Translations under genes and position numbers: made by a program
The notes under the pieces: generated by a model
What the model saw: the letters and a program-made list of their open reading frames with translations, nothing else
What the model was told of the DNA's origin: nothing
Database searches by the model: none
Assembly: GCA_030680235.1 (NCBI GenBank)
Contig: JAUXWQ010000036.1
Coordinates: 1-64,000, forward strand
Length of the DNA: 64,000 nucleotides
Direction of reading: 5' to 3'
DNA from: Coxiellaceae bacterium
Lineage (GTDB): Bacteria; Pseudomonadota; Gammaproteobacteria; Coxiellales; Coxiellaceae
In this document: in pieces, positions 1 through 64,000 of the stretch
Numbering within the stretch: the first letter of the stretch is position 1
How the letters are laid out: every line of letters begins with the position of its first letter

Positions 1-95
1 ATAAAGTGCGAGGCTATCAAGAAATTAATCAGGTCATCGCTAATATCGATTTAGAATTCGCTGCTGAAACTGAAATTTTCCAAAAGGCAGCATAA
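1..95 (+). CDS. 3' end of an unidentified CDS (partial)
   Basis: An open frame enters from the left edge and ends at TAA 93-95, giving a 31-residue tail (ends ETEIFQKAA). The stop overlaps the ATG of the next gene by one base (TAATG), so the two are probably co-transcribed and translationally coupled. Too little sequence to assign a family. Confidence 0.5.
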   Translation, partial: KVRGYQEINQVIANIDLEFAAETEIFQKAA

Positions 96-946
96 TGAAA
101 AAGCCACTTAAGAAAATTTCAACGGAAAACTGGACAAGCTCCAATCTGCAGGGTGAGATTATCCTGCAGGAAACCCTTGAATTCGCAAGGTCCTGCTTTA
201 AAGAAAAGCTGATTGCTTGTTATGCGCTAGGAAGTTTGGCGCATGGTGGATTTTGTCCGTTGGTAAGTGACGTGGATATCGCCATTATTATTGATGACCA
301 AAACGTCCAAGATGTTATTTCAGTGATTCAAAATAAGGTGAAAGAAACGGGATTATCTTTATCAGAACGTTTGTCTATTTTTTGGGGCTCAGTGAATTCC
401 TTGCAAAATAACAATGGTGGTCGATTCCCTGCATTGGATAAATTAGATTTAATTGAAAATGGCAGATTATTATTTGGTAAGGATATTCGCTCATTTTTGC
501 CAAAACCAACACAGCTGGATTTAATAATAACTGGTGCACAATTCGCATTAGATTATCTTGCAACACCTGAAAAAATAAATGACATTAAAAATCCAGAATT
601 GCTGTTTAGTAGAGGTGTTCGTCATTTAACAAAAATGGTTTTATTCCCGGTGCGATTTTTATATACAGCAAAAACAGGGAAGATGGGACATAACGAAGAT
701 GCTGTCAATTATTATTTGAAATATAATGATACCCAATCATCTGAGCTTGTAAAAGCCGCATTCCAATGGCGATTTGAAGCACCTCATGACAAAAAATACG
801 TTGTTACCTTGTTAAAAAAATATTTGCTTGAAATTTACAATCAATTTATCGATTTATACGTTCTGAAGATGTCTAATCTTGGCGAAGTAAAATTGGTCAG
901 TGATTTAAAAAAATGGAAACAGTGCTTGAATGCAAATTTTAACTAA
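95..946 (+). CDS. Nucleotidyltransferase-domain protein (MNT/ANT-like)
   Basis: 283 aa. The N-terminal half carries the nucleotidyltransferase signature GSLAHGG (residues 46-52) followed by SDVDIAI (58-64), the G-S and D-x-D metal-binding pattern of the polymerase-beta-like nucleotidyltransferase fold. The C-terminal half is helical, as in aminoglycoside (adenylyl)nucleotidyltransferases, and the length also fits that group. The substrate is unknown: it could be a small molecule made by the downstream genes, an antibiotic, or a protein. The start directly follows the preceding stop. An unknown gene and an ABC exporter follow on the same strand, so a role in self-protection or tailoring of an exported compound is possible but only inferred. 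Confidence 0.75.
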   Translation: MKKPLKKISTENWTSSNLQGEIILQETLEFARSCFKEKLIACYALGSLAHGGFCPLVSDVDIAIIIDDQNVQDVISVIQNKVKETGLSLSERLSIFWGSVNSLQNNNGGRFPALDKLDLIENGRLLFGKDIRSFLPKPTQLDLIITGAQFALDYLATPEKINDIKNPELLFSRGVRHLTKMVLFPVRFLYTAKTGKMGHNEDAVNYYLKYNDTQSSELVKAAFQWRFEAPHDKKYVVTLLKKYLLEIYNQFIDLYVLKMSNLGEVKLVSDLKKWKQCLNANFN

Positions 947-975
947 TTTTTTATACCAAATTGTGGAGGATGAAA

Positions 976-1428
976 ATGTCGCGTACTTTTGACTTTAGTT
1001 ATGAAGGGTTAACAAGGGATGCTCCTTATGAAGCAATATTTGTGGATTATAAACATTCAGATTTTAATTTTACTGTAAAAAAAACAGATACTGGTTATTT
1101 AGCCACTTGCTTTTTTTGCGATGCCATTCTCATTGATGCTTTAGAATTCCCATTCTTTTATAGTTTAAGTGAAACTGACCAGGCTCTTGCGCGTGTTTTT
1201 ATTCGTGAGAAAAATGAGTACATGAAGAGTCATGAATTTAAAAAAGTGATGTATCAATATCAAATTGATCTAGAACAACAGCTCAAGGAAGACCGGGTAG
1301 CAACACCTCTTGGTGGAACATCACCGAGACTATTTGTGACCGCTCCAGAAAATGTCACTCAAACTGCAGAGGCAGAATTGCTTCTTGAAAAGCCACCACA
1401 TGAGGATACGCCTTTCAAAGCGCAATAA
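976..1428 (+). CDS. Hypothetical protein
   Basis: 150 aa, family not recognised. The start at ATG 976 is chosen because GGAGG (965-969) sits six bases upstream; in-frame upstream codons have no such site. The protein has an aromatic-rich N-terminal half with one CFFC motif, a charged helix in the middle and a Pro/Glu-rich tail. No signal peptide or membrane segment. It lies between a nucleotidyltransferase and an ABC exporter on the same strand and is likely part of the same unit. Confidence 0.6.
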   Translation: MSRTFDFSYEGLTRDAPYEAIFVDYKHSDFNFTVKKTDTGYLATCFFCDAILIDALEFPFFYSLSETDQALARVFIREKNEYMKSHEFKKVMYQYQIDLEQQLKEDRVATPLGGTSPRLFVTAPENVTQTAEAELLLEKPPHEDTPFKAQ

Positions 1429-1492
1429 GGCCGAAGTGTGTTCAAGCGGGTAATCTAATTATTGAAGTCTATGTTCAAATAGCGCAAAATTA

Positions 1493-3274
1493 ATGCAAGA
1501 AACTGTTACTTACCATCCTTTCAAGCGAATCAATATGCCAAATCATTTAACAGCATTTATATGGTACTTCATGCGAAAACACCTGGCATCCATCATTGGG
1601 TTTCTGATAATTACTGTGATAGCTTCGCTTGAGATTGCATTAAGTCCCTATGTGTTAAAAATTATTATTGATACAGCAACACAGTATGCTGACAATGCAA
1701 CGATGTTTTTTCATGCTGTAGCATATTCTGCTATTTTTTATGTTTTACTGACAATAATCCATAATTGTGCCATGCGGGCATATCATTATATTTGTTTGAG
1801 ATTATTTCCCAAGCTTAGAACAGAAATAAGTGTCGCTTTGTTTGATCATTTGACTAAACACTCAGTATCCTTTTTTCAGCGGAATTTTTCTGGTGACCTT
1901 GCTAATAAGGTTCAGAATGTCTCAGATGGTGTTGAATCAATTATTCAAAATGTGAATCGTTATGTTCTGGGAAATTTATTTACTTTATTGATCGCACTCA
2001 TTTTATTGACCACTATTCACCTATTCTTTTCAATAGTGTTGTTACTATGGGGGATTGCATATGTGTTTAATGGTTATTATATGGCGAAGAAAACGGCGCA
2101 CATTGCACATGATTTCTCACATGCAAATAGTCATTTAACTGGGCAGTTAGTCGATAGTATTACGAACATTCTTAGCGCTAAGATATTTTCAAATGTTTCG
2201 TTTGAGACAAACCGCATTGACGGGGCAGTCAGCGCTGTCGGAGAGCAAGATAAGCGCCTGCAAAAACAAATTATGTGGACTGACTTCTATCAAAATATGA
2301 TTTTCACTGTGCTTATTGCCTTTTTAATGGCGGGATTAATTTATGGCAGAGTGCATGGCTCAATTACCGTGGGTGATTTTGCTTTTATCCTTGGTCTATC
2401 TATCACAATTGCTACGATGGTCAATGGCCTGACAAAAGCCATGCCGGATTTAGCTAAACAAATTGGAAAATGTCAGCAGGCTCTGAATGCGATTATTGTC
2501 CCGCATGATATTCAAGATGTTGACGGTGCTTCTGCATTACAAATTTCTCGTGGCGAAATTAATTTTAGTAAGGTCAATTTCAGTTACGATAAAAATACAT
2601 TATTTGAAAACTTTACTCTCAACATACAAGCAAAACAGAAAGTTGGCTTGGTAGGTTATTCTGGTGCAGGCAAGACAACGTTGATTAACCTGCTTTTACG
2701 TCTTTATGAAATTCAAAGTGGTGAGATTGCCATTGATGGACAAAATATTAATTCCGTCAGCCGTGAAAGTCTGACTAGAGGTATCGCGCTTATTCCCCAG
2801 CAACCAGAATTATTTAATCGTAGCTTGATGGACAACATCAGATATGGCGATACTGCAGCCACTGACGAGGCTGTATATAAAGCTGCTCAGCTTGCGAAAT
2901 GTCATGACTTTATCTGCCAGATTCCTGAAGGGTATCAGTCCATGGTCGGTGAAAAAGGGATTAAGCTCTCTGGCGGTCAGAGGCAACGCATTGCCATCGC
3001 TCGGGCTATTCTGAAAAATGCACCAATTTTAATTTTGGATGAGGCTACTTCTTCACTAGATTCTGCTACTGAAAGGGAAATTCAGGATGCGTTACAAGCT
3101 GTCATGGCAGATAAAACAGTGATCGTTATTGCTCATCGACTATCAACTATTATGGCGATGGACAGGATCTTATTTTTTAATGCCGGTAAAATTGTAGAAG
3201 ATGGCACGGTTGCTGAATTACAAGCGAAAAACGGCTATTTTGCTCGATTGCTTGCGATGCAAAAAGTGGAGTAG
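1493..3274 (+). CDS. ABC exporter, fused permease-ATPase
   Basis: 593 aa half-transporter with six predicted TM helices in residues ~20-320 followed by a nucleotide-binding domain. Walker A is GYSGAGKTT, the signature LSGGQRQR, Walker B ILILDEATSSLD, and the switch His lies in IAHRLSTI. This is the type I exporter (MsbA/LmrA-like) architecture; the cargo cannot be told. It has the same length and a similar layout to the second exporter at 15571-17352, including a shared x-x-P-N start to the first TM region, so the two are probably paralogues. The start is not backed by a strong ribosome site; an in-frame ATG at 1535 is the alternative. Confidence 0.9.
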   Translation: MQETVTYHPFKRINMPNHLTAFIWYFMRKHLASIIGFLIITVIASLEIALSPYVLKIIIDTATQYADNATMFFHAVAYSAIFYVLLTIIHNCAMRAYHYICLRLFPKLRTEISVALFDHLTKHSVSFFQRNFSGDLANKVQNVSDGVESIIQNVNRYVLGNLFTLLIALILLTTIHLFFSIVLLLWGIAYVFNGYYMAKKTAHIAHDFSHANSHLTGQLVDSITNILSAKIFSNVSFETNRIDGAVSAVGEQDKRLQKQIMWTDFYQNMIFTVLIAFLMAGLIYGRVHGSITVGDFAFILGLSITIATMVNGLTKAMPDLAKQIGKCQQALNAIIVPHDIQDVDGASALQISRGEINFSKVNFSYDKNTLFENFTLNIQAKQKVGLVGYSGAGKTTLINLLLRLYEIQSGEIAIDGQNINSVSRESLTRGIALIPQQPELFNRSLMDNIRYGDTAATDEAVYKAAQLAKCHDFICQIPEGYQSMVGEKGIKLSGGQRQRIAIARAILKNAPILILDEATSSLDSATEREIQDALQAVMADKTVIVIAHRLSTIMAMDRILFFNAGKIVEDGTVAELQAKNGYFARLLAMQKVE

Positions 3275-3670
3275 GAACGCAGGGCACATAATAGGGGAAG
3301 CTAGATACGTGCGCAGAAAATACCCCCTACATTTTTATTCCTACACCAACTGAATTGCAGTCTTCCTTTTACTGAGATAATTATTTTAGAAATAATGTGG
3401 TGTTTATTAATTTTAAAAATAAGACGATTTCAAGTTATCCCATTTTAAAAATACATTTCCGCTATCATGCTTAAATGTACGTAAATTTCCCATATCAGCG
3501 CTTGTTTTTTCTTGCCCTGTAAAATTTTTTATCATATTATCTGCTATAGAATTTAATGCAGCCTTAAGGGAACGCCTAGGGTTTGAGCGTTGAAGTTGAA
3601 TCGCGCTAATGTTAAGTGTCAATTGGATTGCTTGGTTTTTTGCATAAATGTATTTTACAGGAGTTAAATA
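3275..3670. other. Intergenic stretch with weak terminator-like hairpin
   Basis: About 400 bases without a convincing gene. TAGGGG (3292-3297) can pair with CCCCTA (3324-3329) ahead of a short T run, a weak candidate terminator for the exporter gene. A 69-codon minus-strand frame (3413-3622, TTG start, no ribosome site) is present but has no support. AGGAG at 3659-3663 is a good ribosome site leading into the small frame described next. Confidence 0.35.
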
Positions 3671-3808
3671 TTGTTCATGGAAAATAGAGTTGAATCACAA
3701 ACAGTCGCGAAGGCGGCGGGATTGCTACTTAATGAAACCTATTTCTACACAATATTTGATGACGACTTTCAGGGAAAAGATAGAAAAAGAAAAAATTATC
3801 AGCGTTGA
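3671..3808 (+). CDS. Possible 45-aa small ORF or leader peptide
   Basis: TTG at 3671 lies seven bases after AGGAG (3659-3663), the only good ribosome site in this region. The frame runs 45 codons to TGA 3806-3808 and overlaps the start of the next gene in another frame. An in-frame ATG is at 3677. The product has an Ala/Leu-rich segment, an aromatic/acidic stretch (NETYFYTIFDDDF) and a very basic tail. It may be a precursor or leader peptide for the metabolite pathway, or simply serve translational coupling. No homology is claimed. Confidence 0.3.
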   Translation: MFMENRVESQTVAKAAGLLLNETYFYTIFDDDFQGKDRKRKNYQR

Positions 3809-4691
3809 TCTTGCGTACATTTCACCGGTGATTGATTCTTGGTGGACAGATGTAAAAAAAGATATTCCAATTCATTTTCTCAAATTCAAATTAATTTCAA
3901 TTTTATTAGACGCTCTTGCCAAAAAAGATTTAAATTATTTTGACAAAATTGGTTGTGGCGATATCGCAGGAATTTGTATTACAAATATTTTTAATATTGC
4001 CTCCCCTGAACTTGCTTTAGTTGTTCATGAAGCGTTATCTGATTTGTTCCATTTGACCGATCTGCATTATCCTTATGAGGAACACAAGGTTTTATATTTA
4101 AAACCGACGGGAAATCAGTATAAAGATTGGGGTAATGGTTATGGGGAAATTTTGCCCCATTCTGATGATTTATATGAAGACCTGGACACTGATTATCTTT
4201 CTTTGACTATATGTAAAGATTTTACAAAGACACCAACCTTACTTTTTTTATTAAAAGATATTTTGAAGGATTTTAGTGATTTGGAATTGATGAGATTATT
4301 TGGCGTGCGGGCAAAATTTATTTCAGGAAAAAATGTCAACATTCTCAAAACAAGAGAACGAAAAATAATAGAATATTTTCCTGAAGTTGGATTTAAGTTT
4401 TATTTAGATTTTAGAAAGGATGTTCATGGCGGCGATAGAATGATTTTTGATAGCCAGGATGATAAATCACTCATTGATAAAATAAAACATAATATGATGG
4501 TTTTAAAACCACATGAGTCTATATCAAAAACTGGTACATTTCTTATGATTGCTAATCATAAAGTTTTACATGCACGCGGACAATTAAATTTGGATATAAA
4601 GGTTGCTACTAAACTGGCTAAAACCCTAGATTTTAGAGATGCACAGCGATTGTTATATCGGAGCAAAGGCCAAAGGAAGAATTACAATTAA
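3732..4691 (+). CDS. TauD/clavaminate-synthase-like Fe(II)/2-oxoglutarate oxygenase
   Basis: 319 aa from ATG 3732. The frame is open further upstream to an ATG at 3648, but that added N-terminus is Arg-rich, lacks a ribosome site and looks non-coding. The iron-binding triad is visible as H143-x-D145 in LPHSDD and the distal His280 in NHKVLHAR, with Arg282 placed to bind 2-oxoglutarate. This matches the clavaminate synthase/amino-acid beta-hydroxylase group that oxidises free or carrier-bound amino acids. An ATP-grasp ligase lies 27 bases downstream, so the likely role is hydroxylation or desaturation of an amino acid that the ligase then joins. The precise substrate is inference. Confidence 0.8.
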   Translation: MKPISTQYLMTTFREKIEKEKIISVDLAYISPVIDSWWTDVKKDIPIHFLKFKLISILLDALAKKDLNYFDKIGCGDIAGICITNIFNIASPELALVVHEALSDLFHLTDLHYPYEEHKVLYLKPTGNQYKDWGNGYGEILPHSDDLYEDLDTDYLSLTICKDFTKTPTLLFLLKDILKDFSDLELMRLFGVRAKFISGKNVNILKTRERKIIEYFPEVGFKFYLDFRKDVHGGDRMIFDSQDDKSLIDKIKHNMMVLKPHESISKTGTFLMIANHKVLHARGQLNLDIKVATKLAKTLDFRDAQRLLYRSKGQRKNYN

Positions 4692-4718
4692 CTTTATATT
4701 AATAAATTATGCGGAACT

Positions 4719-5993
4719 ATGAAAATGTCAAACAGAAATGCGATTATAGTACTTGGCTACAATAATACTAGAATAAATGATGTTAAAAAAATAAGAGAAA
4801 AAGCGAATAAATTTTTTAATGCCATTACAATTTTATGTAAAAAATATCCAACAGCGGAAGATGAAAAAGCGGTTGATGGCGTCATTGATTCTGGACTTGA
4901 TGGTACTGACGAAAATATCAATGTGATTGCCGAAAAAATAAAAGATTTGTCACTGAATGTAATCGCTTTTCTTCCTTTTTCGGATCAAGGCACGCAATTG
5001 GCAGGCGCTTTATCCAAAAAATTTCTCGATCTTCGATTACCAAATGCTGAAAAAATAAAAGCAGCGTTAGATAAGCATTTTTTTAGAGAATGTGAGCAAC
5101 GCTCTCAAAATACGCCGACTGGTTATCTCAAAATACGATCACAAAAAATAACAGAATATGAACAATTAAAGGCGCTACATGCTGAATTAAATGGCCGAGT
5201 TTTTTTGAAGCCTTCAAAAGAAGGAAATAGTCGTGGCTGTTTCAACCTAATGGGCACAACAGATTTAAAAAATTGTTGGCAGCAGATCGAGCAATATATT
5301 GCTAATGGCGTTGTGGCTGAAGAACTGGTATTGGACGCCGTAGAATACAGCTGGGATCATGTTAATGACTCTTCATGGATTACAGAGAAGAAAACCAGCA
5401 ATAATCAATATAGAACGGAATTTCAACACATAGTGCCAGCGCCACTTAATGAAGTCACAGCCAATTCTATTGTGAATGCGGGAAAATTTATCGCTGAACT
5501 GGCGGGGTATAACGGCGGTGCATGCCATAATGAAATTTTCTATTTTCCTGCTTCTGGAAATGTTGCCGCAGTTGAGCCTAATTTGCGACCAGCGGGTGGC
5601 AGAATATGGGATTTAGCAAGCTTGGCTTTTGATGATTTTGATCCTTGGAAGGAATGGATGACATGGGCATCTGGTTTTGAAAATTCAGGCAAGAAAGCAT
5701 TGCAACAAAACTATTATGCAGGCATAAGAAAAATTCAGTCGCTAGCAAAAGGTATTTTAAATTTTATTCCTGAGAAAAACTTGAATAACTTGTTAGGTGA
5801 TGACGTTGAAATTATGGATTTGGTGTGGACAAAAAAATTGGGAGACGTTGTAACCGATATTCCAAAAGATAATTCGGACTATATTGGGTATGTCATTGGT
5901 AGATCAAAAAATTACAATACGCTTTCAAGTTGGTTGGAAAATACTTGCGCGAGCTTACAAAGCGCTATCACGATAGATGTTGGTACCGTATGA
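4719..5993 (+). CDS. ATP-grasp ligase
   Basis: 424 aa (ATG 4725 is an alternative start two codons in). Residues ~110-330 form an ATP-grasp domain: FLKPSKEGNSRG near 162-173 supplies the nucleotide-binding Lys and Gly-rich loop, and VEPNLRPAGGR (285-295) gives the metal-binding Glu286 and Asn288 and the substrate-side Arg residues typical of carboxylate-amine ligases. The N-terminal part is a pre-ATP-grasp domain. Known members join amino acids into dipeptides or amides using ATP. Upstream is a TauD-type oxygenase and downstream, overlapping by ATGA, a transporter. A dipeptide-type product is suggested by the nearby epimerase-like gene. Confidence 0.85.
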   Translation: MKMSNRNAIIVLGYNNTRINDVKKIREKANKFFNAITILCKKYPTAEDEKAVDGVIDSGLDGTDENINVIAEKIKDLSLNVIAFLPFSDQGTQLAGALSKKFLDLRLPNAEKIKAALDKHFFRECEQRSQNTPTGYLKIRSQKITEYEQLKALHAELNGRVFLKPSKEGNSRGCFNLMGTTDLKNCWQQIEQYIANGVVAEELVLDAVEYSWDHVNDSSWITEKKTSNNQYRTEFQHIVPAPLNEVTANSIVNAGKFIAELAGYNGGACHNEIFYFPASGNVAAVEPNLRPAGGRIWDLASLAFDDFDPWKEWMTWASGFENSGKKALQQNYYAGIRKIQSLAKGILNFIPEKNLNNLLGDDVEIMDLVWTKKLGDVVTDIPKDNSDYIGYVIGRSKNYNTLSSWLENTCASLQSAITIDVGTV

Positions 5994-6871
5994 GCTCAAC
6001 AAAGATAGGGTATTTTGCCGGCATTGGATATATTGTAACAACATTATTTTCCATGTTTTATGTTGAAACGGTAATTTCACATCTTCAAAATAAATTTGTT
6101 GCTCTATTTATCGCCTGTGTAATCAGCGCAATTTTTTTTACTATTATCAACATTAGAAAAATGGATAAGGTTTTTTTAAGTGTTGTTAATTCATGGCGCC
6201 TATATTTATTATTATCTCTATTGATAGGCGCTAATTGGTTGTGCTCAATATTTGGTGTAATAAACGGAAATGCTTTTTTATATGCGCTTGGCTATTTTCT
6301 TTTTTCAGCATCTCTTGCGCATTTTAATAGCTTCATATCCACTAAAAATAAGCAATCCTATTATTTATGCATTGCCTCATGGGTAGTAATTGCAATTGCT
6401 TTTGCTATAAATGAAAAGTTTTATTTTGGATTGTTGATAGCACTTTTAGGTGGTGCGACGGGATATTGTTATCGTAGAATTACCTTTTCTTTTTCTAGTA
6501 AAGAAAATTTATCTCCAGGCCAAATTATAAGTGTCAGATTTTATCCGTTAATTATTCTTCTACCATCAAAATTTACATTTTTGGATTTTTCTAAAATAAT
6601 GCAACATCATTTGTTGTTGATACTTATATTTGCGGTTGTTTCATTCATCATCCCAAATTACTTAAATCAAGTTGCCATTATAAAAATTGGAGCAAATAAA
6701 TCCACCATATTGGCAGCGCTACTTTTTCCCGCCAGTTGGTTTATCGAAGAAATCATGCATCATACTGTCATGATTAATGCTAATTTTATTCTTGCAGCTT
6801 GCGCCATGTTAATAATATTAACACCGTTTTTAATGAAGAAAATATCACGAGCTCCTATTTATGCAAATTAA
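5990..6871 (+). CDS. DMT/EamA-type multispanning transporter
   Basis: 293 aa from ATG 5990, which overlaps the ligase stop (ATGA), indicating translational coupling. Nearly the whole protein is hydrophobic, with about ten TM helices in two halves, as in drug/metabolite transporters. There is a short basic loop in the middle (around GYCYRRITFSFSSKEN). Likely an inner-membrane exporter or importer of the small molecule made by this gene group. Its end overlaps the next gene. Confidence 0.75.
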   Translation: MSSTKIGYFAGIGYIVTTLFSMFYVETVISHLQNKFVALFIACVISAIFFTIINIRKMDKVFLSVVNSWRLYLLLSLLIGANWLCSIFGVINGNAFLYALGYFLFSASLAHFNSFISTKNKQSYYLCIASWVVIAIAFAINEKFYFGLLIALLGGATGYCYRRITFSFSSKENLSPGQIISVRFYPLIILLPSKFTFLDFSKIMQHHLLLILIFAVVSFIIPNYLNQVAIIKIGANKSTILAALLFPASWFIEEIMHHTVMINANFILAACAMLIILTPFLMKKISRAPIYAN

Positions 6872-7967
6872 AAGCATTTCTGTTGATGAAATTCAAATTC
6901 CATTGTTAAAGCCCTATGTTTCAGCTTTGCGTCGTGTAGATAATATTAAAGATATTGTCGTAACAATTCGAACAAGTAATGGACTTGTGGGTTATGGCAG
7001 TGCTACTGCTACACCAGCAATTACTGGTGATACCTATGAATCTATTATTTCTGCGATAATTAATGCCATTTCTCCAAAGATCTTGGGTAGAAATTTACTT
7101 GAATTTGAGAATGTAATTAATCTTACTTATTCCTCTATAGAAAAAAACTTTTCCGCAAAAGCTGCGGTTGATATCGCTTTGCATGATTTGATGGCGAAAT
7201 ATTACAATGTTCCCCTATATCAATTTTTAGGCGGTAGTGTAAATAGAATAACAACAGATATGACAATTGGCTTAAACACAATTGATGAAATGGTTGATAA
7301 TGCTAAAAATCTAGTATCTAACGGAGTCAAAACCTTAAAAATAAAAGCAGGCATGGCTGCTCAAGATGATCTTGCTGCGATTCAGGCTATACGTAACGCT
7401 GTAGGTGAAAATATTCGATTATGCATTGACGTGAATCAACAATGGAATGTCGCGGATGCTGTAAAAATTATCCATGAAATAGAAAAATTAAATCTAAATA
7501 TCTGTATGATTGAACAACCAACTGCTGCTGGTGACTTAGTGGGGCTAAAATATGTCAGGGATCATGTTGATAGTACCATTTTTGCAGACGAATCTTGTTT
7601 TTCACCCGATGATGCAATGAATATCATTTCTAATGATATGGCAGATGGGATAGTTGTTAAACTGATGAAATCTGGTGGTCTTTATGCGGCTAATACGATA
7701 TATCAAATAGCAAAAAAACATGATTTTCCATGCATGGTTGGTTGTATGCTTGAATCTCCAATTAGTATTGCAGCAATGGCTAGTTTTTCCGTTAGCAAAA
7801 AAGACATTGCTTTTGTGGACCTTGGGACACTCGTTAGGCTTAAATATAATCCGATAGTAGGCGGTATGCAATTAAGCAAATCTGAATTAATTTTATCAGA
7901 TCAACCTGGCTTAGGAATTGATAGTTTAGGCGAAATAAAAATGTTGCATGAAATTAAATGTGATTAG
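6861..7967 (+). CDS. Enolase-superfamily protein, dipeptide-epimerase-like
   Basis: 368 aa, the usual length for the muconate-lactonizing/dipeptide-epimerase subgroup. Catalytic features: K160-x-K162 on the second barrel strand, metal ligands D190 (CIDVNQQW), E218 (IEQP) and D243 (FADES), and the second acid/base Lys267 in VVKLMK. Dipeptide epimerases usually carry a D-x-D on the eighth strand that holds the substrate's alpha-amino group; here it reads D320-L-G, so the substrate may differ from a plain dipeptide. It overlaps the transporter gene by 11 bases. Likely role: C-alpha epimerisation of a product of the neighbouring ligase (inferred). Confidence 0.85.
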   Translation: MQIKSISVDEIQIPLLKPYVSALRRVDNIKDIVVTIRTSNGLVGYGSATATPAITGDTYESIISAIINAISPKILGRNLLEFENVINLTYSSIEKNFSAKAAVDIALHDLMAKYYNVPLYQFLGGSVNRITTDMTIGLNTIDEMVDNAKNLVSNGVKTLKIKAGMAAQDDLAAIQAIRNAVGENIRLCIDVNQQWNVADAVKIIHEIEKLNLNICMIEQPTAAGDLVGLKYVRDHVDSTIFADESCFSPDDAMNIISNDMADGIVVKLMKSGGLYAANTIYQIAKKHDFPCMVGCMLESPISIAAMASFSVSKKDIAFVDLGTLVRLKYNPIVGGMQLSKSELILSDQPGLGIDSLGEIKMLHEIKCD

Positions 7968-7994
7968 AAATCAAAAAGCATGAGGTGCTATTAA

Positions 7995-8921
7995 ATGAAA
8001 CGTTTATTATTTATTGGTGGAACAGCATTTTTTGGTAAGCTGGCATTAAAAAAACTGATTGATTCCGGAAAGTATAATATTACAGTAGTAACTAGGGGTA
8101 ATGTTTTTCCAGAAGAGTTTCAAGGCTGCGTTCGATTTATTATTTGCAACAGATCTGAAAAGGAAGCGCTTGCTTTGGCGCTAAAAGAAGAGCAATTCGA
8201 CATTATCGTTGATAATATCGCTCGCACCGCTTTAGATGTGACGAACATTTTAGATATTTTTAGAGGAAAAATAGAGCATTACTTATTGTGTTCATCAGGT
8301 GGCGTTTATCCGGAATATTGCCCACATGAATGGGTGGAAAATGAAGCTGTTCTTGTGCCTATCCCTGGGCGACGACCATATGATAATAATAAACGAGAGG
8401 CTGAATCCGTTTTAATGACTTATCGCGATGTTTCATACACTATCTATCGTCCGACCGTTGTTGAAGGACCGGATGATAGTATGAAGCGCACTTTGTATTT
8501 TGTAAGAAAAATAAACCAGCAAGAACAATTTAATATTCCAGAAGGGGTGATATTTAAACATGTTTACTCAGATGATCTTGCAAGCGCGATCGTTGAGTTA
8601 ATTGCTTTGCATCCAATGAATAGAGCTTATAATATTTGCGGTGATGATAAGGTCACCTTGGATGAGTACTGTCATATGATTGCTGGAATTTTAGGAAAAA
8701 AGCCATGCCATCAGGTGGTTTCCACTGAAAAATTTTCTAATTCCGATCATGCGGATTTTCCAAGTTCGTATGACCGTACGCTGATATTGTCTAATGAGCT
8801 GCTTAAAAAAACGATTCATTATCATCCGACTGCTATTCAAGCATGGTTACCGGTAACTGTTCGAAGTGATTTTGAAAATATGTTAGATCGGGTAGCGCCA
8901 TCACCCATTTCACGATTATAG
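7995..8921 (+). CDS. NAD(P)-dependent epimerase/dehydratase (extended SDR)
   Basis: 308 aa. The N-terminus begins with a Rossmann fold signature GGTAFFG (residues ~8-14) for NAD(P). CSSGGVYPEY carries the catalytic Ser region; the family's YxxxK is represented by a Y-D-N-N-K stretch (RRPYDNNKREAE). The second half fits the substrate domain of the extended SDR family, often sugar-nucleotide epimerases or atypical reductases. Same strand, 27 bases after the epimerase-like gene. The substrate is unknown. Confidence 0.8.
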   Translation: MKRLLFIGGTAFFGKLALKKLIDSGKYNITVVTRGNVFPEEFQGCVRFIICNRSEKEALALALKEEQFDIIVDNIARTALDVTNILDIFRGKIEHYLLCSSGGVYPEYCPHEWVENEAVLVPIPGRRPYDNNKREAESVLMTYRDVSYTIYRPTVVEGPDDSMKRTLYFVRKINQQEQFNIPEGVIFKHVYSDDLASAIVELIALHPMNRAYNICGDDKVTLDEYCHMIAGILGKKPCHQVVSTEKFSNSDHADFPSSYDRTLILSNELLKKTIHYHPTAIQAWLPVTVRSDFENMLDRVAPSPISRL

Positions 8922-8942
8922 ATTATTTAATTGAGGTGGTGC

Positions 8943-9632
8943 ATGTCTGAGATTATAAGAAGCGATGAAAAATTAAAACAATATAAATATTTATTGCCGC
9001 TCGCGATGCTTTTTATAACCATCATGCTAACTTGCGCGGTTCTAATTTATAAGCCAGTTAAAATGTGGTTTGGATATGCCTCAGGTGCAACTTTATTTTT
9101 TCCTTGCTGGTTTGTATTGTCTGATATTATTGCTGAAGTTTATGGATTAAAAGTTTCAAAGAAAATTCTTTTGACAGCTTTTTTCTGCCAACTTTTATTT
9201 AGTCTTATTTGTATGTTAATCGTTAAACTTCCAGGTCCAGTAGGGTGGCAATATCAGCCTGCTTTTAATTTAATCCTAGGTCATTTATTTAGAATAACGT
9301 TATGTACAATTTTTACGTTAAGTATCGCTGGTTATATAAATATGTATCTTGTGACCAGATGGAAAATACCGCTCAAAGGAAAATATTTTTGGATGCGAAG
9401 TTCTGGTGCTGCCATACTTGGGGAAGGGATTTACTCTGTTATTGCGGTTTTTTTAATGCAGTATGGTGTGGTGCCGTTAGCAGATATTCCGATGATAATA
9501 CTGTGGGCTTATCTTTCAAAAATATGCACCACCATTATTCTAACACTGCCTGCGAGTGTGTTGTGTGCTTTCATTAAAATTAGCGAGAAAGTTGACGTTT
9601 ATGATAATAGTGGTTTAAACCCATTTAAATAA
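8943..9632 (+). CDS. VUT-family (YhhQ-like) transporter
   Basis: 229 aa from ATG 8943, preceded by GAGGTGG (8933-8939). Six or so TM helices. The motif FVLSDIIAEVYG in the second or third helix is characteristic of the putative vitamin-uptake/queuosine-precursor transporter family, as is the basic loop and LGEGIYSVIAVF towards the end. Known members import queuosine precursors. Here it sits at the end of a metabolite gene group with no queuosine genes around, so it may serve as uptake of a precursor or simply be carried along. Confidence 0.8.
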   Translation: MSEIIRSDEKLKQYKYLLPLAMLFITIMLTCAVLIYKPVKMWFGYASGATLFFPCWFVLSDIIAEVYGLKVSKKILLTAFFCQLLFSLICMLIVKLPGPVGWQYQPAFNLILGHLFRITLCTIFTLSIAGYINMYLVTRWKIPLKGKYFWMRSSGAAILGEGIYSVIAVFLMQYGVVPLADIPMIILWAYLSKICTTIILTLPASVLCAFIKISEKVDVYDNSGLNPFK

Positions 9633-9663
9633 AGTGCGTATATTTTAAGTACGTTAAAATATT

Positions 9664-10245
9664 ATGAAAAATTTTAAAAATAAACTTCTGGTATTGCTGG
9701 AAAAATTTCGAAGGGCTTATCGGCTTTCGAAATTTTTGCAGCAAACTCCATGCCGCTTAGAAGAAATTGATCTGAAAAATAATAAAGTCATTATTCATTG
9801 CTATGTATCGCGTACCGAAATGAATCTGTCGACAAAAGATGCAATCAGTGAAGCTAAACTTATAAATAGCTTGCCTTCACTCCAAGCTTGTTGGCTGGGC
9901 TATTACTATGGTAAATCTTTGCGTGAAGGAAAAATGTCGAATAAAAAGTTTAGCAAACATGAAAATAAACACTTATTACTGCGTTCTTCTAAAAAACGTT
10001 ACAGTATTGTTGGGCTGGAACATCGAAATTTTATGATTGCTTATATCGATCTTAAAACGCGGATTGAGCACACAAAGCCAGCTATTGAGTTAGCGCAAGA
10101 CAATTATTTTTTAGAGAATATTGGTCCCAGTCAAGCTTGTTACATTGGCATATGGAGTGGAATAGCTGTTGCAAAGCATGGTTCTGGTATATTGCACAAT
10201 GAAGAACCTCAGAGAATAGCGCCTTATTTACGCGTTGTTAAGTGA
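9664..10245 (+). CDS. Hypothetical protein with internal duplication
   Basis: 193 aa, not recognised. It holds two similar segments: LPSLQACWLGYYYGKSL in the middle and IGPSQACYIGIWSGIAV near the C-terminus, each following a short helix (consensus P-S-x-Q-A-C-x-x-G). This suggests a duplicated structural unit with a conserved Cys. Basic N-terminus, no clear signal peptide or TM helix. It ends seven bases before the convergent repressor gene. Confidence 0.65.
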   Translation: MKNFKNKLLVLLEKFRRAYRLSKFLQQTPCRLEEIDLKNNKVIIHCYVSRTEMNLSTKDAISEAKLINSLPSLQACWLGYYYGKSLREGKMSNKKFSKHENKHLLLRSSKKRYSIVGLEHRNFMIAYIDLKTRIEHTKPAIELAQDNYFLENIGPSQACYIGIWSGIAVAKHGSGILHNEEPQRIAPYLRVVK

Positions 10246-10252
10246 GCTTTGC

Positions 10253-10912
10253 TTAGTAATCAATATCAAGCCGAGAATGAATGACGGTTCCTATTATTTT
10301 AATGCCACTTGTTAGCTTTTCTTTTTCGCCATAATTATTGATGGGCAAAAGTAGTTTTGTTGGCCCGTCAATAGCCAGTTCGCGTAATGTCGCTTCCTCT
10401 GTATTCGGATATTGCACTATTACAAGATCACCATCCCTAGGAATATTTTTTGGATCAACGATAAAAACTGTTCCTGCGGGGAATTGCAATGCCATCGATG
10501 TTTTGCTATTTAGGGCGTACAAGCCTTTTTTAATATTTCCTACCACTAACCACTTTTTCCAGTTTGTTGCGTTTAGGTTTTCGATGAACCTTGTTTCTTT
10601 TAAACAATCAGCCCAGGAGATGATTGGAATTGGCTGCATTTCAATTTTATGCTGCTTGGTTTTGATGATATCGGGTATATAAAGCTCATCCACAGTCATG
10701 TTAAAAGCAGTTGCAATCGATTGTAGGGTGGATATTCTGGGGTCCTCAGTGCTTCCCGCTAATATTTTATGTAGGGTGGGTTTGGGGATATTTGCCTGGC
10801 GTGCAAGCTCTGCCTCATTCATCTTATGCATTGCAAGCAAATCACGGACATTATCAATTAATGCCTGCTCTGGGGAATAGTTTTTGTCTTTATTTGCTAA
10901 CTTTAGGTTCAT
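10253..10912 (-). CDS. HTH-S24 (CI/LexA-like) repressor, probably non-cleavable
   Basis: 219 aa. The N-terminal XRE helix-turn-helix spans ~20-75 (LARQANIPKPTLHKILAG is the recognition region) and the C-terminal half is an S24 domain (WADCLKET through IIGTVIHSR). The nucleophile Ser139 is present in KTSMAL, but the position of the usual general-base Lys reads Arg177 in ATLRELA, and the usual Ala-Gly cleavage site looks like Ala-Asp (SWADC). RecA-triggered self-cleavage is therefore unlikely; it may act through dimerisation or a ligand. It is divergent from the RiPP cluster, whose promoter and inverted repeat lie in the shared 310-base gap, so it probably controls that cluster. Confidence 0.85.
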   Translation of the reverse strand: MNLKLANKDKNYSPEQALIDNVRDLLAMHKMNEAELARQANIPKPTLHKILAGSTEDPRISTLQSIATAFNMTVDELYIPDIIKTKQHKIEMQPIPIISWADCLKETRFIENLNATNWKKWLVVGNIKKGLYALNSKTSMALQFPAGTVFIVDPKNIPRDGDLVIVQYPNTEEATLRELAIDGPTKLLLPINNYGEKEKLTSGIKIIGTVIHSRLDIDY

Positions 10913-11081
10913 TGATGTTCCGATAAGCCTCTAATGTGGCAAAATTCATAAGAAATTATTTATTTACTTTTTGAAATATAGCACTTCACAATTAGAAGCG
11001 CAACTCGCCATCATTTTACATTCAAATAACTGTAATTTATTCAATGAGTTGCAGATCATAATTTATAGTTAACAAATAGGG

Positions 11082-11109
11082 TTGACAAAGTATTTATATT
11101 GGGTATTAT
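11082..11109 (+). promoter_or_regulatory. Sigma-70-type promoter for the RiPP cluster
   Basis: TTGACA at 11082-11087 and TATTAT at 11104-11109 with a 16-base spacer, in the 310-base gap between the divergent repressor gene and the first + strand gene. It is the best promoter match in the neighbourhood and reads towards the precursor gene. The rest of the gap (10913-11081) is AT-rich with no gene. Confidence 0.65.
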
Positions 11110-11119
11110 TGGAAATTAT

Positions 11120-11148
11120 AAGTTTCAAATAAGAAACTTTAGGTTTCT
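11120..11148. promoter_or_regulatory. Candidate operator (inverted repeat plus third half-site)
   Basis: AAGTTTC (11120-11126) and GAAACTT (11133-11139) form a perfect inverted repeat with a 6-base spacer, and GGTTTCT (11142-11148) looks like a third half-site. It lies just downstream of the -10, at about the expected transcription start, a position where a bound dimer would block the promoter. Assignment to the adjacent S24 repressor is inference. Confidence 0.5.
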
Positions 11149-11222
11149 CAAAGCAATTAGCTTCCAGTTACCATGAAAGAAAGTATTTTTGATTTTACAT
11201 TTAAAAAGAGGAGACAACCAGC

Positions 11223-11546
11223 ATGGCAATAACGAAAACAAGCAGTTTATTTTGTGGCACCCGCAAAAATTCTATCAGCGATCAATATGCCATGGATTGT
11301 CAGCCTTGCATTAAACCAATTGCATGGTTTTCTCAAATGACACGCGATGAAAACCTCAGTGTGGATGCGGTCAATGATGCGTTAAACAAGATGGAAGATT
11401 TTTTAGATCAGAAAGAATATGAAAAAGAGGAACTTGTTGCAGAATTGCAACTTGCCCACGCGTTTCAAGATGTGCTTGAAGAAAGACGAGTTGAATTAAT
11501 TGTTTCAGCGAGATTTAGAAATGAAAAAGGATTTATAAAGAATTAA
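11223..11546 (+). CDS. Hypothetical protein, first gene of the RiPP transcript
   Basis: 107 aa, not recognised. Strong ribosome site (AGAGGAG, about ten bases before ATG). The N-terminal third has three Cys (FCGT, MDCQPC) and the rest is a highly charged helical region (NKMEDFLDQKEYEKEELVAELQ...) likely forming a coiled coil. It is the first gene after the promoter and precedes the precursor by 88 bases, so a regulatory, immunity or chaperone-like role is possible. Some chance it is itself a modified substrate, but its length and composition argue against this. Confidence 0.6.
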   Translation: MAITKTSSLFCGTRKNSISDQYAMDCQPCIKPIAWFSQMTRDENLSVDAVNDALNKMEDFLDQKEYEKEELVAELQLAHAFQDVLEERRVELIVSARFRNEKGFIKN

Positions 11547-11634
11547 CTTGCTTTGAAAATATAATTTTCTTGCAGTTGATAGGGGGCAAAGGAGTAAAGC
11601 TTTGCAGGGACTAAATAAAATAAGGAGTGAAATC

Positions 11635-11712
11635 ATGCAATTTGATTTAACTATTGTTGAAGAAAGTAAAGCAGTATGTGAAGTACTGTGTAACAGCACT
11701 GGCTGCCCATAA
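11635..11712 (+). CDS. RiPP precursor peptide (25 aa), candidate MNIO substrate
   Basis: ATG 11635 follows AAGGAG (11622-11627) by seven bases. The product has a leader-like N-terminal half (MQFDLTIVEESKA) and a Cys-rich end, VCEVLCNSTGCP, with Cys at 15, 19 and 24. The start could also be TTG 11602 (after AAAGGAG 11588-11594), which adds 11 residues in frame. Short size, a C-terminal Cys core, a terminator-like hairpin right after the stop and a downstream partner protein plus MNIO enzyme together match the layout of methanobactin and other MNIO RiPP operons. The LCNSTGC stretch resembles the Cys-(small)-Ser-Thr-Cys cores of some methanobactins. The mature structure is unknown. Confidence 0.8.
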   Translation: MQFDLTIVEESKAVCEVLCNSTGCP

Positions 11713-11720
11713 GCAGTAAA

Positions 11721-11750
11721 AGAGGGTCATTTTTATGGCCCTCTTTATTT
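11721..11750 (+). terminator. Terminator/attenuator after precursor gene
   Basis: AGAGGGTCAT and ATGGCCCTCT pair into a 10-bp stem (one G-U) with a TTTT loop, followed by a T-rich TTATTT. It lies nine bases after the precursor stop and 33 bases before the next gene. Partial read-through here would give far more precursor than enzyme mRNA, as is common in RiPP operons. Confidence 0.8.
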
Positions 11751-11782
11751 AACAAATAAGATTTTATTGAGAAGAATTTAAT

Positions 11783-12676
11783 ATGGAAATTAACAATCAA
11801 AAATCAGCATCTATCCAAACTATTATGGCAATGTTGATCACCAATAAACGTTATGTATTGAAGGCGCTTGAAAATCCCAAAAAATTTATTAATCAGTATC
11901 AAGTTTCGGAAAAAACATCTGATGAATTTATTACGTTTATCAATAATTACGGATCAAAATTTATCAGCTCGGCATTACTGTTAAACAAAAAAAGGTTTGA
12001 TAGCGTTATTTCAGCGTTAACAGTTATCAATAAATTATTTTCTATCAGCCAACTTGAAATGATATGGGAAAGATATTTAACTACCATTGAAATAGATGAA
12101 GAAGTTCCAAAAAATCCGCTTTTGGAGTCAATACGATTTTGTCAGTATGTTAATGATTTTGAAAAAATAGACGAAATACAAAGAAACCTTATTGAATATG
12201 AAACAATAAGAAACCAAGTAATTATTGATCATAGCTTGCATAACGTAGGATACAGTCAACTATCAGCGGAATTTAATACAGCCATTCCAGAAGAAGCCAA
12301 AAAAATAAAAGGCTTTATTCATCCTTGCGCTCAAATAAAAGAGTTTAGCTGTAATATATCTGAATTGATCCAGGCGCTAGCCAATGATTCTAGTAAAGAG
12401 GACTTGAAAAGAGTATACAAAGGATCAAATGAAAAAATGCTTTTTTGCAAAAATTGGATTAAAGGCGGTATATTATCCGTAAAAATATCCGAAGTTATTT
12501 TAAATGCAATTGCTATTTTACATTCTTCCAAAACATTGCCTGACTTCATAACGCTGCTATCCGAAAAATTAAGTATCAATTCAATTGACGCAAATACATT
12601 AATAAAAATGCTCATTCAATCTGGAATTATGATTGTTATTCCCGTTAACAACTTAAGTGAGAAAAAATATGTTTAG
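11783..12676 (+). CDS. MNIO partner protein (MbnC-like / RiPP recognition)
   Basis: 297 aa. MNIO enzymes work with a dedicated partner that binds the precursor leader. This protein has the right position (between precursor and MNIO gene, overlapping the latter by 8 bases) and a compatible layout: an N-terminal helical region like the DUF2063/MbnC N-terminus (LENPKKFINQYQVSE... then ALLLNKKRFDSVISAL), a middle segment (KGFIHPCAQIKEFSCNISELIQAL) resembling the beta-strand plus helix of that family, and a C-terminal helical, winged-helix-like end. It is longer than methanobactin MbnC (about 190 aa). Assignment is from context and pattern, not from a computed alignment. Confidence 0.65.
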   Translation: MEINNQKSASIQTIMAMLITNKRYVLKALENPKKFINQYQVSEKTSDEFITFINNYGSKFISSALLLNKKRFDSVISALTVINKLFSISQLEMIWERYLTTIEIDEEVPKNPLLESIRFCQYVNDFEKIDEIQRNLIEYETIRNQVIIDHSLHNVGYSQLSAEFNTAIPEEAKKIKGFIHPCAQIKEFSCNISELIQALANDSSKEDLKRVYKGSNEKMLFCKNWIKGGILSVKISEVILNAIAILHSSKTLPDFITLLSEKLSINSIDANTLIKMLIQSGIMIVIPVNNLSEKKYV

Positions 12677-13511
12677 AAAGACTGACTGTTTTTATGGTGT
12701 TGGTGTTAACTATCGATCAGAAATTAGCAAGGATATATTAGAAAACATAGATAAAATTGATCTTATCGAGGTTTTCACTGAAAAATTTTTCATTAAAGAC
12801 GATGATAAAGTTTTAAATGAAATTACATCACGTGTTCCAACTATTTTACATGGTCTTGATATGTCGATTGGCTCTTCAGATATGCTGGATCAAGAATATT
12901 TATCAAATTTGAAAATCGCATTAAATTCGACAAATTTTGAGTGGTTTAGTGATCATATTTCTCTGACAAAACAAGACAATATTGAACTAGGGCATTTAAT
13001 GCCAGTTCAGTTCTCTGAAGAATCAGTTGATAACATCGTAAAAAAAGCGAGATACGTTGCTGAGTTAACAAAAAAACCATTCTTACTGGAAAATATCACA
13101 TATTATTATTCAATCCCCGGCAGTGCGCTAAACGAAGATGATTTTATAAAAGAAATCTTAGAAAAATCAGATTGTGGAATGTTATTGGATGTGAATAATC
13201 TTTATATCAATTCAGTGAATCATGGATATGATCCAAAAACATTTCTAAAAAATATACCCCTTGATCGCGTTGTTGAGATACACATGGCCGGTGGGTCATA
13301 CAAATACAATATGTTAATTGACACGCATGCAAATGCCATTGCAAAAGAAGTGTGGGACCTTTTTGATTATGTTGTTTCAATTACACCTGTAAATGGGGTG
13401 ATTATAGAACGAGACTCCAATTTACCCAGTTACAGTGACTTGCTTAGTGAAGTTGAAATTGCAAAAAATATTTTAAGAAAAAATAAAAAAATAACTAGAA
13501 AAGCTGCGTAA
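12669..13511 (+). CDS. DUF692 / multinuclear non-heme iron oxidase (MNIO)
   Basis: 280 aa from ATG 12669 (GTG 12657 is possible). A TIM-barrel enzyme; the family's ligand motifs are all present in order: GVGVNYR near the start, LHG (His61), FSDH (Asp95-His96), LLEN (Glu141), DVNNLYINSVNHG (Asp174 and the Asn pair), EIHMAGG (His205), IDTH (Asp218, His220) and ERDSNLP (Glu247). Known members (MbnB, TglH, ChrH and others) use two or three irons and O2 to rearrange Cys, or modify Asp or aromatic residues, in a precursor peptide, with a partner protein. Gene order and the Cys-rich precursor suggest Cys modification here, for example to an oxazolone-thioamide, but the chemistry must be tested. Confidence 0.92.
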   Translation: MFRKTDCFYGVGVNYRSEISKDILENIDKIDLIEVFTEKFFIKDDDKVLNEITSRVPTILHGLDMSIGSSDMLDQEYLSNLKIALNSTNFEWFSDHISLTKQDNIELGHLMPVQFSEESVDNIVKKARYVAELTKKPFLLENITYYYSIPGSALNEDDFIKEILEKSDCGMLLDVNNLYINSVNHGYDPKTFLKNIPLDRVVEIHMAGGSYKYNMLIDTHANAIAKEVWDLFDYVVSITPVNGVIIERDSNLPSYSDLLSEVEIAKNILRKNKKITRKAA

Positions 13512-13512
13512 T

Positions 13513-14091
13513 ATGAAATTTCTGATAGTTGCACATCCTGATGATGAAATACTTTGGTTTAATCCAAATTACTTCGATCATATATTCATTATTTTTAATG
13601 ATCGTAAGGATAAAGAATATATGGGCAGTGCGCGCCATGCTGTAATGAACGAACATCCATGCAAACAAAAAATAAGTCTAATGAATTTTGATGAGCCAGG
13701 CTATTGGAAAGATAAAACAAAAAAATTAGCATATAAAGAAGCAAAAACTGCAATATTAAATGCACTTAGAAAAATTTTATTAAGCCATAAAATAACCTGT
13801 ATTTTTACGCATAACCACGTTGGTGAGTATGGACACTCAGATCATGTTCTTGTAAATAAATGTGTTGAATTAGTTTTTAGAAAAAAACATCCGATCTGGG
13901 CTCCTGATATCAATCTAACGCAACATGAAAATAAAAGAATTACGAGCACCAAGTGTAGTCTAAAAACCAATTTTTTGGATTATCAATTGATCAAAGAACT
14001 GTATATTTCACATAAAGCGTGGACATGGAATCCAAATTATATACCAAATGAAACTCAAGAGTATTATTGCATGAATGAAGGTGTTTTATGA
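13513..14091 (+). CDS. PIG-L/LmbE-family deacetylase
   Basis: 192 aa. The zinc-site motifs are AHPDDE (7-12) and HNHVGEYGHSDH (100-111), diagnostic of the PIG-L family, which removes acetyl groups from GlcNAc-type groups (GlcNAc-PI, mycothiol and bacillithiol precursors, glycopeptide antibiotics). Starts one base after the MNIO stop and overlaps the following glycosyltransferase gene by four bases (ATGA), so the two are translated together. The likely task is deacetylation of an N-acetylhexosamine that the neighbour attaches to the peptide (inferred). Confidence 0.88.
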   Translation: MKFLIVAHPDDEILWFNPNYFDHIFIIFNDRKDKEYMGSARHAVMNEHPCKQKISLMNFDEPGYWKDKTKKLAYKEAKTAILNALRKILLSHKITCIFTHNHVGEYGHSDHVLVNKCVELVFRKKHPIWAPDINLTQHENKRITSTKCSLKTNFLDYQLIKELYISHKAWTWNPNYIPNETQEYYCMNEGVL

Positions 14092-14798
14092 TAAAAGAAC
14101 CAGTGATAGCATCTTTAGCGTCAATTCCAGAAAGAGAAAATTTTCTGCAGCAAACCATTGATTCAGTTATTGATCAAGTCGATATTCTAAATGTCTATTT
14201 AAATGAGTATAAAAAGATACCCCATTTTCTACTCAAAAAAAAGATTCGATATTTTTTAAGCAGTGAAAAAGGCGATTTTGGAGATGCAGGAAAATTTTTT
14301 CCGCTTCAATATCATAGCGGATTTTTATTCACACTCGATGATGATCTATATTACCCATCTGACTATGTCAGCACAATGATCAAAAAAGTAAATTTATATG
14401 AAAGATCTTCATTTATTTGTGTTCATGGTAACTTGCTGCCAAAAAATAAAATAAACTCTTATTACAAAGACAAGACTGGAATTCACTTTTCAAAATTAAC
14501 GTCAGCAGATCAAGAGGTTGATGTTCCTGGCACTGGTACACTTGCGTTTCATTCGTCTTTGTATAACGTAAAAATACAAGATTTTCCTATTCCAAATATG
14601 TCCGATATATGGCTATTTAAGATCGCACAAAAAAGAAACATCCCTGTTATTTCCATTGCGAGAAAAAATTTATGGATAAAATCACTTATTGTCGGAGACG
14701 ACAAGCATTCAATTTATTCAAAATTCTCAAATAATGATTCGTTGGTCACTCAAATTATCAATTCAACTGTGCGAGAAATTAATAATGAGCCAGTATAA
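14088..14798 (+). CDS. GT-A-fold glycosyltransferase
   Basis: 236 aa. Starts ASLASIPERE, the first strand and nucleotide-binding turn of a GT-A fold, followed by a second helix ending DSVIDQVD. The metal-binding motif is FTLDDDLYYPSDY (Asp84-86), and GDFGDAGKF lies just before it. No TM helix, so a cytoplasmic enzyme. Its overlap with the PIG-L deacetylase gene suggests a paired GlcNAc transfer/deacetylation on the RiPP, perhaps at the Asn, Ser or Thr of CNSTGC; donor and acceptor are not shown by sequence. Confidence 0.8.
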   Translation: MIKEPVIASLASIPERENFLQQTIDSVIDQVDILNVYLNEYKKIPHFLLKKKIRYFLSSEKGDFGDAGKFFPLQYHSGFLFTLDDDLYYPSDYVSTMIKKVNLYERSSFICVHGNLLPKNKINSYYKDKTGIHFSKLTSADQEVDVPGTGTLAFHSSLYNVKIQDFPIPNMSDIWLFKIAQKRNIPVISIARKNLWIKSLIVGDDKHSIYSKFSNNDSLVTQIINSTVREINNEPV

Positions 14799-15567
14799 TT
14801 TTGAAATTATAAGAGAAAGCATAAAATTACATGGTTATTACTTACTAGAAGATTTTTTATCTTATAGTGAGTTTGAAAAGTGTAGAAAAATGGCTGATGA
14901 ATTACAGGTTTTGCCAGAAAAAGCAAATGGCCCAATGAAGTATTTTGAAATTTCAGAAAAAAACAAAACCGAAATTCTAAATAGAGTTGAAAATTTTGCT
15001 GAATCAAAATTGGATTTATGTAGTCAATTATTTTATAAAAAAATACCAAGTTTTTTAAAAAATGTTTTTGGCAATAATTTTTTTCTACTCAAAGAAAAAA
15101 TAAATTTCAAAATGCCAGGCGGAGAGGGATTCAGAGCACATCAGGATGCGCCTGCATTCACACGATTCATAAAAAATGAAATGCTTACATTCATGATACC
15201 AGTACAATCGACAAATAGAGAAAACGGCTGTCTTCAAATTTCAGGCAATTATTTTAAAAATGAAATAATCACGCATGAGAATGGCACTATATCTAATGAT
15301 ATTTTTAACAAAATTATTTGGAAAGAAATTCCGATGAATGAGCGAGATATGCTTGTATTTAGCTCGATGTTATTACATCGATCCGAGTCAAATAAAAGCA
15401 ATAGTCCTCGAAGATCCTATTTTATAACTTATAACCAAGAAATCGATGGTGATTTAAGAAGGGAATATTTTAAATATAAACGTGAAAAGTTCCCACCTAG
15501 GATTGAGCGTGATAATAGCATAAACATTGAAGAATTGAACAAAAATATAGCAAAAAAGGTATTTTAA
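14785..15567 (+). CDS. PhyH-like Fe(II)/2-oxoglutarate oxygenase
   Basis: 260 aa from ATG 14785, which overlaps the end of the glycosyltransferase gene; the frame is open further left but that part is inside the neighbour. The iron site is His119-x-Asp121 (FRAHQDAPAF) and His198 (LLHRSE), with Arg210 for 2-oxoglutarate, the phytanoyl-CoA dioxygenase pattern. Such enzymes hydroxylate free or peptide-bound residues in several natural product pathways. Likely a tailoring enzyme of the RiPP. Confidence 0.85.
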   Translation: MSQYNFEIIRESIKLHGYYLLEDFLSYSEFEKCRKMADELQVLPEKANGPMKYFEISEKNKTEILNRVENFAESKLDLCSQLFYKKIPSFLKNVFGNNFFLLKEKINFKMPGGEGFRAHQDAPAFTRFIKNEMLTFMIPVQSTNRENGCLQISGNYFKNEIITHENGTISNDIFNKIIWKEIPMNERDMLVFSSMLLHRSESNKSNSPRRSYFITYNQEIDGDLRREYFKYKREKFPPRIERDNSINIEELNKNIAKKVF

Positions 15568-15570
15568 ATT

Positions 15571-17352
15571 ATGTTTTCTAAGAAAGATGAAATAACAAAT
15601 ATACCTAATACTATATTTAAATTTTTTGTTTATTTTATTGGGAAAAATAGTATTTCATTTTTAGTTTTGGCATTAACATCCTTGGTTTGGGCAATTAATC
15701 AAAATGTGTTCCCGTATTTTATTAAAATAGTTGTTAATACTGTTTATATGTCAAAGAACGATGTTTCGCTAATGGGTAACTTACATGGACCGCTCATGTT
15801 GTTATGCGGAGAGTTGTTATTTATGCTGTTATCAATGAGAATTCAGGGCCTTCTAATTACAAAAATTATGCCAAAATTCTCAGAAAGCATAAAAAATGAA
15901 ATCATTCATACTATATCGACATACCATATGAATTACTATATCAAAAACCAATCCGGAGTCATTACAAGCAAGCTTTTAAATCTAGCTTCCAGCTCAGAAA
16001 AAATAATACAAATATTGTTATTTAATTTTTTATCAACTATTTCTTCATTAATAATTTCTATAATGCTAATCAGTGCGGTATCAAAACCTGTCTCAGTAAT
16101 TATTCTGACATGGTCAGCTCTTCATATGGCCATATCCATTTTATTTATTAAACGCTTTCAAGAAAAACTAAATCAGACAGCAACATCGAGTTCGACTACT
16201 AGCAATATGGTCAATGATTTTGTTTCAAATATTATCAATATAATCACTTTTTCAAATGAAAAAAATGAGCTCACCCGATTACAAAGCACATTTAAAAATG
16301 AAAAAGTATGCTTTAAAAAAATATTAACAAGTCTGGAAATGATGAAATTGTCTTTGGCATTTCTAGGGACAATTTTTATTTTAGGAATTGTTTTTTTTAT
16401 GATTCATTTGATTGGAGAAAAACTGATTACAGCAGGTGATTTTGCAATGATTTTAATGCTTTCATTTACAATGCTTACTTTTATTTGGCAATTATCGTTT
16501 CATATTGGAAATTTTGTTAGGGAGCTTTCGGTTGTCAAGTCATCCATTCTTATTTTAAATAAAAATTTTCAGAATAATATTGAAACTTCAAAAAATGAAA
16601 TAAAAATTCATGGCGGAAAAATTGAATTTATAAATGTAAGTTGCTCATATAATGAAAATAAAGAGATTTTTAAAGATCTCAGTATGACAATTAACCCAGG
16701 TGAAAAAATAAGAATAAAGGGAGAGTCTGGTTGTGGTAAAACAACGCTTATAAATCTGTTAGTACGTCTTATCGATTTAAATAAAGGTGATATTTTAGTT
16801 GATGGACAGAGTATTTATAAAATATCCTCGGAGTCACTGCGGCTAAATATTGCATTTGTATCGCAAGAACCCATCCTTTTTCATAGAACAATATTTGAAA
16901 ATATACAATTTGGTAATATGATCTGCACTGATGATGAAGTTTATCAGGCTGCCAAAACCGCTTGTTGTCATGATTTTATTCTCGAGCTTTCTGATGGATA
17001 TAATTCAAGGGTTGGTGAAGGCAGCATAAAATTATCTGGTGGGCAGCGGCAACGGATACTAATTGCGCGAGCTGTGTTGAAGAATAGCCCAATTCTCATT
17101 TTAGACGAACCAACCTCATCTTTAGATGAGAATACTGAAAATGAAATATATAAAAATATATTTTCAAAAAACACAAAACAAACCATTATTCTTATTTCAC
17201 ACAATGAACGCGCTAATAATTACATGGATAAAATATGGGTTATTGAAAGTGGTTCACATAAAAAAATAATTGATAGTGTAACGGAAATGAAAATCCCTGT
17301 TTACATACAACAACCAATAAATGAAGCTAATATGGGGGTTGTTAATGCCTAA
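15571..17352 (+). CDS. ABC exporter, fused permease-ATPase (RiPP cluster)
   Basis: 593 aa with six TM helices in the first ~320 residues and a nucleotide-binding domain: Walker A GESGCGKTT, signature LSGGQRQR, Walker B ILILDEPTSSLD, switch His in ILISHN. It lies three bases after the oxygenase gene and its 3' end overlaps the aminotransferase gene, so it is inside the biosynthetic operon and the best candidate for export of the mature peptide. No peptidase C39 domain is fused, so leader removal must come from elsewhere. Likely paralogue of the exporter at 1493-3274. Confidence 0.9.
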   Translation: MFSKKDEITNIPNTIFKFFVYFIGKNSISFLVLALTSLVWAINQNVFPYFIKIVVNTVYMSKNDVSLMGNLHGPLMLLCGELLFMLLSMRIQGLLITKIMPKFSESIKNEIIHTISTYHMNYYIKNQSGVITSKLLNLASSSEKIIQILLFNFLSTISSLIISIMLISAVSKPVSVIILTWSALHMAISILFIKRFQEKLNQTATSSSTTSNMVNDFVSNIINIITFSNEKNELTRLQSTFKNEKVCFKKILTSLEMMKLSLAFLGTIFILGIVFFMIHLIGEKLITAGDFAMILMLSFTMLTFIWQLSFHIGNFVRELSVVKSSILILNKNFQNNIETSKNEIKIHGGKIEFINVSCSYNENKEIFKDLSMTINPGEKIRIKGESGCGKTTLINLLVRLIDLNKGDILVDGQSIYKISSESLRLNIAFVSQEPILFHRTIFENIQFGNMICTDDEVYQAAKTACCHDFILELSDGYNSRVGEGSIKLSGGQRQRILIARAVLKNSPILILDEPTSSLDENTENEIYKNIFSKNTKQTIILISHNERANNYMDKIWVIESGSHKKIIDSVTEMKIPVYIQQPINEANMGVVNA

Positions 17353-18421
17353 AATGCTTGAACACTTCAGAAGTGAGATTTTGGATATTCCAAATCATTA
17401 TAAAAAAATTGATCCAAATTCTGTTAAGCTAAATTTAATGGAATCTCCGTTTACTATTCCAGATGAATTACAAAATATAATAAAAAAGAAATTATGTTTT
17501 TCAGACATTAATCGATATCCTGACCCGGAATGTACGTCATTAACAAAAAAAATTATATCTTCCTTTTCCATTAAGGACGGAGAAATATTGCTTGGAAACG
17601 GTCTTATGGAATTAATTCAACTAATTTGTTGGGCATTTTCAAAGCCGGGTGAGTACGTAATGATTCCATCACCATCGTTCTTTATTTTTAGACGGTATAT
17701 TCGTCAAGCCCACATGCAAATTATCGAGGCACCCTTAACGGAAAATTTTAATCTTGATATTAAAAAATGTTTAGAAATTATAAAAAATTACAATCCACGC
17801 ATTATTTTTATAGATTATCCAAACAACCCAACAGGAAATTTGTTTAATATAAATGATATATTACTAATACTTTCCACATCTGATGGAATTGTCGTTGTTG
17901 ATGAAGCCTATTTTCCGCACTCTAATTCGACTCTAATGTCATATTTAAATAAATATGAAAATCTTATTATATTGCGTAGTTTTTCAAAAATGGGTTTTGC
18001 AGCACTCAGACTTGGTTTCATTGCCGCAAATAAAGAAATTATACAATATATTAAAAAAGCACAGTATCCTTTTGCAATCAACTCATACATACAAATTATT
18101 GCTGAAGTTGTTTTAGAGCATATGGCAACAATAAATGAAAAAATCCATGAGATAGCTAATTTAAAGAAAAAAATGCATTTTTCACTGTCAAAGATAAGGG
18201 AAATAAGTCAGTTCCCTAGCTTTGCAAATTTTATTCTTTTTAAGACTGATAGAAATTCAGATCACATTAATGAACATTTAATAAAAAACAATATATTAAT
18301 TAATTCGCTTAATGGGACTAACCCACTATTAAAAAATTGTTTGCGTGTTGCAATTGGGTCTGAAAAAGATAATGAAATATTTTTAGAAGGATTGTTTGAC
18401 GCCTTAGATTGTACAGAGTAA
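17345..18421 (+). CDS. PLP-dependent class I/II aminotransferase (HisC-like)
   Basis: 358 aa from ATG 17345, with GGGGG upstream, overlapping the exporter's stop. Fold-type I features: YPNNPTGN for the cofactor/substrate loop, DEAYFP (Asp186 pairs with the pyridine N) and SFSKMGFAALRLGF with the Schiff-base Lys215. HisC/CobC-like in length and motifs. In methanobactin operons an aminotransferase (MbnN) turns the N-terminal amine of the trimmed peptide into a carbonyl; the same role is plausible here. It could also make an amino-sugar or an unusual amino acid. Confidence 0.87.
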   Translation: MPKMLEHFRSEILDIPNHYKKIDPNSVKLNLMESPFTIPDELQNIIKKKLCFSDINRYPDPECTSLTKKIISSFSIKDGEILLGNGLMELIQLICWAFSKPGEYVMIPSPSFFIFRRYIRQAHMQIIEAPLTENFNLDIKKCLEIIKNYNPRIIFIDYPNNPTGNLFNINDILLILSTSDGIVVVDEAYFPHSNSTLMSYLNKYENLIILRSFSKMGFAALRLGFIAANKEIIQYIKKAQYPFAINSYIQIIAEVVLEHMATINEKIHEIANLKKKMHFSLSKIREISQFPSFANFILFKTDRNSDHINEHLIKNNILINSLNGTNPLLKNCLRVAIGSEKDNEIFLEGLFDALDCTE

Positions 18422-18450
18422 CAAATTAATATTTAAATATGAGGAATCTG

Positions 18451-19296
18451 ATGTATTACTTATTTGGGTATAAAAAATTAATAGAACTTGTTAAAAAAGC
18501 CTCGGCAAGCAAGTTACCTGTCGATGATATCAAACTGCTGGGTGATGATTATAAAAACTACCTGAACAGTGTTTCAGTATTTGAAAATGATATTAACTGG
18601 GATGAAATTCGTTTGATTGATTATCCGTCGCTACATGTGTATGCCAACAATCATGCTGAAAAAATTAAAGTGCACATAAAGGAAAATAGTGAAATTCTTA
18701 AAAATAGATTGCGAGATGGCTTTTTTCAAGAAGCATTAACTAAACTTGAAGAAAGCAATTTTGAAATTTTTAATCTTGCTAAATTGGTCATCAAAATGGT
18801 GTTGATTAACAATTTGAATTCTTATACCAACGGCACAACAGCTGACACCATTGGACTTGCTTCAATGGATTTTAAAGATCATTTCAATCAACAAGATTTT
18901 ATTGAATTAGTTGTTCATCAAATGACGCATATGTATTTATTTATGGATGATAAAGTTTTTAACCACTGTGATGAAGAAAAAAAGGAAATAATGATTGAAA
19001 CATATGATATTAAATTTATATTGGGTGGAACGCAGTTCCCACTTTATTTGGCTTACCACAGCTATATTGTTGGTGTAGAAGTTTTGTGCTTTCGTGAAGA
19101 AACATATGGAATAAATGGTGATGGGAATTACCACGGAAAAACATCGAGAATATTTAAAATATGTGAATTATTTCAAAAAGCACTTATTTTAAATACGCAT
19201 CATTTTTCAAAACGAGGTTTGGGCATTTTTGAAAAATCAGTCAATCTTTTTGAATCGAAAAAGAAAAAATATCCAATTTTTGCTAACGAATTATAG
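18451..19296 (+). CDS. HQxxH-motif protein, HEXXH-like peptide modification/peptidase relative
   Basis: 281 aa. ATG 18451 is chosen because GAGG sits six bases upstream; ATG 18439 overlaps that site. The centre reads TIGLASMDFK then ELVVHQMTHMYLF (His156-Gln-x-x-His160), the place of a zinc-binding HEXXH helix but with Gln instead of the catalytic Glu. Downstream a His-rich helix (YHSYIVGVEVLCFREE) could give the third ligand. This resembles the HEXXH-type proteins found in RiPP clusters. With Gln it may bind metal without peptidase activity, or do a different reaction. Soluble, no signal peptide. Confidence 0.6.
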   Translation: MYYLFGYKKLIELVKKASASKLPVDDIKLLGDDYKNYLNSVSVFENDINWDEIRLIDYPSLHVYANNHAEKIKVHIKENSEILKNRLRDGFFQEALTKLEESNFEIFNLAKLVIKMVLINNLNSYTNGTTADTIGLASMDFKDHFNQQDFIELVVHQMTHMYLFMDDKVFNHCDEEKKEIMIETYDIKFILGGTQFPLYLAYHSYIVGVEVLCFREETYGINGDGNYHGKTSRIFKICELFQKALILNTHHFSKRGLGIFEKSVNLFESKKKKYPIFANEL

Positions 19297-19309
19297 GAAT
19301 AGTGTAGCG

Positions 19310-20134
19310 ATGAGAGCCATAGACAGTGATTACTTTGAGAAAATCAGACATTTTGTTAATCAGGATAGCTACAGTAACGCCGATAAAAAAACCGATTATA
19401 CAAATTTGATTGATTGCAATGATTATTCAAATGAAAAAATTAAGCATGATATTTTCGAACACCTCAAAAATTTTGGGCATTGTGTATTACAACTTAATAA
19501 AGAAATTGAATATACAATAGAAGACATCACTGCTTTTTTATCAAGTCAATTTGGCGAACCAATGAACGATAGAAATAGAAAAAAACTTGCTTATACTCAG
19601 ATTAAATCAGAACGTAATCCTGAAGCCTATGTAACGTCAAATTGGACGCAGCCAATGCATACTGATGAGGGTCATACGAGCATCTATCCAGAAATCATAG
19701 GAATGTACTGTTATAAACCGGCAAAATTAGGTGGTGTAAGTATACTGGTTGAGTTTGAGCGACTTTATTTAGCACTTGTAGAAAAATTTGGCGAACAGAT
19801 TGATTGTCTTTTTGATAAAAAATGCCTGGATGTTTTTAGTGCTTATGGTAGAGAATTCAAGCCATTGCTTTTTAGAAAAGACGAAAATAAAATTGGTATT
19901 AGTTATTCTCCAATTTTAGGTAAAATGTATTGTACGGATACTGTATTTGAAATGTATGACTTTATCACAAAATATCTTCATAATCCTGGCAATCAGCTTC
20001 GATTTAAGCTTGCTGAAAAGCAAATATTGATTTTAGATAATTGTCGGGTTTTGCATGCAAGAACTGCATTTTCACCACAATGTGATAGATTATTGTACCG
20101 GTATTGGTTTTCTCGTAATGACTTACATGGTTAG
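19310..20134 (+). CDS. TauD/SyrP-like Fe(II)/2-oxoglutarate oxygenase
   Basis: 274 aa from ATG 19310 (AGGA 12 bases upstream); the frame is open further left but inside the previous gene. The metal triad is His117-x-Asp119 (PMHTDEGH) and His249 (CRVLHAR), with basic residues near 260-264 for 2-oxoglutarate. Close in layout to the oxygenase at 3732-4691. A second oxygenase in the operon implies at least two hydroxylation or desaturation steps on the RiPP or on a building block. Confidence 0.85.
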   Translation: MRAIDSDYFEKIRHFVNQDSYSNADKKTDYTNLIDCNDYSNEKIKHDIFEHLKNFGHCVLQLNKEIEYTIEDITAFLSSQFGEPMNDRNRKKLAYTQIKSERNPEAYVTSNWTQPMHTDEGHTSIYPEIIGMYCYKPAKLGGVSILVEFERLYLALVEKFGEQIDCLFDKKCLDVFSAYGREFKPLLFRKDENKIGISYSPILGKMYCTDTVFEMYDFITKYLHNPGNQLRFKLAEKQILILDNCRVLHARTAFSPQCDRLLYRYWFSRNDLHG

Positions 20135-20140
20135 TGAAAA

Positions 20141-21358
20141 ATGACATTTGAACGCATTCAATTGATAGAAAGACAAAATTACCTGAATACTATTTCAGTA
20201 TTATTCATGCCGCGCCTACACCATTATATGTTGATAATGAAAGCCGCCTTGATTCGTTACAAGCAGGGCATTGTCATCTTGTTTGCCTTGCTAGCACCAA
20301 CATTGCTGGGAATTAATTATTTTTTGACTGCACCAATATTATCCTTTATTTCAAACAACGGCCTTTCAAGCATCTTTTTAGATGGAAGTGTTGTTTATGC
20401 GATATATATATCTTGGATTTTACTGCAGAAACCTGCAGTAAAACCTGTTGATGCGAATACTTATATTTCTACGTTGCCTATATCTAATTTTACTAATAGA
20501 TTTATTGATATTTTAATGTTGCTTGTTGCAAATAATGTTTTTCTGATTCCTTTTATATTAGTGATACCGCATTTAAATTTCTCCGACTGGTCTATTTTAA
20601 AACTGCTATTTTTGGTGATCAGTGTACTGTCATTTCAGGTTAATTTTGTAAAGTTTAGTATCGTTAATATATTTTTTCTGGTTATTGCAAATTCTTTATA
20701 TTTTTATTCTTGCGTTATTCAGTATGTGTCGCTTGAATTTTCCTTGATTATTTTTTGTAATGCGATAGCTTTACAAACGTTATTGATACCGTTACCAAAT
20801 TATAATTTTTTTAATCTATTGCATAGGTCGAAAAGGAATTCTGCATTTAAGAATATTAATTTACGTGCTGCACTTCTGTGTCGAACAAAAATATTGGCAA
20901 CCCTTTTTAGATTGGCGCTTTCAATGCTAGTCATTTTGACCGGTATATTGCTTGTGACAAAAACAAAACTATCGAGCAATGTTTTTGTTGTTTCAATTGT
21001 CATACTTGGCATATGTTCCTTTGTATTAAGCGGAATTCTCACCTTTTTTTACAATGAAAGAAAATTGTATGCTGGTTATTTGAATAGCTACCCACGCTCC
21101 AATCTGTGGTGGATATCTGATGATATTTTTTTTGTTTCCATTGTTCAGCTACTCATTAGCTTAATTTATTTTTTTGGGATTTTGTTTTATTTTAATATGG
21201 GTTTTTATGAAATCTCACTTATTCTTTTTTATCAAGTAATATTGTTGAGCATGCTTTATTATTTTAGAACACAATTTCAGATTTTTGGAATGTTTGTGAG
21301 CCTATTAATAACGTGTTTATGGGTTTTAGTTCCAACAATAATAAAAGGTATTTTATGA
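20141..21358 (+). CDS. ABC-2-type permease
   Basis: 405 aa, predominantly hydrophobic with about ten to twelve TM helices and an N-terminal cytoplasmic stretch. The loop after the third helix has a DANTYISTLPIS segment of the kind seen in bacterial ABC-2 permeases linked to exporters of peptides. Starts seven bases after the oxygenase and its stop overlaps the ATPase start (ATGA), so it pairs with that ATPase as a second transporter, possibly for self-protection. Confidence 0.75.
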   Translation: MTFERIQLIERQNYLNTISVLFMPRLHHYMLIMKAALIRYKQGIVILFALLAPTLLGINYFLTAPILSFISNNGLSSIFLDGSVVYAIYISWILLQKPAVKPVDANTYISTLPISNFTNRFIDILMLLVANNVFLIPFILVIPHLNFSDWSILKLLFLVISVLSFQVNFVKFSIVNIFFLVIANSLYFYSCVIQYVSLEFSLIIFCNAIALQTLLIPLPNYNFFNLLHRSKRNSAFKNINLRAALLCRTKILATLFRLALSMLVILTGILLVTKTKLSSNVFVVSIVILGICSFVLSGILTFFYNERKLYAGYLNSYPRSNLWWISDDIFFVSIVQLLISLIYFFGILFYFNMGFYEISLILFYQVILLSMLYYFRTQFQIFGMFVSLLITCLWVLVPTIIKGIL

Positions 21359-22002
21359 CAGAACAATGCGATTTGAGAAACACGCTTTCAATTGAAAATA
21401 TATCGAAATCATATTCATCGAATAAGATTGTTTCGAATTTTTCTTGCCAATTTTTAACTGGTTGCCACGCTTTAATTGGAGAAAATGGTTCTGGAAAATC
21501 TACATTGTTAAAAATGATATGCGGTGCGGAAATATATGATGGCGGAAACATCTTATTTGATGGCATATCGCTAAAAGAAAGCAAAATAGATTATAAAAAA
21601 AATATTGGTTATGCCCCTGATAAATTAATGATATACCCATTTCTTACGGGGAGCGAATTTATCAGAATGATTTTTTCCATAAAAGGTATTACCGATAAGG
21701 GTGTTTTTTCTGACATTCTTGATGGATTTAATATTCGTAAATATCTTCAGTATCGCCTTGATGAAATGTCATTAGGAAATCAAAAAAAATTTATGTTGGC
21801 AGCTGCTTTTATTGGTGATCCAGGCCTCCTTGTTCTTGATGAGCCAACAAATGAAATTGATATTGAATCAAAAAACTATCTTATTAGCTGTCTTTTGGAA
21901 ATGAAAAAAGATAAAGTTATTATTTTTTCAACACACGATGATAATTTTATTTCAGCTTTAGATGCAAAAAAATATAATCTATCGGATATGTGGCGAAACT
22001 AG
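21355..22002 (+). CDS. ABC transporter ATP-binding protein
   Basis: 215 aa from ATG 21355. Walker A GENGSGKST, Walker B LLVLDEPTNEID and switch His in FSTHDD are intact; the signature is degenerate (MSLGNQKK instead of LSGGQ), common in ABC-2 ATPases. Partner of the preceding permease. It is the last + strand gene of the cluster; its stop overlaps the convergent repressor gene by four bases. Confidence 0.87.
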   Translation: MTEQCDLRNTLSIENISKSYSSNKIVSNFSCQFLTGCHALIGENGSGKSTLLKMICGAEIYDGGNILFDGISLKESKIDYKKNIGYAPDKLMIYPFLTGSEFIRMIFSIKGITDKGVFSDILDGFNIRKYLQYRLDEMSLGNQKKFMLAAAFIGDPGLLVLDEPTNEIDIESKNYLISCLLEMKKDKVIIFSTHDDNFISALDAKKYNLSDMWRN

Positions 22003-22499
22003 CTATTTAGTGTTGCCTCATACGTTTTTATAAAAGTAGAAACCATGTTTTTTTGAAGACTTTTTTCATTGCTTGTTTTGATAATTTGAGTATATAGATT
22101 TGTAGCAATATCGGCACATTTTTTTTCGTCCAGCTTATATTTTAATTTGAGCTTAATAACTTCTTCTAGAATTGTTGTTAATAGCTCAGAATTAAGCATG
22201 AGATCAGTTTGATATTTGCTAATTTCATGTGCAAAAGCATCTTCAATTTTTTTATTTTTTGATCCTTTATGATTGGCCGTTGGATGGCCTTCACCTGTCA
22301 CGAGCCATTTTTCTGTTACCCCAAAAGATTTACTATATAACTGCAGAAAGCTTGTTGTTGGAGTGCGGCGGCCTCGCACATGTTGAGCAAAGGTTAAATA
22401 GGGGATGCTATATTTTTCACAAAATTCCTTTGCTGTGGCAAAACCAGCGGCTTTCATTGCAGCTTTAATTCGGGCACCCAGCGCATAATCTTTCTTCAT
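21999..22499 (-). CDS. CI-like HTH transcriptional regulator
   Basis: 166 aa. Residues ~5-70 form a phage CI-type HTH (ARIKAAMKAAGFATAKEFCEKY then the recognition helix YLTFAQHVRGRR, followed by KSFGVTEKWLVTGEG), the layout of the bacteriophage CI repressor HTH family. The C-terminal part is helical and lacks an S24 peptidase. It is divergent from the Q-like gene, and the shared region holds a perfect palindrome over the promoter, so it is likely the repressor that keeps the transfer operon silent. Confidence 0.8.
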   Translation of the reverse strand: MKKDYALGARIKAAMKAAGFATAKEFCEKYSIPYLTFAQHVRGRRTPTTSFLQLYSKSFGVTEKWLVTGEGHPTANHKGSKNKKIEDAFAHEISKYQTDLMLNSELLTTILEEVIKLKLKYKLDEKKCADIATNLYTQIIKTSNEKSLQKNMVSTFIKTYEATLNS

Positions 22500-22524
22500 A
22501 AGTCCTTATCCTCATTATTTGTCC

Positions 22525-22587
22525 GTACATTGACTGTAAACAGATTATATGACATAATTATGTCAATTGCAATGTACTTTTATGTCA
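22525..22587 (+). promoter_or_regulatory. Divergent promoter with overlapping palindromic operator
   Basis: TTGACT (22530-22535) and CATAAT (22553-22558), spacer 17, read towards the Q-like gene. The -10 lies within the perfect palindrome TGACATAATTATGTCA (22550-22565). A further half-site, TATGTCA, is at 22581-22587, and GTACATTG (22525-22532) matches CAATGTAC (22570-22577) as a second, wider inverted repeat. The layout fits tight repression by the adjacent CI-like regulator. Confidence 0.7.
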
Positions 22588-22601
22588 TAGTGGAGGCAGT
22601 G

Positions 22602-23000
22602 ATGACCTATCTTATTGATTTATTAAGCACTAAAAAGCGTCTTATGCAATGGGGTAACTGGTGTTACCAAATTACGACGATGGGATTAGGATATTCGCAC
22701 AAATCGTTAATAGCAAAGCTCCAGGAAGAAGGGGGTATCGTTATTTCAGCGACGGCCAAGGTATTGGTACCTAGCAATGAGCAGGCAGAAGAGATGGATA
22801 CTTTGATTGAACGGTTGGCTGAACAAAAACCACAGGGTGCTGGAAAACCAGAATGGGCGAAAACTATTCGCATTCATTACACGATGCAACATAAAGATAT
22901 TGCAGAGCGTATTCAATCTGCTTCTTTACCAAGAGCAACATATTATCGCTATCTGCAGGATGCTCAAGAGTGGCTGTCGCAATATCTGAGTATCCATTAA
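22602..23000 (+). CDS. Phage Q/ArpU-like putative antitermination protein
   Basis: 132 aa from ATG 22602 (GGAGG 22592-22596). The layout resembles antitermination protein Q of P21-type phages and ArpU regulators: an N-terminal RLMQWGNW motif (family: LxxWGxW), then a Leu/Asp-rich helix (EEMDTLIERL), then a sigma-70-region-4-like HTH (IRIHYTMQHKDIAERI followed by PRATYYRYLQDAQEWL). Known Q proteins load at a promoter and let polymerase pass a downstream terminator. Here a leader with a strong terminator does follow, before the T4SS operon. Function is inferred from pattern and position. Confidence 0.6.
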   Translation: MTYLIDLLSTKKRLMQWGNWCYQITTMGLGYSHKSLIAKLQEEGGIVISATAKVLVPSNEQAEEMDTLIERLAEQKPQGAGKPEWAKTIRIHYTMQHKDIAERIQSASLPRATYYRYLQDAQEWLSQYLSIH

Positions 23001-23338
23001 CCCACGTTTGTAAAACTCCATGATAAAAAACAGGAGCACATAATTAACCTTATGTGCTTTTTTTGAAAATTATTCTAAGAGCTAAACGTTTTGTTTATTA
23101 AAAATAAGAAAACTTAAAAAGATTTCAGGTTTTGTAAAACAACTTCAAAAAAAATCAAAAGTAGTCTCACTTTGAAAAAATATTTCCAACAGAAAAATTA
23201 AAACTACTTAAAACCCCTTAAAACAGCTTAAAAAAACTTCAAACAAAAAAGAATTAAAAATACTTTTTGTAAAATAATGCTTGCATATTTATTTATTTTT
23301 TTGTAACATACCTAAGTAAATTCGAAAACGTTTACACA
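23001..23338 (+). promoter_or_regulatory. A-rich leader with repeated CTTnAAA motifs
   Basis: About 340 bases without a gene. Between 23113 and 23240 the motif CTT(A/C/TG)AAA recurs about seven times, on a poly-A background. It may be intrinsically curved DNA, a loading region for the Q-like protein, or mere composition. A hairpin-like TTTGTAAAACTCC...GGAGCACATAA segment lies just after the Q-like stop. Confidence 0.4.
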
Positions 23339-23375
23339 AAGCCCCGCTAGATTCTCATCCACCGGGGCTTTTTTA
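23339..23375 (+). terminator. Intrinsic terminator in the leader of the transfer operon
   Basis: AAGCCCCG (23339-23346) pairs with CGGGGCTT (23363-23370), 16-base loop, followed by TTTTTT. It stands 70 bases before the first T4SS gene and downstream of the Q-like gene, so it separates the regulatory and transfer genes unless polymerase is made to read through. Confidence 0.88.
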
Positions 23376-23445
23376 TTGCCTATAAAAATCTAATTCATTT
23401 TTCTTTTTTCTAATTCATAAAAATTAAATTAACCGAGGATTGCTT

Positions 23446-23931
23446 ATGAAAAAGCATGCGCAACTCAAAACTTATGTTTTGAGTGGTTTGCTGTGCCTGT
23501 CAGTTTTTGCGACAGCCACATCATGTTTTGCTAATAACGTTATTGTTGGACGTTATTTATCAGTAGCTGCAACACCTGCCGCTGATCAGAAAAATTTATT
23601 GCAACAGCAAATACAAATTAAATTCCCACAAAATATTTTAACAATTAAGCAAGCTGTAAAATTTATTTTGCAATTTAGTGGTTATCGCTTATGTAACGAG
23701 AATGAACTTGATAAACCTGCAAAGAAAATGTTGAGTCAGCCATTACCTGAAGTTGATAGAACTTTTGGGCCGATGACATTAAAGCAAGGATTACAAACTT
23801 TGGCGGGCAATATGTTTTATCTATTGCTTGATCCCATCGATCGCTTGGTTGGTTTTGAAATCAAACCTGATTATCGACATTTATATGAAAACACAGCAAT
23901 TAACAAATCAGCAGAACAAGAAGCGGATTAA
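23446..23931 (+). CDS. PilL-like conjugative transfer protein (TIGR03748-type)
   Basis: 161 aa from ATG 23446 with GAGGA six bases upstream. Sec signal peptide (LSGLLCLSVFATATSCFA), so periplasmic or envelope. GRYLSVAATP then FPQNILTIKQAVKFILQFSGYRL is the family's conserved core, an AMIN/secretin-like small domain. In GI-type ICEs this is the first gene of the transfer operon, and it is so here. Confidence 0.8.
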   Translation: MKKHAQLKTYVLSGLLCLSVFATATSCFANNVIVGRYLSVAATPAADQKNLLQQQIQIKFPQNILTIKQAVKFILQFSGYRLCNENELDKPAKKMLSQPLPEVDRTFGPMTLKQGLQTLAGNMFYLLLDPIDRLVGFEIKPDYRHLYENTAINKSAEQEAD

Positions 23932-23934
23932 ATC

Positions 23935-24255
23935 ATGACAGAAATGACAGAAATAAATATTAATGCAAAATTAATACCAAAATTTGCCCCAGGTTTAAAT
24001 AATTTAGAAGAGTATGTTGGCTACGATATGATGCTCTATATTCTACGTTATCTTTATAATTTGGTACTTAAATCAAGAAAATTTGGATATAGCAAGCAGC
24101 ATTTGCAGCGTCAGATTCAAAAATTTGAAGAACAATCAAAACTGCCGGGATTTTTATCTGCTCTACCAATAGATGAATTGTTAGAACAGTTAGAAGATGC
24201 GCAATTTTTTTATCCTATACGTAAGCGTGAAGTCAGTTTTCCAAAATTTCATTAA
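23935..24255 (+). CDS. Hypothetical conjugation-region protein
   Basis: 106 aa, starts three bases after the PilL-like stop. Not recognised. Soluble, basic, with a helical middle (MMLYILRYLYNLVLKSRK) and Tyr/Phe-rich end. Operon position implies a role in transfer. Confidence 0.6.
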   Translation: MTEMTEININAKLIPKFAPGLNNLEEYVGYDMMLYILRYLYNLVLKSRKFGYSKQHLQRQIQKFEEQSKLPGFLSALPIDELLEQLEDAQFFYPIRKREVSFPKFH

Positions 24256-24290
24256 TCAATACACATTTTTTTAAACAGGGTACATTGACT

Positions 24291-25073
24291 ATGAACAACT
24301 TAATTAATCGGGATACTTTATTAAACATAAAGTATCAGGCAGTAGAAAAAATACGAAATTATTATACATTTATTAAACTGCAAGCTCAAAATTTGAATAA
24401 ACGTCAGCGTGTTGTATTATTTTCATGCGTTGGATTAATTATTTTACTTGTTTTAGTGTTTTCATTTATTTATTCATCTCATCATGTTAAATCAAAAACC
24501 AATTATCCGGTGCATTTTGAAACACTGCAGAAAACAATACAAAAACCAAAAATCGCAACGCAGCCTGTATCTTCCGTTGTTAATAGTGTTGAAAAAAACA
24601 ATGATGATAAATTGCAAGTAGGACTAAACAAGCTAGAAACATCTTCGAATAAGCAGATGCAAGCATTGCAGATAGAATTGCAAATTATGCAATCCAGACT
24701 GACATCACTTGCCTCGCAAGATGATATACAAAAATTACAACAAACAGTTTCAAAACCAAATCAAATGCTACTAGGTAAGATGAATAGTCTACAAAATTCT
24801 GTTCAAAAAGTTGTTGCGCAAACCGCGAAAAAAACCTGGGTTGATCCAGTTACAGTACAAAAATATTTTCATCTGGTAGCTGTTCAGGGTTTTAGTGATG
24901 GCATGCGAACTATCATCGATGTAGATGGAAATCAAACAGCATTAAGTAAGAATGAAATTTGTCCTGTATGTCGTGGATGGGTATTGCAACACATGAATTT
25001 TTCAAATCAAAGTGCTGTGTTTAGTAAACAAAGCGCTCAACAAACTTTATATGTGAAATTACAAACCAACTAA
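24291..25073 (+). CDS. Bitopic membrane protein of the transfer region (coiled coil)
   Basis: 260 aa from ATG 24291. One TM helix at ~38-60 (VVLFSCVGLIILLVLVFSFIY), followed by a Gln/Lys-rich coiled-coil stalk and a periplasmic C-terminal domain starting WVDPVTVQKYFHLVAVQGF, with paired Cys in ICPVCRGWVL. Overall like a DotF/VirB10-type inner membrane component, but the family is not certain. Ends immediately before the lipoprotein gene. Confidence 0.65.
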   Translation: MNNLINRDTLLNIKYQAVEKIRNYYTFIKLQAQNLNKRQRVVLFSCVGLIILLVLVFSFIYSSHHVKSKTNYPVHFETLQKTIQKPKIATQPVSSVVNSVEKNNDDKLQVGLNKLETSSNKQMQALQIELQIMQSRLTSLASQDDIQKLQQTVSKPNQMLLGKMNSLQNSVQKVVAQTAKKTWVDPVTVQKYFHLVAVQGFSDGMRTIIDVDGNQTALSKNEICPVCRGWVLQHMNFSNQSAVFSKQSAQQTLYVKLQTN

Positions 25074-25084
25074 TGAGGTGTCCT

Positions 25085-25387
25085 ATGCGATTTTTTCCAT
25101 TTAGTAGAGGACATATCAAGCTAGCTGGTTTGATTTGTCTTGTGTTAGTGACAAGTGCTTTTTTATCAAGCTGTGCAGGCATGATGAATCAGTTAGGGTA
25201 TGTTCCTATTGAAAAACAGCAAGCAAAAGCGTGCTCTGCTGCTCCTGTATTAATAACTAATTTAACGCTCAATCCTCATCATAGAAAATATCAATTACCA
25301 AATGGCAAAATTTGCCCTGGAGTCAATTATTATGAGCAAGATAAATTGCAATCTGAAAATATGGACATGGGCGATTATATTTTATAA
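25085..25387 (+). CDS. Small lipoprotein of the transfer region
   Basis: 100 aa from ATG 25085 (GAGGTG upstream). Signal peptide with lipobox LSSC near residue 30, then a mature region with two more Cys (KACSAAP, KICPGV). Outer-membrane or inner-membrane lipoprotein by sorting signal Ala+2, so probably outer membrane. Its 3' end overlaps the frame of the next gene. Confidence 0.7.
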   Translation: MRFFPFSRGHIKLAGLICLVLVTSAFLSSCAGMMNQLGYVPIEKQQAKACSAAPVLITNLTLNPHHRKYQLPNGKICPGVNYYEQDKLQSENMDMGDYIL

Positions 25388-25397
25388 GCCATTTATT

Positions 25398-26156
25398 ATG
25401 CCTATTTTTTTATTTTTGTTTTTAAGTTTTACGGTGATACCCGCTTTTTCTGACACGATACAACCGATTAATCCACAACAAACAGAAAATAAAATTACAG
25501 AGACAGTTACAAATCAAGAAGAGGGAATAAAAGATCAGGCAGCGATGTGGGGTTTGAGTGCTGATAATTTTCAACACTATCTTTGGTTGATGAAAAACAC
25601 ACCCAGCGGTCATTGGTATAAAAATCTAGATCCGCCAGAAGTATTAGCCCTTAATACAAAGAATTCTAATGAAATGATGCAGTATGCAAAAATTCAAGCA
25701 CAAAACATGCATAGTCGTGTAACACGCGAGCTGACATTCGATGAGATGTATTCGCAAGCGTATAAACAATTATACCCAAATGAAAAAGCCATTACGTCAC
25801 CAAATCAATCAACTCAAGATGCTGCGCTGAAGTCAGGTGATCGAGTGTGGTTATTTGTGGGTGTTGGTACACCATTAGGTAGTTTTGCTTATCAGCACTT
25901 AAACAAAATGGTGGAAGCAACGTCTGATACTGTATTGGATATTTATTTTATTGGTAAGCATGTTACACAAACAAGCATTCAACGTTGGGCTGCGAGTATG
26001 GCTATTGCACCCAATCTTGTGAACAAGAAGATTACGCTAAATTTTGGTAATGATCGTTTTGACTCTCTCACAAAAGGGAAGAAAGTTAATCTGCCATTTG
26101 TTGGTATTGTGCATGACAATCATTTTCAGCCGATTACGCTTTCATCGGTCTTATAA
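25398..26156 (+). CDS. TIGR03759-type integrating conjugative element protein
   Basis: 252 aa from ATG 25398, which begins a signal peptide (MPIFLFLFLSFTVIPAFS); the open frame extends left within the lipoprotein gene, so the start is not certain. WGLSADNFQHYLWLMKNTPSG, then LDPPEVLAL and AKIQAQNMHSRVTRELTFDE, is the family pattern (LxxxxWxRYxxLMxGPxG...LDPxxxLGxxA...). Periplasmic. In GI-type ICEs it precedes the cell-wall enzyme gene, as here. Confidence 0.85.
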   Translation: MPIFLFLFLSFTVIPAFSDTIQPINPQQTENKITETVTNQEEGIKDQAAMWGLSADNFQHYLWLMKNTPSGHWYKNLDPPEVLALNTKNSNEMMQYAKIQAQNMHSRVTRELTFDEMYSQAYKQLYPNEKAITSPNQSTQDAALKSGDRVWLFVGVGTPLGSFAYQHLNKMVEATSDTVLDIYFIGKHVTQTSIQRWAASMAIAPNLVNKKITLNFGNDRFDSLTKGKKVNLPFVGIVHDNHFQPITLSSVL

Positions 26157-26182
26157 CGAGAATAATAATGCGAGGTCTTATT

Positions 26183-26884
26183 ATGACTAGCAATCTGCCT
26201 GTTGCAGCAGTTGTTACAGTGTTGGCAATAAGTATTTTAGCCAGTGAATCTGCCTTTGCGGCACCCAGTGTCAAAAACTTAATGTCAAGGGTGCCGGTTA
26301 TTCAAAAAATTGAACAAGATAATCCACAATTGAGTCCGCAAGTTTTATTTGCCGGTTTACGTGCATATGATCACCTGCGAACCGAGGGGCTTGATAATCG
26401 GCATCTATTAACCATTGTTGATTTTAATCGACCCTCTAATAAAAGACGTTTGTGGATATTGAATGTAAAAAATGGTGATACACAATATTTTACTTATGTG
26501 GCTCAAGGACAAAACACTGGCATAAATGTTGCAAAGCATTTTTCAAACCAATTTGGTAGTCATGAAAGCAGTATCGGTGTTTATTTGACTGGCAAAATAT
26601 ATTACGGGGTAGATGGACAATCAATGCGAATATATGGCTTGGACGATGGCTTTAATAGCAACGTTTATCAGCGCGACGTCGTGATGCATCCAGCTTGGTA
26701 TGTATCACACAGTTTTGCACAAAAATATAATCGCATTGGAAATACATACGGCTGTTTTGGTTTAAATAAAAAATTAGCACCCAAAATTATCTCAGAAATT
26801 GAGGATGGTACGGTCATGGTAGCCTACTACCCAAATAAGAAATGGTTAGCAACATCGGCATATGAACAGCTTATGCTAACTTAA
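26183..26884 (+). CDS. L,D-transpeptidase-like (YkuD_2) cell-wall enzyme
   Basis: 233 aa from ATG 26183 (GAGGT six bases upstream). Signal peptide ending SAFA. The C-terminal part carries the murein L,D-transpeptidase pattern: VMHPAWYVS (His169) and GNTYGCFGL with the Cys191 nucleophile. Such enzymes act on peptidoglycan peptides in the periplasm. In most GI-type modules the gene in this slot is a lytic transglycosylase; no SLT-type motif is seen here. It probably makes or reinforces the wall around the secretion channel. Confidence 0.8.
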   Translation: MTSNLPVAAVVTVLAISILASESAFAAPSVKNLMSRVPVIQKIEQDNPQLSPQVLFAGLRAYDHLRTEGLDNRHLLTIVDFNRPSNKRRLWILNVKNGDTQYFTYVAQGQNTGINVAKHFSNQFGSHESSIGVYLTGKIYYGVDGQSMRIYGLDDGFNSNVYQRDVVMHPAWYVSHSFAQKYNRIGNTYGCFGLNKKLAPKIISEIEDGTVMVAYYPNKKWLATSAYEQLMLT

Positions 26885-26927
26885 TATTTATCAATTTTAT
26901 TTTTAATAAAAAAGGTTTACGCGTTGC

Positions 26928-27566
26928 ATGTGTTTTTCAAAATATAAAAGCAATAAAAGGTCACATTTGAAACGACAACTTATTTTAATTAATTTGGCTA
27001 TTTTTTCCTTCGTTGTGGCCATAGCAGCTGATGCACAAAATTCAGCTGTTTTACCCGTTGTCGTTCAATCAACACATGCAACGCACCTTATTCAACAATA
27101 TTTGCAAAATAATCCAGAAAAAATTGCAACAATTGAGCAGATGCAAGATGATATAAAAACCAAGCTTTACGGCTTGCAAAAAATCTCTAAAACACAATTA
27201 GCTGAAAGAATTAGTGCTGTAAAACCAGAAGAAACGGTCTTATTAAATATTTATCCAATACGCTCTCACCTGTTAACGCCAGAAAAAGTTAAAAAAAGAA
27301 GTATTAATATGGCATTGCCACAGCCAATTTTTATTGTCGGCGATGATGCAATCTCAAAAAAGTGGTTAATGCGATATCAAACCCGTTTGACAACACTTCA
27401 TGCAAAAGGATTTGTTGTTAATGTTGATTCACAAGAATCAATGCGGTCTTTACAGCAAACATTCCCAGGTTTGCCGCTTATGGCAATGAACGGAGATGCG
27501 TTAGCAAAATGGTTGCAGCTAGCACATTATCCTGTGTTGATTTCAGATAAATTAATTGAGCAATAA
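26928..27566 (+). CDS. TIGR03765-type integrating conjugative element protein
   Basis: 212 aa as drawn from ATG 26928; TTG 26967, which opens directly on a signal peptide (KRQLILINLAIFSFVVAIAADA) and follows AAAAGG, is a good alternative. Exported protein. The end, FVVNVDSQESMRSLQQTFPGLPLMAM, is the family's conserved region (Gly-x-x-Val...L..L......GL.L.P). Usual neighbour of TraD in this T4SS type. Confidence 0.8.
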   Translation: MCFSKYKSNKRSHLKRQLILINLAIFSFVVAIAADAQNSAVLPVVVQSTHATHLIQQYLQNNPEKIATIEQMQDDIKTKLYGLQKISKTQLAERISAVKPEETVLLNIYPIRSHLLTPEKVKKRSINMALPQPIFIVGDDAISKKWLMRYQTRLTTLHAKGFVVNVDSQESMRSLQQTFPGLPLMAMNGDALAKWLQLAHYPVLISDKLIEQ

Positions 27567-27573
27567 AATTGTT

Positions 27574-29595
27574 ATGAAAAACTATCCATTAGAAAGTTTG
27601 CTTCGCTCTCCTGTTGAATGGTGGTCAAGTTTATTATGCGTAATTGTAGCAGTGTTTGTTTATGTAAAATCCAGTTCCTTATTATTGGATGCAAAATGGG
27701 GTTTTATTATCGCGGGGATTTTGTTTTTGACGGGCGCTATTCGATTTTTACAAGGTTACACAGTTTTCAAATATTGTCATAATTTAAAACGATTATCGTT
27801 TTATGCATTAAGCTCAGATGAATTACCCGTGAGCCGTCACAAACTTTTTTTGGGTAAAGGTTTTAAGTGGGAAGCAAAGCACACGCAGCGTTTGCGTGAT
27901 TTAAAACAAAGTGGTCGTGCGCGTTATTTGAAGCCGGGGAGAAGCTACCTTTGGGCAAGACAATTTGAATTAAAGCATGAACATTCATTAAGGCTAAAGC
28001 CGATTGTTGATTTTCTATCAAGCCAAAGCCGTTTTAATCTACTTCGGCCACTGCCGCCTGTAGGTGGTAATTCAGCAATACATGGTATTGAACCTAATGA
28101 AAGTGATGTTTTTTTAACGCTTTCTGAACGCGTTGGTCACACAATGATTTTGGGAACAACGCGCGTTGGTAAAACCCGATTACTTGAATTGATGATAGCA
28201 AGTGATGTCAGGCGCAATGATTCAGCGGTGATTGTGTTTGACCCTAAGGGAGACGTGGATTTATTAAAACGAATTTGTCATGAGGCAAAGCAGGCGGGAC
28301 GCGCAAATGATGTCATTGTCTTTCATTTAGGATATCCAAGCAATTCCGCACGCTATAACCCCATTGGCAATTTTTCAAGAATTACAGAGGTAGCTAACCG
28401 TGTAGCTAATCAGCTACCTAGCAGTGGTGAGTCAGCGGCTTTTAAAGAGTTTGCTTGGCGTTTTGTCAATATTATTGCTAGTGCATTAGAAGCGCTAGGA
28501 AAAAAGCCCAGTTACAAAGATATGGATAAGTATATTTTGAATATTGATCCATTAATGCTGCGCTATTGCGAACAATGGTTACCTAATATTGATCCAAACT
28601 GGAGGCAAGCGGTAGAGGGCCAAGTAAAAACAATAGACATTAAAAACCTACCGCTTCATTTAAAAGCGCGTAGTCCCTTTATGATAGCACTTGCGAATTA
28701 CGTCGATAGTTTAAAATTAGATAATCCAGTTTATGATGGGCTAAGAGCAATCTTTAATTATGACCAAACGTATTTTCAAAAAATTACCGCATCATTGTCT
28801 CCTTTGTTTTCAAAGTTAACCACTGGGCGAATTGCAGAACTCATTTCGCCAAATTATGCTGATTTGAATGATGAGCGTGTCATTTTTGATTGGCTGCAAG
28901 TAATTAGAGGTAAAAAAATTGTTTATGTGGGATTGGATGCACTATCGGATAGTACAGTGAGTTCCGCTGTAGGAAACAGCATGTTTGCAGATTTGTGTTC
29001 AACGGTCGGTCAGATCTATAAATTTGGTGTACAAGAGGGCATTGCCGATAATCTCCATAAAAAAACATTTAATAAAGTTAATTTGTATAGTGATGAGTTC
29101 AACGAATTAGTTGGGGATGAGTTTATTCCGCTGGCAAACAAAGGTGGTGGTGCGGGTTTGCAATTAACCGTTGCAACCCAAACCGGTTCTGATGTTCTAG
29201 CGCGATTGGGAAGCATTGCAAAAGCCAATCAGGTATTTGGTAATTTTAATAATTTAATTTGCCTGCGGGTATTGGAAGAAAGCACTGCAAGATTATTGAC
29301 AGACAAACTGCCACAGCGTGTGCAGGTTAGGGATATTATTCAGGCGTCTTCAACCAATGATGCTCCCACATTATTAGAGGCCACACACTTTTCAAGTCAT
29401 ACAGAAGATCGTATTACCACAACAGAAGTTCCTTTGATCTCATCGGACGATTTAATGCAATTACCTAAGGGTCAAGCATTTTGTCTGCTGGATGGTGGTC
29501 AGTTGTATAAGGTGAGATTTCCACTACCAAAAAATGATATGGCTTTGATGTCAGAAAGTGTTGAATTAATTGTGGAAGAATTGCGTTTTGCATAA
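27574..29595 (+). CDS. traD: Type IV coupling protein TraD (SXT/TOL-type)
   Basis: 673 aa from ATG 27574 (TTG 27556 in frame). Two N-terminal TM helices, then a hexameric ATPase domain: Walker A GTTRVGKTR at ~194-202, Walker B VIVFDPKGD, and C-terminal sensor region with YSDEFNELVGDEF and ATQTGSD. It docks the relaxosome DNA to the secretion channel and pumps it. Position between the PFL_4695-like and PFL_4697-like genes is canonical. Confidence 0.92.
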   Translation: MKNYPLESLLRSPVEWWSSLLCVIVAVFVYVKSSSLLLDAKWGFIIAGILFLTGAIRFLQGYTVFKYCHNLKRLSFYALSSDELPVSRHKLFLGKGFKWEAKHTQRLRDLKQSGRARYLKPGRSYLWARQFELKHEHSLRLKPIVDFLSSQSRFNLLRPLPPVGGNSAIHGIEPNESDVFLTLSERVGHTMILGTTRVGKTRLLELMIASDVRRNDSAVIVFDPKGDVDLLKRICHEAKQAGRANDVIVFHLGYPSNSARYNPIGNFSRITEVANRVANQLPSSGESAAFKEFAWRFVNIIASALEALGKKPSYKDMDKYILNIDPLMLRYCEQWLPNIDPNWRQAVEGQVKTIDIKNLPLHLKARSPFMIALANYVDSLKLDNPVYDGLRAIFNYDQTYFQKITASLSPLFSKLTTGRIAELISPNYADLNDERVIFDWLQVIRGKKIVYVGLDALSDSTVSSAVGNSMFADLCSTVGQIYKFGVQEGIADNLHKKTFNKVNLYSDEFNELVGDEFIPLANKGGGAGLQLTVATQTGSDVLARLGSIAKANQVFGNFNNLICLRVLEESTARLLTDKLPQRVQVRDIIQASSTNDAPTLLEATHFSSHTEDRITTTEVPLISSDDLMQLPKGQAFCLLDGGQLYKVRFPLPKNDMALMSESVELIVEELRFA

Positions 29596-29633
29596 ATTAA
29601 ATCAAGAAAGCGTAATTTTGTGAGCAATAAAAA

Positions 29634-30329
29634 ATGCAAAAAATACAACAATCACACAAAACACAAAGACCGCCAACACTTTTGCAATTATGGATTTGGT
29701 TAGTAACACGCTTTATTTGTTGGACAATTTTTGGATGTATCGGCTGTGTTATTGTCGAGATTATGCTGGTTGCGTTATATGGAGCATCAGCTTTAATGAT
29801 TTTGCAAACGCTGTTGCAAAAAGACTATCAAACACTGGTTTTTTTGGCACATCCAAATACATTATCACTCATAAATCATTGGATTGATGCAATACCTAAC
29901 ACCGTTTATTTGGATAACTTGACTCATTTTTCAAAATTGCCATTACCTTTAATTAGCGAGAAGTCACAACATGATTTTTTATTGCATTTAAAGCCAATTA
30001 TTATTGCTGCGTTACTTTCTGCAAAGCTTGTCATTATCCGATTGTATTTATTGATGTGTTGGTGTCGGCTTTTTTTGGCTTTCGGATTGGTTGGTTTAAT
30101 AGATGGTTTAATGCAACGTCATATTCGAAGATTAGCGGCGGGGCGCGAAAGTGCTCTGATTTATCACAATGTAAAATCTCTAATTATGATGAGCTTAATT
30201 ACGGGTGTTTTCATCGATTTGGTACTGCCAATTTCATTTAACCTAGATGAGTGGATATTAATTATTTCAACAATGTTGTTTGGTATTGCCATTCAAATAA
30301 CTGCTAAATCATTCAAAAAATATCTTTAA
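29634..30329 (+). CDS. TIGR03747-type ICE membrane protein
   Basis: 231 aa with about four TM helices (one at ~25-50, others in 130-160 and the C-terminus) and the family's QRHIRRLAAGRESALIYHN loop between the second and third. Inner membrane component encoded after TraD in GI-type ICEs. Confidence 0.85.
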   Translation: MQKIQQSHKTQRPPTLLQLWIWLVTRFICWTIFGCIGCVIVEIMLVALYGASALMILQTLLQKDYQTLVFLAHPNTLSLINHWIDAIPNTVYLDNLTHFSKLPLPLISEKSQHDFLLHLKPIIIAALLSAKLVIIRLYLLMCWCRLFLAFGLVGLIDGLMQRHIRRLAAGRESALIYHNVKSLIMMSLITGVFIDLVLPISFNLDEWILIISTMLFGIAIQITAKSFKKYL

Positions 30330-30358
30330 ATTTAAAAAACAACATGGGGTGAATGTTT

Positions 30359-30724
30359 ATGAAATCAATTAAACAATTGAGTATTATTGCCACTGTACTG
30401 ACACTGCTTATTTGCAACAGTGTGGCGTTTGCAAATACAGCACAGATGAACGCAACACTTGTTAGAATCAGCACGATTTTGAGTCAAATTAATCCCTTAA
30501 TTAATTTGGCTCAAAAGCAACAAAACCCGAATGCACGAGTTCAATTTCAATTTGATGCACTGCGAAGTGATATTGGAAATATTCAAGCGGGCATTGCGCA
30601 AGCTGTGAATCACGTATCAATTCAACCTCGAATGGTTGAGCCATTATTAGGCGATTATTTACCTGTTTTTACACCATCATTTCAAAATAAAAATCCCGTA
30701 AAAAATGAGGATGCATCATCATGA
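30359..30724 (+). CDS. RAQPRD-type ICE protein (TIGR01690)
   Basis: 121 aa from ATG 30359 (GGGGTG upstream). Signal peptide ending VAFA. RVQFQFDALRSDIGNIQAGI and PRMVEPLLGDYLP match the RAQPRD family pattern (RxxFDYxxLxxDLxxIxxGI, PR...LxGDY). Exported, short, function in transfer unknown. Overlaps the next gene by four bases. Confidence 0.85.
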   Translation: MKSIKQLSIIATVLTLLICNSVAFANTAQMNATLVRISTILSQINPLINLAQKQQNPNARVQFQFDALRSDIGNIQAGIAQAVNHVSIQPRMVEPLLGDYLPVFTPSFQNKNPVKNEDASS

Positions 30725-30957
30725 CACCAGGACAACATGAAGCTTTTTTGATGGGTAGCGGTATTCACGCTAGCAGTTTAAATTTTTTGCTGCGCTTAAG
30801 TGCAGGATTGCTTATTACTGTAGTTGGTTTATTCATTGTGATCGGTCTTATTAAGTTGCTTGAAAACGGACAAATACAAGATCACATGCGATTTATGCTG
30901 TATCTGTTTAGTTTAGCAACAATCTTGATGATTTTTTTCACCTTTGTTACCGCTTAG
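30721..30957 (+). CDS. TIGR03758-type small membrane protein
   Basis: 78 aa with two TM helices. Starts inside the previous stop (ATGA). Opening MTPGQHEAFLMGSGI is the family signature. Pilin-like or VirB2/VirB3-like subunit of the GI-T4SS. Confidence 0.82.
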   Translation: MTPGQHEAFLMGSGIHASSLNFLLRLSAGLLITVVGLFIVIGLIKLLENGQIQDHMRFMLYLFSLATILMIFFTFVTA

Positions 30958-31063
30958 ATTACTTTTACTTAAATTTCTAATTTTAATTTTCTTTCTGTAA
31001 TTAAAGCGCTTTTAGCGTCAGCTTTACGCATTTAACTTATCCCAATAGTGAGGATTTTTTATC

Positions 31064-31450
31064 ATGAAAATAAAAATAATTTCATTTATTAAAAAGAGAG
31101 GCCGCTTTTTAATCGGCTTTTTTAGCTATTTAGCGACCTCATCTGTTTTTGCTGGCAGTCCTGGTTCTGGTGCTGACCCGTTTCCCACAATTGATGTTGG
31201 TAATGGGGACGTGGTAACAGCCATTGGAACACACATGGAAACCAGTATGCAATATGCCATGATCGGCGGCGGTATCGTCATGCTGTTAGTTGGTATGGGT
31301 GTCATTATGCATCGCTTACGCGAAGACTCTGCAAATAAAGACACTGGATCATTTTTAACAACATTAATTGTCTCAGGATTGGCTATCACAGTTGGCATTA
31401 TTTTAATTACAATTGGTTGGGCTGCTGCAGGGTATCAACCTGGTTCTTAA
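31064..31450 (+). CDS. TIGR03745-type ICE membrane protein (pilin-like)
   Basis: 128 aa. Basic N-terminus and a signal-peptide-like helix ending SSVFA, then PGSGADPFPTIDVGNGDVVTAIG and two TM helices (MIGGGIVMLLVGMGVIMHRL; LIVSGLAITVGIILITIGWAA). Typical size and topology of the VirB2-like pilin in this T4SS class. The 106-base gap before it is AT-rich and holds only its AGGA ribosome site. Confidence 0.85.
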   Translation: MKIKIISFIKKRGRFLIGFFSYLATSSVFAGSPGSGADPFPTIDVGNGDVVTAIGTHMETSMQYAMIGGGIVMLLVGMGVIMHRLREDSANKDTGSFLTTLIVSGLAITVGIILITIGWAAAGYQPGS

Positions 31451-31471
31451 TGAATCCGCGAGGAAATGAAC

Positions 31472-31831
31472 ATGTATGAAGATGTGCCTGATATTTTAGC
31501 GTCAAGATTGAATTTTGATGTAATCGTTTTTCGAGGAAATACCAGAAAAGAAATGATTGTAATAGCCTTGGTCAGTCTTGGTTTTAGCGTGCTGGTTCTT
31601 GGCATGTTAGCAAAAATGTTAATCGGTATGTTTATGGTGGGGGTAGGTTTAAGTTTTCCTGCAGCTATTCCTGTGGGTTGGATGTTTGCAACTGTTATGC
31701 AAAAGCTCAAAGACGGAAGACCCAAAGGTTATGTTAAGCAACAGTTTCAACTCTGGCTGGATGATCAAGGTATTAAACCTTCTCCTTTTGTTCGGTATTC
31801 CGGTAAGTGGTCAGTTAGGAGGTTTTTATAA
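31472..31831 (+). CDS. TIGR03750-type conjugal transfer protein (VirB3-like)
   Basis: 119 aa; ATG 31472 is preferred because GAGGAA is seven bases upstream (ATG 31466 overlaps the site). Two adjacent TM helices (~35-75) and DVPDILASRLNFDVIVFRGNTRKE at the start, KGYVKQQFQLWLDDQGI near the end, the family layout. Overlaps the next gene by one base. Confidence 0.85.
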   Translation: MYEDVPDILASRLNFDVIVFRGNTRKEMIVIALVSLGFSVLVLGMLAKMLIGMFMVGVGLSFPAAIPVGWMFATVMQKLKDGRPKGYVKQQFQLWLDDQGIKPSPFVRYSGKWSVRRFL

Positions 31832-32460
31832 TGAGATTTTTAAATGCTTTAGATGAGTCAAAGCAATTAATTAAATATTTATTGTTAATTATTTTATTTT
31901 TGTCTTTATCCAATATCGCAACAGAATTTTTTTGGCATCATTCACAAAATAGCATGAGAGTATACATTCCACCTAAAATACCAAGCAGTGGTTTAACGAC
32001 CAGTAGTAATTCTATACCGCGATCAACTGTTTATGGTTTTTCATTTTATGTTTGGCAAAGCGTTAATCATTGGTCAAAAGACGGTATGCAAAATTATAAA
32101 CAACAAATTACAAAATATTCACCGTACTTTACGCCAGCTTTTAAAAATAGCTTGGTAGAAAATTATAATAATTTGTTGAATCAAGGAGAGTTGCAGGATC
32201 GTATCCGAATCATGCAGGGTATGGCGGGAAGTGATTATTCACCAAATGACGTAACATACATCGGTCATGACACATGGATAGTGCATTTAAAAATGCGATT
32301 AACTGAAATGATGAATAGCAATGGAAAAATTGTTAAAGATGTTCAGATGTATTACACACTTAAAATCGTTCGTTTCGATGTTGATCCAAATACTAATCAC
32401 TGGGGATTGGCGATTGCGGGTTTTGCTGAAAATCCCGCGCGTATTAAAACCATTGTGTAA
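31831..32460 (+). CDS. TIGR03746-type (PFL_4703) VirB8-like protein
   Basis: 209 aa. One N-terminal TM helix (~20-38), then a periplasmic domain with YGFSFYVWQSVNHWSKDG and RLTEMMNSNGKIVKDVQMYYTLKIVRFDVDPNTNHWGLAI, the family's conserved core. Topology and size like VirB8/DotI. Expressed from TAATG overlap with the VirB3-like gene. Confidence 0.85.
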   Translation: MRFLNALDESKQLIKYLLLIILFLSLSNIATEFFWHHSQNSMRVYIPPKIPSSGLTTSSNSIPRSTVYGFSFYVWQSVNHWSKDGMQNYKQQITKYSPYFTPAFKNSLVENYNNLLNQGELQDRIRIMQGMAGSDYSPNDVTYIGHDTWIVHLKMRLTEMMNSNGKIVKDVQMYYTLKIVRFDVDPNTNHWGLAIAGFAENPARIKTIV

Positions 32461-32523
32461 TCTAAGTCAAAAAAAACACCCCTTTTATTTTTTCTAAATC
32501 ATGAAGTTTTGTGAGGTCAAGTT

Positions 32524-33372
32524 ATGACAAATCATATTGTAAAATATTTTTGTTTTGCTGGATTAATTGCTGTTGGTTTAAGTGTGGTTGGCGTTTCGTA
32601 TGCATTATCACCAGATTCCGCAGTATTTTCAAATATCAGCAATCATTCTGATGAACATATTGTGTGGAAACGCGCACCCATTAAAATTACTTTGCCAGTT
32701 GGAAAAGAGCGTTTTGTTACTTTTCCGAAAGAAGTGCAGTTTGGTTACAATACTAATTTACTGCCATCTTCAATATTGCATGTAGAGAACGATAATCAAA
32801 CATTATACCTCTATGCAAAAAAATCATTTGCGACACAACGAACTGAAGCAAAATTGTCAAATGGTGAAATTGTTTTATTGGATATTAATGCAAAAAATAA
32901 AGCAGATGATAATCCCATTGATATTGTACTGCCAAAAGCTGTGAAAACAGTTGATGGCGGTGTTAGCCAAGACGTTGGTCAATCCAGTGTTAATTATGTC
33001 ACTTTAACGCGTTTTGCGGTGCAGAAATTGTATGCGCCACAAAGATTATTAAAAGAATCAATGAGTATTACGCGATTCCCCATGAACACAAAACACTCAG
33101 TTGCTCTTTTTTATGACGGTAGTGTTTCTGCCATGCCTTTGGCCAGTTGGCGTGGAGGAGATTATTACGTTACAGCATTGTTGATTAAGAATCTTCTTAA
33201 CCAACCTTTGCGACTTGATCCACGCCTGTTGTGTGGGGATTGGAAAACAGCAACTTTTTATCCGCAAACGACATTAGCAGCACGTGCTACGCCCATTAAT
33301 CAAGATACCTCAACGCTGTTTTTGGTCTCCAATCGGCCATTTTCACAGGCAATTCAATTTTGCTTGAAATAA
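32524..33372 (+). CDS. TIGR03749-type (VirB9/TraK-like) ICE protein
   Basis: 282 aa. Signal peptide ending SYA, then HIVWKRAPIKITLPVGKERFVTFP, the family start, followed by beta-rich sequence as in VirB9/TraK secretin-like proteins. AVALF.DGS-type and PLRLDPRLLCGDWKTATFYP segments near the end are also typical. Periplasm/outer membrane. Confidence 0.85.
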   Translation: MTNHIVKYFCFAGLIAVGLSVVGVSYALSPDSAVFSNISNHSDEHIVWKRAPIKITLPVGKERFVTFPKEVQFGYNTNLLPSSILHVENDNQTLYLYAKKSFATQRTEAKLSNGEIVLLDINAKNKADDNPIDIVLPKAVKTVDGGVSQDVGQSSVNYVTLTRFAVQKLYAPQRLLKESMSITRFPMNTKHSVALFYDGSVSAMPLASWRGGDYYVTALLIKNLLNQPLRLDPRLLCGDWKTATFYPQTTLAARATPINQDTSTLFLVSNRPFSQAIQFCLK

Positions 33373-33397
33373 ATGAATCAAAAATTGGGATTTAAAT

Positions 33398-34732
33398 ATG
33401 TTTAAAAATTTGAGCAAAACAACAAAATTGTTCGCTGTATTAATCCTAGGTGTGATCGTAATTATGATTATTATGATCTCAATTTCGGGTAATAAAGTCT
33501 CAACAAGGCAGCAAACGCAGTATGTTAACGATAATGCATCAGCTGACAATAAGGTCGAAGCTTTAAAAACAATGACCGCTGATTTGGTTAATGTTGAAAA
33601 TAAAAATAAGCAGCTTCAAGAAAATATTACGCAATTACAGACAGAGAATAAAAATTCTATTAGTGATTTAAAGAAAACTGTTTCTGTTGAAATGAAGCAA
33701 GCGTTAGCAACAATTCAGAGTCAAAATCAGCAACAGAAAATATTGGATGTTCAATCTGCAAAAAAAACAAAAACACAAAGTTACCCAATTAACGGAAGTA
33801 ATGATGTTTCTGATGGTAATGCGTTTGTTTGGGTTTCAGATTTATCAACTGCAGATGATACAAATATTAATAGCAAAACAGGAGGTGGGTTATTAAATTT
33901 TGCAAATCATAATAGTAGCGATAGTGATTCCTTGTTGCATGATAAAAACAATTTACTACTTCAAAACAATTCAAATAATAAAAAAGATTTGGTGACACCT
34001 GCTTATACTATTCCCGTTAATGCAACACTCACGGGTGCAACATTAATGAGTCCTTTGGTTGGACGTATTCCCATTGATGGGCAATTGCCGTCTCCTTACA
34101 ATTTTAAATTAGTGCTCTCGAGCAGTAATTTAACAGCCAATGGTTATCCTATGCCAGGGGTCAAAGGTGCTGTGTTGAGCGGTATTGCCAGTGGCGATTT
34201 GTTAGGTAGTTGTGCTCGCGGTGACATACACAGTATTACTTTTATTTTTAATGATGGCACGATTAGCACGACGCAAACAAGCGGGGATGATAAGAGATTA
34301 GGCTATATTTCGAGTCAAACAGGTAACCCCTGTATTCCTGGAACATTTCATAGTGACGCTGCCATTTTCTTAGGTGCACAAATGGCCTTTGCTGGTGCGC
34401 AAGGTTATGCAAATGCGATTAGCGATTCACAATACATGACATCGAACACTCCCGATAATGGAGGCAGTATTCGTACTTTAATTGGTAGTGCGAATAAAGC
34501 TGCCATTGGTCAAGGTGGCTCAGCAGCAGCGCAAGCCGCACAAACCTGGTGGAATCGCCGCGTACAGAATTCATTTGATTATGTGTATGTATCCAATGTT
34601 AATTCCAAAACTGGGCATTCAATGAAAGTGGTGGTGAATATCACCAAACAAATTCCGATTAATCATGATTCAAATGCGAGGAAGGTGAACTATGAAAATT
34701 CATTGCAAACTAATCACAATCAGCTTGATTAG
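33398..34732 (+). CDS. TIGR03752-type (VirB10/TraB-like) ICE protein
   Basis: 444 aa. N-terminal TM helix (~12-30), a long coiled coil (NVENKNKQLQENITQLQTEN), then a VirB10/TraB-like periplasmic beta-barrel domain with TIPVNATLTGATLMSPLVGRIP and GDLLGSCARGDIHSITFIF. It links inner and outer membranes in the secretion channel. Its 3' end overlaps the lipoprotein gene by 41 bases. Confidence 0.9.
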   Translation: MFKNLSKTTKLFAVLILGVIVIMIIMISISGNKVSTRQQTQYVNDNASADNKVEALKTMTADLVNVENKNKQLQENITQLQTENKNSISDLKKTVSVEMKQALATIQSQNQQQKILDVQSAKKTKTQSYPINGSNDVSDGNAFVWVSDLSTADDTNINSKTGGGLLNFANHNSSDSDSLLHDKNNLLLQNNSNNKKDLVTPAYTIPVNATLTGATLMSPLVGRIPIDGQLPSPYNFKLVLSSSNLTANGYPMPGVKGAVLSGIASGDLLGSCARGDIHSITFIFNDGTISTTQTSGDDKRLGYISSQTGNPCIPGTFHSDAAIFLGAQMAFAGAQGYANAISDSQYMTSNTPDNGGSIRTLIGSANKAAIGQGGSAAAQAAQTWWNRRVQNSFDYVYVSNVNSKTGHSMKVVVNITKQIPINHDSNARKVNYENSLQTNHNQLD

Positions 34733-35117
34733 TATACTTGGCGTAGTTAATTTAAATGGTTGCTCAAGCCTGATGTCGAGCAAAATGCCAGCTGGCAGTA
34801 TATCCATGCAGCAATCGTATAATAATGCTATTGATGGCACTGATGGTTCAAATGGAAGTGGCTCACTTAATCAAGTGCGAAATAAAGTGGATACGTTAAG
34901 AGCGCGCAACGCAAATTATAGTGGATATACTCGTAGTCAAGAAAATGAAATTAACAATCAATTTCCACAATTACCTAATCCAAACGTTGTGATGTATGTG
35001 TATCCACATGAAGCAGGTACAGGCTATAACTTAACGCCTGTGCCTGGTTATTCAACTGTATTTCCATTGTACCAGCATGTGTATTACGCGATGCCTGGTG
35101 AAGTTGATACACAATAA
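34692..35117 (+). CDS. TIGR03751-type lipoprotein (VirB7-like)
   Basis: 141 aa. Signal peptide with lipobox LNGC, then SSLMSSKMPAGSISMQQ and ANYSGYTRSQENEINNQFPQLPNP plus VYPHEAGTGYNLTPVPGYSTVFPLY, the family's typical C-terminal YVYPH...PVPGY pattern. Stabilises the VirB9/VirB10-like core. Confidence 0.88.
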   Translation: MKIHCKLITISLISILGVVNLNGCSSLMSSKMPAGSISMQQSYNNAIDGTDGSNGSGSLNQVRNKVDTLRARNANYSGYTRSQENEINNQFPQLPNPNVVMYVYPHEAGTGYNLTPVPGYSTVFPLYQHVYYAMPGEVDTQ

Positions 35118-35181
35118 AAATCTCTCTTTATTTTAATTCCCATAAAAAATTTTCAATCAATATTGAATTTGAGGCATGTAT

Positions 35182-37965
35182 ATGTCCGTAAAAAAAGAAA
35201 TAAATTCAGAAAAACAAAAAAATGATAATAGATTGACAATTGAATCAGCAAAAAAGAATTATCAATTGCCTACTTCAATATTAAAGCATTTACCCTGGGT
35301 CGAATTTGACGAAAAAACGCAAAGTGTTTTATTGCAAGATACAACTGTGGGTGCCGTTTTTGAATTGAGTTTAGTGCCAAGTGAAGCTAAATCTGAAGAT
35401 TATCTCGCACAATTGCGCGATGGATTGCAAGGCATTTTTCAAGATACGTTTCCTCAATATGGTGATGAAGAATCTCCGTGGATTTTGCAGTTCTATGTGC
35501 AAGATCAGTTGAGTATGGCTTATTTATATCGTGCAATTTCTGACTACATTCAGCCCACAGCACAAAATAGCCCATTTAAAGAAACCTATTTAAATACCAT
35601 GAAAGAATATTGTGAATGGTTATCTCGGGCTGGCGGTATTTTTTATGACGATAAAGTCACTGACAGTAATTTTCATGGTGGACAACGTAAAGTGCGTGTG
35701 GCTATTTATCGTCAGTACACTAAGAAAATGTCATTAAGACGTGGTAGAACAGCGCTGCAAGATTTGACTCAAGTGGCAATCAGTCTTATTTCAAAATTAA
35801 AAGGGGTTGGTATTGAAGCAAAACGTCTGGATGGCAAAGCTTTTCGCAACTGGTTGATTCGTTGGTTTAATCCAAAACCAAAAATTACCAAAAATAATGT
35901 CGATCAATTATTGGATTTAATCCCTTATTCTAAAAATGAAAATGATCGCCCATTTGCTTATGACTTTAGTGAGCAATTATTTTATTCAGTGCCAGAGTCA
36001 AATGACGATGATGGTGTCTGGTATTTTGATGGTTTGCCGCATCGTTATGTGACAATTCAGCATTTGAGCAAAGTACCTGATGTGGGTCATTTAACGCGAG
36101 ATCGTGCGTTTGGCAGTTTTCGTTATGGTTTATTTGATAATTTTCCTGAAGGTGCAAGCTTTGTTTTAACCGTTGTAATTCAGTCTCAAGAAATAGTAAA
36201 AAATCATTTAGATCGAATTGAGGAAGGGGCTCGCAAAAGTAACACTACGGCAGCCACCGTTACCTTTGAAGATTGTCAAATTGCGAAACGTGCCATTGAA
36301 AAAGGAAATTATTTATTCCCAGCAACAATGGGTGTTTATTTGCGAGGTGATAATTTAGAAGATTTAGCTGAAAAAGAAAATGATTTGGAATCATTGTTAA
36401 TTAATAATGGTTTTCATGTTCTAAAAAGTGATCATGATCTTGTGCCAATACACAGCTATCTTAATAATTTGCCTTTTTGTTATAGCTATCATTTTGACAG
36501 GCAAAATCTTTATCGTAGTGGTTATGTTTTCGCAAAACAATTGGCTAATTTAATTCCGCTTTACGGTCGCGAACGCGGTACAGGTCATCCGCTGTTGCAG
36601 TTTTTAAATCGAGGCGGTGAGAGCTTTACCATTGATCCCTTTAATCCAAAAGATAAAGATCAGAATAGCCATTTATTACTTTTAGGCTCCACTGGTTCTG
36701 GAAAGTCCGCAACCAGCACCGATCTTTTAATTAAAATTATGGGAATCTATCGACCTTATTTGGTGATGGTGGATGCAGGAAATTCTTTTCATCTATTGAA
36801 AGATTATTTTTCTGAAAATGGTTTATCAGTTCATCACGTTGCAGTAACGCTAGATAATCCACCTATTCTTAATCCGTTTGTTGATAGCGAAAAAATGTTG
36901 AATCAAGTTGATTCAATGATGAAGGAGCAAGTTAAGGATCAAGTCTTAGTAAAGCTAGAAAATCGTTTAGAAAAAGATTTTACAGATGCTGATCATCACA
37001 ACGCAGTTATTGATGATGAAAGTGAAATATCGCGTGATTATATGGGTGAGATGGCGCTCTCCGCACAACTCATGATTACGGGCGGTGAGCAAAAAGAGCA
37101 GGAAAACATGACGCGCCAAGATCGTATGTTGATTTTAGATGCGTTGGTCAGGGCTGCACGTGCGGCCAAATCTGCAGGGTTTGATCAAATGATTCCGCAA
37201 GATATTGTGAACGCATTACGCGAGATGGCGGGTGAATTAGAATCACAACAAAAAGAGCGTGAGAAACAAGCCAAACTTCGTTTAATGGCGGATAGCATGG
37301 CATTTTTTACCAAGGACACTATTGCCAATCTTGTGTTTAATAGACGCGGTAAAACATGGCCCAATGCGGATATTACGCTTTTTGAACAAGGCTTATTTAA
37401 AGATGAAGGATACGAAGCACATAATGCACTGGCTTTTATGGGATTGATGTCTCGCACGATGGCAAAAGCCGAAGAGCGACAATTTGAAGAGCGTTTTACA
37501 CTGTTTTTTGGCGATGAAATTCACACCATTACTAAAAATTTATTAACCGTTGTCTATTTAACAAAATGCGCCAAGATGTCGCGTAAATTTGGTTTGTGGT
37601 TATGGCTTGCAACACAAAACGTATCTGACTTTCCTAAAGAAGCCAGAAAAATTCTCTCGATGATGGAATTTTGGATTTGTCTTGGTATGAGTGAGGTTGA
37701 GATGAAAGCAGTTGAAGAATTTAGAAAATTAACGGATGAAGAGCGTGAGTTATTTCGATCTGTGCGTAAATCATCTAAAAAATATGTTGAAGGCGTGCTT
37801 CTCTCAAGTCGTATTAAGGCCTTATTTCGTAATGTACCACCACGTTTGAGCTTGGCTTTAGCTATGACAGAAAAACACGAAAAAGCAGAGCGTAGAAAAC
37901 TGATGGATCAATATAAAATTTCAGAACTTGAAGCAGCAAAGAGGGTTGCTGCAAGCATGCAGTGA
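35182..37965 (+). CDS. Conjugative transfer ATPase, VirB4/TraC-like (TIGR03744)
   Basis: 927 aa from ATG 35182 (GAGG upstream; ATG 35176 overlaps it). N-terminal CagE/TraC domain and C-terminal ATPase with Walker A LGSTGSGKSATS at ~residue 505 and Walker B FFGDEIHTI at ~775, then the LATQNVSDF region. The largest protein in the operon; powers assembly of pilus and channel. Confidence 0.93.
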   Translation: MSVKKEINSEKQKNDNRLTIESAKKNYQLPTSILKHLPWVEFDEKTQSVLLQDTTVGAVFELSLVPSEAKSEDYLAQLRDGLQGIFQDTFPQYGDEESPWILQFYVQDQLSMAYLYRAISDYIQPTAQNSPFKETYLNTMKEYCEWLSRAGGIFYDDKVTDSNFHGGQRKVRVAIYRQYTKKMSLRRGRTALQDLTQVAISLISKLKGVGIEAKRLDGKAFRNWLIRWFNPKPKITKNNVDQLLDLIPYSKNENDRPFAYDFSEQLFYSVPESNDDDGVWYFDGLPHRYVTIQHLSKVPDVGHLTRDRAFGSFRYGLFDNFPEGASFVLTVVIQSQEIVKNHLDRIEEGARKSNTTAATVTFEDCQIAKRAIEKGNYLFPATMGVYLRGDNLEDLAEKENDLESLLINNGFHVLKSDHDLVPIHSYLNNLPFCYSYHFDRQNLYRSGYVFAKQLANLIPLYGRERGTGHPLLQFLNRGGESFTIDPFNPKDKDQNSHLLLLGSTGSGKSATSTDLLIKIMGIYRPYLVMVDAGNSFHLLKDYFSENGLSVHHVAVTLDNPPILNPFVDSEKMLNQVDSMMKEQVKDQVLVKLENRLEKDFTDADHHNAVIDDESEISRDYMGEMALSAQLMITGGEQKEQENMTRQDRMLILDALVRAARAAKSAGFDQMIPQDIVNALREMAGELESQQKEREKQAKLRLMADSMAFFTKDTIANLVFNRRGKTWPNADITLFEQGLFKDEGYEAHNALAFMGLMSRTMAKAEERQFEERFTLFFGDEIHTITKNLLTVVYLTKCAKMSRKFGLWLWLATQNVSDFPKEARKILSMMEFWICLGMSEVEMKAVEEFRKLTDEERELFRSVRKSSKKYVEGVLLSSRIKALFRNVPPRLSLALAMTEKHEKAERRKLMDQYKISELEAAKRVAASMQ

Positions 37966-38116
37966 TCCTGCAATATTTAAAAAAATCCGAAACATTCTAA
38001 TCTCAAACATTAACTATTCGACAATTAAATAAACATCTTATTTTATTTGGTTAAATTAATCGATAGAAAAAGAATATTGCTTTGATTGTCGAATTATTTT
38101 TCGTGAATTCATTTCT

Positions 38117-39124
38117 ATGAAAAAAAATAAAATAAAAATATTTTTATTTGGCAGTATGCTGAGTCTTATTTTTTTATTACCTCTGCATAACACGTATGCT
38201 GATAGCAACATTAGTTCAGTTGATATTGCGGAGGATACATTTAAAGGGATTCCAAAATGCATGCACTACCACATTACTGGCATGTGTTTTTGGATGCAAT
38301 GTTCAATCACGGGATGTTATGTCAAAACAACATTAAAAGTAGATCAGTATGTGCCGGATGCAGTCGTGAGTGTTTACACACATCACGATAATAATCCATG
38401 GGGATTTGTGAAAGACATTGAAGACCCCGTTTTTTATAAAGCAGGGCAAGCTGAAATGAGCCATTTTACTCATTTTAATTTAGGTGCTGGAGGGGATGAG
38501 AATGATAATTCACATAAAGATATTAATAATAAATTTCATGAAGTGGATATTATTGGTAATCCCGCGTTAATTGTTTTAAATGGCATTAATATTTTAATGC
38601 CCAGCACTGCAAAGCCTTTTGTCCCCTATTACTCATCTTTGGCGGATGCCTATGCTTGGCGATTTCCAGCGCTTGAACGTTTTTATCCAGGTAGCATTAT
38701 TCCAGGTTTAGACGATGTGGGAGTAATTATATTGCATGATTGGGGATCAGTTTATCCAAGAAATGGATATGTGAACCAACCCGATGATGCAAAAGCAGGT
38801 GCCGTTGCAGCCGTGAGAGCATCCACAATTATTACTGGAATTGGACAGCCGCATGTGTATATGCCGCTATCAAATAATTGTGGTGATCATTGCAAGGCAT
38901 ACCCCATAAAAGCAAATAGTGCAGATACACAGTTTCAAATGATTTATCCCAAAGAAAAGAATCAATGTATCGTTTTTGGCGGCAGCGATATTACAAATCT
39001 TACTCCTTGGGAGGCTAATGCAGCAGTTAAGGGACATGATCGTTATGTGTGGATTTTATGGCGTCATTATCATGGCTGTATTCCTAAACCAGGTGCTGCG
39101 TATTTAGGTTCTGTCAGTTTCTAG
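38117..39124 (+). CDS. TIGR03756-type (TraU-like) ICE protein
   Basis: 335 aa. Signal peptide ending NTYA, then Cys-rich mature protein: KCMHYHITGMCFWMQCSITGCYVKTT is the family's characteristic GxCxWLxC stretch, and late Cys pairs (NNCGDHCKAYP) are also present. TraU-like periplasmic protein needing disulfide formation, which fits the Dsb-like gene at 44.7 kb. The gene usually found before it (TIGR03757-type) is not seen in the 150-base gap. Confidence 0.87.
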   Translation: MKKNKIKIFLFGSMLSLIFLLPLHNTYADSNISSVDIAEDTFKGIPKCMHYHITGMCFWMQCSITGCYVKTTLKVDQYVPDAVVSVYTHHDNNPWGFVKDIEDPVFYKAGQAEMSHFTHFNLGAGGDENDNSHKDINNKFHEVDIIGNPALIVLNGINILMPSTAKPFVPYYSSLADAYAWRFPALERFYPGSIIPGLDDVGVIILHDWGSVYPRNGYVNQPDDAKAGAVAAVRASTIITGIGQPHVYMPLSNNCGDHCKAYPIKANSADTQFQMIYPKEKNQCIVFGGSDITNLTPWEANAAVKGHDRYVWILWRHYHGCIPKPGAAYLGSVSF

Positions 39125-39268
39125 CATTTCAATACATCCAAAAATTCGAAAATTCAAATTTTATTCTCGCAAAAACACAAAAATAAATTGTAGCGCGCTC
39201 GCGCGTCAAAAATATTTTTATCGCATTAAAAATTAAAAATTAAAAAATAATTATTAGGAGTTTTTCCT

Positions 39269-40705
39269 ATGACGGCAAAATTAATTCAACTGGCATTTTT
39301 AATCAGCATTGTTATCTGTGGTTTTTCAGGCTCTATTGCCTATGCAGATGATGAGGGATTAATCCCCGCTATCGGCAGCGGTTTTTATTATAAGATGGGA
39401 GGTGGAAATGATGTGCCTGTTCCTGCTTTTTATAATACCGCTTATATTCCCTTAACAGTGGACGGCAGTGTTGGGCTCGGTTTTGATTGCGGTGTTTTTA
39501 ATCCAGCATCTTCTATCAGCAATTCTCTCAATGCAATTAAAGATAGCGCTATGAATGTTGAGCAAGAAGTGTTGAGTGCTGCAACCGGTGCTGTTACTGA
39601 ATTTCCCCTTTATGAACTCTCACGTGCTGACCCTAATCTTTATAATTTAATTACCAATGCCATGAGTGAGGCAGAAGAAAATATTGCACTTTCTACGAAA
39701 AGCTGTGAAGTAATGCAGTCTGAAATCGGTTCTGGTGAAAACCCTTATGCCCATTGGGGACAAATTTCTTTGGGGAACCGTTGGCAGCAAGATATTGGAA
39801 CAGCAGAATTATCCGGCAATGGCGATATTAATCAAGCAAGACAAGATGTCTCACAAAATGCAGGTCAAGCGGGTGTGCCCTGGGTGAATCCAGATTCAAG
39901 TTATTCATCACTTAAATTAAGCAGTGTTCAAACGACTTATGCAGGTGGTGTGAATCAACCGCTCATTCATGTCATTCACGACACAGCGATGGCAGGCTAT
40001 AACGTTATCGTAAATGACGTGCAATCTAGCTTTAAAAATAGTCTTTTGGGTGATTCTCAGTCAGAAATTGTAAAAGTTTTTCCAACGGCGCAGAGTGCCG
40101 CAGACTGGATTACCAATGTCGTAGGAGATCAAATCATCACGACCTACAATGGGGGACAAAAAAGTTCTCAACCGGGTGCTGGACTTTATTCTGATATTCA
40201 ATATCAAACGCAGCAAGTATTGCCAAATCTAGAAGCGTTTGTGACGGGTCAAACACCGTTATCTGATAGGGATGCATTAAAAGCACTTGGATCAAGCGGT
40301 ACTGCTATTTCGCCTGAAGTCATAGAGGCCATACAAAAACAACCGAAAGTGATTCAAGCAATTATTGTCAATAAATTGGCACAAAACATTGCAGCATCCA
40401 TCGTGTTTAATGAGGCACGATTATCGATGCAAATATTGCAATCGGGTAGTCGCGTTCCGGCTATTTATGCAAATAAAGCGGCAGAGAAAACGATCCAATC
40501 TGGAATTTCTGAATTACAGGAAGATATGCAGAACATTTTAATGTTTGTAAAAGCACGGCAAACATTGATGTCGAGTATGTTATCTACTGTGATGCAAGCG
40601 GGTGATGCAACAGAAGCCAGCAATACAGAAATTGCAATGCCAAGTTCTAACGGCGCAATTATTGAAAATGGCGCCATTAAAGCAGCACCTTCTAATGGTC
40701 CTTGA
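39269..40705 (+). CDS. TIGR03755-type (TraH-like) ICE protein
   Basis: 478 aa. Signal peptide ending AYA, then FYYKMGGGNDVPVPAF and GLGFDCGVFNPASSISNSLNAIKDS, matching the family start (YYxIGGG...). Long helical centre with LSVL-type repeats. Periplasmic pilus assembly. AGGAG ten bases upstream of the ATG. Confidence 0.85.
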   Translation: MTAKLIQLAFLISIVICGFSGSIAYADDEGLIPAIGSGFYYKMGGGNDVPVPAFYNTAYIPLTVDGSVGLGFDCGVFNPASSISNSLNAIKDSAMNVEQEVLSAATGAVTEFPLYELSRADPNLYNLITNAMSEAEENIALSTKSCEVMQSEIGSGENPYAHWGQISLGNRWQQDIGTAELSGNGDINQARQDVSQNAGQAGVPWVNPDSSYSSLKLSSVQTTYAGGVNQPLIHVIHDTAMAGYNVIVNDVQSSFKNSLLGDSQSEIVKVFPTAQSAADWITNVVGDQIITTYNGGQKSSQPGAGLYSDIQYQTQQVLPNLEAFVTGQTPLSDRDALKALGSSGTAISPEVIEAIQKQPKVIQAIIVNKLAQNIAASIVFNEARLSMQILQSGSRVPAIYANKAAEKTIQSGISELQEDMQNILMFVKARQTLMSSMLSTVMQAGDATEASNTEIAMPSSNGAIIENGAIKAAPSNGP

Positions 40706-40753
40706 GTTTCATTTTTTAATTCAAAAACGCTCAGTAATGGGCGTTTTTTATAA

Positions 40754-42343
40754 ATGAGAAACCGTTCCCAATTTTATTTGAGGTTAAGTGTTATGAGTGT
40801 GACAGGCTATCTTGCTTTATATACCACCTTGATTGGTTGGCAACAGTATCAAAATTTATGGGCTGTTATGGTGGGAACAGGACTTGTTTTTATTCCTTTT
40901 ATTGGAATTGTGCTGAGATGTTTTTTAGAACCCTTTGAATCTCAAGAACCAAAAAGTGCAGCAGTTATTACCTTGCGTCGTTTGATGATTCAAATTGTTG
41001 GAGCATTGTTAATAATTGAATTTTGCTGTGTACCTGCTGTGCCACTTGAGCCCACCGTATTGCACTATGAGCCTGCTTGTGTGGCAAATGCTAAGGTAGC
41101 AACACCAGGAAATACAGGAACTACTTATGATAACGAATATAAAGCAGCTACAGGCGTTGAAGTGCCAGTCCTTTGGTATTTGGTTATGAGTGTTTCAAAT
41201 GGCTTTACGCACGCTGCAACAGAAGGTATTTCGTGTCAGCCAATTAATTACAGACAATTGCAAAGCTCGCTGGATATGACACACATCACCAATCCTAAAT
41301 TAAAAAAAGAAACGGTTGAGTTTTACAACGATTGTTATGTGCCTGCCTATTCAAAATATATGTCGAATGTAAGTCACGCACAAAAAACAGAAATTAAACA
41401 ATTACAAAAACAATATGGTCACAATGATTTAGGCTGGATTGGCTCTGTTGCTTTTCTAAATACACCAGGATTTTATGATTCCTTATCAGCACAAAAACCC
41501 GTTAAGGGATTTTTATTTGATCCCACCCGCGATCAATATGAAGGGCAGGTAAGTGATCACAGCAAATGGGGAGAGCCAAGTTGTCAGGCATGGTGGTCTG
41601 ATCCAGAAAATGGCCTTCACGCTAAATTAGAAAAAGCATTGCCTCCGAGTTTTTTAACAACCATAACGCAAATTGGCGGCAACAGCGGTCAGCTAGCTGA
41701 TGCAGGTATACGCAATTTAATTCAACATTCATTTGATCACGGAATGTCATTGGGTGAAATTGCGCGAGGCTATGAATCGCTGGATCAAGAAACAACGGGA
41801 AATTGGGCAAGTGAAGTCGGCAGTAAAGTAGGTGTGTCAGTAGAAGGGATGTCCTATTTTCCAAAGTTAACATTGCTGGTTAATGCACTACCCGTTATTC
41901 AAGCGTTATTGCTCATGACAATCTACGCTTTACTGGCATTAGCCATTCCATTTTCCAGTTATCGGTTGCATTTTATTGTGACAGGAAGTAGCGCAATTTT
42001 TGCAATTACTTTTTGGAGTTACTTGTGGCATTGGGTGTTGTATCTCGATAACACTTTAATTCCAGCGCTTTATACACGACCTGATTTTACGATGAAATTA
42101 GAGGCAGTCTTAGCCGGCAGTATTAATGATCAGGTATTTGTCGATTATATTATTGGCACGCTTTATGTAGTCCTCCCGATGCTGTTTTTAATGATAATGA
42201 CCTGGAGTGGTTTAAAAGTGGGAAACAGTATGATGAGCGCATTATCAGAAATGAAAGCTCCTGGGGATGCTGCGGGAAATAAAGTGGGTACCTTGGCTAA
42301 TTATCTTATAAGGCCTGGAATTAGTGCCATTGTAAAAAAATAA
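40754..42343 (+). CDS. TraG N-terminal-domain conjugation protein
   Basis: 529 aa with about five to six TM helices (two at the N-terminus, three or more in 375-500) and a large central periplasmic part containing SCQPINYRQLQ and YNDCYVPAYSKY. This is the TraG_N (mating pair stabilisation) layout that ends GI-type T4SS operons. Confidence 0.87.
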   Translation: MRNRSQFYLRLSVMSVTGYLALYTTLIGWQQYQNLWAVMVGTGLVFIPFIGIVLRCFLEPFESQEPKSAAVITLRRLMIQIVGALLIIEFCCVPAVPLEPTVLHYEPACVANAKVATPGNTGTTYDNEYKAATGVEVPVLWYLVMSVSNGFTHAATEGISCQPINYRQLQSSLDMTHITNPKLKKETVEFYNDCYVPAYSKYMSNVSHAQKTEIKQLQKQYGHNDLGWIGSVAFLNTPGFYDSLSAQKPVKGFLFDPTRDQYEGQVSDHSKWGEPSCQAWWSDPENGLHAKLEKALPPSFLTTITQIGGNSGQLADAGIRNLIQHSFDHGMSLGEIARGYESLDQETTGNWASEVGSKVGVSVEGMSYFPKLTLLVNALPVIQALLLMTIYALLALAIPFSSYRLHFIVTGSSAIFAITFWSYLWHWVLYLDNTLIPALYTRPDFTMKLEAVLAGSINDQVFVDYIIGTLYVVLPMLFLMIMTWSGLKVGNSMMSALSEMKAPGDAAGNKVGTLANYLIRPGISAIVKK

Positions 42344-42356
42344 AGGGTGATTTATT

Positions 42357-42692
42357 ATGAAAACATTACTTCGTTTGTCTTTATTTGTTGTGATAGCATG
42401 TCTAGGCTTATTTTTTATAAGCCATTATTTATTTTTTTTAAGCTCAAAACATGCGCTATCACAACCATTGACCAATTATCATTATATTTTAATGCTGTGG
42501 CGATATTCATTTTACGCGCTATTATTTTTTTTATGGCCTTATTTTATAGCGCATCTTGGTGAGCGGCAACATTGGTCGCCTGAAACGATTGTCTATTTAT
42601 CTAATCAAAGATTGAAATTACTAGCGCTATTTTTGATTTTTGAAATTTTTTTCGTATTTAATATACTGGGAAAATTATTGGGCTATTTATAA
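42357..42692 (+). CDS. Small inner-membrane protein
   Basis: 111 aa, three TM helices, basic connecting loop (SNQRLKLL). Starts 13 bases after TraG-N with GGGTGATTT upstream. The position after TraG-N suggests an entry-exclusion or channel accessory protein, but the family is not recognised. Confidence 0.65.
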   Translation: MKTLLRLSLFVVIACLGLFFISHYLFFLSSKHALSQPLTNYHYILMLWRYSFYALLFFLWPYFIAHLGERQHWSPETIVYLSNQRLKLLALFLIFEIFFVFNILGKLLGYL

Positions 42693-42799
42693 ATAATCCA
42701 ATTTCTTTTTAGATCTTATTTTTAATACAGATAGCTATCGTAATATTCTCGTAACATCCAAGCACTTAAAAAATTAATAACAACCCCATGGTGAATTCT

Positions 42800-44671
42800 A
42801 TGAAATTATTTATTTGCGAAAAACCCGCACAAGCGCGAGATATTGCGCGTAATTTAAATGCCACAAATAAACGTGATGGTTATCTTGAAGGCAATGGTTA
42901 TCAAGTAACGTGGTGTATTGGCCATCTTTTAGAATTAGCACCACCAGAATATTACAAGTCAGATATTAAACCATGGCGTATAGAAAAACTGCCAGTGATA
43001 CCAGTCAAATGGGAATCATCAATTACAGCAAGAGGAAAAAAACAATTTAATATTATAAAGGCACTTTTAAAAAAGACGGATCATGTAGTTATTGCTACTG
43101 ATCCAGATCGCGAAGGACAAGCCATTGCTGAAGAAGTATTAGAGAAATGCAATTATAAAGGCAAAGTTGAGAGATTATGGCTTTCAGCACTGGACGATAC
43201 TTCCATTCAAAAAGCATTAAAAAATATTCGTCCCAATAGCGAAATGGCAGGTCTATATCAAGCAGCACGTGCCAGAGCTCAAGCTGATTGGTTATTAGGC
43301 ATGAATAACACGATGGGAGTGACTGCATTGTATGGTTCAGATGGCGTGTTATCAGTAGGTAGGGTTCAAACACCGACGTTAAAATTGGTGGTTGATCAAG
43401 ATTATGTAATTGAAAATTTTAAATCCAAAGATTATTTTGTATTAAAAGTGTTATTTTCAAATGATAAAAAATCAGATTTTTGGACAACTTGGAGGGCGCC
43501 TGATTCTGTTTTAGATGATAATGGTCATTGCTTAGATAAGAAGATTCTTGAAAGTATTGCTATTAAAATTAATGATAAGCCGGGTGTAATACACAGCGTT
43601 AAAGAAACTCAGAAAAAGAAAACAGCACCTTTATGTTTTTCTTTATCTGCTTTGCAAAAGAAATCTTCCAGTGTGTTTGGCTATTCAGCAAAACAAGTAT
43701 TGGATATTGCCCAATCACTTTATGAAACACATAAAGCAACTACCTATCCGCGAACTGACTGTGATTATTTGCCCGAGGAACAACAAGGTGAAATTAAAAA
43801 CGTATTAAAAGCGATGACTCAGATTGATAATGATATTACGCCTTTGGTAAAATCATGCGACCTGGATTTTAAATCATCTGTTTGGAATAACAAAAAAATC
43901 ACTGCTCATCATGCCATTATTCCAACATTAAATGAAAATGTATCTATTGCAAAAATGTCGCAAGCTGAATTCAATATTTATGATTTAATTCGAAGGCAAT
44001 ATATAGCGCAGTTTTTAGGAGATTACACCTATTTGCAAGTGTATGTTGAGGTAATCTGTTCTGGCGAATTATTTATTGCTACAGGTAACGCGCCGATAAA
44101 AATGGGTTGGAAGCAAGCCTTTAATCGTCATTTATTAAATGACGATGATGATGGAATTGCCATTAATGAAAAACTTTCTACATTGATGCAAGGTGATGTT
44201 GTTGAAAATAAAGAAACGATTGTTGAAAAAAAACAAACAAAACCACCAGCACACTTTACAGACGGCAGCCTAATTGATGCGATGAAAACAGTTGGCAAGT
44301 TTGTTGAGGATGAAAAATTTAAAAAGATTTTAAAAGACAGTAGTGGGATTGGTACTGAAGCCACTCGTGCATCAATTTTAGAAACGCTATTTAAACGGGG
44401 TTATTTAGAGCGAAAATCTAAACAGGTTTTTTCAACTAAAAAGGGCCGTGCGTTAATTGATATTTTACCTGATGCGATAAAAAATCCTGTATTAAGTGCA
44501 CAATGGGAAGAGCAACTTGAGAAAATGACAAAAGGTGAAGGTGATTTTGATGCTTTTATTGATTCACAAAAAAAGCTGTTGCATCAGGTATTGGATCAAC
44601 TAAGAGCGGATTATAAAACAAAACACAAACTGGACCTAGAGACGGGCATGCCGTTATTTGGGCACTGGTAA
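42800..44671 (+). CDS. topB: DNA topoisomerase III (TopB-like, ICE-encoded)
   Basis: 623 aa from ATG 42800 (GGTGA six bases upstream; the in-frame ATG 42788 lacks one). Toprim domain with Glu7 in EKPAQA and DPDREG (101-106); the cleavage Tyr316 is in TTYPRTD; DGVLSVGRVQTPTL is the type IA hallmark. The C-terminus lacks zinc-finger Cys motifs. ICEs and plasmids often carry such a decatenase to assist conjugative replication. Confidence 0.92.
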   Translation: MKLFICEKPAQARDIARNLNATNKRDGYLEGNGYQVTWCIGHLLELAPPEYYKSDIKPWRIEKLPVIPVKWESSITARGKKQFNIIKALLKKTDHVVIATDPDREGQAIAEEVLEKCNYKGKVERLWLSALDDTSIQKALKNIRPNSEMAGLYQAARARAQADWLLGMNNTMGVTALYGSDGVLSVGRVQTPTLKLVVDQDYVIENFKSKDYFVLKVLFSNDKKSDFWTTWRAPDSVLDDNGHCLDKKILESIAIKINDKPGVIHSVKETQKKKTAPLCFSLSALQKKSSSVFGYSAKQVLDIAQSLYETHKATTYPRTDCDYLPEEQQGEIKNVLKAMTQIDNDITPLVKSCDLDFKSSVWNNKKITAHHAIIPTLNENVSIAKMSQAEFNIYDLIRRQYIAQFLGDYTYLQVYVEVICSGELFIATGNAPIKMGWKQAFNRHLLNDDDDGIAINEKLSTLMQGDVVENKETIVEKKQTKPPAHFTDGSLIDAMKTVGKFVEDEKFKKILKDSSGIGTEATRASILETLFKRGYLERKSKQVFSTKKGRALIDILPDAIKNPVLSAQWEEQLEKMTKGEGDFDAFIDSQKKLLHQVLDQLRADYKTKHKLDLETGMPLFGHW

Positions 44672-44686
44672 TAAAGGGTTTATCTT

Positions 44687-45313
44687 ATGGGAAGTATTGT
44701 GTTTAAGATATTATTTGCAGTGGGATTTATTTTTTACATTAATGTTGGTTTTTCTGAAACGATAGCCAAAAACTCCAATAGAGATGTGACCCTGGTGGAA
44801 TATTACGATTATGAATGTCCACACTGTAGACGAATGGAACCTGTAATTGAAAGTTTAGAAGCGCAATATCCAAATTTGCATGTGGTTTATCGTGTGACAC
44901 CATTATTAACACCAGCTTCCCGTGTTATTGCCAGTGTTGCATTAGCAGTTGCAGCGCAAAATAAAAAAAGTGGGGCTGAGATTCATAGTCAGTTGATGCA
45001 GCTTAACGCTACGCCAACTATGAATGATGCTTTGTATATTGCAAATACATTAGGTTTTAGCTCTAACGCTTTATTAAATTCGATGCAAAATCAAAGAATA
45101 CAGAACCAAATTAATCAAAACATCACATCGGCAAAAACTCGCGCGATTAATGGCGCTATTTATTTGCCAATTTTGGTATTTACGCAATCCAATGGTCAAG
45201 GTCAGTCTATCGTTTTAACTGGTGAACAACCTCCTGTACTGCTATCAGCTATTGTCAAACAGTTAGGTGATTACGATGTTCAAATGGTTAAAAATAAAAA
45301 AGAGGCAGGATAA
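44687..45313 (+). CDS. DsbA/DsbC-like thiol-disulfide protein
   Basis: 208 aa. Signal peptide (~1-23), thioredoxin fold with active-site C44-P-H-C47 in EYYDYECPHCRRM and a cis-Pro near IYLPILVF. Periplasmic oxidase or isomerase, probably for the Cys-rich TraU-like and related transfer proteins. Confidence 0.85.
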   Translation: MGSIVFKILFAVGFIFYINVGFSETIAKNSNRDVTLVEYYDYECPHCRRMEPVIESLEAQYPNLHVVYRVTPLLTPASRVIASVALAVAAQNKKSGAEIHSQLMQLNATPTMNDALYIANTLGFSSNALLNSMQNQRIQNQINQNITSAKTRAINGAIYLPILVFTQSNGQGQSIVLTGEQPPVLLSAIVKQLGDYDVQMVKNKKEAG

Positions 45314-46334
45314 TCAAGCTAATAATGCCAATAATCTTGTATCGCCTAATTTAACAAACGAAATAAAAAAGCGTTTTCTTAACCAGATTCAAACTTTATC
45401 AGGTGTAACGCAAAATGATTTTCTATCGCTTTATGTGACCTCAGTAAATAACTTTGAAAATTATCTTGTTTCGCAAAATCAAGCTGATGTGTTAACAGCT
45501 GTACTGACTGATGTCGTGTTGACATTAAAAAAACGTCAGGGTTATTTGTTGCCTGTGGGTGCTGATAGTGAAGCATCATTTCGTGAGCGAGAAGAGTGGA
45601 CGTTTGCTGTTTTCGCAGGCGCACTATTCAAAGAAGTTGATCAGAGTAACCGATTAGGTGTTGCAGAGTCTATTCTGCCGACTCAGGCATTTTCTTGGTT
45701 GAGGCGAAATAAAAAATTATTTGAGTTGCTGCAAGCTTACTTGAATGCCGACAAAAATATTTTTAATGAAATTATTGTGACAAACAAGTTTATATCTTCA
45801 CAAGAAAAAAAGGAATTTTCGCTAGAGTCATTATTAATCACCACCGATGTAGTCAGTGATAAAAATGATTTATTATCTGCTGAGCCTGAAGTAAAAAATA
45901 TTGCCGAAAATAAAGTGCAAATGCCAGTATTTGATGATCAAGATTTCTGGCTATGGTTGAAGCAAGCATTAGAAAATCAAATATTATCGATTAATCAGCT
46001 TGACAGTGTTGTGCATGGTATTGAATTAGGGTTGTTGCTAGTACTTCCAAAAATTATTGATGAATTTTGTTGTTATCAACTTAAAAATTTTGGGATTTCT
46101 GACAGGCAAGTTAATTTAACGCAACGCATACAGTTAACCAAGACAATTAAAAAAAATAAATCGTTGATACGAACTAAACAAGGCTCGCGCATTCATTTTT
46201 ATTGTCTAAACAAATGGGAGGAACGAAGTGTTATTTCAGGTATTGTTATAAAACCGCAAGATTTTCTTTCTAATCATTCAATTCAATTTTCTGTCAACTC
46301 ACTATTGAGTGTTGACCCACTCGCTAGCGTTTAA
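45276..46334 (+). CDS. TraI_2-like (MobH-related) protein with degenerate active site
   Basis: 352 aa from ATG 45276, overlapping the Dsb gene. The N-terminal part (LTLKKRQGYLLPVGADSEASFREREEWTFAVFAGALFKEV) parallels the TraI_2/MobH relaxase domain, and the C-terminal part (FWLWLKQALENQILSINQLDSVVHGIELGLLLVLPKI, NKWEERSVISGIV) the TraI C-terminal domain. The PAS-x-H-HH and HD-type residues that bind the metals in MobH are absent (the sites read NYLVSQNQADV and LFKEVDQS). It is probably not an active nickase. Whether it helps another relaxase is unknown. Confidence 0.65.
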   Translation: MFKWLKIKKRQDNQANNANNLVSPNLTNEIKKRFLNQIQTLSGVTQNDFLSLYVTSVNNFENYLVSQNQADVLTAVLTDVVLTLKKRQGYLLPVGADSEASFREREEWTFAVFAGALFKEVDQSNRLGVAESILPTQAFSWLRRNKKLFELLQAYLNADKNIFNEIIVTNKFISSQEKKEFSLESLLITTDVVSDKNDLLSAEPEVKNIAENKVQMPVFDDQDFWLWLKQALENQILSINQLDSVVHGIELGLLLVLPKIIDEFCCYQLKNFGISDRQVNLTQRIQLTKTIKKNKSLIRTKQGSRIHFYCLNKWEERSVISGIVIKPQDFLSNHSIQFSVNSLLSVDPLASV

Positions 46335-46404
46335 TGATTTTTTTTCAAATCATTTTTTTTAAAAGTTCTATTCATTCTATAACTACTCAACAGAGGATAT
46401 TTTT

Positions 46405-47145
46405 ATGTTTAAAAAAGCCGCAACACAAGACGAACAACAAAAAGAAAATAATCGTCCTGGTCGATTATTTGGTAGCATTCCTTTTGAAATACATACAATG
46501 GACGCACAGTTACTTTTTCTTGGATATGTTACCAAAGGTTCTGTTGGACTATTGCAGTTTGCAGGACAGATGACAGCAATTTGGGATGCATCAGAAAAGG
46601 ATGACCCCTATGCCGATTGGTATTTACTAAAAGTATATGACGCAATCATTCAGCTACGTAATCAATTAGCGCAAATTATCCAGGATTATAAAGAAAAAAT
46701 TCGTGTAACTTATGGGCAAACAAATCTACTATTTACACCATTTGTTTCACAAAAACCCGTTATAAAAAATTTATGGTTTCGCACACAGTATGGTTATTTG
46801 GCTGCAGGCGTAGTAGGGGACTTTGATGAGCTCATGCGTGTTGTATTAACCGCAAATCGTGTTGGTGTGCTTTTAGATAAAACACAAGACGCTATTCGTT
46901 CTGAATGGGTTGAGCGTGTGGTTTCTTTATTTCAGCTGCCATTTAAATGGCAATCTTTCACACTCACTCGTGCAGATATTAAAGCAGATAGCGATGCAGC
47001 AAAATCCGCGCAAAAAGCGCTTGGAAAAGTACCGCCTAATGTTTTAGATAAAACACTACGCTCGCCATTTTCACCTTACATTAATCTCGATAGTGATAAG
47101 CCGGGTGTCGTTACCAATAAAGAAATAACCAAAATTGAAAAATAA
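46405..47145 (+). CDS. TIGR03761-type (PFL_4669) ICE protein
   Basis: 246 aa. LFGSIPFEIHTMDAQLLF near the start, DDPYADWYLLKVYDAI and a final LPFKWQSFTLTRADI region follow the family pattern. Soluble, function unknown, regularly encoded near ICE replication and relaxase genes. GAGGA upstream. Confidence 0.8.
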   Translation: MFKKAATQDEQQKENNRPGRLFGSIPFEIHTMDAQLLFLGYVTKGSVGLLQFAGQMTAIWDASEKDDPYADWYLLKVYDAIIQLRNQLAQIIQDYKEKIRVTYGQTNLLFTPFVSQKPVIKNLWFRTQYGYLAAGVVGDFDELMRVVLTANRVGVLLDKTQDAIRSEWVERVVSLFQLPFKWQSFTLTRADIKADSDAAKSAQKALGKVPPNVLDKTLRSPFSPYINLDSDKPGVVTNKEITKIEK

Positions 47146-47405
47146 TGTTTTTGAGGGTTTTAGCGTGTCGTGATCACAATCGACCAAAAATATTGTGATG
47201 CGTTGTCGTGGTATGAAAGGCAACCACTATTATGAAAGTAATAGTGTACCAAACCTCTGCTTAATTTTTATTTTTTTTAAATTAAGTATCTATCTGGTGT
47301 TTATCATTTTGATAACACTTTTTTAACCAACCCTAAAAGGGAATAATTATCCCTTTTTGGGCTATTTGTTCTCGTTTAGTTTTTTTAACTTTAAGGAGAA
47401 CTACT
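47146..47405. promoter_or_regulatory. Hairpin-rich leader; candidate oriT or regulatory region
   Basis: 260 bases without a gene. Inverted repeats: ATCACAAT/ATTGTGAT (47173-47180/47192-47199) flanked by direct repeats TGTCGTG (47166, 47204); CACTATTA/TAATAGTG (47225-47232/47239-47246); CTTAATTT/AAATTAAG (47260-47267/47279-47286); a terminator-like GTGTTTATCA/TGATAACAC with TTTTTT (47297-47324); and CCC-T-AAAAGGGA/TCCCTTTT-T-GGG (47331-47361). The number of hairpins is unusual for a plain leader. Confidence 0.55.
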
Positions 47406-47810
47406 ATGAGTAACTTTACTAACTATTCACTAAGCGTTGAAAAAGGCCTTCGCGGAAATATTGGAAAAATTGCCGTTTCTGAAAAGAAAGATGGCAAATC
47501 CTTTATGGATGTGATGATTTTTTTGGTGGCAAATGGTGATAACAATGACGACACTCAGTCTCAAGTTGTTAATGCGCATTTTCCAGAAGAAGCGTTTGAG
47601 GAATTAAAAAACTTTGGTGTGAGCGATTACGTTCGTATTCATTTTGATCGTATCGATTTAGCTAAAGGTGTTAATAAACAATCAGGCAAAGAAGCACTTT
47701 ACATCTCTGTAAAAGCAAGTGGTATCGAAATGCTGAAAAAAGCAGAGAAAAAAGAGAAAGCTAAGCCTGCAGCACAACCGGAAAAGAAAGCGTGGGGCAA
47801 AAAGTCATAA
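47406..47810 (+). CDS. STY4534/DUF3577-family ICE replication protein
   Basis: 134 aa with AAGGAG seven bases upstream. LRGNIGKIAVSEKKDGKSFMDVMIFLVAN then VNAHFPEEAFEELKNFGVSDYVRIHFDRID is an OB-like fold, typical of the DUF3577/STY4534 family associated with ICE replication; the C-terminus is Lys/Ala-rich. A single-stranded-DNA-binding role is likely. Confidence 0.8.
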   Translation: MSNFTNYSLSVEKGLRGNIGKIAVSEKKDGKSFMDVMIFLVANGDNNDDTQSQVVNAHFPEEAFEELKNFGVSDYVRIHFDRIDLAKGVNKQSGKEALYISVKASGIEMLKKAEKKEKAKPAAQPEKKAWGKKS

Positions 47811-47851
47811 AGCTTTTTGTGTCAACTATTTAATCTTGTTGTCTTTCACTT

Positions 47852-47887
47852 AAGCCCTAATGATCTTCGGATTCTTGGGGCTTTTTT
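47852..47887 (+). terminator. Terminator with UUCG tetraloop
   Basis: AAGCCCTAATGATC and GATTCTTGGGGCTT form a 14-bp imperfect stem closed by a cUUCGg tetraloop, followed by TTTTTT. Ends the DUF3577 transcript; the next gene has its own AAGGA site just after. Confidence 0.85.
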
Positions 47888-47908
47888 AATAACTTAAGGA
47901 TATTTATT

Positions 47909-48421
47909 ATGAATAACGTTTCTCTTAAAACATCAACATTTAATTATGTTCCAAAATTAGGTGTTATTGCTGGTCTTTCACTGAATGCAAAGGAAGTGAA
48001 ATGTTTAGAGATGGCGCTGTATTTTTTAACTGAACAATTAAATAAATCAATTCCAGATTTACGATTTGTAAATTTTCCTGAGTACCGACTTCGCTATATT
48101 AATGATTGGATGAATAGTTCTCGACTTAAAAGTCAATTACGTTCTGATGGTTTAAATAGTGCTGTATGGGGTGTGATGGATATGGAAGATATTAAATGGT
48201 TGGCACTAGCGCTTGAGGTTGGCATTACTGAAGAGGTCATTATTTCAATGGCAGCTGATGATGCAAATTATGAGCGTGATATGGCACTAATGTATGAGGA
48301 TGATATTGATTTGAATGGTCATTATTATGCCTTTCATAATTATTATTGTTCTATTGCGCAATTACAACCTAGGTTATTGCAGAAGCTTCAATATATTTTA
48401 AACAACTATTTTTCTATTTAA
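47909..48421 (+). CDS. Hypothetical acidic protein A of the ICE tail
   Basis: 170 aa, not recognised. Soluble, helical, acidic in the C-terminal half (MAADDANYERDMALMYEDDIDLNG). Preceded by TAATAACTTAAGGA. One of three consecutive unknown small acidic genes, each with its own hairpin and similar leader. Acidic DNA-mimic or antirestriction function is possible but unproven. Confidence 0.6.
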   Translation: MNNVSLKTSTFNYVPKLGVIAGLSLNAKEVKCLEMALYFLTEQLNKSIPDLRFVNFPEYRLRYINDWMNSSRLKSQLRSDGLNSAVWGVMDMEDIKWLALALEVGITEEVIISMAADDANYERDMALMYEDDIDLNGHYYAFHNYYCSIAQLQPRLLQKLQYILNNYFSI

Positions 48422-48445
48422 TTTTCTATTCAATATTTTTTATTT

Positions 48446-48472
48446 ACCGCCAAAGGCGAAAACTTTGACGGT
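48446..48472 (+). terminator. Hairpin between acidic genes A and B
   Basis: ACCGCCAAAG and CTTTGACGGT pair with one mismatch around GCGAAAA, followed by TTTTCTTCTTT. Terminator-like and 18 bases before the AACTTAAGGAGAA leader of the next gene. Confidence 0.65.
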
Positions 48473-48512
48473 TTTCTTCTTTGGTTTTTAATCAACTTAA
48501 GGAGAATTTATA

Positions 48513-48914
48513 ATGTGTACACGTTCACAAATTGCTATTGCGGTTATTTCCAAAGAAAAAGCCATTTTTGATCAAGTTAAACAAAATTTTATGCAGTCTG
48601 AATTTTATAAAAGTAATACAGATACTGCAGAAAAATTACTTAATTTATTTCAAGAAAAGCAAAAAAATTCTTACCATCTAATAGTGATCTATGAAGATTC
48701 TATAAAGTGGTATGGAGATATTGATTTAGCGTGGGATATTTTTTCTGAAATCTGCAGCAGCTTTAATCTTCAGTGGTCTTTTATGCGCATCGGTGAAGAT
48801 GATTATGACGATATTGAAGAAGAAAATAACTATTATAGATTTGATGATCATAGTGATTTGCTATTACCCTATGAGGTTTTTTCTTTCATTCGATATATTC
48901 GCAGTTTTGTATAA
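48513..48914 (+). CDS. Hypothetical acidic protein B of the ICE tail
   Basis: 133 aa, not recognised. AAGGAG 10 bases before ATG. Opens CTRSQIAIAVISKEK; the last third is strongly acidic (GEDDYDDIEEENNYY). No signal or TM segment. Confidence 0.6.
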   Translation: MCTRSQIAIAVISKEKAIFDQVKQNFMQSEFYKSNTDTAEKLLNLFQEKQKNSYHLIVIYEDSIKWYGDIDLAWDIFSEICSSFNLQWSFMRIGEDDYDDIEEENNYYRFDDHSDLLLPYEVFSFIRYIRSFV

Positions 48915-48935
48915 ACGTTTTAATTTTTAACTAAC

Positions 48936-48961
48936 CCGCTGGGGGAGAACAATCCCCCCGG
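48936..48961 (+). terminator. Hairpin between acidic genes B and C
   Basis: CCGCTGGGGGA and TCCCCCCGG pair around GAACAA (one bulged base). It lacks an immediate T run, so may be an mRNA stability or processing element rather than a classic terminator. Confidence 0.55.
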
Positions 48962-49002
48962 ATTTTCTCCTTTGGCTTTTAATTTAACCTAAGGAGAAAT
49001 TG

Positions 49003-49356
49003 ATGTCTGACAATAATTTTTTAACTTTTAAAGACTGGATGAAAAATCAGTTTGACTATGACGAGCTTCTAAATCTTTGTGAGCATGGTGCGCAAGGTGG
49101 TTTTTCTGGATTAATTTATTATTCAGAAACTAATGCGTTATACAACGAATATCGTAATAATATTTGGGACATGCTTGAACGAGATCGAGAAGACTTCGGT
49201 ATGCAAACCTGTGCAGAACTTATTGCGTCATTTAATGGCGCAAAAGATGTTGCAAGTGATGAGCAGTATAAAAATCTACTTGTTTGGTATGCAGCTGAAC
49301 GAATTGCTTTTGAGTTAACACAAAGCCGTCGAGGATTTGATGAAGAAGACGAATAA
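49003..49356 (+). CDS. Hypothetical acidic protein C of the ICE tail
   Basis: 117 aa from ATG 49003 (AAGGAG 48991-48996). Not recognised with certainty; FKDWMKNQFDYDELLNLCEHGAQGGFSGLIYY followed by a helical, acidic remainder recalls short phage/plasmid accessory proteins. Soluble. Confidence 0.6.
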   Translation: MSDNNFLTFKDWMKNQFDYDELLNLCEHGAQGGFSGLIYYSETNALYNEYRNNIWDMLERDREDFGMQTCAELIASFNGAKDVASDEQYKNLLVWYAAERIAFELTQSRRGFDEEDE

Positions 49357-49390
49357 AGCAATTTTTTGAATGAATCTTACGTTTATAGCT

Positions 49391-49425
49391 AACCCTGCAT
49401 GTTTTTTGTGTGGGGTTTTATTTTT
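49391..49425 (+). terminator. Terminator after acidic gene C
   Basis: AACCCTGCATG and TGTGGGGTT form a stem with one or two mismatches around a T-rich loop, followed by TTATTTTT. Ends the series of small genes. Confidence 0.7.
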
Positions 49426-49502
49426 ATTCGTTCTATAAATAAAAAGCTCTTTTTCTAAGGGGGTTTTTATTTGTTGTACTATGATAAATGTGAGGTGAAA
49501 TA

Positions 49503-49715
49503 ATGAACAATGAACTTTTGTCGAAAACGCTAAATGAAAAAGAAGCAGCGCAATATGTTGGTATGTCGGTGTCATTTTTACAAAAAGATCGTATGAATGG
49601 TATATTGCCTGGGCGAACACATGGACCCCGTTATGCGAAACTTGGAAAGCGGGTTGTTTACTTGCGTGATGATTTGGATGCATGGTTGGCATATCATTTG
49701 ATTGATCGCTCTTAA
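49503..49715 (+). CDS. AlpA/excisionase-like HTH DNA-binding protein
   Basis: 70 aa, preceded by GAGGTGAAATA. MerR/AlpA-like winged HTH: NEKEAAQYVGMSVSFLQKDRMNGIL then VVYLRDDLDAWLA, the excisionase (Xis) family pattern. Near the element end it is a likely recombination directionality factor or activator. Confidence 0.8.
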   Translation: MNNELLSKTLNEKEAAQYVGMSVSFLQKDRMNGILPGRTHGPRYAKLGKRVVYLRDDLDAWLAYHLIDRS

Positions 49716-49751
49716 TGGTCATTTTTTGTAAAATCATATGTGGATTGAAAG

Positions 49752-50759
49752 ATGCTGGTTATGGCTGACATAAAAAAAGATTTACTTGATGGAAGGAAAA
49801 ATTTTATCACTCTCGATTCTTTTTTTAATGAAATTGATCGGTTAAGGCAGTTTGGGTTTATTTTCAGAGGTCAGTCAGATAGTGATTTTTTATTGCAACC
49901 CAAAGTATTTAGAAAAAAGGATTTGCATAAAATAGAAGAATTATTTGGAAATTTAGCAAAAAATTGCGTTAATTGGATGAAAAGCGATTCTTATAAAGAT
50001 ATAGTGAAAATGATTCGATACGCAGAAGATGCAATTCATTATCCAGATGTAGTAATAATATACAAAATTACAATGTTTAAAATGCAGTATAATTATTTTT
50101 TGTCTAAGCATGTTGAAAGGTACCCGTCAAAATTTGATGATGTAACACGAAAAATGTATGAAATGAAAAAACCAGAATATTGGCTCAAGGAAGAAACATT
50201 CTTGTGCTGTTTTCGACATGAGTTAGATAGTTCGACTACGCTTATTTCTTTGGATGACAAAATCCTAAAAAATGGTATGACTTGTGAGGAAATGGCAGGC
50301 TATGATGAGTCATTACCGCAGCACTATGACACACCAACTGCTGCCTTGGACTGGTCGTACGATCCGCGTGTTGCGCTATATTTTTCTATTGAAGATTTAA
50401 CGGCAAGTTCTTTTTCGATATATGCATATAAGGAAATTGCCAACAATAGATACAATCCTATTGAGGTTATGTACAGCAATCCTGGGTGTATGAATGAAAG
50501 AATTATAAAGCAGAAGGGATTGTTTACTCGATTTCGTTATGCATGCTCATATTATTATTCTCATCAAGAATGGCCTGCTATCGATTTTTATGTAAAAAGT
50601 CACAGAAAAGGAAATTTTGAATTAATAAAATTTGACCTCCCATTATCATATAAAAATGATATAAAAAACCTATTAGAAAAAAACGGGATAACGAAAAAAT
50701 CGTTGGGGTTTGCAGAAGAAGTAAATGATGCGTTTGCGCGTGAGTGTGTTATTTTATAG
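49752..50759 (+). CDS. FRG-domain protein
   Basis: 335 aa (ATG 49761 is an alternative start). FIFRGQSDSDFLLQPKVFR is the FRG signature; QHYDTPTAALDWSYDPRVALYFS is the second conserved block. FRG proteins are found in mobile elements and phage-defence settings, with unknown biochemistry. It is the last gene before the ICE end, a typical position for cargo that protects the host or the element. Confidence 0.8.
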   Translation: MLVMADIKKDLLDGRKNFITLDSFFNEIDRLRQFGFIFRGQSDSDFLLQPKVFRKKDLHKIEELFGNLAKNCVNWMKSDSYKDIVKMIRYAEDAIHYPDVVIIYKITMFKMQYNYFLSKHVERYPSKFDDVTRKMYEMKKPEYWLKEETFLCCFRHELDSSTTLISLDDKILKNGMTCEEMAGYDESLPQHYDTPTAALDWSYDPRVALYFSIEDLTASSFSIYAYKEIANNRYNPIEVMYSNPGCMNERIIKQKGLFTRFRYACSYYYSHQEWPAIDFYVKSHRKGNFELIKFDLPLSYKNDIKNLLEKNGITKKSLGFAEEVNDAFARECVIL

Positions 50760-50981
50760 GCGAGAAAATGTAATTTGAATTTTGATAATTCAATGATAGC
50801 ATTGAAGCACTTTTACCGGTTTTACTGCAGGATTAGTTAACTAAATTATGTTTTCATGGTGTTGCTTTGCTTGTGACTGGTTGTCACTGATAATGCACCC
50901 TAATTGCACCCTAAAATTACATTTTAAATTTTATGTTGCGTAACATGATGATAAATATCGTATTTTATTTTATTATCGACG
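50760..50981. other. ICE terminal region with repeats (putative Int/Xis arm sites)
   Basis: 220 bases without a gene. Direct repeat TGCACCCTAA at 50894-50903 and 50905-50914, inverted repeats GTGAC/GTCAC (50873-50887) and ATGTT/AACAT (50933-50946). They sit within 110 bases of the tRNA fragment, so they may bind integrase or excisionase. Confidence 0.45.
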
Positions 50982-51025
50982 GCATGGGGTGTAAGGGGTC
51001 GCAGGTTCAAATCCTGCTGTCCCGA
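50982..51025 (+). repeat. att site: 3' half of tRNA-Pro(GGG)
   Basis: GCATGGGGTGT contains the GGG anticodon; a T arm GCAGG-TTCAAAT-CCTGC and acceptor end TGTCCCG plus discriminator A follow, as in bacterial tRNA-Pro(GGG). The D arm and 5' acceptor strand are missing, so it is not a functional gene but the attachment-site copy left at the right end of the element. No CCA is encoded after the discriminator. Confidence 0.85.
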
Positions 51026-51060
51026 AGATCTTGCATACTTAAAATTAGGGAGACGGTAGC

Positions 51061-51720
51061 GTGCTCAAATATTTCTCTGGTTCGAGTAATGTAGGAAATG
51101 GTTCTCCCAAGGAAAGGGTAGATTTTCTGCGTAAGTTGTCGGCAGGATTAGGAGATTGGCTTAGTGATGATGAGTCACAAGGCAAATTAGCTGAGGCTAT
51201 TAATTATGCTTTGGCAGATTATAAAAGAAGTCGTGATGGCGTGGTTGATGGTGTGCGAGGCTCACAAGAGCCGGTTGAAGCTGATCCAGATGCTGGATTG
51301 ATGTCACGCTTTATTAGTAGCGGCTATACGGTTTTTCAGGGAGTACGCTCTGCATTGGCGGATTATGTTGTAGATCCTGGGTTAAGTAACAGCGCTGAAA
51401 AGTTGGCTTCTTTGCTCCGTGGAGATACTAGAGCATCCGCTGGAAATGCGCGAGAAATCTTAATGTATTTTCGCGAAGAGCTTGAAAGTGGTTGGGCAGG
51501 CGAAAGAATGTTTGGATTGCGTGTTTCATTGAATACACTCGTTGTTCATTATGTATTGCAGGCTTATTTAGCTACTAACTCCAATGCCAGCTCAAAATTT
51601 AAATCTTTATTTGGAAGCTTAGATTATTTACGGCCAAATCCTAAGGATGCTTATAATTTATATATAATGACTTTGGGAAGATTAGAAGAAACGGGTCAAT
51701 CAGCTCGCTTTACGTCATAG
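51061..51720 (+). CDS. Hypothetical protein at the chromosomal junction
   Basis: 219 aa with GTG start (GGAGA seven bases upstream). Not recognised. Soluble, mixed helical; no signal or TM segment. Composition is chromosomal rather than ICE-like. It lies 35 bases after the tRNA fragment and just before the Trm112-like and kdsB genes on the same strand. Confidence 0.65.
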
Positions 51721-51728
51721 TGAATCTT

Positions 51729-51896
51729 ATGTTGAATCATGCCTTGCTTGATATTCTTGTGTGCCCCTTATGTAAAGGGAAGCTATTATACGATTATGAA
51801 GCACAAGAATTAATTTGTCGTTTTGATAAACTGGCTTTTCCAATTCGTGATCATGTGCCTGTGATGTTGGTGACTGAGGCGCGAGAATTAGCGTAG
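51729..51896 (+). CDS. ycaR: Trm112 family (YcaR-like) small protein
   Basis: 55 aa. [17 protein letters not shown] is the Trm112 motif with a CxxC pair; [20 protein letters not shown] completes it. Known homologues (YcaR) lie directly before kdsB, as here. Zinc-binding or methyltransferase-activating role is likely. Confidence 0.85.
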
Positions 51897-51921
51897 GCGT
51901 GTTAGTAAGAGAGGTTTTGTT

Positions 51922-52692
51922 GTGACAGAATTTAATGTCATTATTCCGACGCGTTATGCTTCTACGCGTTTGCCTGGCAAAATGTTAATGGATATTGCTG
52001 GAAAGCCGATGGTTCAGCATGCCTATGAGCGTGCGAAAGAATCTGGTGCATCACGCATTATTATCGCTGTTGATGATGATCGCTTAGCTGAGGCTTGTGA
52101 AAAGTTTGGTGCTACTGTTTGTATGACGGCTACTACGCATCAGACGGGTACAGAACGTATTTCTGAGGTAGTTGCAGAGATGGGTTTTGATGAAGAAGAT
52201 ATTATTGTTGGGTTACAGGCAGATGAGCCTTTAATCCCTCCGCAATTAATTAGAACGCTTGCCGACAATTTGATTGATCATCATCCAATAAAAATGGCGA
52301 CGCTTGCAACGCCACTTAAAAATGCAGCAGAATTGTTTAATCCCAATGTTGTTAAAGTGCAATTAAATTATCGGAATGTGGCGATGACATTTTCGCGTGC
52401 ACCCATTCCTTGGGATCGTGATCAATTTTCAAAAACAAAAAATCCTACAGAAGTAAAATTGGCTAATGCCTATTATCGTCATATTGGTTTATACGCTTAT
52501 CGAGCAGGTTTCTTAGAAACCTATGTAGCATTACCCACTAATTTGAATGAGACACTTGAATCTTTAGAGCAGCTGCGTGTGTTGTTTAACGGCTACAAAA
52601 TCCATGTTGGTGTGACAAACGTTGATATCCCGCCGGGTGTCGATACCCAAGAAGATCTTGATCGTGTGCGTGAGTTCTTGAGATCCCTGTGA
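51922..52692 (+). CDS. kdsB: 3-deoxy-manno-octulosonate cytidylyltransferase
   Basis: 256 aa, GTG start with AAGAGAGG upstream. VIIPTRYASTRLPGKML is the nucleotidyltransferase signature; VGLQADEPLIPP and the final PPGVDTQEDL are conserved. Activates Kdo with CTP for lipopolysaccharide, in the cytoplasm. Confidence 0.97.
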   Translation: MTEFNVIIPTRYASTRLPGKMLMDIAGKPMVQHAYERAKESGASRIIIAVDDDRLAEACEKFGATVCMTATTHQTGTERISEVVAEMGFDEEDIIVGLQADEPLIPPQLIRTLADNLIDHHPIKMATLATPLKNAAELFNPNVVKVQLNYRNVAMTFSRAPIPWDRDQFSKTKNPTEVKLANAYYRHIGLYAYRAGFLETYVALPTNLNETLESLEQLRVLFNGYKIHVGVTNVDIPPGVDTQEDLDRVREFLRSL

Positions 52693-52714
52693 GAAAAAAA
52701 ATCGTTGTTGTATA

Positions 52715-52747
52715 AATCCCCCCGGTGCGCAGCACCGGGGGGATTTT
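52715..52747. terminator. Bidirectional terminator between kdsB and rne
   Basis: ATCCCCCCGGTGC and GCACCGGGGGGAT form a 13-bp perfect stem around GCA, flanked by AAA on the left and TTTTTT on the right. It lies between the convergent kdsB and rne genes and serves both strands. Confidence 0.93.
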
Positions 52748-52752
52748 TTAAA

Positions 52753-55014
52753 TTATTCCGCCTTCTTTGTTTTTACTTGTTGCAAAGGCTTGCCAGACGA
52801 CAACCCTTTATAGTTTTGGTAGGCATCAGCCGATACCATTGGCGCAGAAATCACAGGTTGTGCAGGCGCTGCGGGTACTTCAACAGCAGGTGTGGCAACA
52901 ACCGGCTTTTCCATTATCTGTTCTACAGCAGGTGTCGTTACAGCGACAGGCGCTACTATTTTTTCAACAGTGTGATTTTCTGTAAATGAGGCAGCAGTCT
53001 TCTCAACAACAATCACAGATTCAGCGATTCCTTCAGCAGACTCAGTGATTTTTTGTGGCGCACGTTGTTGGCGATCGCTTGAGTTGCGACTACGATTGTT
53101 GCCGCCAGTACGTTTTTCATTACGATTGCCATCACGACGTTCTTCACGATTTCCATCGCGCGTATTTTGTGGGCGTGCATTGCGATCACGTGGTGCGCGG
53201 TCATCACGTTTTTCATCGCGTCGCTCATCACGACGTGGTTCATTACGTCCTGCTTGTTTGACACGATTGGTGTTGTTTGATCGTGGAGCAGGTTTTACTG
53301 TGGGTTTTTTTGTCGCAGAGGATGATGATTCGTCCTCGCCGAACATCATGCCCCATAAGCGTTTAATTAAGCCATTACCGGTTGATTTGCGTGGCATAGG
53401 TGCTTGTTCCGTTGTGTTAGTTAAATATTGCGAAATAGCAGGTTCTGCAAAGTTCGCGGGAGATGTTGTCTTTGTTGAGAGTGCTTCTACTTTTGGCACA
53501 CGCACAGATTTATAGCTTGGTAATGATTTATTACTTTCATCGCGACTCGTTTTTAAATGGAAGTGCGGTGATTGCAAATGGATGTTTGGAATAATCGATA
53601 CTTGGGAAGTCGAGTGCGTTTCGATTTCTTTAATCGTATCGCGTTTTTCATTCATCAAATAAGTGGCAACATCAACAGGCACTTGTACTTGAATGTTTGC
53701 ACTGCCGCGAGATGCGTTTTCTTGGATTAAATGAATAATGGAAAGCGCAACCGATTCAACACTACGAACACTGCCGCGACCTTCGCAGCGTGGGCATGCA
53801 TTTTCAGTGGAAACGCTAAGTGCTGCACGTAAACGTTGACGGGACATTTCAAGCAAGCCAAAACGAGAAATGCGACCAATTTGAATGCGCGCACGATCCA
53901 ATCCTAAGGCATTGCGCAAACGATTTTCCACCTCGCGTTGATTGCGAACAGGAGTCATGTCGATAAAGTCGATCACTACCAGGCCGCCAATATCACGAAT
54001 ACGCAATTGACGCGCAATTTCGTCTGCCGCCTCAAGGTTGGTTTGCAAAGCGGTTTCTTCAATATTGCCGCCTTTTGTTGCGCGTGAAGAGTTAATATCA
54101 ATAGCAACCAATGCTTCTGTGTGGTCAATCACAATTGATCCGCCGGAAGGTAAACGTACTTCACGTTGATAGGCAGCTTCAATTTGACGTTCAATTTGGA
54201 ACCGACTGAAAAGCGGCATAGTGTCGCTATACAATTTCATGTGATCTATAAAATCAGGGCGCACTTGGGAGATGTAGTCTTTTGCACGTTGAAAAGCGTC
54301 TGGGCTATCGATCAATACTTCAGTGATGTCTTGACGCAAATGATCACGTACAGCGCGGATGATAACATCGCTTTCTTGGTGGATTAAGTAGGGCGCAGGG
54401 CGAGCAACAGCGGCTTGCTTGATCGCTTCCCAGTAACGCAATAACACTTTTAGATCCCATTCCAATTCTTCTTTGGAGCGGCTAACACCTGCAGTTCGAA
54501 TGATAACCCCCATGCCTTCTGGTACGGGTAATTGTTCAATGATTTCACGGAGTTGATCACGGTCTTCGCCTTCAATGCGGCGAGAAATGCCGCCGGCATC
54601 GGGGTTGTTTGGCATTAAAACCAAATAGCAGCCAGCAAGAGAGATAAAAGTAGTGAGAGCAGCGCCTTTTGTGCCACGTTCTTCTTTGTCGATTTGAATA
54701 ACAATTTCTTGGCCTTCGCGGAGCAGTTTTTTAATGTCGAGTGTTTCGAAGGCTTTGCCTTCGATTGAAGACATAAAATATTCTGGCGAAATTTCTTTGA
54801 TGGGGAGGAAGCCGTGGCGTTCAGAGCCATAATCCACAAATACCGCGCCAAGGCTGGGTTCAATGCTGGAGATGCGACCTTTGTAGATATTTGATTTCTT
54901 TTGTTCTTGGCCTGGGTGTTCGATATTCAAATCCACGAGAACCGAATCGGCGGTAGTGGCAACGCGTAACTCATCAGGTTGAGTCGCGTTGATAAGCATT
55001 CTTTTAATTGTCAT
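52753..55014 (-). CDS. rne: Ribonuclease E
   Basis: 753 aa. S1 domain from ~35 ([22 protein letters not shown]), catalytic DNase I-like part with [14 protein letters not shown] and LVVIDFIDM (the Asp metal ligands), Zn-link Cys pair in ACPRCEGRG (~405). A C-terminal tail rich in Arg/Asp/Asn (~590-660), RNA-binding degradosome scaffold-like, is shorter than in E. coli (1061 aa). Endoribonuclease of rRNA processing and mRNA decay. Confidence 0.95.
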
Positions 55015-55213
55015 GTTGAGAGCCCTATTTTTTAGGCGCTCACGTCAGCAGTAACTCACAGTATGTTGTGAGGAAAAGCATTGTAGGTCTTTGAAAATAT
55101 GGATTAATCATATAATTAATTCTGAACCCGTGATCCTTTTGGATCTTATTGCTTCACTGTTTCGTGAACGCGGTTATTTAAGTTTATTCATTTGTTAATT
55201 CTAAAAACTTCGC

Positions 55214-55304
55214 GTCATTCCGTGGGGGCCGTTGGGCCATGGCCGAGAATCTTCAGGGTCCGGATTGCTTTTTTCCGGATGTCGCAGCCAAATCGCGGTA
55301 TGAC
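55214..55304. repeat. Interspersed repeat-like inverted element upstream of rne
   Basis: Ends GTCATTCCGTG and CGCGGTATGAC are imperfect inverted copies, with internal hairpins TCCGGA...TCCGGA. Typical of small palindromic repeats in intergenic DNA. The rest of 55015-55410 is the long 5' leader/promoter region of rne and shows nothing else clear. Confidence 0.4.
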
Positions 55305-55418
55305 AAATTCGAAACTATCGTGCTTTTCATTTTTTAGCATTTGTTAGCACAGGAGAATAACTTTTTGATGTTAACAAGGAATACGGACGACAGCAATGAA
55401 AAAAAATGAGCTTGGACA

Positions 55419-55446
55419 GTGACAGCGGGCGTATCTGCGGTACAAT
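55419..55446 (+). promoter_or_regulatory. Putative rluC promoter
   Basis: GTGACA (55419-55424) and TACAAT (55441-55446), spacer 16, about 30 bases before the rluC ATG. Confidence 0.45.
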
Positions 55447-55475
55447 CCCTGCTGATATTCACATTGAGACCGCTT

Positions 55476-56393
55476 ATGACTGCCACTTTTATTACCATCG
55501 ATGAATCCCGAGTGGGTCAACGGATTGATAATTTCCTAGTAGCAACTTTAAAAGGTGTGCCGCATTCGCGTATCTATCGTGCATTGCGTAAAGGGGAAGT
55601 GCGTGTAAACAAGGGGCGTGTGCAAGCAACCTATCGCTTGAAGCTTTATGATTCTGTTCGTATTCCGCCTGTTCGCGTTTCCGAGGTGGTGGAAGTGAAG
55701 CCGTCTGTACGTCTGTCAGATTTGCTCAAAAAATCTATTTTGTTGGAAAATAATGACCTTATTGTTATTAATAAGCCTGTTGGCATTGCGGTGCATGCGG
55801 GTACGGATGTTGAATGTGGTGTTATCGAAGCCTTTCGCTATATTCGTCCGGATGTGAAAAATTTATCATTGGTTCATCGGCTTGATCGCGATACCTCAGG
55901 TTGTTTATTATTGGCAAAAAACCGTCAAACATTGGTCGCATTACAAGCCCTCCAAAAAGAACATGCCATTGAAAAAACCTATGCATTGCTTGCAAAGGGA
56001 CATTGGACACATGGTAAAAAGCATGTGTCGATGCCGCTTGCAAAGAATAAATTGCAGGGTGGAGAACGCATGGTGGTGGTGGATGAAAATGAAGGCAAGC
56101 CTGCGGAAACAATTTTTGAGCCTGTCGAATTTTTTGGCGAAGTGACTTTATTGCGTGCGCGATTAATAACGGGTCGCACCCATCAGATTCGTGTGCATGT
56201 GACAGAGCTTGGTCATCCAATCGTAGGCGATACTAAGTATGGTGATCGAGATTTTAATCGAAATATACATGCTAAGCGTTTATTTTTACATGCAGAAAAA
56301 TTGGTATTTGCGCTGCCTGATCAGAAAAAAATTGTGGTAATTGCTGATATCCCAGAAGAATTTACAGAAAAAACGCATTCCCCGTTGCGTTAA
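55476..56393 (+). CDS. rluC: 23S rRNA pseudouridine synthase (RluC family)
   Basis: 305 aa from ATG 55476 (GAGA upstream). S4 domain (IDNFLVATLKGVPHSRIYRALRKGEVRVN), then the synthase domain with HRLDRDTSGCLL holding the catalytic Asp, and RTHQIRVH. Modifies three uridines in 23S rRNA in E. coli. Location divergent to rne matches enterobacterial order. Confidence 0.95.
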   Translation: MTATFITIDESRVGQRIDNFLVATLKGVPHSRIYRALRKGEVRVNKGRVQATYRLKLYDSVRIPPVRVSEVVEVKPSVRLSDLLKKSILLENNDLIVINKPVGIAVHAGTDVECGVIEAFRYIRPDVKNLSLVHRLDRDTSGCLLLAKNRQTLVALQALQKEHAIEKTYALLAKGHWTHGKKHVSMPLAKNKLQGGERMVVVDENEGKPAETIFEPVEFFGEVTLLRARLITGRTHQIRVHVTELGHPIVGDTKYGDRDFNRNIHAKRLFLHAEKLVFALPDQKKIVVIADIPEEFTEKTHSPLR

Positions 56394-56403
56394 GTGCGTT
56401 AAC

Positions 56404-56484
56404 TGCATTGATACGAGCCGTGCATGTAGCAAGATTGATGCGAGCCGCGCGTGTAACAAGATTGATGCGAGCCGCGCGTGTAAC
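56404..56484. repeat. 27-bp tandem repeat, three copies
   Basis: Two identical 27-bp units (56431-56457, 56458-56484) and one diverged unit (56404-56430), core GATGCGAGCCGCGCGTGTAAC. It stands directly after rluC and before the yceD-type gene, in intergenic DNA. Confidence 0.85.
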
Positions 56485-56582
56485 AAGCGATTTTCAGGGT
56501 CGATAACTCTGATATTTCCTGCAAATACCCGCTACGCTCGCGTGTGCATTAAAAAAATCCTTAAAAGAGAGAGGTAACTTAA

Positions 56583-56999
56583 ATGCTTCCAAAATCTATT
56601 GATCCTGTCCGTCTTTGTAAGCAGGGTGCTGTTTTGCAGGGAGCTATCATGCTTTCCACTTTGTCACGCTTGCAGGACTTGTGTGATCAAGCAGAACAAG
56701 CTGTTGGTGTGGTGCTCACCTTGGATGTGGATGCTAATGGAACGCGCTTCATTCAAGGCGCTGTTAAAGGTGCTGTGCGGCTGTGTTGTCAGCGTTGTAA
56801 CGGAGAGATGACGCAATTGCTTGATTTGACCTTTGCGCTTAGTCCTGTAAACACCTATGAAAGGGTGAAAAAACTATCTAGCGCCTATGAGCCATTAATG
56901 ATTTCTGATGAACCTGTTGTGCTTGCTGAGATGATCGAAGATGAAATTTTGTTGGTGTTGCCAATGGTGGCCCGTCATGAGGAAGGCGAGTGCCAATAA
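56583..56999 (+). CDS. yceD: DUF177/YceD family protein
   Basis: 138 aa. LCCQRCNGEM holds the paired Cys of the family. DUF177 proteins are found upstream of rpmF and affect 23S rRNA accumulation. Gene order here (yceD, small gene, rpmF, plsX) is the usual one. Confidence 0.88.
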   Translation: MLPKSIDPVRLCKQGAVLQGAIMLSTLSRLQDLCDQAEQAVGVVLTLDVDANGTRFIQGAVKGAVRLCCQRCNGEMTQLLDLTFALSPVNTYERVKKLSSAYEPLMISDEPVVLAEMIEDEILLVLPMVARHEEGECQ

Positions 57000-57061
57000 T
57001 ATTTTATTAATATTCAACTTGTAGAATCATCTGAAACATATTGAATTAGGATGATTTATAA

Positions 57062-57283
57062 ATGCCTTTTGATCCTGTGCGTGCTGAGAGATTTAGGTTG
57101 TGGCGAATGGCATCTGGTATTCGCGATAACGTGCTTGTGTCTATGCAACCGCTTAAAAGTTTGGAAAAATCGGCGTCAAAAATGTTGCATAGCAGTTTAA
57201 AGCACCAGCTTTTTAATCCTGAACGTTCTAAAAAAGCCCCTATTAAGGAGCGGCTTAGCGCCTCTTTGCTTAAGAGCGTTTAA
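57062..57283 (+). CDS. Small basic hypothetical protein
   Basis: 73 aa, AGGATGATTT upstream. Very basic with no membrane part. Between yceD and rpmF, an atypical place for a gene, so moderate confidence. Unknown function. Confidence 0.45.
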   Translation: MPFDPVRAERFRLWRMASGIRDNVLVSMQPLKSLEKSASKMLHSSLKHQLFNPERSKKAPIKERLSASLLKSV

Positions 57284-57382
57284 CGCATCGAAGGTCGAAG
57301 GTTGATGCAATTTATCGCGTCTTCCTTGCGGTCTCGAAACAAGCTGTTATACTGCCTTCTTTTTTTAAGTGGAGTATTAATC

Positions 57383-57577
57383 ATGGCTGTACAAAAGAGC
57401 CGAGTTACCCGTTCCCGCCGTGGTCAGCGTCGTGCACACGATGCATTGACAGCGCATTGCGTTTCTACCGATAAAGAAACAGGTGAAAGACATTTGCGTC
57501 ACCACGTATCACCAGATGGTTACTATCGCGGTCGTGAAGTGATTGCTAAAAATACTGTAGCGGAAGATCAAGCCTAA
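57383..57577 (+). CDS. rpmF: Ribosomal protein bL32
   Basis: 64 aa from ATG 57383 (GGAG upstream). [20 protein letters not shown] is the bL32 start; Cys-containing [20 protein letters not shown] follows. Structural protein of the large subunit. Confidence 0.97.
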
Positions 57578-57690
57578 ACGGTGGTCGACGTCAGGGCGCG
57601 TTTTAAGATGAGGAAGGTGCTGGGGTATACTATAATACGCTTGGTGACTTAACTGATCCCAAAAACGGATCCCTGACGTGGTGTATCCTT

Positions 57691-58704
57691 ATGAGAACAA
57701 TTGCAATTGATGCCATGAGCGGCGATAAGGGCATTGTGGTCACAGTACCTGCGTCTATTGCTGTTTTGCGTCGACATCCTAATCTTAAGTTCATTTTTGT
57801 CGGCAAGCCCGATGTCCTCTCTCCTTTGCTTTCTAAAAAGGCCAAAGACTTATCTGATCGATGGGAAATTCAAGCGGCCACTCAAGTGGTTGCGATGGAT
57901 GAGTCACCTGCGCTTGCGCTTCGTTCCAAAAAAGACTCCTCGATGCGTGTTGCGCTTAATTGTGTCAAAGATGGCCGTGCGGATGCGTGTGTATCTGCGG
58001 GTAATACGGGTGCGCTCATGGCAACGGCGCGTTTCGTATTAAAAACATTGCCTGGCATTGATCGTCCCGCCATTATGGCGCGCTTTCCAAGTAAAACAGG
58101 CCGTGATGTGCGTGTCTTAGATTTGGGGGCGAATGTCGATTCAACGCCTTTGCAATTATTTCAGTTTGCAGTGATGGCGTCGACATGTGCAGAAGCGGTT
58201 GATAATGTTTCAAATCCTTCTGTTGGGCTATTAAACATTGGGTCTGAGGATATTAAAGGCAATGAACAAGTTAAAAAAACAGCTGAGTTATTATCACAAA
58301 CCACTGTGCTAAATTATGCTGGATTTGTTGAAGGCAATGATATTTTTTATGGTAAAACAGATATCGTTGTCTGTGATGGCTTTGTTGGTAATGCTGTGTT
58401 AAAAGCCTGTGAGGGTATTTCAAAATTAATTACGGGTTTTGCTTCAGAAGAAATTAAACGAAATTGGCGGACAAAATTAGCCATTATTCCTGCATTGCCT
58501 ATTATTAATCGTTTAAAAGAGCGTGTTGATCCACGCAAGCGTAATGGCGCAACCTTATTAGGATTAAATGGGGTTGTCATTAAAAGTCACGGCAGTGCTG
58601 ATCGATTTTCATTTCAATGTGCCCTTGAGCAAGCCGTATTAGAAATTGAAAAAAATGTTCCTGAACTCATTCGTGAGAAAGTAAGCAGTATATTAAAACA
58701 ATAA
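57691..58704 (+). CDS. plsX: Phosphate acyltransferase PlsX
   Basis: 337 aa. IAIDAMSGDKG (normally DAMGGD), VSAGNTGALMATARF and VCDGFVGNAVLKACEG are PlsX hallmarks. Makes acyl-phosphate from acyl-ACP for phospholipid synthesis. A TATACT-TATAAT stretch lies upstream near 57627 and may be its promoter. Confidence 0.95.
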   Translation: MRTIAIDAMSGDKGIVVTVPASIAVLRRHPNLKFIFVGKPDVLSPLLSKKAKDLSDRWEIQAATQVVAMDESPALALRSKKDSSMRVALNCVKDGRADACVSAGNTGALMATARFVLKTLPGIDRPAIMARFPSKTGRDVRVLDLGANVDSTPLQLFQFAVMASTCAEAVDNVSNPSVGLLNIGSEDIKGNEQVKKTAELLSQTTVLNYAGFVEGNDIFYGKTDIVVCDGFVGNAVLKACEGISKLITGFASEEIKRNWRTKLAIIPALPIINRLKERVDPRKRNGATLLGLNGVVIKSHGSADRFSFQCALEQAVLEIEKNVPELIREKVSSILKQ

Positions 58705-58874
58705 GGAACGTGCATGAATTAACTCCTGCAAGTGACGCCGCAGATTGATGTGTTCTGACTGAAGAAATCTGAAGGAATACTGGTGAGTATTTCGAGCATT
58801 TCTGAAGGAAGAACACATTAAGATAACGTCATTGTGTGGATGCCAGTTGTAGGAGTTATTTCGTGCACGTTCCT
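58704..58874. repeat. 171-bp long imperfect palindrome (MITE-like) after plsX
   Basis: The outer 27 bases at each end are inverted copies with about three mismatches (AGGAACGTGCA...ACTCCT and the complement ending TGCACGTTCCT). Inner pairs: ATGTGTTCT/AGAACACAT, AGAAAT/ATTTCT, AATACT/AGTATT. The whole element folds end to end. It starts at the last base of the plsX stop and ends 62 bases before fabH. Confidence 0.75.
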
Positions 58875-58935
58875 AAAGAAACGCATGCGCATATGCTTGC
58901 AACGCGAGCCATTAAAAAACCAAAGAGCAAACAAT

Positions 58936-59895
58936 ATGAAATACTCAAAAATTTGCGGCACCGGTAGTTACCTTCCTGAAAAAATCCTTACGAATGCAGA
59001 CCTTGAAAAAATGGTCGACACAACCGACGAATGGATTGTTCAGCGCGTGGGTGTTCGTCGTCGTCATTTAGTTGGTGAGAGTGGAGATACAACAGCGTCA
59101 ATGGCAACGGCGGCTGCACAACGTGCCATTGAAGCAGCAGGATTAATGCCGAATGATATTGATTTTATTATTGTCGGTACGGCGTCTGGTGATCGTTGTT
59201 TTCCAGGGGTTGGGTGTGAAGTTCAAAAACGTTTAGGGATTTCGAATGAATGCCCTGCAGTAGATATTAATGCAGCCTGTGCAGGGTTTGTGTATGGCTT
59301 GAATATTGCGGATCAATTTATTCAAACGGGGACCTATAAAAATATTTTAGTCATTGGTGCAGATACTTTGTCTAATATTGTTGATTGGACGGATCGTTCA
59401 TCTTGTATTTTATTTGGTGATGGAGCGGGGGCTGTGGTTTTGCAAGCCAGTGACAAGCCAGGAATTTTAGCAACGCATCTTCATGCAGATGGTCAATATA
59501 CAGATTTATTATATGCAGAAAGTGCATTGTGGACCCATAAAAGTGAGAACTTTTTGAAGATGCAAGGCAATGAGGTTTTTCGTGTTGCGGTAACAAAGCT
59601 GGGTGAAATTGTTGATCAAACCTTGACGAAAGCGGGTATTGCTAAAACAGAAATTGATTGGTTAGTGCCGCATCAAGCGAATATGCGTATTATTCAAGCA
59701 ATGGCAAAACGTTTAGAAATGCCGATGGAAAAAGTGATTTTAACGATTGAAGAGCATGGTAATACTTCAGCCGCTTCTATTCCGCTTGCATTGGATCATG
59801 GTGTGCGTAATGGTCAAATTCAGCGTGGCCAAAAGTTATTGTTTGAAGCGTTTGGGGGTGGATTTACATGGGGATCGTCACTGGTTATTTATTAG
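58936..59895 (+). CDS. fabH: Beta-ketoacyl-ACP synthase III
   Basis: 319 aa from ATG 58936. [11 protein letters not shown] (nucleophile Cys), HQANMRI (His) and HGNTSAAS (Asn) form the catalytic triad; DDTTDEWI-type [15 protein letters not shown] at the start. Initiates fatty acid synthesis from acetyl-CoA and malonyl-ACP. Confidence 0.97.
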
Positions 59896-59935
59896 TGCCA
59901 GTGCCAGTGCCAGTGCCAGTGTCAGTGTCAGTGTC
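59894..59935. repeat. Hexanucleotide repeat at fabH stop
   Basis: Seven AGTGYC units (four AGTGCC then three AGTGTC) start in the fabH stop codon. The downstream ACTGACACT and TGACACT (59956-59980) are inverted to them, so a large hairpin can form. The remainder to 60081 holds no gene. Confidence 0.85.
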
Positions 59936-60081
59936 AGTTTCGGTGCGCGCATAAATACTGACACTAATCTCTGACACTTTGGCAGATAACGTAACTACTC
60001 GTTCGCTACTTTTTTATATCGTGACGAAGCCACACCCCGACACGATCACCGCCACAGACACTTTTTTTATGGAGCAAAAAC

Positions 60082-60933
60082 ATGTCTCACCTTTCACTGC
60101 TTTTCCCTGGCCAAGGTTCCCAATCCCTCGGCATGTTAAAAGAACTCTCTGAAAATTTTTCAGAGGTTCATACTATTTTTAGTCGTGCATCTGCTGTTTT
60201 GAATTATGATTTATGGGATTTAACACAAAATGGGCCGGTGGAAAGATTGGATCAAACAGAATTTACGCAGCCCGCTTTATTAGCGGCGGATATAGCGGCA
60301 TTTGCACACTGGAAATCCACACATTCAGAAACCCCCTTATTTTTTGCGGGACATAGTTTGGGTGAATATGCAGCATTAGTGGCTGCAGAATCGCTTTTAT
60401 TTGAAGATGCGATTGCGCTTGTCGCAAAACGTGGAAAATATATGCAAGAAGCGGGTCACGGGGCAATGGCTGCTATTGTGGGTTTAGATGATGTAACGGT
60501 CATTGATCTTTGTGCAGAAACAGCGGGCGTTGTTTCTCCAGCTAATTTTAATTCGATAGGGCAAATTGTGATTGCAGGTGAAGTCACTGCAGTTGAAAAT
60601 GTGATTGAATTAGCGAAAAAACACGGTGCAAAAATAGCAAAAAAAATTCCAGTGAGTGTGCCGTCGCACTGTATGTTGATGCAGTCGGCCGCTGAAAAAA
60701 TGGCGGAAGCATTAAAATCAATTACTATTAAAAAACCAGTGATTCCTGTTGTGCACAATTTTGATGTTAAAACCCATGAGGATCCTGATAGTATTCGTAA
60801 CGCATTAATTCAACAATTAATTGCACCGGTGCATTGGGTTGAAACCATTCAATTTATACGCGCACAAGGTGTTACGGAATTTTTTGAGTGTGGTCCGGGC
60901 AAAGTATTGATGGGCTTAAATAAGCGAATTTAG
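60082..60933 (+). CDS. fabD: Malonyl CoA-ACP transacylase
   Basis: 283 aa. LLFPGQGSQS and AGHSLGEYAALVAA (active Ser) identify it; ends at CGPGKVLMGLNKRI, about 25 residues shorter than E. coli FabD but with the family's final conserved motif intact. Loads malonyl onto ACP. Confidence 0.96.
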   Translation: MSHLSLLFPGQGSQSLGMLKELSENFSEVHTIFSRASAVLNYDLWDLTQNGPVERLDQTEFTQPALLAADIAAFAHWKSTHSETPLFFAGHSLGEYAALVAAESLLFEDAIALVAKRGKYMQEAGHGAMAAIVGLDDVTVIDLCAETAGVVSPANFNSIGQIVIAGEVTAVENVIELAKKHGAKIAKKIPVSVPSHCMLMQSAAEKMAEALKSITIKKPVIPVVHNFDVKTHEDPDSIRNALIQQLIAPVHWVETIQFIRAQGVTEFFECGPGKVLMGLNKRI

Positions 60934-60945
60934 GAGCTTTAAAAC

Positions 60946-61656
60946 ATGTCTTTCGAAAATAAAATTGTCTTCATCACGGGTGCAAGCCGTGGTATTGGTC
61001 ATGCGATTGCTAAAGGTTTTTCTGATCAAGGTGCCATTGTTATTGGTACAGCAACCAGCGAAGCAGGCGCAAAAAATATTCCAGGTCATGGTATTGTGCT
61101 GAATGTGTGTGATGCGCTTGCGGTTGAAAATACTTTTGAGGAAATTCAAGCAAAATTTGGTGCGCCTGCTATTTTGGTGAATAACGCGGGTGTCACAGAA
61201 GATAATTTAATGTTGCGCATGAAACAGGATCAATGGGATCGTGTTATTGACACGAATTTAAACGCTATTTTTCGCACAACAAAAGCCTGTTTACGTGGCA
61301 TGTTAAAAGCGCGCTGGGGGCGGGTGATTAACATTACTTCTGTAGTGGGTGTTACGGGCAATCCAGGTCAGGCAAATTATTGCGCGGCTAAGGCGGGCGT
61401 GATTGGCTTTACAAAAGCGCTTGCGATGGAAATGGCAGGTGTCGGGATTACAGCCAATGCGGTTGCGCCTGGGTTTATTCAAACAGATATGACGGATAAA
61501 TTGGATGAAAAGCAGCGAGAGGCCATTTTATCGCAAATTCCTGCTAAGAAAATGGGCGTTGCTAGCGATATTGCCAATGCTGTACTATTCTTAGCGTCAG
61601 ACGCCGCAACGTACATTACTGCGCAGACCTTGCATGTAAATGGTGGTATGTACTGA
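60946..61656 (+). CDS. fabG: 3-oxoacyl-ACP reductase
   Basis: 236 aa, AGGAG upstream. SDR: TGASRGIGHAIA, NNAGVTEDNL, INITSVVGVTGNPGQANYCAAKAG (Ser-Tyr-Lys). NADPH-dependent reduction in the elongation cycle. Confidence 0.96.
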   Translation: MSFENKIVFITGASRGIGHAIAKGFSDQGAIVIGTATSEAGAKNIPGHGIVLNVCDALAVENTFEEIQAKFGAPAILVNNAGVTEDNLMLRMKQDQWDRVIDTNLNAIFRTTKACLRGMLKARWGRVINITSVVGVTGNPGQANYCAAKAGVIGFTKALAMEMAGVGITANAVAPGFIQTDMTDKLDEKQREAILSQIPAKKMGVASDIANAVLFLASDAATYITAQTLHVNGGMY

Positions 61657-61735
61657 TTTTGGGTGGGATACGATTTATCAGATCATAATTTGGTGGTAGA
61701 CTTCGGTTTTTTAAATAACAGAGTAGGGTATTTTC

Positions 61736-61978
61736 ATGACAGCAACTATTGAAGAACGTATACGTAAAATTGTCGTTGAACAATTGGGCGTTAAAGAAGA
61801 AGACGCTAAAAATGAAGCATCTTTTGTTGATGATTTGGGAGCCGACTCTTTGGATACGGTAGAATTAGTGATGGCGCTTGAAGAAGAATTTGATATTGAA
61901 ATCAAAGACGAGGAAGCAGAAAAAATCACGACTGTGCAACAAGCCATTGATTTTGTTACAGCGCGTACAGAAAAATAA
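61736..61978 (+). CDS. acpP: Acyl carrier protein
   Basis: 80 aa, acidic, with the phosphopantetheine Ser in [20 protein letters not shown]. Typical ACP length. AGAGTAGGGT upstream. Confidence 0.97.
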
Positions 61979-62061
61979 AGTGTGGGTGTGAGTATAGGCG
62001 ATCGTAACTTACGTTGTTGCCTTGCTCACCGCAACAAAACATCAGTATTGTTGGGGTTCTC

Positions 62062-63306
62062 ATGAATGGAAGGCGTGTTGTAGTCACAGGTCTTGGGATG
62101 TTAAGCCCATTGGGCAATGATCTTGAGACCACTTGGAATGGCATTCTTGCTGGAAAAAGCGGTGTGGGTTTAGTTACCCGCTTTGATTCTTCTCAAATGA
62201 ATACGCATATTGCGGCTGAAGTGAAAAACTTTGACTCAACACGTGCGCTAGATTCAAAAGAGGCGCGTCGTCTAGATGTTTTTGTTTTATATGCGGCAGA
62301 AGCTGCTAGACAAGCCATGGAAGATTCTGGCTTGAAAATCACCGATGAAATTGCGCCACGTGCTGGTTGTTTGATTGGTTCCGGTATTGGTGGTCTTTAC
62401 CATATTGAAAAAAACCGTGATGCCTTCAATGAAGGGGGCGCTCGTAAAATTTCACCCTTTTTTATTATTGGGTCTATCGTCAATATGGCACCTGGTATTG
62501 TGTCGATGAAATACAATTTGCAGGGCCCTAATCTTTCTATTGTTACTGCTTGTACGACGGGTGCGCATTCCATTGGTGAGGCAGCACGAATGATTGCCTA
62601 TGGGGATGCCGATGTCATGGTTGCGGGTGGAACAGAAATGGCAACGACAGAGTTAGGATTCGGTGGATTTAATATTATCAAAGCGATGTCGACGCGAAAT
62701 GATGCGCCTGAGAAAGCAAGTCGTCCTTGGGATCGTGATCGTGATGGTTTTGTTTTGGGTGAAGGCGCCGGCATTTTGGTTTTAGAAGAATTAGAATGTG
62801 CAAAAAAACGGGGCGCAAAAATTTACGCAGAGTTGGTAGGTTATGGAAAGAGCGCGGATGCTTATCATATGACAGCACCGCGTCCAGATGCGATTGGTTT
62901 TTCACATACCATTCAAAATGCGTTGCGTGATGCAAAATTAAATCCAGAACAAGTGGATTACATTAATGCGCATGGCACATCAACGCCAGTGGGTGATCCA
63001 TTGGAAGTATTAGCAGTAAAAAACACCTTTGGTGCGCATGCAAATCGCGTAATGATGAGTTCGACAAAATCAATGACGGGTCATTTATTGGGTGCTGCGG
63101 GTGCGGTTGAGGCAATTTTTTCTGTGTTAGCGATTCGTGATCAAGTCGTACCACCCACCATTAATTTAGATAATCCTGATGAAGGCTGTGATTTGGATTT
63201 GGTGCCACATACGGCGCGCCAAGCAAAAATTGATATTACCTTGTCTAATTCTTTTGGGTTTGGCGGTACAAACGGCACTTTGATTTTTAAAAAGTATGAG
63301 GGGTGA
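62062..63306 (+). CDS. fabF: Beta-ketoacyl-ACP synthase II
   Basis: 414 aa from ATG 62062 (GGGG upstream). [18 protein letters not shown] (Cys nucleophile), [15 protein letters not shown] and [18 protein letters not shown] (His residues) are conserved. Fatty acid elongation. Confidence 0.97.
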
Positions 63307-63439
63307 TTGTGGTCTGTGATTGTGTTAGAGGCGCAGTTTAATTCAGACTTTTGCTGACAAAATGTATAGCGTCTCTCATTTTATTTTCAGTTTAAATTAA
63401 AGTGTGCCTCTGACACAGTCACAAACATAAGGTTTAATC

Positions 63440-64000
63440 GTGCGATCCAAATTTCTCAATATTTTTTTCGGCGCCCTCGCAATCGCAGTATTGTATTTTA
63501 CCAGTGTGCTCTATGAGTTTTTTCATATCCCGCTTGTTAAAAAAGGTGTGCAACAGTCAATTAAAGTGTATCCCAATCAAAGTGCGACGATTGTCAGTCA
63601 AACACTGTATCAGCAGCATATTTTGCAACATCCTGAATTATTTGAGTGGCTGGTGGCGATGATGGGTAATCGTTTTCAGCTGCATTTTGGTGAGTATCAA
63701 ATTCAATATCCGATTACGGCTTGGCAATTATTGAAAAATATGTCGACAGGTACGGGGCTTGTAAAACACCGACTGACGATTGTCGAAGGCTGGACCTTTC
63801 AAAATATACGCGAAGCAATGGCTGCTAATCCAGACTTAAGCCAAACCATTACGAAAGAGAGTAATGCTGAGGTTATGCAGCAATTAAAATCTTCTTTTGT
63901 GCAGCCTGAGGGATTGTTTTATCCAAATACGTATTTTTTTACTTGGGGAAATACGGACCTGTCTGTTTTAAAAATGGCGTATCAAAAAATGCAAACCTTG
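63440..64000 (+). CDS. mltG: Endolytic transglycosylase MltG (partial, cut by window end)
   Basis: 187 codons from GTG 63440 (AAGG upstream) to the window edge. One N-terminal TM helix (FLNIFFGALAIAVLYFTSV), LysM-like part with IKVYPNQSATIV, then GEYQIQ, TIVEGWT and PEGLFYPNTYFF, matching YceG/MltG. Cleaves nascent peptidoglycan. Directly follows fabF; pabC is not between them. 63307-63439 is AT-rich spacer. Confidence 0.95.
   Translation, partial: MRSKFLNIFFGALAIAVLYFTSVLYEFFHIPLVKKGVQQSIKVYPNQSATIVSQTLYQQHILQHPELFEWLVAMMGNRFQLHFGEYQIQYPITAWQLLKNMSTGTGLVKHRLTIVEGWTFQNIREAMAANPDLSQTITKESNAEVMQQLKSSFVQPEGLFYPNTYFFTWGNTDLSVLKMAYQKMQTL

Follow-up and report, generated by a model that had tools for sequence, protein, structure and literature searches.

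We identify, in the 64,000-nucleotide stretch of DNA analysed here (the window), an operon that most likely specifies a new glycosylated class of MNIO RiPP, with a predicted product and function. The cluster comprises about twelve genes on one strand, the named ones overlapping or lying 1-17 bp apart (window ORFs and domain searches); every gene listed in the original prediction was recovered in place with this close spacing. We put at roughly 0.6 the probability that these genes form an operon making a small RiPP of a new MNIO-dependent class and travel as exchangeable cargo. The initial proposal, in which a conjugative element carries a tailored MNIO RiPP cluster, is supported, and the literature searched contained neither a description of it nor a published peptide family combining such enzymes. 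The cluster and its surroundings are made up as follows.

11223-11546, + strand: ICE backbone gene bounding the cargo slot on the left, 73% DNA identity with a sister-species ICE
11635-11712, + strand: precursor peptide of 25 aa, MQFDLTIVEESKAVCEVLCNSTGCP, conserved end CNSxGCP; homologous ORF at the equal position in 7/7 loci, with coding-type conservation
11719-11746, + strand: hairpin behind the precursor, 12 bp stem and 4 nt loop, a probable attenuator or processing stem
11783-12676, + strand: predicted MNIO partner of TglI/NGO1945 fold (PME-type 2), N-terminal helical domain and C-terminal RRE-like domain; AlphaFold pLDDT 73.7, homologues in 7/7 loci
12669-13511, + strand: MNIO (DUF692) enzyme, PF05114 E 3.9e-83, 7/7 loci
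13513-14091, + strand: PIG-L-type GlcNAc de-N-acetylase, PF02585 E 2.3e-7; AHPDDE and HxxH invariant in 6/6 copies
14088-14798, + strand: GlcNAc-transferase-type glycosyltransferase (KfiA/heparosan synthase domain homologue, from a PDB profile search); DDD invariant in 6/6 copies
14785-15567, + strand: PhyH-type 2-oxoglutarate/Fe(II) oxygenase, PF05721 E 2.2e-16; H119-x-D121...H198 invariant in 6/6
15571-17352, + strand: MsbA-like ABC exporter with no peptidase domain (PF00664 and PF00005 only), 6/7 loci
17345-18421, + strand (start alternatively 17321 or 17354): HisC-like class I/II aminotransferase, found in this locus only
18439-19296, + strand: HQxxH protein that may be a divergent peptide hydroxylase of the aKG-HExxH type (weak TIGR04267 match); absent from loci L071 and L073
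19310-20134, + strand: TauD-type 2-oxoglutarate/Fe(II) oxygenase, PF02668 E 1.1e-19; HxD...H invariant in 7/7
20141-21358, + strand: ABC-2-type membrane protein that probably serves as an immunity/export permease; L040 and L053 carry homologues
21355-22002, + strand: ABC transporter ATPase partnering 20141-21358, 7/7 loci
21999-22499, - strand: HTH gene bounding the cargo slot on the right, inside an ICE block that is 70% identical and starts at 22006
22530-42343, + strand: PFGI-1-class ICE transfer genes (TraD TIGR03754, 851 bits; TraC TIGR03744, 977 bits; PilL2 TIGR03748; TIGR03749/3752/3755/3759)

Six relatives of the gene set were found, mostly in Legionella-like bacteria: in UBA4722, which is named as Legionellales, in G426 and in four genomes that probably belong to a Legionella-type family. 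The precursor, hairpin, partner, MNIO, TauD enzyme and ABC ATPase are present in all seven loci, and six keep the ABC exporter as well as PhyH, the glycosyltransferase and PIG-L with intact catalytic residues. Two scans of viral contigs found nothing, and plasmid searches by tblastn returned ordinary MNIOs alone for the MNIO (<60% identity) and no match for the partner.

The precursor ORF, upstream of which lies ATAAGGAGTG, is not a chance ORF, since an equivalent peptide stands at the equivalent place in the six other loci, with a hairpin behind each. This hairpin is strong and begins within about 12 nt 3' of the precursor in 7/7 loci, with differing sequences. Precursors range from 25 to 36 aa and share the C-terminus Cys-Asn-(Arg or Ser-Val/Thr)-(Gly/Ala)-Cys-(Pro/Ser) in 7/7 loci; among the Legionella-type copies, as many as 14 codons differ by synonymous changes only, compared with 3 amino-acid changes. 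The peptide had been called Cys-rich, and it does contain three cysteines, although conservation is limited to the last two. Its last seven residues appear to be chemically remodelled and then probably decorated with an amino sugar.

The MNIO matches PF05114 at 279 bits (cut-off 25), and ten ligand-type or base residues are invariant in 7/7 loci (H61, H96, E141, D174, N177, H205, D218, H220, E247 and D249), D249 being equivalent to the catalytic base FonB-D249. The original prediction would have been refuted by an MNIO outside the peptide-modifying clades, and the tree did not refute it: the seven MNIOs form their own group in the tree, separate from ordinary MNIOs, and retain ligand-type residues and base. 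Its partner had been described as MbnC-like, an identity that the fold search does not support. Foldseek places the model next to TglI (8hci_A, E 4.3e-5; 8hi7_A, E 6.4e-5) and NGO1945 (3dee, E 5.8e-4) and ranks MbnC at E 2.2; combined with the lack of a DUF2063 Pfam match, this fold identifies the partner as PME-type 2.

The closest named models of the MNIO are HvfB/BufB (234.6 bits against a cut-off of 360 and 234.3 against 310), makers of 5-thiooxazole (PMC13097082), and the core has two conserved cysteines. This raises the possibility of a captophorin-like copper-binding peptide, in which the MNIO would make 5-thiooxazoles on Cys, copper would be buffered or scavenged, and the sugar genes would merely help solubility or export. 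We consider this unlikely: both scores lie below the equivalog cut-offs, the seven MNIOs split from ordinary ones, and DoxX and a DUF2063 match in the partner are missing. Captophorin and bufferin precursors carry EGKCG, Cys-Lys repeats or DUF2282 and usually a Sec signal peptide, none of which is present in these precursors when read directly.

The product was first suggested to be a weapon or a metallophore, and may be either. Loci L071 and L073 have a divergent permease where the ABC-2 membrane protein would sit, and the top NCBIfam relatives of the ATPase include, under cut-off, bacteriocin export and lantibiotic protection ATPases. No TonB-type receptor was seen within the cluster, which together with the conserved ABC-2 pair mildly favours, on gene content, a secreted product against which the producer is self-immune. 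The product could instead be a metabolite that intracellular, protist-associated bacteria direct at their host, and not an antibacterial; the Legionellales name of UBA4722 and the T4BSS DotI/IcmL genes of several genomes, including that of the window, agree with this. However, an ABC-2 pair is the usual arrangement for self-immunity against antibacterials, and we hold a host-directed role to be decidedly unlikely.

The aminotransferase (class I/II domain E 3e-40; TIGR01141, 280 bits against a cut-off of 276.55; PDB 3euc, E 4e-59) had been counted in the set but turns out to be confined to the window's locus; the six others have an acetyltransferase (GNAT) instead, the two being mutually exclusive across 7/7 loci. 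The HQxxH protein has six residues invariant in 5/5 copies (H160, Q161, H164, H207, E214 and H232). TIGR04267 (aKG-HExxH) is weakly matched by four of the five (best E 0.022), reaching 14.1 bits against 40 with HQxxH as the motif in 5/5, and an hhalign comparison was collinear but weak (P 0.033); the protein is possibly, from these matches, a divergent aKG-HExxH-type peptide hydroxylase. No usable fold match came from its AlphaFold model (pLDDT 50.6), nor any hit from a sequence search of the PDB. The gene is missing from L071 and L073, non-sister loci from separate sister pairs (support 100 for each pair); both loci have Gly23 replaced by Ala, while their sisters keep Gly before the last Cys. 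Locus L053 (CNRACS) is a counter-case, having HQxxH together with Ala, and the association gives a Fisher p of 0.14 over 7 loci, calculated by hand.

The many small-molecule-type enzymes, the TglI-like partner and a very short core placed at the far C-terminal end would also suit a PEARL-like pathway, with the leader as a reusable carrier from whose C-terminus a small Cys-derived, sugar-linked molecule, not a mature peptide, is freed. The cluster genes include neither a PEARL (lantibiotic dehydratase-like) ligase nor a peptidase, the Cys is ribosomally encoded with Pro/Ser after the last one, and the entire CNSxGCP block is conserved, all of which makes this distinctly improbable.

As for the sugar genes, PIG-L proteins are GlcNAc deacetylases; KfiA and heparosan synthase are polysaccharide-acting enzymes. 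The enzyme first annotated as a GT-A glycosyltransferase can be refined to a KfiA/heparosan-synthase GlcNAc transferase homologue: its profile matches solved domains of heparosan synthase (8vh7, E 4.8e-47) and KfiA (5z8b, E 7e-24), and it has the DxD motif. A PIG-L profile search of the PDB found no relative, and a glycosyltransferase homologue in genome G069 (L045) was set aside for its unrelated gene context. KfiA is an alpha1-4 GlcNAc transferase (PMC12834895). The transferase and deacetylase therefore form a chemically coherent pair, which suggests that the sugar step is GlcNAc transfer, with UDP-GlcNAc as the predicted donor, followed by deacetylation to GlcN; gene context points to the peptide as acceptor. 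The pair lies between MNIO and PhyH in two loci and at the 3' end in four, so their linkage survived rearrangement. L053, which lacks glycosyltransferase, PIG-L and PhyH, shows that glycosylation is not a feature of every locus. That a minimal MNIO RiPP merely neighbours an unrelated sugar/export pathway with another acceptor would fit L053, which keeps the RiPP core, and a glycosyltransferase family otherwise acting on polysaccharides, but linkage in 6/7 loci from different taxonomic orders, in spite of gene-order changes, and overlapping genes within one operon make it highly improbable.

The gene set, its conservation, catalytic residues, partner fold, glycosyltransferase family and ICE cargo position are established from sequence; we infer the chemical steps, their order and targets, and the biological role, a secreted antagonistic or metal-binding peptide. 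For the glycosylated RiPP, the MNIO and its TglI-like partner would bind the acidic N-terminal leader, and the MNIO would oxidise Cys19, Cys24 or both in the CNSxGCP end, most likely by a four-electron change giving, for example, a thiooxazole or related heterocycle. TauD and PhyH would then hydroxylate core residues. The KfiA-like transferase would place GlcNAc on a side chain, at Asn, a thiol or a hydroxyl that is either native or installed, and PIG-L would remove the acetyl group of the sugar to leave glucosamine. HQxxH, if present, would work at or near Gly23. No protease gene is present within the cluster; a protease would cut the leader, and the freed N-terminus would be capped by the aminotransferase in the window's locus and by GNAT in the six others. 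Finally, the MsbA-like protein would export the product and the ABC-2 pair protect the producer.

The cluster occupies a cargo slot of an ICE, which transfer gene models place in the PFGI-1 class. Location on an ICE had been predicted correctly: TraD, TraC, PilL2 and TIGR03749/3752/3755/3759 all score over cut-offs. The same ICE in sister species G004 (TraD 83%) has different cargo genes in the slot. PFGI-1-class ICEs share this transfer gene set; here the element extends past the contig boundary on its left side, C19 starting at window base 1, and the window contains no tRNA.

These results would add to the MNIO field a compact new class with a 25-residue substrate and a seven-residue core. 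We tentatively propose, at somewhat less than even odds, that it would be the first MNIO RiPP class in which a KfiA-type transferase attaches alpha-N-acetylglucosamine to the core and the sugar is then deacetylated to glucosamine. HQxxH would be specific to Gly23 (lost with Gly, twice), the N-terminal cap would switch from transamination to acetylation or back, and conjugative and other mobile elements would have spread the class among Legionella-like bacteria. In such a new class, a ribosomal peptide would be the substrate of a GlcNAc transferase of the polysaccharide type and of a mycothiol-style deacetylase, and modular ICE cargo slots would be shown to carry natural-product pathways in Legionella-like bacteria. 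The seven natural variants already suggest pairing of enzymes with residues: HQxxH with Gly23, and GNAT or aminotransferase with the N-terminus.

Among known systems, captophorins, bufferins and oxazolin (HvfB, BufB, FonB; PMC13097082, PMC12452194) likewise use an MNIO and a partner of helical-plus-RRE type to modify Cys in a short precursor. The present cluster differs in its core motif, absent signal peptide, partner outside DUF2063 and MNIO below family cut-offs, and adds sugar, 2-OG oxygenase and transporter genes. In methanobactin (MbnBC, MbnN) an MNIO likewise acts on Cys, and some operons have an aminotransferase, but the analogy first drawn is weak: the MbnB equivalog TIGR04159 gives 44.9 bits against 325, the partner fold is not that of MbnC, and the cluster has no uptake receptor. 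Model scores and precursor features rule out membership in the captophorins/bufferins and methanobactins. Pearlins/TglHI (3-thiaglutamate) share the TglI partner fold and PME-type 2 class; they are defined by a PEARL ligase and a C-terminally appended Cys, whereas here the ligase is absent, the Cys is encoded and followed by Pro/Ser, and the MNIO lies on a different branch. The pfl/pos and nitrilobacillin (pes) clusters (PMC12636437, PMC13060819) also combine an MNIO with an HExxH-type enzyme, pfl also having GNAT and transporters and no protease gene; here HQxxH is weakly related to the aKG-HExxH family, there is no nitroreductase fusion or AS-like enzyme, and sugar genes are extra. Glycocins are likewise glycosylated RiPPs, as is predicted for this cluster, which is distinguished from them by its KfiA-like glycosyltransferase family, deacetylase, MNIO chemistry and Gram-negative hosts.

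The genes named in the original prediction were all found on the plus strand between 11635 and 22002 where, past the leader region, they overlap or sit up to 17 bp apart. Pfam matches in this cluster comprise the MNIO, PIG-L, PhyH, an ABC exporter, a class I/II aminotransferase and TauD. The same search gave no clear family for the MNIO's partner (11783 to 12676), the glycosyltransferase (GT, 14088 to 14798), the HQxxH protein (18439 to 19296) or the permease, and the cluster has no recognisable protease gene. As predicted, the literature searched held no earlier description; the cluster is a real RiPP class, undescribed in that literature and built from known enzyme families, while we offer the chemistry and role of its product as proposals. 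As contig C19, the window is part of a 2.03 Mb genome, which belongs to a 36-genome order of small-genome gammaproteobacteria and encodes T4BSS DotI/IcmL. A second MNIO of this genome (L001, contig C6, 64680-65462) falls in the tree among ordinary MNIOs of related genomes.

The gene set is rare: in an even sample of 369 gammaproteobacterial genomes, only the window's own encoded the HQxxH protein, and the GT turned up there and once more, in an unrelated context. When each species was represented by a single genome, the scan returned a sole close relative, L040 of Legionellales bacterium UBA4722 (MNIO, 63%), which holds the whole cluster, precursor included. Searching UBA4722's order added a reduced version, L053, where the sugar genes and ABC exporter give way to a GNAT, an MFS-like transporter and a 254 aa protein that has no Pfam match (4886-7320). 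Four further loci, L070-L073, came from a 143-genome order, probably that of Legionella, judging partly from Dot/Icm genes.

Precursor peptides of the seven loci
Window: MQFDLTIVEESKAVCEVLCNSTGCP
L040: MEFSIEVVEETEATVEVACNSVGCP
L070: MDLDIEIIEESTDSVEVLCNSVGCP
L071: MDLTIEIIEESTTSVEVLCNSVACP
L072: MDLNIEIIEESANSVEVLCNSVGCP
L073: MDLDIEIIEESTDSVEVLCNSVACP
L053: 36 residues, C-terminal MLCNRACS

The seven peptides share their C-terminal block, but not the first Cys found in the window peptide. Synonymous changes outnumber amino-acid changes between close copies. Behind every precursor lies a hairpin of constant position and differing sequence, which fits a separately dosed precursor mRNA.

The MNIO retains all ligand-type residues of MbnB, TglH and 3bww, and the Asp equivalent to the base proposed for FonB (PMC13097082). 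Its closest named models, HvfB and BufB, both scored below cut-off. When the seven cluster MNIOs were placed in a tree alongside 23 others from related orders, they separated from all ordinary ones (support of the splitting branch, 83), with the long MbnB branch landing on their side. The partner had been called MbnC-like; its model (pLDDT 73.7) instead matches the fold of TglI and NGO1945, and we therefore sort it as 'PME-type 2', a partner class of PMC12452194. At another locus (L023, 1949-4896), an MNIO grouping with TglH is followed by a 444 aa ORF with a partner-like N-terminal and a TauD-matching C-terminal part, and is accompanied by two small Gly-rich, Cys-containing ORFs.

Transfer genes of the PFGI-1 class lie downstream of the cluster. 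The ICE is shared with a congener, G004 (TraD, 83%). Alignment of its DNA to the window covers 11314-11539 and resumes at 22006; between these blocks the congener carries other genes. The cluster is therefore an ICE cargo block of about 10.4 kb. Among its relatives, L070 adjoins a relaxase, ArdC and a ParA-like gene, L071 has a tyrosine integrase 312 bp away, L072 shares its fragment with an integrase, and L073 adjoins ISL3 transposases. Also next to the L072 cluster (146-1903) is a gene for an HATPase protein that partly matches Shedu (SduA_C) and may serve in defence. The window's ICE carries a second biosynthetic-looking block (95-9632), including an ABC exporter, an ATP-grasp, an MR/MLE enolase, an NAD-epimerase and a Vut transporter, along with genes of no assigned family. 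Vut-type transporter genes recur in the sister ICE (L084, G004 contig C37), beside cargo and an HTH regulator, and next to the L053 cluster (12872-15569), which suggests a common cargo-slot architecture.

HxD...H is intact in every PhyH and TauD copy, making hydroxylation likely rather than halogenation. Similarity of the HQxxH protein to aKG-HExxH peptide hydroxylases is weak, yet repeated. A collinear, statistically weak profile alignment places H160 and H164 on the HExxH pair and H207 on the following His. The protein is absent from L071 and L073. The concatenated tree pairs L070 with L073 and L071 with L072 (support 100 each), and in each pair the member lacking HQxxH has Ala at precursor position 23, ahead of the last Cys, and its sister Gly. 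L053 is an exception and the loci are few, which makes an association of HQxxH loss with Gly23-to-Ala change a lead, not proof. Action near Gly23 is plausible, because a different MNIO cluster encodes an HExxH enzyme that oxidises the backbone at an Ala of a C-terminal motif (PMC12636437). A true aKG-HExxH protein, used as reference sequence (L078, 148-2015), is followed by an overlapping ORF resembling a small ATP-grasp-type protein.

Against solved structures, a six-sequence GT profile matched heparosan synthase B (residues 301-527, E 4.8e-47) and KfiA (E 7e-24), an alpha1-4 GlcNAc transferase (PMC12834895); the window GT alone also matches both. The zinc motif of PIG-L, a GlcNAc de-N-acetylase family, is intact in the cluster copies. 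The simplest reading is that GlcNAc is transferred and then deacetylated to glucosamine; we infer the peptide as acceptor because the genes stay linked across six loci and two gene orders.

Of the seven loci, the window alone has the aminotransferase; the remaining six have a GNAT, which the window lacks. In pfl, acetylation following leader removal has been proposed (PMC12636437). Methanobactin has a transaminated N-terminus, so the two genes may be alternatives for N-terminal capping.
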